Below, in pieces: positions 1 through 43,059 of a stretch of DNA of 43,059 nucleotides. This stretch comes from Oscillospiraceae bacterium (GTDB lineage Bacteria > Bacillota > Clostridia > Oscillospirales > Ruminococcaceae): contig JALFVE010000018.1 in the NCBI GenBank assembly GCA_022787085.1, positions 1-43,059 on the forward strand. The letters are read 5' to 3'. The notes beneath the pieces are model-generated. The model was not told where the DNA came from, did no database searches, and saw nothing but the letters and a program-made list of their open reading frames with translations. Each line of letters starts with the position of its first letter. Position 1 is the stretch's first letter. The position numbers and the translations under genes are program-made.

Positions 1-1
1 C

Positions 2-127
2 GAGAGTGTTAAGAGGAACAGGATAAATCAGATTTATGATATTCTCAAGCCTGTTGAAAGGGACGAGGATAGCAAGGAATTTACAGAAAAGTCTGAGGAT
101 AAGTCCGAGTCGGATATATCCGCATAA
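2..127 (+). CDS. C-terminal fragment of an unidentified protein
   Basis: An open frame enters from the left edge and ends at TAA 125-127, giving the last 41 residues of a protein. The tail is hydrophilic and acidic at its end (EKSEDKSESDISA), which suggests a disordered C-terminus. I do not recognise the family. It lies about 100 bp upstream of a serine recombinase remnant, so it may belong to the same decayed mobile element, but nothing in the fragment proves that. Confidence 0.5.
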   Translation, partial: ESVKRNRINQIYDILKPVERDEDSKEFTEKSEDKSESDISA

Positions 128-165
128 ATATATTTGAAAAAATAGCTTTAAAGTGGTGAAATGTT

Positions 166-209
166 AAGCCGATTATGCTATAATAGAGATAACAACGTAT
201 AATCGGCTT
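166..209 (+). promoter_or_regulatory. Inverted repeat with extended -10 promoter ahead of recombinase remnant
   Basis: Two perfect 11-bp arms, AAGCCGATTAT (166-176) and ATAATCGGCTT (199-209), flank an extended -10 element TGCTATAAT (176-184). No convincing -35 is seen. The arms fit a dimeric operator or the hairpin of a 5' leader. The site is 24 bp upstream of the recombinase start and presumably drove it. Confidence 0.5.
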
Positions 210-232
210 TCATTTTATGGAGGTTGATTACA

Positions 233-772
233 ATGAAAACAAAGTACACAGCAATATAGGTCCGCCGTTCCATCAGCGATAAGGATAAGGGAAACAATTC
301 CCTTTCCATAGCTGCACAGAGGGAGGAATGTATCAGATTTGTTGGAGAGGGGGCAGACTTCAAGGTTTATTGCGATGACGGAAAGTCTGGTAAGGACGTT
401 CGTCACCGTCCCGAATTTATGCAGATGATGTCCGATGCAAAGGACGGTCTTATTGATATAATAATCGTGAAAAAGTATGACCGTTTCGCCGACACCAAAA
501 AGCTCATTGACAGGCTGATAGATGCGGACGATGTTCTTTTCGGATACATTCAGGAGAAGATAAGCGAGCTTCACGCAAAGAAGAACGAATACGAAAAACA
601 GCTTCTTCTGATAGAACGCAAGGTAAAGAAGATCGACACCAAGCCTTTGCTTGAACCGTTGAACAGATGGGACGAGCTTACTATGGAAGAGAAGAACGCC
701 CTTGCCAAAGTAATGATAGATAGAATTGACGTTACCGATGAAGAGGGTATCAAAATTCATTTCATATTCTGA
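233..772 (+). pseudogene. Decayed large serine recombinase
   Basis: ATG 233 follows a GGAGG at 219-223. The frame begins MKTKYTAI and then hits TAG at 257-259, exactly where family members read AIYVRRS. Downstream in the same frame are the resolvase-domain features VRRS (the expected nucleophile serine), SLSIAAQREECIRF and CDDGKSGKDVRHRPEF. After IIIVKKYDRFA the reading jumps directly to the C-terminal coiled-coil part of the family (QEKISELHAKKNEYEKQL, then the MEEKNALAKVMIDRIDV tail). The zinc-ribbon/recombinase middle is missing. Large serine recombinases are usually about 450-600 residues, and this frame would code about 180. An in-frame stop plus an in-frame internal deletion make it non-functional as an integrase. 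Confidence 0.85.
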
Positions 773-779
773 GGAAAAA

Positions 780-811
780 GCCGTCGGAGAGGAACGGTAT
801 TCTCCGGCGGT
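780..811 (+). terminator. Hairpin after the recombinase remnant
   Basis: GCCGTCGGAGA (780-790) pairs with TCTCCGGCGGT (801-811) around a 10-base loop, with one G-T pair. It starts 8 bases after the stop codon. The following bases are TATATTAAAG rather than a T run, so termination would be weak. Confidence 0.4.
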
Positions 812-851
812 ATATTAAAGAAATCATAATAGATAGCTTGTGAGTATAGGC

Positions 852-1360
852 ACTGCCGTTTCTAAATGGGAGGCGGGGAGAGGTCTGCCCAATATTGATT
901 CGCTCAAGGCTCCGGCAAGCTTTTTTCGGTGACGATAGACGAGCTTCTTTCAAGTGATGAGATCATCCGTGCTGCCGAAGATGATAAAAAGGAAAATATT
1001 GACAGGATACGCATGGTCACCTTCGGAATAATTGACCTTATGAGCATTCTTTTTTTCTTTGTCCCCATTTTTGGCGACCATTCGGGGGACAGGGTGGAAA
1101 TGGGTTCGCTCTTTTCTTTAAATGGTGTTATTGGATTATACTATTGCTGTCAATGCTGTATTGTTGGGCGGGATGGCTGCTTTCGGGTGTTCACCGGTTT
1201 ACGGATATTCTTGCCGGTGTTTTGCTGGGAGGTTTCTTCGTTTCCCTTTTTTCTGCGGCTTCAAGGCTTGCTGTTTGTAAGACTGATTTTGGCTCAGATA
1301 TTGAGTAACTCTTTTCAATCAATGATTTTTGGAATTAATCATATGCAATTATCGTTGTAG
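852..1360 (+). pseudogene. Frameshifted XRE-family regulator with membrane tail (remnant)
   Basis: From 852 one frame reads TAVSKWEAGRGLPNIDSLKA, the recognition-helix half of a Cro/CI-type helix-turn-helix. It runs into TGA at 930-932. The next frame, from 929, continues with VTIDELLSSDEIIRAAEDDKKENIDR and a hydrophobic segment (MSILFFFVPIFGD). This is the linker and membrane part of the common XRE regulators that carry C-terminal transmembrane helices. Further frame slips follow near 1130-1200, where the hydrophobic sequence is scrambled. The N-terminal HTH half is missing. It is a dead gene, probably part of the same decayed accessory segment as the recombinase remnant. Confidence 0.65.
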
Positions 1361-1377
1361 AAATTACACAAAAGTCC

Positions 1378-1406
1378 TTGAAAATTGTCGGATTATATGG
1401 TATGAT
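1378..1406 (+). promoter_or_regulatory. Sigma-A promoter for the LacI-GGDEF gene
   Basis: TTGAAA (1378-1383), a 17-bp spacer and TATGAT (1401-1406), with an overlapping TATAAT at 1405-1410. It lies about 40 bp ahead of the TTG start at 1445. Confidence 0.65.
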
Positions 1407-1444
1407 ATAATAAATTAGTTATCCGCAATTGGCGAAGGAGTGAT

Positions 1445-3733
1445 TTGGCTTTGGGAAAGAGACTTACTATCGGGTTTATGATCCATCATCTTGATAATGA
1501 TTACTCAAAGTCTGTTCTGAATGGTGCTGCCGCCGCGGCAAGAGATCTGGACGTCAATCTCGCCATTTTCCCCGGACGCTCGCTTAACAGTCAGCTTGAT
1601 GACAAGCGATTTACTGTTTACGAATATCAGAATAATGTTGTTTACAGCTATGTTTCTTCCAAAATGCTGGACGCTGCGGTGGTTTCTGCGGGTACGGTGG
1701 GCTCATTTGTTACCCCTGAGGTCTTTAAAAGCTTTCTTGACGGCTACAAGGGTCTGCCTATTATCACTATGGAAAACAAGGTGGAGGGATATCCCTGCGT
1801 AAGACTGTCCGGAAGCGGTATCAAGGAGATTGTTGACCATCTGATTAAAAAGCACGGGCGAAGGCATATCGCTTTTGTCAGCGGTCCTAAGGGCAATTCC
1901 GACGCTGAGGAGCGACTCGGATTTTACAAGGAGGCTCTTCGGGATAACGGAATTGAGTTTGACCCGAATATGGTGGCTTACGGCAAGTTTTCCGAATACT
2001 GTGTGGATATCGTCGGGGAACTTATTGACAGGAACCAGGGCAGGATCGACGCAATTTGCTTTGCTAATGATATGATGTGCAAGGGCGGCTACAAGGCTAT
2101 TGAACGCAGAGGTCTGCGGGTGGGAACCGATATTGCTGTTACGGGTTATGATGATTCGGAAGTGGCTGTTTCTCTCAGACCAAGACTTACCACTGTCAGG
2201 GCGGACGCTTCCGCTCTCGGATACAGGGCTGTTGCGGAGGCGGTTCGCCTTGCAAAAAAAGAGTCTGTTCAGGATATCAGCTTAGGCTCTTCTCCTGTTT
2301 TCAGATTTTCCTGCGGCTGCAAAGGTCAGGCGGATTCCTTTGCGGAACAGGCGGCTTCAAGAGGTGAGGCTTCACTTAAAATAACCGATCTTATCCTTGC
2401 GGATCAGATCCAGAGATATGAGGAGCTTCTGGAACGAAGCACTGCGCTTTCTGAGCTTAGGAGTTTTCTCTGCGATGTGCTTGATTTTGCACAGGGCAAC
2501 GGCATGGACGAGGAAATGCTCTCCAAGTCGGTTTTTCTGCGGATTTTAAATGATGAAAGACTTGATATTTCAGCGCCCGAAATTATTGTCAGGATCGCCA
2601 GAAATATCCGCATTGCTGCCAAGACCCTCTGCGAGGAAAAGGCTCCCGAGAGAATGATAAGCGTTGACAATATTACCGAGAATCTTACTGAGGCTGCGGC
2701 TGAGAGGATCATCGGTATTCATTACAGTAAGATCGAAGATATCACCTTTACACATTTTCTTATCAGCAACATCACCAAGGACATGACCATTTACGGCAAT
2801 AATGTGGAGAAGTGCTTCTTTGCTGTGGTTAACAACCTTTATCGTGCTCATGTGGACAGCAGCTACATTTATGTTTACGAGGAGCCTGTGGTCCATGGAG
2901 TCAAAAGCAGCTGGATCCTTCCCGACACCGTTCTTCTTAGGGCGTATCACGACGGGGACAGGCTGGCTACGGTTACAGGAGAGGCTCAGAAAATTTCTAC
3001 CTCGGCTATTCTTGAAAATATGTACACTCCTGCCGACAGGCGGCGCACTACTGTTGTTTTTCCCTTGTATATGAACGAGGAGCAGTATGGTGTGATGGTT
3101 TTTGAGATGGAGAATGAATATTTTCCGTATATTTACTCCGTTACTCCCCAGATCTGCACTGCCATTAAGCTCATAAATCTTGTTACTCAGCTCGAAAATT
3201 CCATTGACCAGATCCAGAGCAGGAATAATCAGCTGAGCAGGATGTCTATGTCCGACGAGCTTACGGGTATTTACAACCGACGGGGCTTTTACGTGTTTGC
3301 TAACCGCATTCTCAAGGCTCCCGAGAATGAGGGCAGGCAGGCGGTGGTTATTTTCGGAGACCTTGACAATCTGAAAAAGATCAACGACACCTTCGGTCAT
3401 GAGGACGGCGATTACGCCATTGTGACTGCGGCTAATGTTATCAAGAGCAGTCTCAGAAACTCCGATGTTGTTGCCCGCATCGGCGGTGATGAATTTGCCG
3501 CTTTCGCTATCTGCGATGACAGGGAGATCGCTCTGAAGCTCCCCGAACGTATCAAAAGCATTGCTGCCGTTCACAACAAAAACAGCTCAAAGCCTTATAA
3601 TGTTACGGTGAGTGTGGGCATTTTTGAGCTTATCTGCGCTCCCGGGCTTAATATCCAGCAGTATATGGATCAGGCAGACGCTGCGCTTTATGAGGACAAG
3701 AAAAGGAAAAATCCCGATATTATGAAGAAATAA
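1445..3733 (+). CDS. Diguanylate cyclase with a cytosolic LacI-type ligand sensor
   Basis: Predicted to make cyclic di-GMP in response to a small ligand. Residues about 5-290 resemble the periplasmic-binding-protein-like effector domain of LacI/GalR regulators (KRLTIGFMIHHLDNDYSKSVLNGA, then KKHGRRHIAFVSGP, AICFANDMMCKGGYKAI, VAVTGYDDSE-like IAVTGYDDSEVA). There is no helix-turn-helix, signal peptide or membrane segment, so it should sense a cytoplasmic ligand. A middle region of about 300 residues may hold a GAF-like fold. The C-terminal GGDEF domain is intact: DELTGIYNRRGF, the GGDEF motif at 680-684, and the inhibitory-site RxxD (RNSD) at 671-674, exactly five residues upstream. The start is TTG at 1445 behind GAAGGAGTGA. 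This architecture is known in Clostridia. The ligand is unknown; sugars are the usual guess. Confidence 0.88.
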   Translation: MALGKRLTIGFMIHHLDNDYSKSVLNGAAAAARDLDVNLAIFPGRSLNSQLDDKRFTVYEYQNNVVYSYVSSKMLDAAVVSAGTVGSFVTPEVFKSFLDGYKGLPIITMENKVEGYPCVRLSGSGIKEIVDHLIKKHGRRHIAFVSGPKGNSDAEERLGFYKEALRDNGIEFDPNMVAYGKFSEYCVDIVGELIDRNQGRIDAICFANDMMCKGGYKAIERRGLRVGTDIAVTGYDDSEVAVSLRPRLTTVRADASALGYRAVAEAVRLAKKESVQDISLGSSPVFRFSCGCKGQADSFAEQAASRGEASLKITDLILADQIQRYEELLERSTALSELRSFLCDVLDFAQGNGMDEEMLSKSVFLRILNDERLDISAPEIIVRIARNIRIAAKTLCEEKAPERMISVDNITENLTEAAAERIIGIHYSKIEDITFTHFLISNITKDMTIYGNNVEKCFFAVVNNLYRAHVDSSYIYVYEEPVVHGVKSSWILPDTVLLRAYHDGDRLATVTGEAQKISTSAILENMYTPADRRRTTVVFPLYMNEEQYGVMVFEMENEYFPYIYSVTPQICTAIKLINLVTQLENSIDQIQSRNNQLSRMSMSDELTGIYNRRGFYVFANRILKAPENEGRQAVVIFGDLDNLKKINDTFGHEDGDYAIVTAANVIKSSLRNSDVVARIGGDEFAAFAICDDREIALKLPERIKSIAAVHNKNSSKPYNVTVSVGIFELICAPGLNIQQYMDQADAALYEDKKRKNPDIMKK

Positions 3734-3735
3734 TT

Positions 3736-3765
3736 ATACCGCCTGCAAAAAATTGCAGGCGGTAT
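3736..3765. terminator. Bidirectional hairpin between convergent genes
   Basis: Perfect 13-bp arms, ATACCGCCTGCAA (3736-3748) and TTGCAGGCGGTAT (3753-3765), sit between the GGDEF gene (ends 3733) and the convergent CmpB-like gene (ends 3770). Tails are A/T-rich but lack a long T run. Confidence 0.65.
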
Positions 3766-3769
3766 TTGA

Positions 3770-4396
3770 TTATGCTTTATGGAAAAGATTTTCGGGTTCT
3801 CGCTTTATGTATATTGTCCATCTTACGTTAAGCCCATGATTTTTATGCATTTTTATAAAGTTGGCTGCAAGGTCTATGGTCATTGCGGCAATTAGTATCA
3901 TGCTCACAGATTTGATATCCTTGGGATTTATAAGGGTTATTATTCCCATTATCGGCTCGAAGCAGGCTCCCATGAAGGATGTTATGATAAGCGCAAAGCC
4001 TATGCTTGTGGGCACTGAGGTATATTTCGTTATGTGGAGCGGTATACGCTCATAGTTCCAGTATTCAAAGCCGCAGAGCTTTTCCATTAAATGTCCCAGT
4101 ATCAGCTCGCCTGCGGTGACTATCCCAAAGGAACAGAGAAAATATATGAAGAATTTCTCTCCCTTGGAGGCGTTTACGGGGATATCTCCCCAGAGCAGCA
4201 TATTTTCGGGAGTGCCAAGCAGCAGGTACATTCCCGTTACAAGCACGCCGTAGCCCATCAGGAAGGGCAGGCGCATATTTCGGTTGTCTATAAAGCCCTT
4301 TGTGGCGGCAAGCCACAGGTTCTCAAGCAGAAATCCAAGAAATGAGATAAGTGCAAGCATTATTCCAAGTGAATATATATCATAGCCTTTTATCAT
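3770..4396 (-). CDS. Putative CmpB-type multi-pass membrane protein (ABC-transporter type IV family)
   Basis: A 208-residue integral membrane protein with about five hydrophobic segments: residues about 10-30, 45-62, 82-102, 130-150 and 158-180. Features such as GFLLENLW near the N-terminus, FLMGYGVL and ELILGHLMEKLCGFEYWNY in the middle match the family annotated as putative ABC-transporter type IV (CmpB). Its molecular role is not established. A family signature is the aromatic-rich WNY after the third helix, which is present here. ATG 4396 follows AAGGAAGG. It lies 107 bp downstream of the histidine kinase on the same strand and could be co-transcribed with it, but the gap also leaves room for its own promoter. 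Confidence 0.7.
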   Translation of the reverse strand: MIKGYDIYSLGIMLALISFLGFLLENLWLAATKGFIDNRNMRLPFLMGYGVLVTGMYLLLGTPENMLLWGDIPVNASKGEKFFIYFLCSFGIVTAGELILGHLMEKLCGFEYWNYERIPLHITKYTSVPTSIGFALIITSFMGACFEPIMGIITLINPKDIKSVSMILIAAMTIDLAANFIKMHKNHGLNVRWTIYIKREPENLFHKA

Positions 4397-4503
4397 AAAA
4401 TACAGCCTTCCTTTCCCGAAAAATCATTTTTTTCGTTCTATGGCTATATTTTACTGCGTCAACTGCAACTTAACTTCAACCGAGGCTCAATTTTTGTTGA
4501 GGT

Positions 4504-5532
4504 TCATTCCTTCATCAGCGTTAATGTGAAGCGGGACCCCTTCCCGAGCACGCTTTTTACATCTACCGTTCCGCCGCTCAGCTCCGTTATCTGCTTCACA
4601 AGAGCCAGTCCCAGTCCGCTGCCCTCGTCCTTGCGGGAGCTGTCCGACTGGTAAAATCTATTGAATATCCTGTTTATATCCTCCTCGGATATGCCGCAGC
4701 CGTTATCCTCAATGGTAAATATCACCGAATCCTTTTTCTCCCGAAGGGTCATTTTTATGCTGCCGCCCTTTTCCGAGAACTTTATGGCATTGTCGATGAG
4801 ATTTACCCAGATATGCAGAAGAAGTCCCTCTGCGCCGCTGTAAACCGTTTCCTCAAGGTCGATATCAAACAGAATATCCTTTGCAGACCATTTGGATTCG
4901 AGGAGAAGTATTGCTCTGCGTATCTGCTCATCCAGTCGGAAGGGCTCCTTCTTTGCGGGGATTGCCTGATTTTCAAGCTTCGAGAGCAATAAAATATTTC
5001 CCACAAGCTCCGACAGCCGCTTTGTATTAAACAGTATTTTGTTTACATATTCCTCCTGCTCATCTTCGGGAATATTTTTTTCCTGCAAAAGCATGGCATA
5101 GCCTTCGATGGCGTTTATGGGCGTTTTGAATTCGTGGGAGACGCTGGAGACAAAATTCGTTTGCAGCTCCTCCACTGCTCCCAGCTCCGAGGTCATCAGA
5201 TTGAAATTGTCATATATATCCCTTACCTCGGTTATGAGCGATTTGGTTTTTAGTCTTACCGAAAAATCACGCTTGGACACCGTTTCCATGGCTTTTCCAA
5301 GCCTGGTGATCGGCGAGAGCACAAGGCTGCTGGCAAGTCTTCCGAACACCATTCCGAGTATTATACTGAACAGCATAAGCCAGCCTGTGGAGGATATTAT
5401 CAGCCCGCGGTGAAAATAATAATTCAGTATGTATGTGATAAGCTCCGCAAAGCCCAGCGTCAGGGTTATCACTAGCATTATGAGCAGGGTGAAGTATATC
5501 ATTATTCCAAGCCCTGTTTTTTTCTTCTTCAT
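4504..5532 (-). CDS. Sensor histidine kinase with very short external loop
   Basis: Autophosphorylating membrane kinase, partner of the overlapping response regulator. Two membrane helices at about 10-36 and 46-72 leave only about ten residues outside, as in intramembrane-sensing kinases that monitor the envelope or a partner transporter. A HAMP linker (about 70-118) leads into HisKA with the phosphoacceptor H133 in SVSHEFKTPINAIEG. The HATPase domain shows the N box (WVNLIDNAIKFS), the G1 box (DNGCGIS), the F box (FNRFYQSDSSR) and the G2 box (GSGLGLALVK). The start codon overlaps the stop of the response regulator (ATGA), so translation is coupled. The stimulus cannot be read from the sequence. 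Confidence 0.93.
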   Translation of the reverse strand: MKKKKTGLGIMIYFTLLIMLVITLTLGFAELITYILNYYFHRGLIISSTGWLMLFSIILGMVFGRLASSLVLSPITRLGKAMETVSKRDFSVRLKTKSLITEVRDIYDNFNLMTSELGAVEELQTNFVSSVSHEFKTPINAIEGYAMLLQEKNIPEDEQEEYVNKILFNTKRLSELVGNILLLSKLENQAIPAKKEPFRLDEQIRRAILLLESKWSAKDILFDIDLEETVYSGAEGLLLHIWVNLIDNAIKFSEKGGSIKMTLREKKDSVIFTIEDNGCGISEEDINRIFNRFYQSDSSRKDEGSGLGLALVKQITELSGGTVDVKSVLGKGSRFTLTLMKE

Positions 5533-6203
5533 CAGTGCTTCACCACCTTATAGCCCACGCCCCGCATGGTCACTATACTGAAATCGGGATTGTCCCTGAA
5601 ACGCTCTCTGAGCCTTCCGATATGCACCTCCACCGTATGGGCTTCCGCATCCGATTCATAGCCCCAGATATCGTCCATAAGCTGCTGCTTTGTGAATATC
5701 TTCCCCGGATAGGATGCCATTTTGTACAGAAGCATGAACTCCTTCTGCGGCAGCTGGACGCTACCTTCGGGGGTGGTCACTGTCATGGAATCATATTCAA
5801 GGACTGTGGAGCCGATGGTCTGTCGGCGGTCGCTTATCATCTGCGCCCGCCTCAGAAGCGCTCCTACCCTAAGCACCATTTCATTTACATTTACAGGCTT
5901 TACCATATAATCGTCCGTTCCCGACACGAAACCCTCCCGCATATCGTCAAAGGCGTCCTTGGCGGTTATCATAAGCACGGGGGTGTTTATACCTGCGTCA
6001 CGCAGGGAACGCACCAGCTCATAGCCGTCTACCTTGGGCATCATTACATCGGAGATTATCAGGTCATAATATTCCTTATCCAGCATTTCCAGCGCTTCAC
6101 TGCCGTCTGCCGCTCCTTTGGCTATATAGCCGTTTCGGGTGAGCACTCGCTGAAAAAGCAGCCTAAGCTCTCTGTCATCCTCCGCTATCAGTATTTTAAA
6201 CAT
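5532..6203 (-). CDS. OmpR/PhoB-family response regulator
   Basis: A 223-residue DNA-binding regulator. The receiver domain (1-120) has the acidic pair (EDD, 8-10), phosphoacceptor D52 in IISDVMMPKVDGYE, T80 in MITAKD and K102 in YMVKPV. The C-terminal winged helix (about 128-222) shows the family sequences KEFMLLYKMASYPGKIFTKQ, DIWGYESDAEAHTVEVHI and TMRGVGYKV. It is the first gene of the two-gene operon with the kinase. Its promoter carries a long inverted repeat (see 6221-6279) that could be its own target, inferred from position only. Confidence 0.94.
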   Translation of the reverse strand: MFKILIAEDDRELRLLFQRVLTRNGYIAKGAADGSEALEMLDKEYYDLIISDVMMPKVDGYELVRSLRDAGINTPVLMITAKDAFDDMREGFVSGTDDYMVKPVNVNEMVLRVGALLRRAQMISDRRQTIGSTVLEYDSMTVTTPEGSVQLPQKEFMLLYKMASYPGKIFTKQQLMDDIWGYESDAEAHTVEVHIGRLRERFRDNPDFSIVTMRGVGYKVVKH

Positions 6204-6220
6204 TTTTTATTCCCGCTTTC

Positions 6221-6279
6221 ACTGTGATATAATGTTCTTCTTTGCTGAACATTATATCACAGTTTGTCGGTATTTGCAA
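6221..6279 (-). promoter_or_regulatory. Promoter of the two-component operon embedded in a 17-bp-arm inverted repeat
   Basis: On the minus strand TTGCAA (6274-6279), a 17-bp spacer and TATAAT (6251-6256) form a good promoter. A perfect inverted repeat with 17-bp arms (6221-6237 and 6247-6263, 9-base loop) covers the -10 box and the first transcribed bases, placing a second TATAAT copy in the other arm. No T run follows on the minus strand, so it does not look like a terminator of the upstream transporter. Confidence 0.6.
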
Positions 6280-6290
6280 GTGAGATATTT

Positions 6291-8162
6291 TTATTCCTTT
6301 ATTTTTTCACCTTTGACTGCTGATCTGTATATCAGGATTATCATCGCCGCAAGGAGTATTGACGTTCCTGCGTTTCCGAATGAGAGATTTTCGGACAGGT
6401 CGAGCCTTTCGCTTATCCCGAATACGGCAAGGAGGGCTGTGAGTATCCCTGCAAGTCCTTCTCCTGCTATAAGTCCCGAGCAGAACAGTATTCCGTTCGG
6501 GCTTGCCTTTTCCTTTTTATCCGCTGCAAGGCGGATCAGTCCGCCTATCATTATTGCAGCTGTAAGCTCAAAGGGAAGATATAATCCGATGGCGACGGGA
6601 AGAACGGGTATCCCGAGAAGCTCCACTGCTGCTGCGATGAACACGCCCATGAATACAAGCGCCCACGGAAGATTTCCTTCAAGCACGCCTTCCACTATCA
6701 TTTTCATCAGCGTTGCCTGAGGGGCGGCAAGCTCCTCAGAGCCAAAGCCCCATGCGGCATTTAACAGCAGCATTACTCCGCCTATGGCGGCGGCGGCGGC
6801 GGTTATTCCGATAAGCTCGCCTATCTGCTGCTTTTTGGGGGTCGCTCCTAAAATATATCCTGTTTTCAGATCCTGGGAGGTATCTCCCGCTACCGAGGCG
6901 ATTATGCATATCACCGAGCCGATTGCTATGGCGGCGGTCATGGCTCTTGCTCCGTTTTCACCTGTGAGCTTTAACATGATCGTACAGACAAGCAGGGTAG
7001 CTATGGTCATTCCCGAGACGGGATTGTTGCTTCCACCCACAAGCCCTGTCATTCTCGAGGATACCGTTGCGAAGAAAAAGCCGAACACTGCTATAAATGC
7101 TGCTCCAAGCAGCGATACGGGGACTATGGGCGCAAGCCACAGGAGTATTATTACGGCGGCGGATATTCCAAGAGTTGCTCTGATATCAAGGTCATTTTCC
7201 GTTCGGCTGCCGTTTGCTTTATTTCCGAAGCCCTTTAATGAGGCTTTGAAGGTGCTGAATATAAGGGGCAATGACCGTATCAGGCTTATTAGTCCTCCTG
7301 CGGCTACCGCTCCTGCGCCCATATATCTGATATAGCTGCTCCAGAGGGCGGAAGCGCCTCCCGTTTCATACATCTGCGACAGGGGGACTGTTCCCGGATA
7401 CAGGATGGTTTCTCCTCCGAATATGGCTATGGCGGGGATCAGCACGAACCAGCCGAGTATTCCTCCTGCAAACATATATGAGGCTATTTTGGCTCCGCAG
7501 ATATATCCCACCCCAAGCAGGGCGGGGTATATCTGGACGGAAAACATGGTTTTCAGCGCTTTGACGGGGAATGATATCACTCCCTTCGCCAGTCGGAACA
7601 GGTCGGTGACAAGCTTTACTATGGCGGCTATCCCCATTCCGATAAACACGCTGCCGGCTCCCGTGCCGCTTTTTTCTCCCGCAAGCAGCACCTCGGCGCA
7701 GGCTGTTCCCTCGGGATAGGGGAGAGTCTTATGCTCCTTGACGATAAGGGCGTTTCGGAGGGGTATCATAAAGGAAACGCCCAGCAGTCCTCCGCTGAGG
7801 GCGATGAGGAATATCTCAAGCGGGCTTGGGACGGGTGCTGCGCCTTCCTCTGCCCAGAGAAACAGGGCGGGTATTGTGAATATCGCTCCTGCGGCAAGGG
7901 ATTCTCCTGCTGAGCCGATGGTCTGGACCATATTGCTCTCAAGTATGGATTCCCTTTTCAGTATTACTCGCAGGACGCCCATTGATATTACCGCTGCGGG
8001 TATGGAGGCTGATACTGTCAGTCCAACTCTAAGCCCCAGATATGCGTTTGCTGCACCGAACACCACTGCAAGTATCACGCCCGCGATAACCGCTGTTGCC
8101 GTAAATTCGGGGGGCGTTTTTTCCGCAGGTATGTACGGCTGAAATTCATGTTTTTTTTCCAT
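6291..8162 (-). CDS. OPT-family oligopeptide (or metal-chelate) transporter
   Basis: A 623-residue polytopic protein with roughly 14-16 hydrophobic segments. It begins with a short cytosolic stretch (FQPYIPAEKTPPEFT) and the family-typical GAANAYLGLRVGLTVSASIPAAVISMG. The motif PYPEGTACAEVL near residues 147-158 and GGSNNPVSGMTIAT near 375-388 are characteristic of prokaryotic OPT proteins. These are secondary, proton-coupled carriers for oligopeptides or, in the YSL branch, metal chelates. The substrate cannot be assigned. ATG 8162 follows CGGAGGAG. It stands alone between the two-component operon and the acyl-activation operon. Confidence 0.93.
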   Translation of the reverse strand: MEKKHEFQPYIPAEKTPPEFTATAVIAGVILAVVFGAANAYLGLRVGLTVSASIPAAVISMGVLRVILKRESILESNMVQTIGSAGESLAAGAIFTIPALFLWAEEGAAPVPSPLEIFLIALSGGLLGVSFMIPLRNALIVKEHKTLPYPEGTACAEVLLAGEKSGTGAGSVFIGMGIAAIVKLVTDLFRLAKGVISFPVKALKTMFSVQIYPALLGVGYICGAKIASYMFAGGILGWFVLIPAIAIFGGETILYPGTVPLSQMYETGGASALWSSYIRYMGAGAVAAGGLISLIRSLPLIFSTFKASLKGFGNKANGSRTENDLDIRATLGISAAVIILLWLAPIVPVSLLGAAFIAVFGFFFATVSSRMTGLVGGSNNPVSGMTIATLLVCTIMLKLTGENGARAMTAAIAIGSVICIIASVAGDTSQDLKTGYILGATPKKQQIGELIGITAAAAAIGGVMLLLNAAWGFGSEELAAPQATLMKMIVEGVLEGNLPWALVFMGVFIAAAVELLGIPVLPVAIGLYLPFELTAAIMIGGLIRLAADKKEKASPNGILFCSGLIAGEGLAGILTALLAVFGISERLDLSENLSFGNAGTSILLAAMIILIYRSAVKGEKIKE

Positions 8163-8228
8163 GTGAACTCCTCCGATTTATACCGTTTTTTTTTCTTTCT
8201 CTATTTTTTACGGGAGGAGACAAAAATA

Positions 8229-8256
8229 TACACCGCAGGGATTTTTCTGCGGTGTA
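8229..8256 (-). terminator. Terminator of the acyl-activation operon
   Basis: Perfect 10-bp arms TACACCGCAG / CTGCGGTGTA with an 8-base loop. On the minus strand they are followed by TATTTTTGTC. The hairpin starts 11 bases after the SCP2-like gene and closes the operon before the OPT gene. Confidence 0.75.
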
Positions 8257-8267
8257 AATCATAATTT

Positions 8268-8654
8268 TTACTTCTTGCTCTTTTTTGCGGGAGCGGTTTT
8301 TTCTTCCGCTGCGGGCTTTGCATTTTTCTTTGCGTTTTCCACTATTCTTGAAAATTCAAGCGCCTTGTCGATGCTGCCGTCGATCTTCAGCTTGCCCTTT
8401 GTGAATGCGGCTACGGGATCCAGTGTTCCCTCGCAGATGGCAAGAAAATCCTCGCCGCTGATTATGAAAAGGCAGTCTCTGTCATTGTATTCGTAAGGCT
8501 CAACGTATACCTTTCCGTTTAAAAGCTCAATGTAGAATCTGCCCTCTCCCTCGCCGGTAATATTTACCTGTACGGCAAGATGTCCCTCAAGTCCTTCGGG
8601 TGCCTGCGAAAGGATATGCTCCTTTGATTTTTCAAATATTTCCTGATAGGTCAT
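8268..8654 (-). CDS. SCP2 sterol-carrier-like lipid-binding protein
   Basis: A 128-residue soluble protein whose core (about 5-108) has the SCP2 pattern: an amphipathic helix at the start, VQVNITGEGEGRFYIELLNGKVYVEP as paired strands, then DCLFIISGEDFLAICEGTLDPVAAFTKGKLKIDGSIDKALEFSRI, the signature end of SCP2 domains. It ends in a lysine-rich tail (AAEEKTAPAKKSKK). SCP2 proteins hold fatty acyl or other hydrophobic ligands in a cavity. Here it is the last gene of the operon, 17 bp after the ligase, so it may present or shield the acyl substrate or product. That role is inferred from context. The start follows AGGAGG. Confidence 0.85.
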   Translation of the reverse strand: MTYQEIFEKSKEHILSQAPEGLEGHLAVQVNITGEGEGRFYIELLNGKVYVEPYEYNDRDCLFIISGEDFLAICEGTLDPVAAFTKGKLKIDGSIDKALEFSRIVENAKKNAKPAAEEKTAPAKKSKK

Positions 8655-8671
8655 TTTATTATCCTCCTTTT

Positions 8672-10207
8672 TTAGATTTGTCTGCCCTGTACAGGCTGCT
8701 TTCTGCGTATCTTCTTGGATGTTGTCTTGTCAAATTCAACATCTCTTATGCGCAGGCGGTGAAGCTGCTTTGCGGAGGTCACGGTCTTGTTTATTTCCTT
8801 GACGGTATCACGGAAAAGCTGCTTGATCTCTTCTGCGGATTTTTCCTTGCAGTAATCCTGATTGGGATATATTTCCGCTGTGATAACGCCGTCCTCGCTG
8901 TAGACAAGCACCTCGGAGATGAAATCTATTCCCGCAAATTTATTCTCAAGCTCTTCGGGAGACACATTCTCGCCGTTGGAGAGGATTATGAGATTCTTCT
9001 TTCTGCCTGTGATGAAGATGCGGTTTTTATCATCAACATAGCCCAGATCGCCTGTTCTGAGCCAGCCGTCGGGGGTGATGGTCTCGGCGGTGGCTGCCTC
9101 GTCCTTATAGTAGCCTGCCATTACTGAGGGGCTCTTTGCAAGGATCTCGCCGTCCTCTATCTTTACCTGACAGCCGTTTACGATAACTCCCACATCTCCT
9201 GCAAGTGAATGGTCTGTGGGGTCGGCGGTGGAGATCCGGGGAGAGCACTCGGTCATTCCATAGCCCTGTGCCATATTTATTCCCATGTCGATATATGCCT
9301 TCTGCAGCTCGGGACGAAGATATGCGCCGCCGCTGTATATTGTTTTAAGCCTTCCGCCGAAAACATTATTTGCAAGTGCTGCAAGGGGTATCTGGGGATT
9401 TGCTGCGGAGGCTGCTTTTATCTGCTTATATATCGTTTCTGCGATCATGGGCACTATAAGCATGATGGTAGGCGCATAGAGCTTCAGATTCTGCGGGATA
9501 TGGAGCATGGAATCATTTACGCAGAGAGTTGCTCCATATCTAAGTGAACAGAGGATATCGCAGGTGAAGCAGTAGATGTGATGTATGGGGAGGACGCTCA
9601 TTACTACGTCCTCGGGGGAGCTTTCGTTGTCCTGACACATTGCATTGTCAATTAGATTGCTGTGCAGGAGCATTACGCCCTTGCTCTTGCCTGTGGTTCC
9701 AGAGGTATATACTATTGCCGCAAGTGTTTTAGGGGCAATTTCGGGAAGCTCGGCGGGGGAATTTGCCTCCAGTATTGCGGGAAGCTCCGAAAAGCTTACA
9801 TATTCCTTTACATTGGGGCAGGCTGCCTTTACTGCGGGTATCATCTTCTCATATCTTGCGTCATAGAAGAATATCGAAACGTCTGCACGGTTCAGCAGGT
9901 CGCATATCTCCTCGCAGGGAAGCTGTGCGTCAAGGGGGACTGCTGCGCTGCCGCAGGAAACTGTTCCGAAATAGCTTATGAGCCATGCATAGCTTGTGGG
10001 TCCGATAACTGCGGCGTGGAGAGCCTCTTCACAGTTTCTTTTGCTCATTACAAAGCCTGAGATGCGGCGGACATCCTCATAGAATTTATTGAAGGATTTT
10101 TCGGAAATATCCTTGCCCTGTCTTTCCTTAAGAAATACCTTATCGCCGTATTCTGCGGCTGCTGCCGAGATAAGCTGCTGTAAATTCTTTATGCTTTCCT
10201 TATTCAT
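8672..10207 (-). CDS. AMP-forming acyl/aryl or amino-acid ligase (adenylation enzyme)
   Basis: It activates a carboxylate with ATP to an acyl-adenylate and most likely loads it on the adjacent carrier protein. Visible ANL-superfamily motifs are the P-loop YTSGTTGKSKG (about 167-177), QGYGMTECSP, GWLRTGDLGYVDD, ITGRKKNLI, and near the end TTSKKIRR with the catalytic lysine region. The length of 511 residues is normal for a stand-alone ligase. I chose ATG 10207 because GAGGTG precedes it at good spacing and it follows the carrier stop by 8 bases. A GTG at 10219 would overlap that stop by 4 bases. Whether the substrate is a fatty acid, aryl acid or amino acid cannot be read by eye. Confidence 0.9.
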   Translation of the reverse strand: MNKESIKNLQQLISAAAAEYGDKVFLKERQGKDISEKSFNKFYEDVRRISGFVMSKRNCEEALHAAVIGPTSYAWLISYFGTVSCGSAAVPLDAQLPCEEICDLLNRADVSIFFYDARYEKMIPAVKAACPNVKEYVSFSELPAILEANSPAELPEIAPKTLAAIVYTSGTTGKSKGVMLLHSNLIDNAMCQDNESSPEDVVMSVLPIHHIYCFTCDILCSLRYGATLCVNDSMLHIPQNLKLYAPTIMLIVPMIAETIYKQIKAASAANPQIPLAALANNVFGGRLKTIYSGGAYLRPELQKAYIDMGINMAQGYGMTECSPRISTADPTDHSLAGDVGVIVNGCQVKIEDGEILAKSPSVMAGYYKDEAATAETITPDGWLRTGDLGYVDDKNRIFITGRKKNLIILSNGENVSPEELENKFAGIDFISEVLVYSEDGVITAEIYPNQDYCKEKSAEEIKQLFRDTVKEINKTVTSAKQLHRLRIRDVEFDKTTSKKIRRKQPVQGRQI

Positions 10208-10215
10208 CCGACACC

Positions 10216-10443
10216 TCACTTCTGAAGCTCGCTGAGATATTTTACGGCTTCGCCTACTGTGTGTATCTCAATTGCTTCGGTTTCATCAATTGTGATGTCA
10301 TACTCGTTTTCAAGCTCGCCGAGTAAGCTCATGAAATCATAGGAATTGAAGCCCAGATCTTCGATAAAGCGGGATTCTTCGGTGATGTCTGCGGGGTCTA
10401 TGGCAACATAGTTTACTATAAGCTCTTTGATCTTATCAAGCAT
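10216..10443 (-). CDS. Acyl/peptidyl carrier protein
   Basis: A four-helix carrier of 75 residues, the normal size. The phosphopantetheine serine lies in EDLGFNSYDFMSLL, a variant of the DSL motif (NSY instead of DSL). The rest is acidic, as usual (ELENEYDITIDETEAIEIHTVGEAVKYL). ATG 10443 is preferred because GGAGG sits 8 bases upstream (GGAGGATAAGAAAATG); an upstream in-frame ATG at 10464 would add seven residues and has no such site. The gene sits between the condensation-like enzyme and the ligase that probably charges it. No phosphopantetheinyl transferase is present in the window, so the cell's own must act on it. Confidence 0.92.
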   Translation of the reverse strand: MLDKIKELIVNYVAIDPADITEESRFIEDLGFNSYDFMSLLGELENEYDITIDETEAIEIHTVGEAVKYLSELQK

Positions 10444-10468
10444 TTTCTTATCCTCCATAATCAAATTG

Positions 10469-11890
10469 TTATATCATTTCAAGTATCTGTCCGATGGTTC
10501 TGGTTTCGTCCTCGATTCCTCTGAACAGAACACGGCAGAGGTAATAATAGAAATATTCCATTTCCTCCTTGGACACTACTGCCTTCTTATATTCAAAATT
10601 AAAGCCAAGTCCGTTGTCCTCGGGACGGTGCATTACGGTAAGGTAAAGGGCGTGGCTTGCTACTCCGTTTGTGTACCACTTGCTCTTATAGGGGATATCG
10701 GGAAGCTCCTTGGTCTGGTTGAGGGTAAGAGGCTGATATGTAAGGCTTATGCTCTCGTAGCAGGCTCCCTGAGGTACGTTCCACTGCTTGTCCTGTGCCA
10801 TTCTCATGGCGATGGGATCGTAGTTTGCGTGGCGGTAGAGCTTGCTCTGCTCTGCCTGAATTGCTCTGATTCCCTCGATAAAGGTAAGCTCGGGGTCCAG
10901 TATTGTTCTCAGCGGGAAGAAATGTATTCTGGAACCGCCCGAATATTTCTCCGAAAGTGTGCCTCTGCGGGCGATGCAGTTGATGATGGACACGTCCTTT
11001 TCATTTCCGTTGAACTTGGAAAGAACGGTGCGAAGTCCCATTGCAAGAAGGCTTGCCATGGGTACATTATAAAGCTCGCAGAACTTGATAAGGCGCATGG
11101 AGGGCTCCTTTTCAAGATTGAATACCGAGATCGCTGCGGAGGGGTCGCCGTAGGGCATCATTGCGCTGCGGAGATTGGGATTATTAAGCTCTCTTCTGGT
11201 GGTCATCAGATACTCGGGACCTGTGAAGCCTGTGAAGATAGGCTCGCTCTGCGATATCCTTTCCATCCAGAATTTTTCGTCCCTTTTCAGGGCGGGGGAG
11301 TTATCCTCATAGGCAAGATCCTTCTCAAGCTGCTTGATGAAGGACTGCATGGGGGCGGGCATTTCTGTACCGTATTTGATGGAGCAGTATATTTCCAGAA
11401 CGCAGCGGTCAAAGCCGATGATGGAGCTGGAATCCATGGTCATATGGTTTACATTGAGGTAAAGTCCGTTATAGCCTCCGGGAAGCTTTACAAGCACCAC
11501 TCTGTTAAGGGGCTTGCCAAAGGGATCAAAGGGTACGGCTGTCCAGCGGCACATTTCCTCGTGTGCGGCTTCCTCTCTCCATGTGGAGAAATCCTTGAAC
11601 TCAATGTCTCTGTCTTCAAAGGGGACGATATACTGATATACGTTCTGCTCGTTTTCGGGATCCTTTACGAATCTCAGACGCATGGAATCAAAGCGCTCAT
11701 ATGCAATATATACGGCTTTTTTCAGCACATCAAAATCTACGTCGTCCTTAACGTAAAGTCCTGTTCCGATATTGAGTACCTGCGGGGGGCTGAAAAGCAT
11801 GGTGAAATAGTGGAGCTTCTGTGCTGCGCAGAGCGGCCAGCATTTTACGGGTGCTCCGTTGATGACAATCTCTTTTTCTTTCATGTTCAT
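10469..11890 (-). CDS. Condensation-domain-like acyltransferase
   Basis: A 473-residue protein resembling stand-alone NRPS condensation domains and alcohol/wax-ester acyltransferases of the CoA-dependent acyltransferase superfamily. The catalytic HxxxD motif is present as NHMTMD (H149, D153); the usual first histidine of HHxxxD is asparagine. A second-half DFG-type motif is not evident; the region TNGVASHALYLTVMHRPEDNGLGFNFEYKK occupies the equivalent place. It probably transfers the acyl group from the carrier to an amine or alcohol. The ATG at 11884 (third codon) has better spacing to AAAGG than the ATG at 11890 and may be the true start. It lies 12 bp downstream of the hydrolase in the same operon. 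Confidence 0.78.
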   Translation of the reverse strand: MNMKEKEIVINGAPVKCWPLCAAQKLHYFTMLFSPPQVLNIGTGLYVKDDVDFDVLKKAVYIAYERFDSMRLRFVKDPENEQNVYQYIVPFEDRDIEFKDFSTWREEAAHEEMCRWTAVPFDPFGKPLNRVVLVKLPGGYNGLYLNVNHMTMDSSSIIGFDRCVLEIYCSIKYGTEMPAPMQSFIKQLEKDLAYEDNSPALKRDEKFWMERISQSEPIFTGFTGPEYLMTTRRELNNPNLRSAMMPYGDPSAAISVFNLEKEPSMRLIKFCELYNVPMASLLAMGLRTVLSKFNGNEKDVSIINCIARRGTLSEKYSGGSRIHFFPLRTILDPELTFIEGIRAIQAEQSKLYRHANYDPIAMRMAQDKQWNVPQGACYESISLTYQPLTLNQTKELPDIPYKSKWYTNGVASHALYLTVMHRPEDNGLGFNFEYKKAVVSKEEMEYFYYYLCRVLFRGIEDETRTIGQILEMI

Positions 11891-11902
11891 TTTCCTTTCG
11901 GT

Positions 11903-12865
11903 TTACTTTTCTGGAACGTATTTGCCTAAAAATTCCTTTACCTTTGCTTCGTAAAGCTCGGTGTTTTCATAATAGGATGCGCCGTGTCCTGCGTTTTCCA
12001 CCATGAGGATATCCTTTGGTGCGGTACATTCCTCATAGTTTTTCTCGGTCATCCATGTGGGTACGAAATTATCGCTTTTGCCGTGGATAAAGAGAATGGG
12101 AACGCTTGTTGACTTCACTGCATCAAGTGTGGAATAATCCTTGAAGCCATAGCCTGCTTTTTTACGGCAGATGGCGTCGTTTATATTCATTACGGGGAAC
12201 TTGGGAAGATGATAATCCCTTTTCAGAATATGCGAGAAAACATCATAGGGAGATGTAAATGCACAGTCGGATATTATTGCCTTTACGCTTTTTGGCAGAT
12301 CGGGCAGGCTTGACGCCATTACTACTGTGGTGGCTCCCATTGATACGCCGTAAAGCAGAATGTCCCTTTTGCCTTCATAGCGCTTATCCATGAGCTTTAT
12401 CCATTCGAGGCAGTCATATCTGTCGAGAATACCGAAGCCTACATATTTTCCCTCGCTGTCTCCATGGGCTCTGTTGTCTGCAAGCAGGACGTCATAGCCC
12501 AGCTCATGGAAAAAAACGGCAATGGCTGCGTTATCGAGAGCTTTGCTTGTATAACCGTGATGGCAGATAACCGCTCCCTTGCTTTCTCCCTCCGCTTTCA
12601 GTATGTATCCGTTCAGCTTCAAGCCGTCTCTTGAGCTTACGGTGACTCTTTCCAATGGCTGGGAATTGAGCCATTCGGACCTGGGAGCGATCTTTTTCTT
12701 GTATTCCTCCCATGTTTCCATATCAGCCATTTCACTCATATCCACCCTCAGGACCTCCTGACGGGGGATAACACGGTTAAACAGGGTGATCGCTGCTCCT
12801 GTGAATACTGCTGTGCCAATGGCTGCTGTTCCCAGAAGTGCTGCGCCGAAAATGCTTCCGCTCAT
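11903..12865 (-). CDS. Membrane-anchored alpha/beta hydrolase
   Basis: A 320-residue serine hydrolase. An N-terminal hydrophobic stretch (about 5-30, FGAALLGTAAIGTAVF) should anchor it in the membrane. The hydrolase core follows: oxyanion-side HHGYTSKA (102-109), the nucleophile elbow GVSMG with S175, D265 in HGKSDNFVP and H294 in NAGHGAS complete the triad. The family includes many uncharacterised esterases and BAAT-like acyl hydrolases. As first gene of the operon facing the TetR gene, it may release, proofread or modify the acyl product; this is context only. The start follows GGAAGATGATCAA. The 5' leader from the predicted promoter is about 130 bases. Confidence 0.85.
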   Translation of the reverse strand: MSGSIFGAALLGTAAIGTAVFTGAAITLFNRVIPRQEVLRVDMSEMADMETWEEYKKKIAPRSEWLNSQPLERVTVSSRDGLKLNGYILKAEGESKGAVICHHGYTSKALDNAAIAVFFHELGYDVLLADNRAHGDSEGKYVGFGILDRYDCLEWIKLMDKRYEGKRDILLYGVSMGATTVVMASSLPDLPKSVKAIISDCAFTSPYDVFSHILKRDYHLPKFPVMNINDAICRKKAGYGFKDYSTLDAVKSTSVPILFIHGKSDNFVPTWMTEKNYEECTAPKDILMVENAGHGASYYENTELYEAKVKEFLGKYVPEK

Positions 12866-12956
12866 TTGATCATCTTCCTTATTTTAGGATTTTCGGGGTA
12901 TTATTTCTAAAAGTCGAACCAAGGTCGAAAAATGTCTAAAAAAATATTTTCAGGTG

Positions 12957-12980
12957 ATCGGTCATAAAAAATCGACCGAT
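12957..12980. promoter_or_regulatory. Candidate TetR operator (inverted repeat ATCGGTC/GACCGAT)
   Basis: Perfect 7-bp arms ATCGGTC (12957-12963) and GACCGAT (12974-12980) are separated by 10 A/T-rich bases. Related sequences lie nearby: GGTCGAA at 12923-12929 and its inverse TTCGACC at 13014-13020, the latter inside the spacer of the minus-strand operon promoter. The GGTCGA motif therefore recurs across the divergent region, as expected for a local TetR repressor. Confidence 0.6.
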
Positions 12981-13000
12981 GTTCAACTTTTTTCATTTAC

Positions 13001-13029
13001 AGTATATCACTTTTTCGACCGCAAGTCAA
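13001..13029 (-). promoter_or_regulatory. Promoter of the acyl-activation operon
   Basis: Read on the minus strand: TTGACT (13024-13029), 17-bp spacer, TATACT (13001-13006). The spacer contains the GGTCGAA candidate half-site, and the main inverted repeat lies just downstream of the predicted start of transcription. Confidence 0.65.
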
Positions 13030-13054
13030 TTTACATTTTTGATAAAATTATCTC

Positions 13055-13083
13055 TTGAACTGTAAATCCTTTTGTGATATAAT
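13055..13083 (+). promoter_or_regulatory. Promoter of the TetR gene
   Basis: TTGAAC (13055-13060), 17-bp spacer, TATAAT (13078-13083), about 32 bp before the ATG at 13116. It is back to back with the operon promoter. Confidence 0.7.
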
Positions 13084-13115
13084 TATCTTAGATTTAATTC
13101 GGAGGCAGATTCGTC

Positions 13116-13760
13116 ATGCGGGACAACAATAAAAAAGAGCTGATTTTAGACGCTGCCGAGGCTCTTCTCTGCGCTGCGTCGGACAAGGATATTTCCGTGG
13201 AGATGATCGCTAAAAAGGCGGGCATCGGTAAGGGCAGCATTTATTACTATTTTGAAAGCAGGGAGGATATTGTGGACGCTGTTATCGAGCGGAGCTATTC
13301 TCTTGCGGTGAGGGAATATTTCGATGATGTCTGCGGCAGCAATAATGCTCTTTTTAAGATAAAGGCTCTTTTCGGCGCTGTTATCAAGCAGGAATTCCGG
13401 GACAAGCGGAAAAATATTATTGTCAGCTTTCACGTTCAGGACAATCTTATGCTCCACATGAAGCTGATGATGACTGCGGTGAAAACGATTTCGCCCATTC
13501 TTACAAAGCTCCTTGAGGAGGGCGGAAGGGACGGCTCTCTGCACACCGATTATCCCGAGGAAAGCGCTGAGATGATCGTTGCTATGCTCACCTTTCTCCT
13601 GGATAAATCCTTCTTTCCATCGGACAACGAAGGTGTTTTCCGCAAGCTCAAGCTTTACGCAGGGGTGCTTGAGACCTGTTTGCAGACGGAAAGAGGCAGC
13701 TTTGATTTCCTTTTCTCTCCGGAGGAATATTCCGAGGAGATGAGAGGCAATTTAAATTAA
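13116..13760 (+). CDS. TetR-family transcriptional regulator
   Basis: A 214-residue repressor-type protein. The N-terminal TetR DNA-binding domain spans about 1-55: KKELILDAAEALL, then ISVEMIAKKAGIGKGSIYYYFESREDIVDAVIE, which is the classic helix-turn-helix. The remaining residues form the helical ligand/dimer domain without recognisable ligand motifs. It is divergent from the hydrolase-condensation-carrier-ligase operon and lies upstream of a MATE exporter, so the likely ligand is the pathway product or a related compound and the likely targets are both promoters. ATG 13116 follows GGAGG. Confidence 0.92.
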   Translation: MRDNNKKELILDAAEALLCAASDKDISVEMIAKKAGIGKGSIYYYFESREDIVDAVIERSYSLAVREYFDDVCGSNNALFKIKALFGAVIKQEFRDKRKNIIVSFHVQDNLMLHMKLMMTAVKTISPILTKLLEEGGRDGSLHTDYPEESAEMIVAMLTFLLDKSFFPSDNEGVFRKLKLYAGVLETCLQTERGSFDFLFSPEEYSEEMRGNLN

Positions 13761-13803
13761 AAAATTCCCCTTTTTGGAATCGCTTTTTTGTTGAAATTGT
13801 CCT

Positions 13804-13832
13804 TTGACATAAAGACGGAAAAATATTATAAT
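13804..13832 (+). promoter_or_regulatory. Consensus promoter for the MATE gene leader
   Basis: TTGACA (13804-13809), 17-bp spacer, TATAAT (13827-13832): a full sigma-A consensus. Transcription should start near 13840, only about eight bases before the leader hairpin. Confidence 0.8.
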
Positions 13833-13847
13833 ACCATTAAGATGTGT

Positions 13848-13890
13848 AGCCAATGAGCGTAAATCCGATCATTGGCTGCACTTTTTTTAT
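13848..13890 (+). terminator. Terminator-like hairpin in the MATE leader
   Basis: Perfect 9-bp arms AGCCAATGA (13848-13856) and TCATTGGCT (13869-13877) are followed by GCAC and then T7-A-T5. The hairpin lies between the consensus promoter and the MATE ribosome binding site (AAAAGGAG), so readthrough would be needed to express the exporter. No clear competing antiterminator pairing is visible in so short a leader. It could instead be a protein-binding inverted repeat. Confidence 0.55.
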
Positions 13891-13914
13891 TTTTATTGAA
13901 AAGGAGAATGTACA

Positions 13915-15330
13915 ATGGATAAATGTGAAGCGATGGGAAATGCTACCATCGGCAGGCTTATGCTTTCAATGAGCATTCCTATGGTGATATCAATGGCGCT
14001 TCAGGCGGTCTACAATATCGTTGACAGCTCTTTTGTATCCAAAATGGCGGAAAACGGGGAGGCTGCTCTTAATGCCCTCACTCTGGCTTTCCCGCTCCAG
14101 ATGCTTATGGTCGCTGTGGGCATCGGAACGGGTGTGGGTGTCAACGCTCTTACGGCAAAAAATCTTGGCAGGGGTGACAGGGAATCGGCAAGCAGGGCTT
14201 CGGGCAACGGAATTTTTCTCGGCGGTGTTATTTATCTTGTTTTTTTGCTGTTCGGGTTGTTCGGTTCGGAGGCGTATATTTATTCCCAGACGGATAATCC
14301 TCTCATCGGCTCGATGGCTTCGGATTATCTGAAAATTTGCTGCGTTTGCTCCTTCGGCATAGTTTTTTTCTCAGTTTTTGAAAAGCTCCTTCAGGCAGGT
14401 GGGCTTTCCATTTATTCCACCATCGCTCAGATCTCGGGTGCGGCGGTCAACATTATTATGGACCCTGTGCTGATCTACGGTCTTGGATCTTTTCCCGAAA
14501 TGGGTGTGAGAGGCGCTGCTGCGGCTACGGTCATCGGTCAGACTGTTTCCTTTGTGTTGGCGGTGGTTTTTCATCTGAAATTCAATAAGGGTATCACAAA
14601 CAGGCTTATTTATTTTAAGCCCTTCGCTGCTGTGATAGGGGAGATCTATTCCATCGGGCTTCCCGCTGTTGTGGCGCAGGCTCTTATGTCTGCCATGACA
14701 TACGGTCTGAATCTGGTTTTCGGTCGTATCGGTGAAAATATGGTTACGGCTTACGGGCTTTATTACAAGATTCAGCAGGTGGTGCTTTTCATTGCTTTCG
14801 GGATCAGGGACGCCATTACTCCCGTTGTTTCATTTAACTACGGTATGGGCAGCAGGCAGAGGATAAACGGCGGCATCAGATGGGGACTTATCTTTACGGA
14901 AATAATGATGGCAGTCGGTACTGTTGTTATTGAGCTGGCTGCTCTTCCCGTTTCTAAGCTTTTCGGGCTTTCGGGCGATACTCAGGAGCTTTTCCTCAGC
15001 GCTATGAGAATTATTTCCCTGAGCTTTATTTTTGCGGGCGCTAACATTGCTTTCCAAGGGATCTTTCAGGCGCTGGACGGCGGTGTTGAATCACTTTCTA
15101 TTTCCCTGTGCAGACAGCTTTTGTTCATTTTCCCGCCTGCGCTCATTTTCACGGGAATGGCTGTGAAAAATGCAGAGCACTGTTTGCTGGTGTGGTTCTC
15201 ATTTCCCATTGCGGAGCTGCTTTCGGCTGTGATCGCGGTTATTCTTTTTAAAAGATTGTACGGTAAAAGAGTGGCGGGTATCGGAGAAAATTCGGGAACT
15301 GCTGCGGTCAAAAAACAGGCGGCGGAATAA
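13915..15330 (+). CDS. MATE-family multidrug/metabolite exporter
   Basis: A 471-residue membrane protein of normal MATE length with 12 hydrophobic helices in two homologous halves. Recognisable stretches are IGRLMLSMSIPMVISMALQAVYNIVDSSFVS, ALTLAFPLQMLMVAVGIGTGVGVNALTAKNLGRGD, and in the second half SIGLPAVVAQALMSAMTYGLNL and DAITPVVSFNYGMGSRQRI. MATE carriers expel cationic drugs or metabolites using Na+ or H+ gradients. Next to a carrier-protein pathway and its TetR regulator, it is the likely exporter of the product, though it has its own promoter and leader. ATG 13915 follows AAAAGGAG. Confidence 0.93.
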   Translation: MDKCEAMGNATIGRLMLSMSIPMVISMALQAVYNIVDSSFVSKMAENGEAALNALTLAFPLQMLMVAVGIGTGVGVNALTAKNLGRGDRESASRASGNGIFLGGVIYLVFLLFGLFGSEAYIYSQTDNPLIGSMASDYLKICCVCSFGIVFFSVFEKLLQAGGLSIYSTIAQISGAAVNIIMDPVLIYGLGSFPEMGVRGAAAATVIGQTVSFVLAVVFHLKFNKGITNRLIYFKPFAAVIGEIYSIGLPAVVAQALMSAMTYGLNLVFGRIGENMVTAYGLYYKIQQVVLFIAFGIRDAITPVVSFNYGMGSRQRINGGIRWGLIFTEIMMAVGTVVIELAALPVSKLFGLSGDTQELFLSAMRIISLSFIFAGANIAFQGIFQALDGGVESLSISLCRQLLFIFPPALIFTGMAVKNAEHCLLVWFSFPIAELLSAVIAVILFKRLYGKRVAGIGENSGTAAVKKQAAE

Positions 15331-15351
15331 TTATGTTATAATATAAAAAAA

Positions 15352-15371
15352 GGGCTGACATTCCACAGCCC
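15352..15371 (+). terminator. Short hairpin after the MATE gene
   Basis: GGGCTG (15352-15357) pairs with CAGCCC (15366-15371), 21 bases after the stop. It is followed by GATTTAATAAAA, so only a weak terminator. Confidence 0.35.
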
Positions 15372-15387
15372 GATTTAATAAAAAAAA

Positions 15388-15540
15388 TAATCTCTGACCG
15401 TTCTGTAGACAAAGACGTCAGATAGAACGCTGCCATCCGGGAAAGCGCCCGCCAAAGGAGTGTTGCCTTATTAAGGCAACCTGACGACGAGTGGCTGCGT
15501 TATAGCTGACGAATTTGTCTACAGGTGGGTTAGAGATTAG
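15388..15540 (-). repeat. Structured dispersed repeat, copy 1
   Basis: Read on the minus strand from 15540 it starts CTAATCTCTAACCCACCTGT and reaches GTCTAC at 15405, 136 bases later, the same length as copy 2 at 42924-43059. It is a long imperfect palindrome: outer arms CTAATCTCTAACC / GGTCAGAGATTA, then TGTAGACAAA / TTTGTCTACA, then an inner stem, then a small hairpin GTTGCCTT-AAT-AAGGCAAC. TCGTCGTCA and CGCTTTCC are conserved between copies. It begins 6 bases after the glycogen phosphorylase stop. On that strand the outer stem is followed by a T8 run, so it may also end that transcript. Confidence 0.8.
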
Positions 15541-15546
15541 TATAGA

Positions 15547-17901
15547 TCAAAGCTTCCAAAGCTCCTCGGCATACTGTCTTACGGTTCTGTCGGAGGAGAA
15601 TTTGCCTGCGCAGGCAATGTTCATCCAGCATTTCTTGCTGAATGTGTTTCTGTCCTTGTAATCGTAAAGGGCACGAAGCTTGGTATCAACATAGCCCTCA
15701 AGATCGGTAAGGAGGAAATAGTTATCGGGCTTGTGCCAGCTTGCGCCGTTAATAAGCGAGCTGAACAGCTCTCCAAACATTCCGGTGTCGCCGTCGTTGA
15801 AGGTGCCGTCAACGAGAGTGTTGATAACTCTCTTGACACGCTCGTTTCTGTTGTAGATCTTTTCCTTGGGATTGTAGGTGGGACGGATAACATCAAGCTC
15901 TTCAACTCTTGCGCCGAAGATATACTCGTTCTCCCAGCCTGCTTCCTCAACGATCTCAACATTTGCGCCGTCATAGGTTCCCAGGGTAACAGCGCCGTTG
16001 AGCATGAATTTCATATTTCCTGTACCCGAAGCCTCAAGACCTGCTGTGGATATCTGCTCGGAGATATCTGCTGCGGGAATGAGCTTTTCTGCATAGGAAA
16101 CATTGTAATTCTGAACGAAGATCACCTTGAGCTTATCCTTTGTGGCGGGATCGTTGTTAACAAGCTTTGCGATCTCGTTGATATACTTGATAATGCCCTT
16201 TGCTCTGCGGTATGCGGGAGCAGCCTTTGCGCCGAAGATAAATGCTGTGGGCTGGAGGTCGGGCAGTCTGCCGTCCTTGATCTGGAAATAAAGGTCCATG
16301 ATGGAGAATGCATTGAGAAGCTGTCTCTTATATTCGTGGAGACGCTTTACCTGAATATCGAAAACAAAATCAGGTGAAAGGTCGATACCCTCATGCTTCT
16401 TGATATACTCGCAGAGCTGGACCTTCTTTTCACGCTTTATCTGCATGAATCGGTCAATAACCGCTCTGTCGTCAACGAATTTTTTAAGCTCGGCAAGTCT
16501 GTCCAGATCGGTCTCCCATCCGCCGCCGATCTTCTCGGTAATAAGAGCGGAAAGCTCGGGGTTGCACAGTCCCAGCCAGCGGCGGGGAGTAATGCCGTTT
16601 GTCTTGTTCTGGAAGCGGTCGGGGAAGATAGCATACCAGTCCTTCAGAACATCGTTTTTGAGAATATCGGTGTGGAGAGCCGCAACGCCGTTTGTGTGAG
16701 AGGAAGCAAATATTGCCATTCTTGCCATGTGGATAACGCTGCCGTCAACTATAAGCTTGGAATTTATCTGCTCCTCGGTCTGACCGATGGACTTGAGATA
16801 CTTTTTCAGATGCTCGTTTATCATGAGAATTATCTCATAAACTGTGGGGATAACGCTCTTGAAAAGGTCGATATTCCACTTCTCGAGAGCCTCGCCCAGA
16901 ACGGTGTGATTTGTGTAATTGCAGGTCTTCTGAACGATATCGAAAGCCTCCTTGAAGGACAGCCCCTCCTTGAACATGAATATCCTGATAAGCTCGGGGA
17001 TAGCCACAGTGGGATGTGTATCGTTGAGCTGGAGAGCATAGCATTCTGCAAAATGAGAGAAATCATCGCCGTACTTTGCCTTATAGCGGCGGATAACGTC
17101 CTGAACGGATGCGGAAACGAAGAAATACTGCTGCTTGAGTCTTAAACGTCTGCCCTTGTCGGTGTTGTCATTGGGATAGAGAACATCGTTGATAGCGTCA
17201 GCCATAACGTTGCTTTCGGAAGCGCCCATGTAATCCTGATTGTCAAACTTGTAGAAATCAAAGCCCTTAACGCTCTCAGCCTGCCAGAGACGAAGAGTGT
17301 TGACAGCCTTTCTGTCAAAGCCGATAATGGGGGTATCATAGGGAACAGCCTTAACGGTCTGATCTGCAAATTCAACGATAACAGCGTCATTCTCTGCTCT
17401 TACGCTCCAAGCGTCGCCGTAATCGAGCCATGGGTCAGCAGATTCCTGCTGGAAGCCATTTCCGATGGACTGCTTGAAAAGTCCGTACTTGTATCTGATG
17501 CCGTAGCCGTTAAGGGGAATATCGCAGGCAGCAGCTGAATCAAGGAAGCAGGCAGCCAGTCTGCCCAGACCGCCGTTTCCGAGAGAAGCGTCCTCGATCT
17601 CCTCCAGGCAGGCGATGTCGATGCCGTTTTCGGAGAATATCTCCTTTGCCTCGTCAAGAAGACCTGCGCAGTAGAGATTGTTGAAAACAGCTCTGCCCAT
17701 GAGAAATTCCGCAGAAAGATAATATGCTCTGCGCTTTGAATCATGCCTCTCCTCTGTTTGGTTCCAGAGAGGGATAATATCGCTCATAACTGCTCTTGCG
17801 ACTGCATTGTGAAGCTGACGGGGAGAAGCATGCTTAATGTCCGTTCTGCCGTCCGTCAGAAGATTCTCGCTGATCTTTGAAAGAAACTGTGCCTTATCCA
17901 T
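15547..17901 (-). CDS. glgP: Glycogen/maltodextrin phosphorylase
   Basis: It releases glucose-1-phosphate from alpha-1,4-glucan using phosphate (GT35, PLP-dependent). The 784-residue length is typical of bacterial enzymes. Motifs include the N-terminal YYLSAEFLMGRAV, EDASLGNGGLGRLAACFLDS, GYGIRYKYGLFKQ, the substrate loop LNDTHPTVAIPELIRI, KTNGITPRRWL and the PLP site EASGTGNMKFMLNGA with the Schiff-base lysine at K631. It is a single gene with its own promoter at 17942-17970. The start follows CAGGAGGAA. Codon use is more biased than in its neighbours, consistent with high expression. It is cytosolic and mobilises stored glycogen. Confidence 0.96.
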   Translation of the reverse strand: MDKAQFLSKISENLLTDGRTDIKHASPRQLHNAVARAVMSDIIPLWNQTEERHDSKRRAYYLSAEFLMGRAVFNNLYCAGLLDEAKEIFSENGIDIACLEEIEDASLGNGGLGRLAACFLDSAAACDIPLNGYGIRYKYGLFKQSIGNGFQQESADPWLDYGDAWSVRAENDAVIVEFADQTVKAVPYDTPIIGFDRKAVNTLRLWQAESVKGFDFYKFDNQDYMGASESNVMADAINDVLYPNDNTDKGRRLRLKQQYFFVSASVQDVIRRYKAKYGDDFSHFAECYALQLNDTHPTVAIPELIRIFMFKEGLSFKEAFDIVQKTCNYTNHTVLGEALEKWNIDLFKSVIPTVYEIILMINEHLKKYLKSIGQTEEQINSKLIVDGSVIHMARMAIFASSHTNGVAALHTDILKNDVLKDWYAIFPDRFQNKTNGITPRRWLGLCNPELSALITEKIGGGWETDLDRLAELKKFVDDRAVIDRFMQIKREKKVQLCEYIKKHEGIDLSPDFVFDIQVKRLHEYKRQLLNAFSIMDLYFQIKDGRLPDLQPTAFIFGAKAAPAYRRAKGIIKYINEIAKLVNNDPATKDKLKVIFVQNYNVSYAEKLIPAADISEQISTAGLEASGTGNMKFMLNGAVTLGTYDGANVEIVEEAGWENEYIFGARVEELDVIRPTYNPKEKIYNRNERVKRVINTLVDGTFNDGDTGMFGELFSSLINGASWHKPDNYFLLTDLEGYVDTKLRALYDYKDRNTFSKKCWMNIACAGKFSSDRTVRQYAEELWKL

Positions 17902-17941
17902 AAAAAAGTATTCCTCCTGTATTTATAATAACATACACAAT

Positions 17942-17970
17942 ATTTTACCACATTTTTCGCACCAAATCAA
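17942..17970 (-). promoter_or_regulatory. Promoter of glycogen phosphorylase
   Basis: On the minus strand TTGATT (17965-17970), 17-bp spacer, TAAAAT (17942-17947), about 40 bp before the ATG. Confidence 0.6.
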
Positions 17971-18158
17971 GCACTTTGCATATAAAACGGTATTTTTCAC
18001 AGTTTTTTTAAGAATATTATAGCAGATTAATCAATATTCACCTGTTTCATATTACAAAATCTAAATATAAAATTCAGAAAAAATTATATCTTAATATGTC
18101 TCTCGGATGATATAATTATATGAATACAAACCGAATTTATTTATAGGAGTGACAGCAT

Positions 18159-18647
18159 ATGGCAGAACAAAAAACCAACGCCATGCGGATACTTGACAGG
18201 GCAAAAATAAAATACGCCGTTCACACCTATCCCCATAACGAGGGGGAGGCGGTTGACGGAGAAAATGTCGCAAGACTTACGGGGCAGGATCCTGTGAAGG
18301 TCTACAAGACGCTGGTCACAAGAGGTTCGTCAAACCCGTCAAAGAGCTTTTATGTGTTCGTTATCCCCGTTGAAAAGGAGCTTGACCTGAAAAAAGCCGC
18401 AAAATCGGTCGGTGAAAAATCCGTTGAGATGATACACGTCAAGGAGATAAACGGAATAACGGGCTATATACGGGGCGGCTGCTCTCCCGTTGGCATGAAA
18501 AAGCAGTTCCCCACCGTATTTTACAGCGCTGTAACCGAGCTCGATACGGTTATATTCAGCGGCGGAAAAATAGGTCTGCAAATCGAAGCGGCACCGGGCG
18601 ATATCATTAAGCTTATCGGTGCAAAAACAGAGGATATCTGCTATTAA
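18159..18647 (+). CDS. ybaK: Cys-tRNA(Pro)/Cys-tRNA(Cys) deacylase, YbaK/EbsC family
   Basis: A trans-editing enzyme that hydrolyses mischarged Cys-tRNA(Pro). The 162-residue protein matches the YbaK family along its length: TNAMRILDRAKIKYAVHTYPHNEG at the start, VARLTGQDPVKVYKTLVTRG, FVIPVEKELDLKKAAKSVGEKSVEMI, then GYIRGGCSPVGMKKQFPTVF and the final IGLQIEAAPGDIIKLIGAKTEDI. The conserved lysine of the substrate pocket is in VKVYKTL. ATG 18159 follows AGGAGTG. TATAAT at 18111-18116 is a possible -10 box. The GH113-like gene starts 26 bp downstream and is probably co-transcribed. Confidence 0.93.
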   Translation: MAEQKTNAMRILDRAKIKYAVHTYPHNEGEAVDGENVARLTGQDPVKVYKTLVTRGSSNPSKSFYVFVIPVEKELDLKKAAKSVGEKSVEMIHVKEINGITGYIRGGCSPVGMKKQFPTVFYSAVTELDTVIFSGGKIGLQIEAAPGDIIKLIGAKTEDICY

Positions 18648-18673
18648 AATACATTGAAAAAGGACGTATTATC

Positions 18674-19657
18674 ATGGAAATAAAAGGTTTCACATACGGC
18701 TGGGACAGCCACAAGGGAATGCTCGGAACTGAAAAGGCAAAAAAATCCATCGAGGCAATGGCAGCTATGGGCGGCAACTGGGCAGCCCTTGCATTTGCGG
18801 TAACACAGGAGAGATTTTCCTCCACCCGCTTCGGCTTTGATTACCGCCGCACCGATACCGACAGGGAGATCGAAACTGCAATAAGGCAGCTCAAGGAAAG
18901 CGGTCTCAAGGTCTGCCTCAAGCCCATTCTCAACTGCGAGGACGGCACATGGCGTGCAAACATCACCTTCCCGGAAAGGGAATTTCCCGTTTACGACGAA
19001 AACGGCAGACTCAAAAGCTACTGGAACGAATGGTTTTCCTGCTACACCGCATTTATCTGCCACTATGCCGAAATTGCGGAATACACAGGCTGCGAAATGC
19101 TCTGCATAGGCTGCGAGATGATAGGAACGGAGCATAAGGAGGAGTTCTGGAGAGAGCTTATCAGGCAGGTTCGTGAAATATATCATGGTCCTCTCGTTTA
19201 CAATGCAAACCACGGCAAGGAGGAAAATGTCAGCTGGTTTGACGCTCTCGATTATATCGGAACCTCCGCTTATTATCCCGTTGAAAGGGAGGGCGGAGCC
19301 TCTGCGGACGAGATGACAAAGGCGTGGGAATATCACAAGACGGGGCTTAAAAAGATCGCCGATAAATTCGGCAAGAAGATAATTTTCATGGAAATCGGCT
19401 GCCGCAGCGCAAGAGGCTGTGCGGCAATGCCATGGGATTTCGTTCACAGAGAATATCCCCATGACGAGGACGAGCAGGCCAATTTCTACGAAAGCGCACT
19501 TCGGGCAATGTGGGACGAACCGTATTTTGCGGGATTTTTCTGGTGGGACTGGGAGACAAATCTTATGCCCGAGGATAAGATCGCCGCAGATATCGGCTTC
19601 GGTATCTATGGAAAAAAGGCGGAAAAGGTGCTTACGGAATGGTATACTAACAGATAA
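18674..19657 (+). CDS. GH113-like beta-mannanase/mannosidase, cytoplasmic
   Basis: A 327-residue TIM-barrel glycoside hydrolase resembling family GH113 (endo-1,4-beta-mannanase type). The start MEIKGFTYGWDSHKGMLGTEKAKKSI is typical, with GLKVCLKPILNC on the third strand. The putative acid/base is E148 in IGCEMIGTE and the putative nucleophile is E240 in IIFMEIGCRS. The C-terminal FFWWDWE supplies aromatic subsite residues. No signal peptide is present, so it should act inside the cell on imported manno-oligosaccharides rather than on polymer. That fits a gut or rumen plant-fibre degrader. It follows the YbaK-type gene by 26 bp and is closed by a terminator. Specificity within the family is not certain. 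Confidence 0.82.
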   Translation: MEIKGFTYGWDSHKGMLGTEKAKKSIEAMAAMGGNWAALAFAVTQERFSSTRFGFDYRRTDTDREIETAIRQLKESGLKVCLKPILNCEDGTWRANITFPEREFPVYDENGRLKSYWNEWFSCYTAFICHYAEIAEYTGCEMLCIGCEMIGTEHKEEFWRELIRQVREIYHGPLVYNANHGKEENVSWFDALDYIGTSAYYPVEREGGASADEMTKAWEYHKTGLKKIADKFGKKIIFMEIGCRSARGCAAMPWDFVHREYPHDEDEQANFYESALRAMWDEPYFAGFFWWDWETNLMPEDKIAADIGFGIYGKKAEKVLTEWYTNR

Positions 19658-19662
19658 AATAC

Positions 19663-19691
19663 AAGGAGCCGAAAAGCCGGCTCCTTATTTT
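19663..19691 (+). terminator. Terminator after the GH113-like gene
   Basis: Arms AAGGAGCCG (19663-19671) and CGGCTCCTT (19678-19686), 6-base loop, followed by ATTTTGTT. Confidence 0.75.
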
Positions 19692-19840
19692 GTTCATAAT
19701 TCACTTGCAAAGCTTCACATATTTTCAAAAAAATATTTAATATCATCTATAGCCAAAAAGGGAAAAATATGTTATACTAAATATAAGAATGTGTTTTGCA
19801 GCATAAAATAATAATATTACTTTCTGTGGAGGATAAAACT

Positions 19841-21511
19841 ATGCTTTCAGATATTGAGATCGCTCAGCAGGCGAAAATGAAAAAGATCACAGAAATTGCC
19901 GCATCTCTCGGTATCCCCGAGGAGGACGTTGAGCCTTACGGACATTACAAGGCAAAGCTTTCGGAAAAGCTTTTTGCCGAAACAAAGGATAAGCCCGACG
20001 GCAAGCTTATCCTCGTTACCGCCATCAATCCCACTCCCGCAGGAGAGGGCAAGACTACCGTTTCCGTTGGTCTTGCTGAGGCAATGGCAAAGATAGGCAA
20101 GAAAGCCGTTCTCGCATTAAGAGAACCGTCTCTCGGACCCGTTTTCGGAATCAAGGGCGGAGCTGCAGGCGGCGGATATGCTCAGGTGGTTCCCATGGAG
20201 GATATCAATCTCCATTTCACAGGTGATATGCACGCAATTACAGCCGCAAACAATCTCCTCTGCGCCCTTCTCGACAATCATATGCAGCAGGGCAACGAGC
20301 TGATGATAGATCAGCGCAGGATAATGATCGACCGCTGCCTTGACATGAATGACAGAGCACTCAGGAACGTGGTCATCGGTCTGGGTGGAAAGATAAACGG
20401 CATACCCCGTCAGGACAGCTTCCGCATTACCGTTGCCAGCGAGATAATGGCAATTCTCTGCCTTGCCTCCGACCTTGGCGACCTGAAAAACAGACTTGGA
20501 AATATCCTGATTGCATATAACCTCAAGGGCGAGCCTGTATTTGCCCGTGACCTTGGCGCACAGGGCGCAATGACTGCCCTGCTCAAGGACGCTTTGAAGC
20601 CCAATCTTGTCCAGACACTTGAAAATAATCCCGTTCTCATGCATGGCGGTCCCTTTGCAAATATCGCCCATGGATGCAACTCCGTAAGAGCCACAAAGCT
20701 TGCATTAAAGCTGGGTGATTACTGCATTACCGAGGCAGGCTTCGGAGCAGATCTCGGAGCGGAGAAATTCTGCGATATCAAGTGCCGCTTTGCAGGCTTA
20801 AAGCCCGACTGCGCCGTTATCGTGGCAACGATCCGTGCCCTGAAATATAACGGCGGCGTTCCCAAGGCAGAGCTTTCCGAGGAGAATGTTCCCGCTCTTG
20901 AAAAGGGTATCGTAAACCTTGTGACACATATCGAAAATATGCGAAAATTCGGCTTCCCCGCTGTGGTAGCTATCAACCGCTTCGGCACCGATACAGATGC
21001 CGAAATAGCCGTTGTTGAAAAGCTCTGCGGCGAAATGGGCGTACCTGTTTCCCTGACGGAGATATTCGCTAAGGGCGGCGAGGGCGGCACCGACCTTGCG
21101 AAGAAGGTCTGCGAAACCATCGAGAATAAGCCCTCTCATTTCAAGCCACTTTATGCAGATGAGCTTTCGATCCGTGAAAAGCTTGATATCATTGCTAAGG
21201 AGATATACCGTGCCGACGGAGTCATCTTCACCACACAGGCAGAAAAGGCAATTGCCGAGATCGAAAAGCTTGGCTTCGGAAAAGCGCCCGTCTGCGTTGC
21301 AAAAACTCAGTACAGCCTTTCGGATGACCCTGCAAAGCTTGGCAGACCCGAAGACTTCTCCATCACCGTCCGTGATGTGAAGCTCTCCGCAGGCGCAGGC
21401 TTCATAGTTGCCCTCACAGGAGACATTATGATAATGCCGGGACTTCCCAAGGCTCCCGCCGCCATGAAGATAGACTGTGACGAAAACGGAAATATATCGG
21501 GACTTTTCTGA
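19841..21511 (+). CDS. fhs: Formate-tetrahydrofolate ligase
   Basis: It makes 10-formyl-THF from formate, THF and ATP, supplying one-carbon units for purines and, in acetogens, the Wood-Ljungdahl methyl branch. The 556-residue length is standard. Motifs are [16 protein letters not shown] at the start, the ATP-binding [58 protein letters not shown]-type signature segments, and [16 protein letters not shown] 19841 is chosen because GGAGG lies 9 bases upstream (19828-19832); an upstream in-frame ATG at 19796 has no site and adds 15 non-family residues. A TATACT at 19773-19778 may be its -10. No other folate-pathway gene is adjacent. Confidence 0.97.
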
Positions 21512-21650
21512 TAATTCTGACTTGTTGTTCAAACGTTACTAAAATTTAACATCTTAGTCTGATTTTTGCAAACTTTAGCAAATATAATAAAATTGTATGG
21601 ATTTTGTTGTTTCGGTTTATACATTACCACAAAATTAAGGAGTTTTAAAT

Positions 21651-22022
21651 ATGTCAGTTGAAACCATGAAGGTTCTTATCTGTGATGATTCGATCCTTGC
21701 AAGAAAAAAGACCAAGACCGCTCTGACACAGTTAGGCGTTACTCAGATATTCGAGGCTGCCGACGGCGAGCAGGCAATTGCCGCATATAAGGAGCATCAG
21801 CCCGACATCACCCTTATGGATATAGTAATGCCCAAGATCGACGGAGTATCCGCTCTGAAGGCTATCCTTGCCGAGAATCCCAAGGCAAAGGTAGTAATGG
21901 CATCCTCAGTAGGAACTCAGGAAAACCTCAAGGAGGCAATCAAGGCAGGAGCATTTGATTTCCTCCAGAAGCCCATTTCCGAGGACCAGATCAAGGTGCT
22001 TATCAATAAGGCTGCAAAGTGA
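21651..22022 (+). CDS. CheY-like single-domain response regulator
   Basis: A 123-residue receiver domain alone, without an output domain. The phosphorylation site is D57 in LMDIVMPKIDG, with acidic DD at 12-13, S85 in VMASSVG and K107 in FLQKPIS, so all key receiver residues are present. It probably signals by binding a partner. The next gene, 56 bp downstream, contains a CheX-like phosphatase domain, the natural partner for a CheY-P. TATAAT at 21583-21588 is a possible -10. ATG 21651 follows AAGGAG. No CheA or flagellar gene is in the window, so motility is not implied. Confidence 0.92.
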   Translation: MSVETMKVLICDDSILARKKTKTALTQLGVTQIFEAADGEQAIAAYKEHQPDITLMDIVMPKIDGVSALKAILAENPKAKVVMASSVGTQENLKEAIKAGAFDFLQKPISEDQIKVLINKAAK

Positions 22023-22078
22023 TATAAAGAGGCATCCCATGCAAAGCCTCCCCCGTTGAAAGGAATGAAAATACTCGT

Positions 22079-22954
22079 ATGTTTACTCAGTTTTTCGGAA
22101 ATTATCTTTTAAACAAACAGCTTGTTGACACAAAGCAGCTTGCAGACGCTCTGGCAGTTCAGAAGCAGACCCGTCCAAGGCTCGGCGTTCTGGCAATAAA
22201 TGCAGGATATATGACAGCCGAGCAGGTGGATATGGTCCATGCAGAGCAGCAGCGTGTTGATAAGAGAATAGGCGATATTGCCTGTGATATGGGCTTTCTC
22301 ACTCATGAGCAGGTGGAGGAGTTACTCAGCTCTCAGGGTGCTGCACATCTCCAGTTAGGTCAGGCGCTTGTTAATTCGGGAGCCATGACAAATACCGAAT
22401 TTGCCGAGGCTCTGAACAGCTATAAGAATGAAAACAGCCTGACAGATGTGGATTTCAGCGATGGCAGCGGCGCAAAGATCGACGAGCTTATCAAGAAATT
22501 CTACAATTTCGCAGATGACAGCCGCAGCGCATATCTCACCGAATACATAGCTCTTCTTTTCAAGAATATCATTCGTTTTATCGGGGATGATTTCACACCT
22601 CTTGCATCAACGAAGGTGACGGAAGCAGCGTCTGAGCTGGCAGCAGTTCAGAAGATAACGGGAGATTTTACCTGCTCCACTGTAATAAGCGCCCCCGAAA
22701 AGGCATATCTGGGCTTTGCGTCCCGCTACGCAGGCGAGGAGCTTACCGAGCTTGACGAGATGGCTCATGCCTCCTGCGGCGAGTTTTTGAATCTCCACAA
22801 CGGTCTTTTCACCGTCAACGTATCCAACGAGATGAATACCGAGCTGAAGCTGCAGCCCCAGGATTATCTCGAAAACAGCGGCATTTCCGGAGAAATATAT
22901 GTAATTCCGCTGGTGTTCCCGTTCGGAACAGTATCATTCATGGCTGTGCTTTGA
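22079..22954 (+). CDS. CheX-like protein with N-terminal MshEN/GspE-N-like repeats
   Basis: A 291-residue soluble protein of two parts. The first about 120 residues contain repeated units of the form LLNKQLVDTKQLADALAVQKQ, LAINAGYMTAEQVDMVHAEQ, IACDMGFLTHEQVEELLSSQ and ALVNSGAMTNTEFAEALNSY, the pattern of GspE-N/MshEN-type domains, some of which bind cyclic di-GMP. The remaining half (about 145-291) resembles CheX/CheC-type phosphatase folds (DFTCSTVISAPEKAYLGFASRYAGEE, then EMAHASCGEFLNLHNGLFTVNVSNE); the helix carries an E-N-like pair, EFLN. It likely dephosphorylates or is controlled by the CheY-like protein upstream. ATG 22079 has only a weak ribosome site 15 bases away. Confidence 0.75.
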   Translation: MFTQFFGNYLLNKQLVDTKQLADALAVQKQTRPRLGVLAINAGYMTAEQVDMVHAEQQRVDKRIGDIACDMGFLTHEQVEELLSSQGAAHLQLGQALVNSGAMTNTEFAEALNSYKNENSLTDVDFSDGSGAKIDELIKKFYNFADDSRSAYLTEYIALLFKNIIRFIGDDFTPLASTKVTEAASELAAVQKITGDFTCSTVISAPEKAYLGFASRYAGEELTELDEMAHASCGEFLNLHNGLFTVNVSNEMNTELKLQPQDYLENSGISGEIYVIPLVFPFGTVSFMAVL

Positions 22955-22968
22955 TAAGGAAAGCTTTC

Positions 22969-23037
22969 GGCAGCTGCTGAAAAGGGGTCTCGGGTAATCA
23001 TGCATTATCTGTTTTCTCATTCGGCAGCTGCCTTTTA
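22969..23037 (+). terminator. Long-loop inverted repeat after the CheX-like gene
   Basis: GGCAGCTGC (22969-22977) pairs with GCAGCTGCC (ending at 23032), followed by TTTTATTC. The loop is about 45 bases, so a terminator is possible but not typical. A TTATAATAAGGAG just downstream may hold the -10 and ribosome site of the next gene. Confidence 0.4.
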
Positions 23038-23060
23038 TTCTTATAATAAGGAGTATAACA

Positions 23061-25999
<2,939 letters not shown>

Positions 26000-26005
26000 A
26001 TTATA

Positions 26006-26048
26006 TGACCCGAGAAGAATTTTATTTTCTTCTCGGGTCATTTTTTTT
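26006..26048 (+). terminator. Strong terminator after ligA
   Basis: Perfect 13-bp arms TGACCCGAGAAGA (26006-26018) and TCTTCTCGGGTCA (26028-26040) followed by eight T residues. Confidence 0.92.
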
Positions 26049-26144
26049 ATCCATAATTTAAAAAATCTGCCGAAAATTACAATTCCTTTCAAAGCCTTTT
26101 TTCAGAATAACGTAAATAGAAAAAACAATACTATTTCCAAAAGC

Positions 26145-26169
26145 AAATTGCCGAAAAAGCAATTTTTTT
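26145..26169 (+). promoter_or_regulatory. A/T-rich hairpin with T run ahead of the solute-binding gene
   Basis: AAATTGC (26145-26151) pairs with GCAATTT (26159-26165), continuing as a seven-T run (26163-26169) directly before the ribosome site GAAAGGAAG. It could act as a weak attenuator or be chance in A/T-rich DNA. Confidence 0.3.
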
Positions 26170-26186
26170 GAAAGGAAGAAAAGCAG

Positions 26187-27572
26187 ATGAAAAGCGTTAA
26201 AAAAATCATATCCTGCATAGCGGCAGCGAGCCTGATGACCTCTCTTACCGCCTGCGGAAAGAAAAACACCGAAACGGCAGATCAGGGACAGGCAGAACAG
26301 AACTCACAGGCAGCGGCAAAGAATGTAACGGTGAGATTCTTGAATTTCAAGCCCGAAGCCGCCGCCGTATATGAGGAGATCGCAAAGGCATATAAGGACG
26401 AAACGGGCAATACCCTGATCGTTGAAACCGCCGCAAACAACACCTACGAGCAGACCCTCAGCGCAAAAATGTCCACCCACGAAGCCCCCGTTATCTTCCA
26501 GATAAACGGACCCAGAGGCTATGCAAACTGGCGTGATTACTGCCTTGACCTGACAGACAGCGATATTTATAACCATCTTATCGACAAAACAGCAGCAATA
26601 TCCGCAAATGGTCTTGTCTACGGAATCCCCTACGCAGTGGAGGGCTATGGAATTATCTATAATGACGAAATAACACAGCGTTATTTTGCTCTGGAAAACC
26701 GTGCCACCGATTTTGTATCCATGGACGAGGTAGACAGCTTTGATGAACTGAAAGCGCTGGTGGAGGATATGCAGGCAAATAAGGACGCTCTCGGAATAAA
26801 GGGCGTGTTCGCCTCAACCTCACTTAAATCGGGCGACGACTGGAGATGGACGACCCATCTTGCGAATATCCCGATCGAGCGGGAATTTACCGAAAATAAT
26901 ACTGACCTGACAGGCGAGGGCGTCAAGAAGCTGAACTTCGGCTATTCGGAGAATTACCGAAATATTTTCGATCTCTATCTGAACAATTCCACCGTTGACC
27001 GAAAGATGCTTGGCTCAAAAATTACCGATGAATCTATGGCGGAATTTGCCCTTGGCGATTGTGCAATGGTCCAGAACGGCAGCTGGGCATGGTCGCAGAT
27101 AAGCTCGGTTCAGGGCAATACCGTTTCCGAGGAAAACATCAAAATGATGCCGATTTATATGGGACTTGAGGGCGAGGAAAATCAGGGACTCTGTATCGGA
27201 ACGGAGAATTACCTCTGCATAAACAGCGCCGCAAAGCCCGAGGAGCAGCAGGCAGCAAAGGACTTCCTTTTCTGGCTCTATTCCTCCGAAACGGGCAAGG
27301 AAATGGTGGTTAAAAAGCTTGGCTTCATCGCTCCCTTTGATACCTTCACCGATTCGGAAAAACCCGCAGATCCTCTGAGCAGGGAGGTGCTCCGCTGGAT
27401 GGATAAGGAGAATGTCCGCACTATCCCATGGAGCTTCACAGTGTTCCCGAGCCAGACCTTCAAGAATGATTTCGGCGCCGCACTTCTTCAATATGCCCAG
27501 GGCAGCAGGGACTGGGATTATGTAGCCGAACAGGTCAGAAGCTCATGGGAAACCGAAAGCTCAATGCTGTAA
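26187..27572 (+). CDS. ABC sugar transporter solute-binding lipoprotein (CUT1)
   Basis: Extracellular binding protein anchored by lipid. The signal peptide MKSVKKIISCIAAASLMTS ends in the lipobox LTAC with C23 as the acylated residue, followed by a Q/A/E-rich linker. The mature part (about 45-461) has the family-1 extracellular binding protein pattern: VTVRFLNFKPEAAAVYEEIAKAYKDETG, then FQINGPRGYANW, GIPYAVEGYGIIYND, and a later GDCAMVQNGSWAWSQI. The ligand is probably an oligosaccharide or glycoside. It heads an operon with two permeases; the first permease start is 2 bp after its stop. Confidence 0.93.
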   Translation: MKSVKKIISCIAAASLMTSLTACGKKNTETADQGQAEQNSQAAAKNVTVRFLNFKPEAAAVYEEIAKAYKDETGNTLIVETAANNTYEQTLSAKMSTHEAPVIFQINGPRGYANWRDYCLDLTDSDIYNHLIDKTAAISANGLVYGIPYAVEGYGIIYNDEITQRYFALENRATDFVSMDEVDSFDELKALVEDMQANKDALGIKGVFASTSLKSGDDWRWTTHLANIPIEREFTENNTDLTGEGVKKLNFGYSENYRNIFDLYLNNSTVDRKMLGSKITDESMAEFALGDCAMVQNGSWAWSQISSVQGNTVSEENIKMMPIYMGLEGEENQGLCIGTENYLCINSAAKPEEQQAAKDFLFWLYSSETGKEMVVKKLGFIAPFDTFTDSEKPADPLSREVLRWMDKENVRTIPWSFTVFPSQTFKNDFGAALLQYAQGSRDWDYVAEQVRSSWETESSML

Positions 27573-27574
27573 CC

Positions 27575-28414
27575 ATGAAAAGCAAATTACAAGGTTATTT
27601 TCCGCTGTTCGTCCTGCCGACGCTGGCAGCGTTCACCATATCCTTTCTCATACCCTTTGCAATGGGAATATACCTCTCCTTCTGCAAATTCACCACCGTA
27701 AAAAACGCTCGGTGGACAGGTCTTGAGAATTACAGAAGAATATTTTCCGACAGCAATTTTATAAATGCATTGTGGTTTACAGTTAAATTCACCATAGTCT
27801 CGGTGATAACAGTTAATATCCTTGCCTTTCTTCTTGCCCTCGTCCTCACACGGGGGCTGAGAGGGACAAACGTATTCAGAACGATATTCTTCATGCCAAA
27901 TCTCATCGGCGGTATCGTTCTGGGATATATCTGGAGCCTGATAATAAACGGCGTTCTGGGCTTTTTCGGAACGGATATCACCTATAAGGCAGAATACGGC
28001 TTCTGGGGACTGGTTATCCTTACCAACTGGCAGCTTATCGGCTATATGATGGTGATATATATCGCAGGGCTGCAGAATATCCCGAGGGATATCACCGAAG
28101 CCGCAGAAATTGACGGAGCCTCAAAGCGCCAGATAATAGGGCGGATAACAATACCCATGGTAATGCCCTCTGTAACCATATGTACCTTTCTCACTCTCAC
28201 AAATTCCTTCAAGCTCTTCGACCAGAACCTTGCCCTGACTGCAGGAGCGCCCGGGAGAGAAACGGCAATGCTCGCTCTGGATATCTACAATACCTTTTAC
28301 GGCAGACCCGGCTGGCAGGGAGCAGGACAGGCAAAGGCAGTTATATTCTTTCTGATAGCAGCAGCAATTGCCTTTATCCAGCTCCGTATAACCGAGGGAA
28401 AGGAGGAGGTATGA
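27575..28414 (+). CDS. ABC sugar transporter permease (MalF/UgpA-like)
   Basis: Inner-membrane subunit of the CUT1 importer, six predicted helices. It starts MKSKLQGYFPLFVLPTLAAF and contains the ATPase-docking EAA loop EAAEIDGASKRQIIGRITIP. I prefer ATG 27575, just after the binding-protein stop, because its N-terminus matches the family; an in-frame ATG at 27545 would overlap that gene and add ten residues. Neither start has a strong ribosome site, so coupling to the upstream gene is likely. Its stop overlaps the start of the second permease. Confidence 0.9.
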   Translation: MKSKLQGYFPLFVLPTLAAFTISFLIPFAMGIYLSFCKFTTVKNARWTGLENYRRIFSDSNFINALWFTVKFTIVSVITVNILAFLLALVLTRGLRGTNVFRTIFFMPNLIGGIVLGYIWSLIINGVLGFFGTDITYKAEYGFWGLVILTNWQLIGYMMVIYIAGLQNIPRDITEAAEIDGASKRQIIGRITIPMVMPSVTICTFLTLTNSFKLFDQNLALTAGAPGRETAMLALDIYNTFYGRPGWQGAGQAKAVIFFLIAAAIAFIQLRITEGKEEV

Positions 28415-29241
28415 TGAAAAAAGCTGATCGCATTGGCTTCGTAATGATGATACTGCTTTCTGTGGTGTTTTTATTTCCCATAGCAATAGTGGTGATGAAC
28501 TCATTCAAAACCAAATTCAGCATAATGGGCAGTCCCTTTGCCCTGCCAAACAGCAAAAACTTTGCAGGGCTTGACAATTATATCACAGGAATAACCACCG
28601 CAGGGATAGGGGGAGCAATTGTCCGCTCGGTGTTCATAACGGTAATGAGCGTGGCAGCCCTTGTGCTGTTCTGCTCCATGACAGCATGGTATCTCATGCG
28701 TGACAGAACCGCCGCAGGCAGGATAATATACAGGCTGTTTCTGTTTTCCATGATAGTGCCCTTTCAGATGGTAATGTATACCATGACATATGTGGCGTCA
28801 GGGCTTCGTCTGAATAATCCCGTCGGAATAATCGTCTTATATCTGGGCTTTGGCTCGGGGCTGTCGGTATTCATGCTTGCAGGATTTGTAAAAAGCATAC
28901 CGAGAGAGCTTGAGGAGGCAGCGGAAATAGACGGCTGCAGTCCCGTTCAGATATTTTTCAGGATAGTGTTCCCCATATTAAAGCCCACAGCGGTAACAGT
29001 GGCTATCCTCAACGCCATGTGGATATGGAACGACTATCTTCTTCCTTATCTGATTCTGGGAAACCGCTATAAAACACTCCCCGTCGCCATACAGATATCC
29101 ATGCAGGGCGCCTACGGCTCAATAAACTGGGGCGGCTTCATGGCAATGCTGGTGCTTGCCATACTCCCGATAATAATATTCTATCTTTTCAGTCAGAAAT
29201 ATATAATTGAAGGAGTTATCGCAGGAGCGGTCAAGGGATAA
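28411..29241 (+). CDS. ABC sugar transporter permease (MalG/UgpE-like)
   Basis: Second membrane subunit of the importer, 276 residues, six predicted helices. N-terminus (M)MKKADRIGFVMMILLSVVFLFPIAIVVMNSFK is typical of MalG-like proteins. The EAA loop is EEAAEIDGCSPVQIFFRIVFP, and the WNDYLLPYLIL segment is a family hallmark. ATG 28411 (or 28414) overlaps the previous stop and follows AGGAGGAGGT; longer in-frame readings upstream to 28180 are an artefact. No ATPase gene follows, so a shared MsmK/UgpC-type ATPase encoded elsewhere must energise it. The gene ends only 7 bp from the convergent next gene with no visible terminator. Confidence 0.93.
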   Translation: MMKKADRIGFVMMILLSVVFLFPIAIVVMNSFKTKFSIMGSPFALPNSKNFAGLDNYITGITTAGIGGAIVRSVFITVMSVAALVLFCSMTAWYLMRDRTAAGRIIYRLFLFSMIVPFQMVMYTMTYVASGLRLNNPVGIIVLYLGFGSGLSVFMLAGFVKSIPRELEEAAEIDGCSPVQIFFRIVFPILKPTAVTVAILNAMWIWNDYLLPYLILGNRYKTLPVAIQISMQGAYGSINWGGFMAMLVLAILPIIIFYLFSQKYIIEGVIAGAVKG

Positions 29242-29248
29242 TTTTAAT

Positions 29249-30604
29249 TTATTTTCGGGCGAAAATGAAATCTACGTCATGCTCGTTTTTAAGTTCTTTA
29301 CCGTTATTTTCCGTATCCGCTTTCCATCTCAGCTCATTAAATTCCTCTCTTGAAAGATTGCTGTTGTCAATAAGAGTGTTGAGAAAATCTTCGCAGAAAT
29401 CAGCATTTTTATCATCCACCCAGGGGCTTGAAATAGTATATTCCAGGTCGTCTATAAACGGATTGCTGCGGATATACTCCGTATCATCAATTATTACCGG
29501 GAAATTTTTTATTCCGTTTTCCTTTGAGAACTTATCTGAATTTAAGAAGGAACTGTTCGACAAGGTGTCTTTTTTTCCGAAAAGCTTTATTACAGCATTG
29601 GGAAAGCTTTCATAAAAGAATTTGCCGCGGTATTTGTTAAGCAGAACGGCAGCCTCCGCCCTGATAAAGGGCTCGCTGTCAATGATAGGAAATACAATTT
29701 CCTTCAGGAGCTTGTCGGTTTTGCCTGTATCGGTCTGATTGTCGGATATTGACGCTGCATAAACTGCAATAGACAGATCGTTTGTCTTATATCCGATTTT
29801 GCCCAGAAATGAAAAAAAGGATGTCATTCTTTTTATATTCGCATTATTAAAGCTTGTATAAATACAATATATGACAATATCAGCATAGCCTGTCTGCTTC
29901 AGCATTTCACACAGGGCTTCATTCTCGCTGCTGAATTCGGATCGGTTCATATATCTTCGGCAGAGCTTTCTGAGTACCCCTGCCGAATAATATGAGCCGG
30001 TACTGCTATAGCATCGGTAGCTTCGCAGAATAACTCTCAGACCATATATATTCACCGCAGCGTCAGCCGCTTCGTAAATGCCGTCTTTTATCCAGCCGAA
30101 AAAATGGTCGAGGGTTATGGGCAGAGACACGATATCGTCTCCCATATAGAAGTCGGGCTTTGTCCGTCTCATAATTATTTCGGCTTCCCTGAAGCGTTTG
30201 TGATAAACCGCAAAATCGATCAGCTCCGAAGTGCAGTCCGGAAAATTGCAGAAAACATACTGAGGAAGTTTGTTCAGGAAATCACAGCTGTCATCACAGA
30301 AAATCAGTCTTTCCATAATAAGCTGATGCATGGAAACTATTGAAGTGTTATAATATAACATCGTGTTCTCTTTATCTGAAAGCTCGGGAAAGGGGACTTC
30401 CGTGTCTGCGATCATGGTGAAAATGCAGCTGAGCATTCCCTGGGGCTTATCATAACTATAATCATATCCCGTCAGGGTATGAACAAGCCTGTCTATCGCT
30501 CTTTGATCTTTTTTTTCAAGCTGTCTGACCATTCTGCGGCAGCGCTTAAAATCCTTTTCACTAATGCAGTTGTAATTCAGTTCGGTGGGGGACTGATCGT
30601 TCAT
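29249..30604 (-). CDS. Helical repeat protein of unknown family (last gene of MoxR-VWA operon)
   Basis: A 451-residue soluble protein that I do not recognise. It is largely alpha-helical, with no signal peptide or membrane segment. The stretch EPFIRAEAAVLLNKY (about 315-330) looks like a HEAT-type helix pair, and several other regions could be degenerate helical repeats. The C-terminal about 80 residues are acidic and carry two similar segments, DDTEYIRSNPFIDD and DDLEYTISSPWVDD, a short internal duplication that may be a partner-binding tail. Its ATG overlaps the stop of the preceding gene (ATGA), so it is translationally coupled to the MoxR-VWA operon. It is probably a scaffold or substrate adaptor for those ATPase components (inference). 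Confidence 0.75.
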   Translation of the reverse strand: MNDQSPTELNYNCISEKDFKRCRRMVRQLEKKDQRAIDRLVHTLTGYDYSYDKPQGMLSCIFTMIADTEVPFPELSDKENTMLYYNTSIVSMHQLIMERLIFCDDSCDFLNKLPQYVFCNFPDCTSELIDFAVYHKRFREAEIIMRRTKPDFYMGDDIVSLPITLDHFFGWIKDGIYEAADAAVNIYGLRVILRSYRCYSSTGSYYSAGVLRKLCRRYMNRSEFSSENEALCEMLKQTGYADIVIYCIYTSFNNANIKRMTSFFSFLGKIGYKTNDLSIAVYAASISDNQTDTGKTDKLLKEIVFPIIDSEPFIRAEAAVLLNKYRGKFFYESFPNAVIKLFGKKDTLSNSSFLNSDKFSKENGIKNFPVIIDDTEYIRSNPFIDDLEYTISSPWVDDKNADFCEDFLNTLIDNSNLSREEFNELRWKADTENNGKELKNEHDVDFIFARK

Positions 30605-31998
30605 TTATATGCCTTCCTTTCGGCTGCAAACTTCGAGATGTGCGAGAGAGTTGTTAGACAGCCCTTTTTTACGCACAGCTCGGCAAGTTCGCTGATAATA
30701 TCATCGTCAAGCTCCTCAAGACTGTTTAACAGACAGAGCACAGCGGAGTCGTTTCGTTCGAGTATTTCGTTAACCACGGGGATTTTTTCCAAATCTCCCT
30801 TAATGGCAGTTTTTATTGAACCGAATGTCTTTTTCAGAGTATTGAGATTTTTGTGGAGAATATTGCTGAAAACGCCGTCATTTGAAAATTCATCGAGAAT
30901 GCTTTCGTCAAACACTACCACTATCGGCAGCAGCGAAAATGCTCTCTCAAAGCTATACGGTGGATGACCGCTGCTGAGAAGTTCACTGCTGTACGGCAGA
31001 TAGAGCTTTTCGGGGGTGACAGCCCCAAGCGCAGCGATAACAGGCTCCTGCTCCATTATCATGTCCCAGTTGGAGAAATCCGAAAATCTCAGCAGCTTTT
31101 CAACGTCCTTTGAACAAAGCTTGTAGCCCTTTGCAGCCAGCTCACGAAAAAAAACAGCCGCCATTCGGATGATCTTCTTTTCCGCTTGACTTTGGCATCC
31201 TTTTTTATTCCTTATAGATCCAAGAAGGTAATAATAACCGGAGTTGTCTGATATTATCTTCGTGAGATAGCCGATTATTTCGTATTTTTCAAACAGCCTG
31301 CAGAATTCCGCTTTTTTATCATTGGCGCAGGCGTATTTGGGGATAAGGATTTCAAACAGATGATCCATGTAATAGGTCAGGGAAAAATTATCAGTCAGAA
31401 AGCTGCCCGGAGAAAAAAATTTCATCTCTCCGATCAACTTATCTGCGCCGATGATATCAGCAATTTTCAAGATGTCCTTCCTGCGTTCCTTTCTTATCAG
31501 ATAGAAAATTACAGTGCTGTCTTTAAGAAGTAAATCATCAATTCCGATATCTATAAGGATGGAAAGGACGATATCAAAATATCGCTTGTTTTCGGAAAAT
31601 ACCGCCGCACGCCAGAGCTTCAGATAAGGCCAGAAACACATATAGCCCGGCATTTCCTTTTCCTTGCTGCAGCAAGCCTTCAGGCTGTTCAGAAGATAAT
31701 ATGACGCCTTGCTTTCCTTCAGCATTTCTTTAAATATCAGGTCGGATAATTCACCTAATTGCAGCGGACAGATCAAACCGGGCGGAAGAAAATCGCAGTC
31801 TAAGACATCCTCGTTTACAGCTATGGCATGACGAAGCAGGATCGTAAATGCAGGCAGCATTTTGGAATCAATTGCTGTTTGGATATCGCTTATGAAATCC
31901 TCCTTGCTGCCTGCTCTTACATGAGCGTCAAAGGCTTTGAAAAAATCCATCGGAAGTTTTTTCAGATCGGCATAGTAAAATGTATTAAAAAAGCTCAT
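30601..31998 (-). CDS. Large helical protein of unknown family in MoxR-VWA operon
   Basis: A 465-residue cytosolic protein with no recognised domain. The composition and spacing of hydrophobic residues suggest all-alpha repeats, possibly ankyrin- or HEAT-like: for example MLPAFTILLRHAIA, KRYFDIVLSILIDIGIDDLL and ERRKDILKIADIIGADKLI, each about 30-40 residues apart. It sits between the VWA gene (9-bp gap) and the next helical gene (4-bp overlap), so its product is made in step with the MoxR/VWA pair. No catalytic motif is visible. It is not an obvious paralog of the three-gene family at 34763-38833, although the overall length is similar. Confidence 0.75.
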   Translation of the reverse strand: MSFFNTFYYADLKKLPMDFFKAFDAHVRAGSKEDFISDIQTAIDSKMLPAFTILLRHAIAVNEDVLDCDFLPPGLICPLQLGELSDLIFKEMLKESKASYYLLNSLKACCSKEKEMPGYMCFWPYLKLWRAAVFSENKRYFDIVLSILIDIGIDDLLLKDSTVIFYLIRKERRKDILKIADIIGADKLIGEMKFFSPGSFLTDNFSLTYYMDHLFEILIPKYACANDKKAEFCRLFEKYEIIGYLTKIISDNSGYYYLLGSIRNKKGCQSQAEKKIIRMAAVFFRELAAKGYKLCSKDVEKLLRFSDFSNWDMIMEQEPVIAALGAVTPEKLYLPYSSELLSSGHPPYSFERAFSLLPIVVVFDESILDEFSNDGVFSNILHKNLNTLKKTFGSIKTAIKGDLEKIPVVNEILERNDSAVLCLLNSLEELDDDIISELAELCVKKGCLTTLSHISKFAAERKAYK

Positions 31999-32007
31999 AA
32001 ATTAATC

Positions 32008-33408
32008 TCAGTCCTCATATCTGACCAGCTCCACCCAATCGGGAACATAATCAAGGTTAAAATACGAGAAGGGCGAATCGTCTGAATTTGTGGGAACAAA
32101 AAATGTGGTGCGGTAAGAGGGCTTTTTATCGGGAAATGCCCCGCAGGCATCGGAGAAGAAAAACAGTCCCTTGAGCTTTTTGCCTCGGTTTTTCCTTGAG
32201 AAATTATCGGCATATTCAAAGACGCATCTGAAATCGGTGCCCCCCCAGCCGCCGGGATTGTAATTCGTCACAAGGCTGTCTGCGTCCTTCCTTGAGCGGA
32301 TCTTCTTTTCCATGGTTATCTCGGTGTCAAAGGTCACAACATTTATATTCACCGAGCTTTTGATATTCATCTGGGTAAAGAGTGTGTATATCTGGCGAAG
32401 AAAGTTTGACGCAGTCTCTCCGCCGCAGGAGCCTGAGACATCTATTGCGATAATGATATCGCTGGCACAGCAAAGCTCTCTTGTTTCGCAAAGCTCAACG
32501 ATCGGCGTGTTGTCCAGATTATCGAGCCCCCAGTGATACATCATTATGTCAAGAGTGTCGGGATCCTCGGCAACTACCTCTTTGAGTGCAAATCTTTTCA
32601 GATATTCAATGTAGGAAAAGCGGCTGAATCTGTCGGGAGGCTTCGGAGTGAAAAACATATTTCCCGCCTGACTGCCATAGCTTTGGCTTGCTGCAGAGTG
32701 CTGCGCAGCAGTCAGCAGCCTTGTCCATTCCTCCTCATCCTTTTTCAGGGATTCCTTTAGCTCAGAGATGGAGACTGAGATCTGAGCGGAGCCGTCCTCC
32801 TGTTCGTCCGATGGCTGTGACTGAGGAGAATCCTGTATCGAGGGAGGGGGGGTGTTATTTTTTTCATCATTATCACGCTTGGTGTACCAGAGGCTGTGAT
32901 CGTCCTCCTTGAGCTTTTGGACAACCGAGAAAAGACGGCTGCGGAAGGCTGTGCTTTTCTCAGCTTTGTCATAAAACTCGGAGGTCGTCCTGCTGCCGCA
33001 GTCATCCAGAAGCTTGTTTATTTCCGCTAAAATGTTCATGGGAGCGCTGATGGCATTAGCCTCATGCATCATGCTGAAAACCGCCATATCTGCCGCTGCT
33101 TCAAAGAGCTTGTCATTCTGAGTGGTCATGGAGGGGTGGAGCAGGAGAGAATGAAGCACGGAATGGATAATGGTATTTATGAGCTTCTGCTTGTTTTTGG
33201 AATAAATCCCGATCACCCATTTGGGATTATAATAGAGAAAGCTGTAATCTGAGCACATGGAGGGGATCAGGTCGGAAGCCTCCGCTCTGAGCGAGTAAAT
33301 GGGCTTCATCATGTAGGGGAAATCTGCCGCTGCCTTTCTTGTGGTATGGGAGATAATATCCGCCGAGAGCTCCAGCTCCTCCGCCGTAAACTGTGTGGGA
33401 TCCTTCAT
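32008..33408 (-). CDS. VWA protein with degenerate metallopeptidase-like N-terminus (DUF2201-like)
   Basis: Partner of the MoxR ATPase. The N-terminal half resembles the zincin-like domain found with VWA-like (DUF2201) proteins, but the HExxH motif reads HSVLH (H82, H86, with H91 five residues on): both histidines remain and the catalytic glutamate is serine. A low-complexity linker rich in S, P, Q and E follows (about 185-220). The C-terminal VWA domain has an intact metal site: DVSGS at 323-327 and GGTDF at 389-393, with FFFSDACG later. It likely binds proteins through Mg2+. I chose ATG 33408 (466 residues), 22 bp after the MoxR stop and behind AAAGGA; a TTG at 33447 would overlap MoxR. Confidence 0.85.
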   Translation of the reverse strand: MKDPTQFTAEELELSADIISHTTRKAAADFPYMMKPIYSLRAEASDLIPSMCSDYSFLYYNPKWVIGIYSKNKQKLINTIIHSVLHSLLLHPSMTTQNDKLFEAAADMAVFSMMHEANAISAPMNILAEINKLLDDCGSRTTSEFYDKAEKSTAFRSRLFSVVQKLKEDDHSLWYTKRDNDEKNNTPPPSIQDSPQSQPSDEQEDGSAQISVSISELKESLKKDEEEWTRLLTAAQHSAASQSYGSQAGNMFFTPKPPDRFSRFSYIEYLKRFALKEVVAEDPDTLDIMMYHWGLDNLDNTPIVELCETRELCCASDIIIAIDVSGSCGGETASNFLRQIYTLFTQMNIKSSVNINVVTFDTEITMEKKIRSRKDADSLVTNYNPGGWGGTDFRCVFEYADNFSRKNRGKKLKGLFFFSDACGAFPDKKPSYRTTFFVPTNSDDSPFSYFNLDYVPDWVELVRYED

Positions 33409-33430
33409 AAGATCGACCGTCCTTTCAAAG

Positions 33431-34669
33431 TTATGAAGCCGAGGCAACCTTCTTCATTTTCTTCTTTATCTGGCTGTCGGCAGTGGTGATCTCGTCAAGA
33501 TACTTGCTGAAACGGGAATTGCCCATTATAACGATCGCCTTGACGATATCGCTGTCGGAAAGGATCCCGCTCATAAATATCTCGATCTCACCGTTCTTGC
33601 CGTAAAGCTTCTCCACAAAATCCAGGATGTTGTTCATGCTCTCGTTAACGCCTGTGTTATTGCCCGAAACTGCAGTCTTGTGGAGCTTTCTCTTCATACA
33701 TTCGATAAGCATGAAGCGGACGCTGATGTTGCAGCCTGTGAGCTTTTTGATGATGCTCTTGTCAGCCTTGCCATCAATAATAAGGTCGATCTCCTCCTCG
33801 GAAATAGTATCCTTCACAAGGCGGTAATAGTTGTAAAAATCATCTGCCTCGGAGGGAACGGAGATGTACTGCTCAACAAGCTCTGCGGAAATGGGGAAAT
33901 TGTTCTTCTCATAGGAGTCGATGGTGATGGAAAGCTCCTCCCAGCCTCTCGGAGTAACAACGCTGCTTGTGCTTTCATCAAAGGTGTAAAGCGCCTGCTC
34001 GTTTGTGGTGATATATGCCGTAACAATGGGGTTAAGTGAACGCTTTGCGGCATAATCGAGCCAAGCCTTGCTGTCGGGAACAACATTGATAACTCTGAGA
34101 CGGTCACGGGTCACAGCGTCGAACTCCTTAACGCTCTTGTTGTACTCGGGGGGATTTCCCGCCATGATAAGTATCCAGCCCTCAGGGATCATGCTCTGAC
34201 CCAGAGTCTTGTTCTGGAAGAGCTGGAGCATGGGAGCGGAAAGGCTTTCGGATGCGCAGTTTACCTCGTCGATAAAAAGAATACCGTTGGGATTACCTGT
34301 TCTTTCGATCTCATCTCTTACCGAAGCAACTATTTCGCTGGCGGTATATTCCGTAACGGAAACGGGCTCGCCGCCGTAGGTCTTTGTAACGAGCTTGGGG
34401 AGACCAAGAGCGCTCTGTCTTGTGTGGTGAGTGATGGAGTAGGAAACAAAGCCCAGCCCCAGCTTTTCGGCTGTCTGTCTGGGGATATCGGTCTTTCCGA
34501 TGCCTGCAGGGCCGATGAGCATTACGGGACGCTGCCTGTTAACGGGAATGATAAATTCACCCGAGGGTGCCTTTTCCAGATAAGAGATGCAGATGTTTTC
34601 GAGCTCCTTTGCAGCCTGTGCGATAGAGATGGAGTGTGCTGCCGAAGCGATGATCTTTTCCTTTGCCAT
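33431..34669 (-). CDS. MoxR-family AAA+ ATPase
   Basis: A 412-residue AAA+ chaperone-like ATPase. Walker A is GPAGIGKT (53-60), Walker B is ILFIDEVN (130-137), and the sensor-1 region reads MAGNPPEYNKSVKEFDAVTRDRLRVINV, with the arginine-rich turn typical of MoxR. A helical C-terminal lid and an extra about 100 residues follow, ending in a basic tail (KKKMKKVASAS). MoxR proteins act with VWA partners to remodel or activate proteins, as in RavA-ViaA. Here the VWA gene follows directly. It is the first gene of an operon whose promoter overlaps a 28-bp perfect palindrome. ATG follows CGGAGG. Confidence 0.93.
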   Translation of the reverse strand: MAKEKIIASAAHSISIAQAAKELENICISYLEKAPSGEFIIPVNRQRPVMLIGPAGIGKTDIPRQTAEKLGLGFVSYSITHHTRQSALGLPKLVTKTYGGEPVSVTEYTASEIVASVRDEIERTGNPNGILFIDEVNCASESLSAPMLQLFQNKTLGQSMIPEGWILIMAGNPPEYNKSVKEFDAVTRDRLRVINVVPDSKAWLDYAAKRSLNPIVTAYITTNEQALYTFDESTSSVVTPRGWEELSITIDSYEKNNFPISAELVEQYISVPSEADDFYNYYRLVKDTISEEEIDLIIDGKADKSIIKKLTGCNISVRFMLIECMKRKLHKTAVSGNNTGVNESMNNILDFVEKLYGKNGEIEIFMSGILSDSDIVKAIVIMGNSRFSKYLDEITTADSQIKKKMKKVASAS

Positions 34670-34721
34670 AATAAATACCTCCGTAAAATTATTCTGAGTT
34701 CTTTCTCATTGATATTATTGT

Positions 34722-34765
34722 ATCATATGATTTTTTATAGTTTTCTTCAAATTTGAAGAAAACTA
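34722..34765 (-). promoter_or_regulatory. MoxR operon promoter overlapped by a perfect 28-bp palindrome
   Basis: On the minus strand TTGAAG (34745-34750), 17-bp spacer, TATGAT (34722-34727). Positions 34738-34765 form an uninterrupted perfect palindrome with core TTCAAATTTGAA, which contains the -35 box and the stop codon of the upstream paralog gene. No T run follows, so it is not a terminator. The same core and geometry recur at 40605-40630, ahead of the AAA+ operon. Confidence 0.8.
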
Positions 34766-36100
34766 TTTTCCGTTTCTGATGATATACTTGTTGAGGATAT
34801 TGAGAGCCTCTGTCCTTTTTTCCGAGCTTGCCTTGCCGATAAGCTCGCTGAGCTGGAGATTATTGAAGCAGTGCTGTTCAAGCATGGTGCTGAGAAGGAG
34901 AGGTATCTGAGTGATAATGTCCGCAGCGCAGCCACGGCTCAGATCCTCATCGGTGATGAATTTAATTCCGCTGCTCAGCAGCCTGCGGAAAAACTGAGGA
35001 ATGTGCTTTTTGCTCTGGACGATGAAATTGTTGATCAAAAACATATCCGCATTGAGAGCATTGCTTCTGATATCAAAGCTGAACCTGTCCTTGCCGATAA
35101 GCTCCAGGCGATCGAATAATTCATTTCGGATATTGATGTTTGAGAATGACGATATAACATGGAAGGGACGGAAGGTGAGCCGTTCGCCCAGCACGGGGGT
35201 GAAATAATCAATGATTATTTCACGGCTGGCAGCCGAATAGGAGAGGGGATTCATATTCAGCTGCATAATAATATCGGTAATATCTATGAAATAAAGCCCC
35301 AGCCTGCTCATTGCAGATAGCTCCGCCTTGGCGTTATCCGATAAAGTCACATGGGTGAAAAGCCTTCTTTTCAGCAAAGAGAAAGAGTCATTTGAGACTT
35401 CAATATTATTCATAAATTCCGAAACTGCCGCAGGAACATTTTCAGCGCTTCGGATCTCGGGAATGTATCTGATGCAGGTATCGTAAATATACTCCACAAA
35501 AGGTCTCCTGAGATTTGCAAAACTAAATTCCATGGTGTTGTTTTTATTTATGAAAACACCGGCTATCTGATCTGCTGAGAAGTCTTCCATGAGAATATCC
35601 ATGATGTCGGTCATGCCGTTATCGAAAAGGTAGCAGAGAAGCTCAGGCTGGATGAAGGAGGAAATATCAGAGATCATTTCCTTGCAGTATTCAAGGCAGT
35701 CAACTCGCCGCATGACCGCTGCCGCAGTAATTATATCCTTGAAATCATTGGCGGGATACATTCCGATTTTGTGGAGACCGTCCTTAATTGCCTTTTCCAG
35801 AAGCGTCAGGGCGGCGGGATCGTTTTTTGTAATTGCGTTCTGCACTGTTGTGAGAAGAATATTATTTGTATCATAGCTAAAATACTCATCGAGAAATTCC
35901 TGAGGAAAACGTGCTGCGTAGGCAGTCATAATATTTGAAATTGAGATGAATGAGATGGAGTCAAAGCCGATATTGGCTCCGAAGAAGCCCGAGAGGTTCG
36001 AGCAGAAGTCCTTCAGAAGCTCGGAATATTCCTTGGCAGAGCAGCTGTTGATGCAGTCGGCTGCTTTGATAGAAAGCAGTCGGTTGTTCAGGTTAGTCAT
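34763..36100 (-). CDS. Paralog 1 of a three-gene unknown family
   Basis: A 445-residue soluble, mostly helical protein with no recognised family. It is clearly homologous to the two genes upstream. Shared landmarks, in order, are YDTCIRYIPEIRSAENVPAA (about 215-235), SAMSRLGL, LTFRPF, DRFSFDIRSNAL, FFRRLLSSGIKFITDEDLS, CAADIITQIPLLLSTML and the terminal EALNILNKYI. The last part and the mid-region VDCLEYCKEMISD ... LLCYLFDNGMTDIMDILM have the spacing of degenerate ankyrin-like helix pairs. The start overlaps the previous stop by 4 bases. Its own TAG lies inside the palindromic operator. It possibly forms hetero-oligomers with its paralogs or acts as a recognition subunit; this is inference. 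Confidence 0.8.
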   Translation of the reverse strand: MTNLNNRLLSIKAADCINSCSAKEYSELLKDFCSNLSGFFGANIGFDSISFISISNIMTAYAARFPQEFLDEYFSYDTNNILLTTVQNAITKNDPAALTLLEKAIKDGLHKIGMYPANDFKDIITAAAVMRRVDCLEYCKEMISDISSFIQPELLCYLFDNGMTDIMDILMEDFSADQIAGVFINKNNTMEFSFANLRRPFVEYIYDTCIRYIPEIRSAENVPAAVSEFMNNIEVSNDSFSLLKRRLFTHVTLSDNAKAELSAMSRLGLYFIDITDIIMQLNMNPLSYSAASREIIIDYFTPVLGERLTFRPFHVISSFSNINIRNELFDRLELIGKDRFSFDIRSNALNADMFLINNFIVQSKKHIPQFFRRLLSSGIKFITDEDLSRGCAADIITQIPLLLSTMLEQHCFNNLQLSELIGKASSEKRTEALNILNKYIIRNGK

Positions 36101-37467
36101 GGCTTGAAAGCTCCTTTCAATGACTGATTTTGGTTATCGGGAAGGGAAGACGGAGCATAAAGCTCTTTGTGCGCAAGAATATATTTATTGATGACATTCA
36201 GCGCATTTGTCCTTTTATTCTGAGCTGCAATGAAGATCAGGTCGGTGAGCTGAGCGCGGCTGAAATCACATTGGCGGAGCAGATCACCGAGCAGCTTGGG
36301 ATACATTGTGAGAATTTCGGCGAGTCCGCTTTTTTTCAGATCCTCGTCTGTAATGAAGCCGCAGCCGTATTTTAAAAGCCTGTGGCAAAAGGGCAGTGAC
36401 AATCTTCTGTTGTGATTTGTCAGTGCATTTAAAATTAAATCGTCCTGCAAAATCGCCTTTGAGGAAAGATCGAAGCATATCCTGTCGGTGCCGATCAGAT
36501 TCATAATGTCGATGACGCTTTTTTTCAGACTTTCGGTATTGATATAGGCAGAAAAATAAAAAAGTCTGACCGTAAGCTTTTGATCAAAAACGGGGAAATA
36601 ATGCTCCTTCAGCTTTTCAGGGAAATCCTTGTCGGGATATTCCGGCAGTTCTAATGCCAGCTTGTAAACTATATCGGTAATATCCTTTAAATGCAGTCCC
36701 AGCCGCTTCATTGAGGCAAGCTTTGAAATGGTCCTGTCCGAAAAGCAGCCGTAACTGAGGCAGCCTAACATCGAAAGGAACTTGTCACCTAAGAACTCCG
36801 AAACAGCATCGGGGATATTGCTGCTTGCCCTGATACGGGGGATATATCTCACGCAGATATCATAGCAGATATCAATATAATTATGGGCTGATGGGATGTT
36901 TTGACCGAGAGAGAAGGAGCTTATGTCAGGGGTCAGAAAGGCTTTTATCTCGTCCTCCGTCCTGCCTGTGAGGATATTATCCAGGATATCCGTAAGCTCA
37001 TTTTCCTGAAGATAAAAGAGCGTATCGGTGAATATCAGCTCGGAAAAATTATTTGTATTATCTTTGATGTACTTAATGCATTGAGCATTGTTTGAAAAGA
37101 TCACCATGGATACAAGCCATTTTTTTTCGTAGTCCACCAGTTTATTGATATCAAGCTTTTTCAGTATGGTGAGAGCGGCGGGGGAATTGTCTGAAATTGC
37201 GTTTGCTGCTGCGCTGTAAACGGAATTTTTCAGAATTGCGGGAATGGTTTTTTCTTCAAATTCCGCAGGATAGCCTGAGGCGAATGCTGTCAGCAGCTTA
37301 ATGGCATTGTCGGTCAGCGCAGCGTCAATATTTGAAAAGCCGCAGAAGGAATATTGTTCAAATATCCTGATGTATTCATCCAGAAGTCTTGAAAAATCCT
37401 CCGATGAACCACATTTTATACAGCTTGATGTTTCGGAAATAAGAACAATGCCGCTGGTATCATCCAT
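36097..37467 (-). CDS. Paralog 2 of a three-gene unknown family
   Basis: A 456-residue homolog of its two neighbours. Matching landmarks are IKCGSSEDFSRLL near the start (paralog 3 has IKCGTAEDFSRLL), YDICVRYIPRIRASSNIPDAVSEFL, ASMKRLGLHLKDITDIV, LTVRLFYF, DRICFDLSSKAI, CHRLLKYGCGFITDEDLKKS, AEILTMYPKLLGDLL and NALNVINKYI. It has a C-terminal extension of about 20 polar residues absent from paralog 1. No catalytic motif or membrane segment is visible. It overlaps the upstream paralog by 8 bases and the downstream one by 4, so the three are made together. Function is unknown. Confidence 0.8.
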   Translation of the reverse strand: MDDTSGIVLISETSSCIKCGSSEDFSRLLDEYIRIFEQYSFCGFSNIDAALTDNAIKLLTAFASGYPAEFEEKTIPAILKNSVYSAAANAISDNSPAALTILKKLDINKLVDYEKKWLVSMVIFSNNAQCIKYIKDNTNNFSELIFTDTLFYLQENELTDILDNILTGRTEDEIKAFLTPDISSFSLGQNIPSAHNYIDICYDICVRYIPRIRASSNIPDAVSEFLGDKFLSMLGCLSYGCFSDRTISKLASMKRLGLHLKDITDIVYKLALELPEYPDKDFPEKLKEHYFPVFDQKLTVRLFYFSAYINTESLKKSVIDIMNLIGTDRICFDLSSKAILQDDLILNALTNHNRRLSLPFCHRLLKYGCGFITDEDLKKSGLAEILTMYPKLLGDLLRQCDFSRAQLTDLIFIAAQNKRTNALNVINKYILAHKELYAPSSLPDNQNQSLKGAFKP

Positions 37468-38833
37468 TTCGATGTCCCCCTTTCAAAGCGTCATGGATGC
37501 CGTATCCGCCTGAAAGCGAATATTTGTTGAGAATATTCAGAGATTCTACCCTTTTTGATCTTACGGCTGCGGCAATAAGCTCTCCGAACTGAGCCGTGCT
37601 GAAAACTCTTCTGTCAAGCATTGTTTCCAGCAGAATGGGGAAATCTGTGATGACCTCAGCAGCACAGCCGCAGCTCATATCCTCGTCAAGGATAAAGCCG
37701 ATACCGCTGTTTATCAGCCTGCGGAAAAGTGATCTGCAGCGCTCCATATTTTCGGAAACCATATCAATTGAATCCGATTGGGCGCTCAGAGCCTTGCTTG
37801 TCATATCGAAGCTTATCCGCTCTTTTCCTAGGGAATTCAGGAGGAATATCAGCTTTTTTGGGGGCAGATCATGGATGGTGTAAAAGGAGATCGGGTCTGT
37901 CAGGCTGAATAATCTCAGTGTCAGCTTTTCGCTCAGTATGGGCTTAATGTACTGATCTATTATTTTGGTGAGATTTTCCTCGTCCGAATTTCTGAACACT
38001 TCTGCCAGATATGAAACAAGAACGCTGATATTTGACATGCGCAGCCCCAGCCGTTCCATGGCGGAAAGCTCGTTAAGCTGACTTGCGGAAAAGGAAAAAT
38101 CACGTTGGCTGAGGGTCTGGTAAAGAAAGGAGAAATCAGCTTCCTCCATAAATTCGGAAACTGCAAGGGACTTGTTTTCTGCGTTTCTGATATCGGGGAT
38201 GAAGCTTACGCAGGTGTCATAAAAACACTCGGTAACAGTGCGTTTGCAGGTATAATCAAATTCAATGCTGTTGTTTATATCGTTGGAATATTTGAAAACA
38301 GAAATAATAATCTCCTTTGAGTAATTTTTCATAAACATATCAATGATATCATTAAGCCCATTGTCATACAGATAATATAAAACCTTGTTGGGCAGCACAG
38401 AGATCTGATTTGAACTGCTCATGCTTTTAAGAAGCAGCTCAAGACAATCCCTGCGGTCGTTTATTGCAGCTGTTAAAATCAGTTCATTGTATTCATAGGG
38501 CGATAACCATGATAGATCCATTTTTTTCAGCAGCAGAATATCTGCGGGGTCGGAAGCTGTCATTTTTCTCAGTGCAGCGCAGACAAGGACTATCTGGAAA
38601 TATTCGGAAAATTCTTCCCTGCTGAAGCTTTTGGGAAAACGGGAAGCATAGGTGCAGATAAATTCAACTGAGCTGATTAATAATGAAGAAGTATAATCGT
38701 ACGGTGTATAATTGTGAAACAGGTTGGAATTATCAATGATATCGGGCAGCAGCCGGGAAAAATCCTCGGCTGTGCCGCATTTTATCAGTTTCTCCTCTTT
38801 TGCGGAGAGAATAATACATTCTGTGGAGAGCAA
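37460..38833 (-). CDS. Paralog 3 of a three-gene unknown family
   Basis: A 457-residue helical protein, the first of the three tandem paralogs behind the AAA+ ATPase. Landmarks are LIKCGTAEDFSRLL, the ankyrin-like NDRRDCLELLLKSM and VLYYLYDNGLNDIIDMFM, YDTCVSFIPDIRNAENKSLA, SAMERLGL, LTLRLFSL, ERISFDMTSKAL, FRRLINSGIGFILDEDMS, CAAEVITDFPILLETML and SLNILNKYSL. The start is TTG at 38833, about 10 bases after AAAGG; no ATG occurs in frame for roughly 90 codons, and the N-terminus aligns with paralog 2, which supports the TTG. It lies 14 bp after the AAA+ gene in the same operon. Confidence 0.8.
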   Translation of the reverse strand: MLSTECIILSAKEEKLIKCGTAEDFSRLLPDIIDNSNLFHNYTPYDYTSSLLISSVEFICTYASRFPKSFSREEFSEYFQIVLVCAALRKMTASDPADILLLKKMDLSWLSPYEYNELILTAAINDRRDCLELLLKSMSSSNQISVLPNKVLYYLYDNGLNDIIDMFMKNYSKEIIISVFKYSNDINNSIEFDYTCKRTVTECFYDTCVSFIPDIRNAENKSLAVSEFMEEADFSFLYQTLSQRDFSFSASQLNELSAMERLGLRMSNISVLVSYLAEVFRNSDEENLTKIIDQYIKPILSEKLTLRLFSLTDPISFYTIHDLPPKKLIFLLNSLGKERISFDMTSKALSAQSDSIDMVSENMERCRSLFRRLINSGIGFILDEDMSCGCAAEVITDFPILLETMLDRRVFSTAQFGELIAAAVRSKRVESLNILNKYSLSGGYGIHDALKGGHRNG

Positions 38834-38847
38834 TTTGTTTCATCCTT

Positions 38848-40518
38848 TCAGAATCCGATGGAGATCATGCTTTCCTTTGCCTCAAGCTCGGAGGAGATAA
38901 TGTCCGCAGAGGCTTCGGAGATATCCTCAAGGTCGAGGACGGTGAGCATTTTATCGGTCATTTTTTTGCATCCTGCGATCCTTACAGCGTGCTTCTGCTT
39001 GGCATTCACAAAGAGATTTCTCGCTTCTCTTCCGTTGCCGAACTCATCTCCTCTGAGCTTTCTGAGTCTGATAAAAAAGCTTCTGAGAACATCGCTGCAA
39101 TTATCGGGGATCTTGAAATTATCGTTTTCTGCGATCTTTCCGAATATCCTGATAAGATCGTCGTCACAGTATTCCTCAAATCTGACCACAAAACTTATTC
39201 TTGATTTCATACCCGGATTTGAGGAAAGAAATTCAGTCATCTTGTTTTCATAGCCTGCGAAAATGCAGAATACATTTCCACGGAAATTCTCCATATTCTG
39301 AGTAATGCAGGTAACGGCTTCCTTGTCGAAGATCGTTGCGTTTTCCTCAGACAGGGTGTAGATCTCATCGAAGAAGATCACTCCTCCGCCGTTTTCAGCC
39401 ATTTCAGAAAAGAGAGAATCGACCTTTGTAGCCGTCTGACCCACATACTGACCAACGATATCCGACTTGCGGCATTCCTTGAAGCAGGAGGAGCTTTTGA
39501 TAAGCTTGAGCTGCATCAGCATATCCGCAAAGCGCCTTGCAAGAGTGGTCTTGGCAGTACCCGGAGGGCCCGCAAAAACCATGCTGCAGCCGTTGAAGCT
39601 GTCAGAAAGACCTCTTTCAAATCTGAGCTTATCCAGCATAATTGATTTGATGATACCGTTCAGCTTGTCCGTTTCGTTTTCAAGACCGATAAGGGAATTG
39701 CCCTTGATCTCGGAGGATGCGGCGGGAGTTGAGAAGAAGCTGTCTGTGCCCTTGAAATCCTTTTTGGTAAGCTCTCTGCCCGAGGGATCGCTTTTTAAAT
39801 GATTTGTGATAACAAAACGAGCGGCGGCGGACATTATATATTCATCGCAGCTGTAGGACTGTCTGACAAGGGAGCGGATCTCCTTCTGAACATTTTCTGC
39901 GCTGAAATTCTTCTCCCAGAAATAGGCGTTAATAATGCTGATTGCCTCCTCGGGACTGTCCAAACCGATAAAAACGGTGCTGCAGCAGTCCATAGCGGAG
40001 CTGAGAGCAGGGGAGTCGGGGGAGACGGCAGGAGTGCAGATGAAAAATTCCACTCTTCTGTCAAGCAGCGAATCTGCTGTCAGACCGATCTCGGAGGGAG
40101 CTGAGCAGATGTGCACCAGAGGATTGTTTTCGCAGGAAAGAAGCTCTGCCGTTTCGGGATTGTTCATCTCAGCGGACATATTGATAGCGGCGGCAACATT
40201 ACTTTCTGCCTTCTTTTTTGTCAGACCTTCCAGATTGATAAGCTCGCCAATGCTGTCAAGCTTGTCGGCAATGCAGAAGTAAATTGCCATAACGGCGATA
40301 TATGCGTCGTTGATGTGATTTGCGGAGATGAAATATTTGTTGGTGTACTCGCAGAAATCATCATCGTCAATTTCCTCAAGCTTTGCAAGAAGCTCGGAAA
40401 GGGAATTGAAGCGGCTTCTGGAGCAGATAGTCTCGAAGATATCATTGCTGTCATAGTCGGAGGGGCGCAGGTATTTCTTATCACCCAGGGTGTGCTTTTC
40501 GATATTGCTGATGCTCAT
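38848..40518 (-). CDS. CbxX/CfxQ-like AAA+ ATPase with novel N-terminal half
   Basis: A 556-residue protein. The C-terminal half is a complete AAA+ module of the CbxX/CfxQ (Rubisco-activase-like, SpoVK-like) class: Walker A GPPGTAKT (317-324), a pore-loop-like GQYVGQT (356-362), Walker B VIFFDEIY (380-387), sensor-1 FAGYENKMTEFL, arginine-finger region NPGMKSRI and sensor-2-like NGREARNLF. The first about 270 residues are not recognised; SAAARFVITNH (230-240) resembles the lid of a second, degenerate AAA unit, as in tandem CbxX proteins. It heads the operon with the three paralogs. Such ATPases thread or remodel protein substrates. ATG 40518 follows AAGGAGAG. Confidence 0.88.
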   Translation of the reverse strand: MSISNIEKHTLGDKKYLRPSDYDSNDIFETICSRSRFNSLSELLAKLEEIDDDDFCEYTNKYFISANHINDAYIAVMAIYFCIADKLDSIGELINLEGLTKKKAESNVAAAINMSAEMNNPETAELLSCENNPLVHICSAPSEIGLTADSLLDRRVEFFICTPAVSPDSPALSSAMDCCSTVFIGLDSPEEAISIINAYFWEKNFSAENVQKEIRSLVRQSYSCDEYIMSAAARFVITNHLKSDPSGRELTKKDFKGTDSFFSTPAASSEIKGNSLIGLENETDKLNGIIKSIMLDKLRFERGLSDSFNGCSMVFAGPPGTAKTTLARRFADMLMQLKLIKSSSCFKECRKSDIVGQYVGQTATKVDSLFSEMAENGGGVIFFDEIYTLSEENATIFDKEAVTCITQNMENFRGNVFCIFAGYENKMTEFLSSNPGMKSRISFVVRFEEYCDDDLIRIFGKIAENDNFKIPDNCSDVLRSFFIRLRKLRGDEFGNGREARNLFVNAKQKHAVRIAGCKKMTDKMLTVLDLEDISEASADIISSELEAKESMISIGF

Positions 40519-40588
40519 AAAAATCTCTCCTTAAAAAAATGGTTGTGGAATTTGTAACGGGCTGCTGCCCTTGCTTTACTAACATCAT

Positions 40589-40630
40589 AGCATAGGGAAA
40601 AATGCTTTTTTCTTCAAATTTGAAAAAAAG
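40589..40630 (-). promoter_or_regulatory. AAA+ operon promoter with the shared palindrome
   Basis: On the minus strand TTGAAG (40612-40617), 17-bp spacer, TATGCT (40589-40594). The -35 lies in TTCAAATTTGAA (40613-40624), extended to a near-palindrome at 40605-40630. The palindrome centre is at the same distance from the -35 and -10 boxes as in the MoxR promoter. The two sites share TTCAAATTTGAAGAAAA on the transcribed side. Confidence 0.78.
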
Positions 40631-40635
40631 TCTGA

Positions 40636-40664
40636 TTGACAAAATTCGATTATAATGGTAAAAT
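40636..40664 (+). promoter_or_regulatory. Promoter of the WYL regulator
   Basis: TTGACA (40636-40641), 17-bp spacer, TAAAAT (40659-40664), about 34 bp before the ATG. The palindrome at 40605-40630 ends just upstream of this -35, so one site could control both directions. Confidence 0.65.
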
Positions 40665-40698
40665 ATAATAAAATATTGAAGGGAGAGTCAGACGCATT

Positions 40699-41982
40699 AT
40701 GGAAAAAATGGAAAAGCAGGATAAGAAGGAAAACGTAAAGAAGGAACCCAAGCATCCCATTAAGATCACAAGGGATGATGTTATCAATTATATTGTGGAA
40801 AACAGTTCTGAGGGACATATGCTCTCGAGGAATGAAATATATTCAGCCATGTATAAGATCTGTACCGATTCTCCCATTGTGGATCATTTCTCCGACCATA
40901 CTGTCCTTTCAGCCATGAGCAGGACGCTGGATCCCGAAGAGGGAGTATTGGGAATGCAGCTGACATATGGGCTTATGCTCAAAAAGAAGGATTTCCCCCA
41001 GACAGGCAAGAACGAGAGGACCAGCGAGATAAAGCAGTATTATGCACAGGGACCGCTCACCGATTCGCAGGTAAGGATACTTCGGGATGCGGTCATCGTA
41101 TATCCCTTTGCGGAGGAGAAGGAAACGGGAAAAATCGTTAATGCCCTCAATAAGCTCACCCCCGTATATAACAGGGAGACATATGATCTTTCAAAGATAA
41201 ATGCCGTGAAATATACCGGGGAATATTATAGGAATATTGAAGAGATACATAAGGCGTTATCTCCGAAGCAGTACGGCACGGGACCTGAAAAGTCCAGAAA
41301 GAGCGATCTGAAGCAGAATGATTATGAGGAAAAGATGCAGAAAAAGCCTGTTACCCAGATCAGGTTCAGATACTGCGAATACAATGAAAAAAAGGAGCTT
41401 ATTCCCAAGAAGCTCAAATATCCCAATCAGGGTGAGACTGATCTTGAGATCCGCAGGGTTAATCCCGTAAAGCTCATGTGGGCAAACGGCTATTACTACC
41501 TTGTGGGCTTTTACAAAAATAAAAAGGGCGAGGAATATTATATAAATTACCGTGTGGACAGAATGAAGGACGTGGAATGTACTTCGGATCCTGCCGAGCT
41601 GCCCGACCCTCAGAAATTCGATCTGTATAAATATAAATTCTCGAATCCCGTAATGTACAGCGGAAGCAAGCACAGCGTGCGGCTTCTCTGCGAAAAATGG
41701 CTGATGAATAATATTATTGATACCTTTGGCTTTGATGTTATCGTAAATCAGACCGAGGATGATAAGCTGCTTGTGGATCTTCTGCAGGTATCCTATGATG
41801 GAGTAATGATGTGGGCTCTGGAGTATTGGAGCGGCTGCGAGATACTTGAGCCCCCCGAGCTTCGGAGCAAAATGCAGGAGGCAGCTGAATCACTTGGCAG
41901 TATGTATAAAAGAGCGCCTTCAGCCTATGTGAAGCGCCACCGGAATCCCGCAGCCGACAGATCTGTTGTGATCACAGAATAA
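40699..41982 (+). CDS. WYL-domain transcriptional regulator
   Basis: A 427-residue DNA-binding regulator. An N-terminal winged-helix-like region (about 20-110, ITRDDVINYIVENSSEGHMLSRNEIYSAM) is followed by a helical linker and a WYL domain at about 165-295. The domain shows VNPVKLMWANGYYYLVGFYKNKKGEEYYINYRVDRMKDV in conserved order (WYL appears as YYL at 266-268). The last about 110 residues fit a WCX extension. WYL proteins sense nucleotide or nucleic-acid ligands and often repress bacterial defence operons (BrxR, CapW). It is divergent from the AAA+ operon, shares the palindrome region with it and is the obvious candidate regulator of both operons. An unusually charged N-terminus (KMEKQDKKENVKKEPK) precedes the first domain. 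Confidence 0.87.
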   Translation: MEKMEKQDKKENVKKEPKHPIKITRDDVINYIVENSSEGHMLSRNEIYSAMYKICTDSPIVDHFSDHTVLSAMSRTLDPEEGVLGMQLTYGLMLKKKDFPQTGKNERTSEIKQYYAQGPLTDSQVRILRDAVIVYPFAEEKETGKIVNALNKLTPVYNRETYDLSKINAVKYTGEYYRNIEEIHKALSPKQYGTGPEKSRKSDLKQNDYEEKMQKKPVTQIRFRYCEYNEKKELIPKKLKYPNQGETDLEIRRVNPVKLMWANGYYYLVGFYKNKKGEEYYINYRVDRMKDVECTSDPAELPDPQKFDLYKYKFSNPVMYSGSKHSVRLLCEKWLMNNIIDTFGFDVIVNQTEDDKLLVDLLQVSYDGVMMWALEYWSGCEILEPPELRSKMQEAAESLGSMYKRAPSAYVKRHRNPAADRSVVITE

Positions 41983-41986
41983 AAAA

Positions 41987-42014
41987 TCCCCCGCAGATTC
42001 ATTTCTGCGGGGGA
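41987..42014 (-). terminator. Terminator between WYL gene and macrodomain gene
   Basis: Perfect 11-bp arms TCCCCCGCAGA (41987-41997) and TCTGCGGGGGA (42004-42014). On the minus strand a T run (ATTTTTTAT) follows, so it serves the macrodomain gene best; for the plus strand the stem is present but the tail is A-rich. Confidence 0.8.
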
Positions 42015-42027
42015 AAAATATCATCTG

Positions 42028-42876
42028 TCACATCAGATTTTTCTTGAAAATATCAAAATTCTTTGTGTCCTTGGGGGAGCAGTAGACTGCAAAAACGACC
42101 TCATCAAAAGCCCCCTTGAATTCGTCAAGCAGCGACGAATAAGCCTTAGCCACCACATTGGGATCGTTTCTGAATGCGCCGCAGCCGAAGGCTCCGAGAA
42201 CCACAGCGTCCGCTCCGTTAGCCGCAGCGACCTCAAGAATATGCCTGCCTCGGCTGATGTGGAGGGAGAGGAGCTCGGAAGCTGAAAGCTTTATCATGGC
42301 TCCGCTGCCGGGATTCATAGCATTATAGGGCTTTTCCCTGAGATTCGGCGCAGCGCAGGTGATAACGTCTGTGCAGAACCATTCATTCTCGGGCAGAAGT
42401 TTGGGAAATGCCGTATCGCTTTTAAAAACAGTGACAGAGGGAGTATAAATGCAGGCGTCGGAGTATCTCACATCTCCCTTTTTTCTGTGAGGCTGATAAT
42501 ACATTCCGAAAAGCTTGTCTGTGTTAATGCAGGGATAGAGCGTGGAGGTCCGGCAAAGCGCCTCCTCCTGAGCGGAACTGCCCTTTGTAACGCCGCCGCC
42601 GGGATTTGTGGCGGAAGCGAAATTCAGAACGGCGAGCTTCTTTCCGGGGAGCTTTTCCGAGAGCCTTTTTGCAGCCTCAAAGGTGCGCTCGGGAGTAACG
42701 CTTATTTTCATATCACAGTTTTTATTGCTGAAAACGGGATGATCGTCGGAAGCGTAAAAAACGGTGCCCTTTTGGGAGCTGCTTACCGATTCCGAAAGTC
42801 GGCTGATTTTTTTGCAAAGCGCCATAGTGTCGTTAAATATTTCAACTCTTTTTTCTCTTGCTTCATCGTAATTCAT
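42028..42876 (-). CDS. PARG-like macrodomain protein (TIGR02452 family)
   Basis: A 282-residue protein of the microbial poly(ADP-ribose) glycohydrolase-like family. The catalytic signature is intact: GGG at 93-95, seven residues, then QEE at 103-105 (NPGGGVTKGSSAQEEALCRTS). The family typically cleaves ADP-ribose from proteins or related conjugates. Other family features are VLNFASATNPGGG, SDACIYTPSVTVFK, VITCAAPNLRE and VVLGAFGCGAFRNDP near the C-terminus. It is convergent with the WYL regulator and separated from it by a terminator, so membership in the neighbouring system is a guess from proximity. The start follows CGGAGGAA. Confidence 0.93.
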   Translation of the reverse strand: MNYDEAREKRVEIFNDTMALCKKISRLSESVSSSQKGTVFYASDDHPVFSNKNCDMKISVTPERTFEAAKRLSEKLPGKKLAVLNFASATNPGGGVTKGSSAQEEALCRTSTLYPCINTDKLFGMYYQPHRKKGDVRYSDACIYTPSVTVFKSDTAFPKLLPENEWFCTDVITCAAPNLREKPYNAMNPGSGAMIKLSASELLSLHISRGRHILEVAAANGADAVVLGAFGCGAFRNDPNVVAKAYSSLLDEFKGAFDEVVFAVYCSPKDTKNFDIFKKNLM

Positions 42877-42923
42877 TGTAAATTCCTCCGATAAAAAAAT
42901 GATCGTATTTTTTCACAGTAATA

Positions 42924-43059
42924 CTAATCTTTAACCAACCTATAGACAAATCCTCGGCTGAAATAATCACATTCGTCGTCAAGCTCCCTTGCAAGGCGGC
43001 AAGCCTTGCTGCGGTCGCTTTCCTAGACTGTGATTATTTCACCTGTCGGCTTTGTCTAC
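42924..43059 (+). repeat. Structured dispersed repeat, copy 2 (runs off the window)
   Basis: It begins CTAATCTTTAACCAACCTAT and reaches GTCTAC at the window end, 136 bases. Its first 28 bases match copy 1 (minus strand of 15540 downwards) at 25 positions. Internal order is the same: TAGACAAA, inner stem, TCGTCGTCA, small hairpin GCAAGGC-GGCAA-GCCTTGC, CGCTTTCC, inner stem partner, TTTGTCTA. The inner stem sequence (TGAAATAATCACA with TGTGATTATTTCA) is unrelated to that of copy 1 yet pairs perfectly. The outer right arm should lie just past the window edge. Confidence 0.8.

Follow-up and report, generated by a model that had tools for sequence, protein, structure and literature searches.

A WYL-associated locus with two AAA+ ATPase classes and variable large proteins in Oscillospiraceae

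Genes of the locus and their products

In this work, we analyzed a 43,059-bp stretch of a contig from a gut bacterium of the Oscillospiraceae (hereafter the window), in which all nine genes of the locus were located at the coordinates given by an initial annotation of this DNA. Eight minus-strand genes form two operons and a divergent WYL gene adjoins them. From helA to the CbxX-like gene the intergene distances are -4, +9, -17, +93, -4, -8 and +14 bp, and the single 93-bp gap splits the eight genes into two tight operons, in agreement with the arrangement originally described. The first operon comprises the genes for a MoxR-class AAA+ ATPase (33431-34669, 412 aa), a VWA co-chaperone candidate (32008-33408, with a longer ORF reaching 33447 from a TTG), and two proteins of no known family, HelB (30601-31998, 465 aa) and HelA (29249-30604, 451 aa), the latter encoded by the last gene. 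The second operon encodes a CbxX/SpoVK/EccA-class AAA+ protein (38848-40518) and three tandem paralogs: paralog 1 (37460-38833, 457 aa, TTG start), paralog 2 (36097-37467, 456 aa) and paralog 3 (34763-36100, 445 aa). On the plus strand lies the gene for a WYL-WCX transcription regulator (40699-41982, 427 aa). A minus-strand terminator-like hairpin (41987-42014) separates it from a convergent gene for a microbial-type PARG (macrodomain; 42028-42876, minus strand), which is probably no part of the system.

The Pfam searches bore out the proposed combination of two AAA+ classes with a VWA partner and a WYL protein, with matches above cut-off to AAA and AAA_lid_6 (38848-40518), AAA_5 (33431-34669), DUF2201_N and DUF2201/VWA (32008-33447), and WYL and WCX (40699-41982; 30.4 and 31 bits against cut-offs of 21.8 and 23.9). 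The WYL protein has no Pfam match before residue 240, and a winged helix was unmatched by Pfam. In the CbxX-like protein, the AAA+ part spans approximately residues 274-534 and carries the P-loop GPPGTAKT, while the N-terminal region (1-270) belongs to no known family; among solved structures, the best relatives of the protein are CbbX and EccA1. The protein shares AAA plus AAA_lid_6 with the CbbX/SpoVK/EccA family but differs from its members in this N-terminal region, and it scores far below the curated cut-offs for CbbX (TIGR02880, 166.8 of 459.25 bits), SpoVK (TIGR02881, 180 of 422.95 bits) and EccA (TIGR03922, 152.8 of 466.65 bits).

The VWA protein has an intact MIDAS. The HExxH active site of its DUF2201_N domain lacks the Glu, with a Ser in its place, and HxxxHxxxxH is kept; among the aligned VWA proteins the catalytic Glu is missing in 12 of 13 and HxxxHxxxxH is present in all 13. 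Judged from these motifs, the metalloprotease-like domain is probably catalytically dead and may still bind metal. No effector domain above the Pfam cut-off was found in the VWA protein or in the window operon genes. The gaps and overlaps are as originally claimed, except that the 17-bp overlap of the MoxR and VWA genes is probably a start-codon artefact: since the VWA ORFs of three relatives start at the residue matching window position 33408, the true gap is probably 22 bp.

Recurrence of the core genes and a shared palindrome

The CbxX-like AAA+, the MoxR AAA+, the DUF2201-type VWA protein and the WYL regulator occur together in five genomes of four genera: the window genome, G003 (L024 and L025), G371 (L048), G235 (L049) and G1114 (L099), one of the five being related at class level only. 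Exactly these four families are common to all five neighbourhoods (110 ORFs), each of which additionally encodes one or more large proteins that no Pfam family matches, and in G1114 the core genes stand in a different order. Co-occurrence therefore reaches beyond close relatives. Because seven of the ten inner branches of the MoxR tree were open, the identity matrix alone was used for this protein; the window MoxR is 94% identical to its G003 counterpart and 52-69% identical to the four further proteins of its type (from G371, G235, which has two, and G1114).

The two operons also share a sequence element, which the initial annotation did not report. A perfect 22-bp palindrome, TTTTCTTCAAATTTGAAGAAAA, lies in the 93-bp gap (34741-34762), where it overlaps a -35-like TTGAAG (34750-34745) and is the predicted operator of the MoxR operon; a second copy with one mismatch (40608-40629) lies in the divergent CbxX/WYL promoter region, close to a sigma70-like promoter directed toward the WYL gene (40636-40664, plus strand; TTGACA-17-TAAAAT, 11 of 12 positions matched). 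Promoter-like sites as such number 24 in the region, near the shuffle mean of 22.2. Matches to the palindrome number two in 43 kb, one in each promoter gap, against an expected 0.00. Across four genomes the 11 distinct sites include 7 at system or family genes, and none of these genomes lacks a site at a system gene. The regulator CapW, which like BrxR combines WYL with WCX, binds 19-24 bp palindromes in its own promoter, as reported in the available part of PMC9122588. In the portion of PMC9122601 accessible to us, the BrxR sites have a 5-bp spacer, whereas the window palindrome, a predicted operator only, has none. From sequence, the WYL protein likely reads the palindrome, and the two operons are apparently switched jointly by one DNA-binding regulator.

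Alternatively, the 22-bp sequence might form an RNA hairpin or simply be a generic AT-rich element and not serve as an operator, in which case the operons would not make up one regulon. Consistent with this, the remaining 4 of the 11 sites stand at unrelated genes, the 34741 site was also scored as terminator-like on the plus strand, and no good copy was found on the WYL side in G371 or G235 (best 7 of 11). We nevertheless regard it as improbable, since the reversed palindrome gave no match in the four genomes, every one of which has a site at a system gene, and no T-run follows the 34741 site on the transcribed (minus) strand. Far less probable still is that two unrelated operons are neighbours by chance, an idea that the shared palindrome and the recurring linkage already refute in large part. 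Its supports are the 93-bp gap, which carries its own promoter-like site, and a MoxR-VWA-WYL set without CbxX on contig C139 of G235, although that contig ends there; against it stand the joint presence of CbxX, MoxR, VWA and WYL in five genomes, with a differing order in G1114, and the same palindrome before both operons. These results sustain the earlier proposal that the genes belong together: four core families recur in five genomes and the palindrome ties both operons.

The paralogs, HelA and HelB

The three tandem genes are paralogous, as annotated, with 30 and 38% identity to the first. All three match one profile, here called the solenoid family, and left-out profile tests also retain genes of G371, G235 and contig C18 of the window genome as members. 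None of the five large proteins of the window passes a curated Pfam cut-off, as expected from the description of them as lacking a recognised family, and in a Pfam scan of 16 family members no domain family hit more than one. A search of solved structures with the family profile gave a single match (E 0.035, 66 positions), which was rejected. The profile searches thus place the paralogs in no described family of the libraries used and, judged against these libraries, their sequences define a new protein family. Its proteins are probably helical, perhaps solenoids; hydrophobic periodicity is weak evidence for helices, as control proteins overlap with the family. Three short matches, in G232 (L051, 165 aa), G288 (L052, 143 aa) and G201 (L050, 214 aa), were kept out of the family alignment.

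HelA and HelB had been presented as two helical proteins separate from the paralogs. They may instead belong to the paralog family as distant members, a possible relationship on which the profile tests disagree. In two left-out models (E values scaled to 2500 proteins), window HelA scored 5.5e-5 to 1.1e-4 and window HelB 0.59 to 4.0, while the G003 proteins gave 0.0011 to 4.6 (HelA) and 3.5e-4 to 7.3e-4 (HelB), the best of 1200 shuffles being 0.039. Both proteins fail the leave-group-out test (HelA 0.33, HelB 2.7; best of 1020 shuffled sequences 0.053), and the HelB C-terminal signature scored 0.16. With hhalign, the probabilities were 0.4% for the paralogs against HelB and 4% against HelA; any link between the Hel proteins and the paralogs thus rests on iterated profiles and depends on the alignment.

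The large proteins change fast. HelA and HelB are 50% and 52% identical to their G003 counterparts, and dN between the window and G003 is 0.37-0.52 for the paralogs and Hel proteins, 11- to 16-fold above MoxR (0.033; CbxX 0.097, VWA 0.154). As all dN/dS values are below 1, the fast change may be relaxed constraint. Copy number of the solenoid family also varies, with three to five here and one likely member in G1114, and its presence is patchy across genomes (2 of 20 in the genus of the window genome, 1 of 43 in that of G371). A search for a diversity-generating retroelement (direct repeats of at least 40 bases) gave one pair of 54-base repeats at 72% in L051 and none in L052.

Relation to known systems and possible role

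MoxR-vWA-centric ternary systems are built on a MoxR plus VWA core (Kaur et al. 2020; available part of PMC7159879), and the window has the same feature, a MoxR-class AAA+ adjoining a VWA protein with a MIDAS. Within the accessible sections of that paper, the FtsH type is the most similar, likewise having a second AAA+ ATPase, and one variant has several helical proteins found nowhere else, comparable with the probably helical large proteins of the window. The second AAA+ of the window, however, is of the CbxX/SpoVK class, on which FtsH models score at most 26 bits against cut-offs of 600 and more; neither "CbxX" nor "CbbX" is in the text of PMC7159879. Also unlike the ternary systems, the window has no VMAP, iSTAND, FtsH-type or beta-propeller component above the Pfam/NCBIfam cut-off, its VWA protein has no fused effector, and a WYL regulator is present. 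The DUF2201 MoxR-VWA pairs with a BspA-type LRR protein (in the related genomes G011, G043, G008 and G032) have a MoxR 36-40% identical in the multiple alignment and a partner that likewise joins DUF2201_N to VWA and has lost the catalytic Glu, but an LRR_5 protein takes the place of the solenoid family and the fetched stretches hold no CbxX-like partner. Type III-A CoCoNuT extensions combine a SpoVK-class AAA+ with a VWA protein in an McrBC context, according to the available part of PMC11090510; there the VWA is TerY-like, whereas the window has no McrBC and its G1114 relative alone does.

Carriage by mobile elements was rejected on plasmid and viral-contig searches. The VWA protein had no plasmid match, and the 33 plasmid records matching MoxR were all below 60% identity. 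MoxR matches PHROG 1297 (2e-43) and the VWA protein PHROG 1314 (8e-33), which is labelled HNH endonuclease and which we infer to be a VWA family; viral-contig MoxR relatives share 24-33% identity among 80 listed of 107. In phage records only the AAA part of CbxX is matched (11 records, none covering 80%), and searches of viral contigs with the paralog and CbxX alignments confirmed no relative.

Some neighbours have links to defence. McrBC adjoins the locus in G1114, one of the five genomes; beside the other four full loci no recognised defence system was found among the flanking genes scanned. A remote solenoid-family gene of the window genome adjoins SngA/SngB (Shango), with Shango's own promoter- and terminator-like signals between them. 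For 10 genes flanking the locus in the window and in G003, PADLOC gave one match, to a DNA-ligase-like gene (24014-25999), which was not accepted. For two G371 flank genes and the RNA_ligase-family gene directly after VWA in G235 it gave nothing or Cas12-type matches of 15-16 bits (on a G371 and a G235 neighbour), which were not accepted either. A defence role is plausible, and the McrBC and Shango neighbours hint at it.

Altogether, the locus looks like an undescribed variant among MoxR-vWA systems, a cousin of known bacterial conflict systems, and we assign a probability of about one half to its encoding one WYL-controlled, ATP-driven remodelling machine with two AAA+ ATPases and variable recognition proteins. 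In this model the MoxR ring and its VWA co-chaperone would act on target proteins, the CbxX-class ring with its own N-terminal region would act on targets too, and the rapidly diversifying family proteins would bring targets in as a recognition or sensor layer. The two ATPases would thus work together, the large proteins would be adaptors, and the purpose may lie in defence against mobile elements, not in maintenance. A more specific version, to which we give a lower probability, is an undescribed defence machine in which growing, diversifying solenoid sensors aim two AAA+ unfoldases under one WYL regulator, with dispersed, co-regulated sensor genes behind the same operator (C18 in the window genome, C115 in G235).

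The same genes could alternatively encode a chaperone for housekeeping or stress, akin to RavA-ViaA, NorQ-NorD or CbbQ-CbbO, which would mature or repair a single host enzyme and use the large proteins as adaptors for it. MoxR plus a VWA protein with intact MIDAS is the known core of such pairs (PMC7159879), and CbbX-class AAA+ proteins repair Rubisco, according to the excerpts available. Yet the genome, 95.36% complete, has no RuBisCO large subunit (no PF00016 match; control positive in 5 of 14 known genomes) and Rubisco maintenance was discarded; with the four core families alone common to the five neighbourhoods, no client enzyme is linked. Patchiness within the genus and fast-changing adaptors, unexpected for a conserved client, also make this reading somewhat unlikely. 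Less likely again is a conflict system whose conserved genes only sense or regulate, with blocking or killing left to separate strain-variable genes such as McrBC in G1114, the RNA ligase in G235 and perhaps the PARG that adjoins WYL in the window and in G003, because each candidate partner is confined to one or two loci out of five. Of 20 genomes of the genus, 17 carry a PARG homolog (12 of the 17 by weaker matches only), strong matches being present in five, three of them without the solenoid family. Given this spread, the terminator-like hairpin between it and WYL and its presence at two of the five loci, PARG was set aside as a component.

If the remodelling-machine model is true, the MoxR-vWA group would gain a co-chaperone system that combines two AAA+ classes, and with it a new, fast-evolving protein family without match in the libraries used. 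The VWA partner in this clade has a metalloprotease-like domain that lacks the catalytic Glu. The concrete sequence of the predicted operator would make the regulation directly testable, and to place remote family members behind that operator would be an unusual bacterial route to a sensor repertoire.

Gene content and recurrence of the locus

All nine genes claimed in the initial annotation were found in the window as stated. On the minus strand, a first unit encodes the CbxX-like AAA+ protein and paralogs 1, 2 and 3, and a second unit, 93 bp after it, encodes MoxR, VWA, helB and helA; the WYL gene is divergent from CbxX. The tight layout described earlier was recovered except for the MoxR/VWA overlap, which is probably an artefact of a TTG start, because relatives indicate a VWA start at 33408. 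Pfam matches were obtained for the two AAA+ proteins, the VWA protein (DUF2201_N plus DUF2201/VWA) and the regulator (WYL plus WCX). The five large proteins had been proposed to belong to no recognised family and indeed none (0/5) scored above a curated Pfam cut-off; PADLOC and NCBIfam, searched up to E 1, gave no match for them, and the PHROG scan gave a single weak one (paralog 3, E 0.0028).

Co-occurrence beyond close relatives was borne out, as the four core families recur in five genomes, one of which (G1114) shares only the class with the window. In an all-versus-all comparison of 110 ORFs from these five neighbourhoods, only CbxX-like, MoxR, VWA and WYL were common to all five genomes, the paralog family was present in four, and no client gene was common to all five. 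Identities to the window proteins in G003, G371, G235 and G1114 were 84, 56, 62 and 39% for CbxX and 94, 65, 69 and 52% for MoxR, respectively. The order in G003 (Oscillospiraceae bacterium RGIG9084, from the window's genus) is PARG, WYL, CbxX, two paralogs, MoxR and VWA up to the contig end, with helB and helA on a separate contig. G371 carries WYL, a 501-aa protein, CbxX, one paralog, MoxR and VWA; G235, a 467-aa protein, CbxX, a paralog broken into two open frames, MoxR, VWA with a gene of the RNA ligase family right after it (L049 12665-13639), and WYL; and G1114, McrC, an AAA_5 (McrB-like) protein, a 488-aa protein, WYL, VWA, MoxR and CbxX. A 784-aa gene at 15547-17901 of the window, presumably a glycogen phosphorylase, has a 784-aa counterpart just downstream of helA in G003 (L025 3166-5520); the region around it seems common to both genomes, with about 11 kb separating it from helA in the window.

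The distribution of the putative solenoid family formed by the three paralogs is patchy. It is present in 2/20 genomes of the window's genus (1/8 among the more complete ones) and in 1/43 of G371's genus, many of these genomes being incomplete. The genome draws are samples, and their counts are not prevalences for the whole family, order or class: counting the window, the VWA query matched 10/61 genomes and paralog 1 matched 2/61; the paralog profile matched 6/396 family-level genomes, three of them over short stretches only; and the whole CbxX profile (E up to 1e-80) matched 2/391 class-level genomes, the window and G1114. The CbxX N-terminal region matched 8/394 order-level genomes, seven at 23.1 bits or less, and the window was therefore the sole strong match in that draw, which evidently left out the known carriers G003, G371 and G235.

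The putative solenoid family and its candidate ATPase partners

Profiles iterated over the retrieved loci (244 ORFs) recruited the 467-aa protein first, then the 501- and 436-aa proteins, and also window helA (1.1e-5), G003 helB and G003 helA, with window helB one round later. In a stricter test, with each group left out of the model and E scaled to 2500 proteins, shuffled members reached 0.053; the 467/501-aa pair (6.6e-12 and 2.2e-6), the G235 436-aa protein (1.5e-10), the family gene on contig C18 of the window's own genome (0.0017) and its G003 counterpart (0.0005) were retained, and helA (0.33) and helB (2.7, G003 copy) were not. A rebuilt iterated model scored window helA at 1.1e-4, G003 helB at 7.3e-4 and window helB at 4.0, the best of 1200 shuffles reaching 0.039. 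When helA, helB and G1114 were kept out of a C-terminal model, its ranking of 307 ORFs put the G1114 488-aa protein directly after the members (0.0004, a C-terminal match), followed by window helB (0.16). From these combined profile scores, membership is secure for the three paralogs, likely for the G1114 protein and only possible for helA and helB, whose scores vary with the model used.

Between the window and G003, dN was 0.033 for MoxR, 0.097 for CbxX, 0.154 for VWA and 0.183 for WYL, versus 0.37 to 0.52 (11 to 16 times MoxR) for helA and helB and for the two paralog pairs that matched best; these pairs need not be strict orthologs, since paralog 1 lacks a separate G003 counterpart. The cleanest comparison is that of helB (dS 1.02) with MoxR, CbxX and VWA (0.87-1.03); the dS values of helA and the paralogs (1.49-2.62) are near saturation. 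Two genes beside the C18 gene gave dS values of 0.78 (LysR) and 0.76 (PBP), and dN/dS was below 1 for every gene compared.

The CbxX-like protein is nearest by sequence to CbbX, SpoVK and EccA, with scores far below their cut-offs. The window VWA protein has intact MIDAS residues, and its N-domain aligns with DUF2201_N, with HSVLH replacing HExxH. Among 13 aligned VWA proteins the Glu is absent in 12 and HxxxHxxxxH present in all; the one protein with an intact HExxH comes from a separate WYL-MoxR-VWA locus (L051 6456-12049, G232). Close to this locus lie a reverse transcriptase of retron type (PADLOC RT_Ec107-like) and short proteins, one of which matches the solenoid family weakly. Other DUF2201 MoxR-VWA pairs form a second group, with BspA-type LRR proteins alongside in four genomes and a fifth genome (G026) represented by a 3.4-kb contig. 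MoxR identity is 36-40% between the two groups and 51-94% and 44-65% inside them. These comparisons suggest that one MoxR-VWA core may recruit different repeat proteins as partners. One MoxR-LRR-VWA locus (L027 372-19564, G043) also holds, in a row, BRCT domains, a Swt1-like HEPN protein, WYL, an exonuclease and a UvrD/PD-(D/E)XK helicase-nuclease; a MoxR-VWA-LRR locus is adjoined by an AbiH/SIR2-like protein (L026 3018-3947, G011; PADLOC ThsA/LmuA-like, E about 1e-5 to 2e-6).

A palindrome shared by both operons

A perfect copy of the palindrome TTTTCTTCAAATTTGAAGAAAA occupies 34741-34762, where it precedes MoxR by 71 bp; a second copy, with a single mismatch, occupies 40608-40629 in the divergent region, 89 bp from CbxX and 69 bp from WYL. 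The 43 kb contain no other match at up to three mismatches (0.00 matches expected), and 29-43 kb contain no other palindrome scoring 10 of 11 or better (0.12 expected, single-base shuffle); a reversed-sequence control gave 0 matches in four whole genomes. Distinct sites number four in the window's own genome, three in G003, one in G371 and three in G235. Those at system or family genes are three of four in the own genome (both window sites and one just before the C18 family gene), one of three in G003, the single G371 site (before MoxR, overlapping the paralog frame's end) and two of three in G235 (the operon start, and C115 between divergent family genes); unrelated neighbours were found at own-genome C39, G003 C72 and C408, and G235 C16. 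Weaker copies (4 mismatches) precede both MoxR genes of G235, a degraded one (8 of 11) precedes MoxR in G003, and on the WYL side neither G371 nor G235 has a palindrome better than 7 of 11. The MoxR/CbxX gap of G1114 contains a perfect palindrome with the same CAAATTTG core and different flanks, the CbxX frame as called beginning before it. Identical variant copies near G003 contig ends (L118 9886-9907 and L119 118-139), one of which precedes what we take to be a ClpP-like gene, could represent a single repeat or one more site of the regulon.

In passages of the respective reports, CapW binds palindromes of 19-24 bp (PMC9122588) and BrxR recognises inverted repeats spaced by 5 bp (PMC9122601); by analogy, WYL would be the natural candidate reader of the palindrome.

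A proposed regulated machine and its possible role in defence

In the account of Kaur et al., MoxR-vWA systems carry a third component, one type has a second AAA+ (FtsH), and one variant of that type carries several unique helical proteins (PMC7159879). The window locus resembles these systems on paper, but none of its proteins matches their defining third components above a cut-off.

The signs of conflict counted were patchy presence, fast-changing parts, WYL and McrBC beside the G1114 locus. In addition, SngA/SngB, which we assume to be Shango, adjoin the remote family member on C18; the pair has promoter- and terminator-like signals of its own, so that the link observed is one of adjacency. 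In this stretch (L074 4071-10647) the orphan family gene has a palindrome copy with two mismatches just before it and TerB (SngA), BrxC/D-like (SngB) and DEAD helicase genes as neighbours, with the promoter- and terminator-like signals lying between. Counted against defence, no known effector was found at the window locus, and when 10 of the genes flanking the window and G003 loci were scanned with PADLOC, the single hit was on a DNA-ligase-like gene (PDC-S48, 30.7 bits over the last 70 residues) and was not accepted as defence.

No paper describing a CbxX-MoxR-VWA-WYL locus was found among titles, abstract starts and passages, preprints and most subscription papers lying beyond the search. 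Altogether, we give high weight to the locus being one regulated machine, and place the odds that its purpose is defence at about even.
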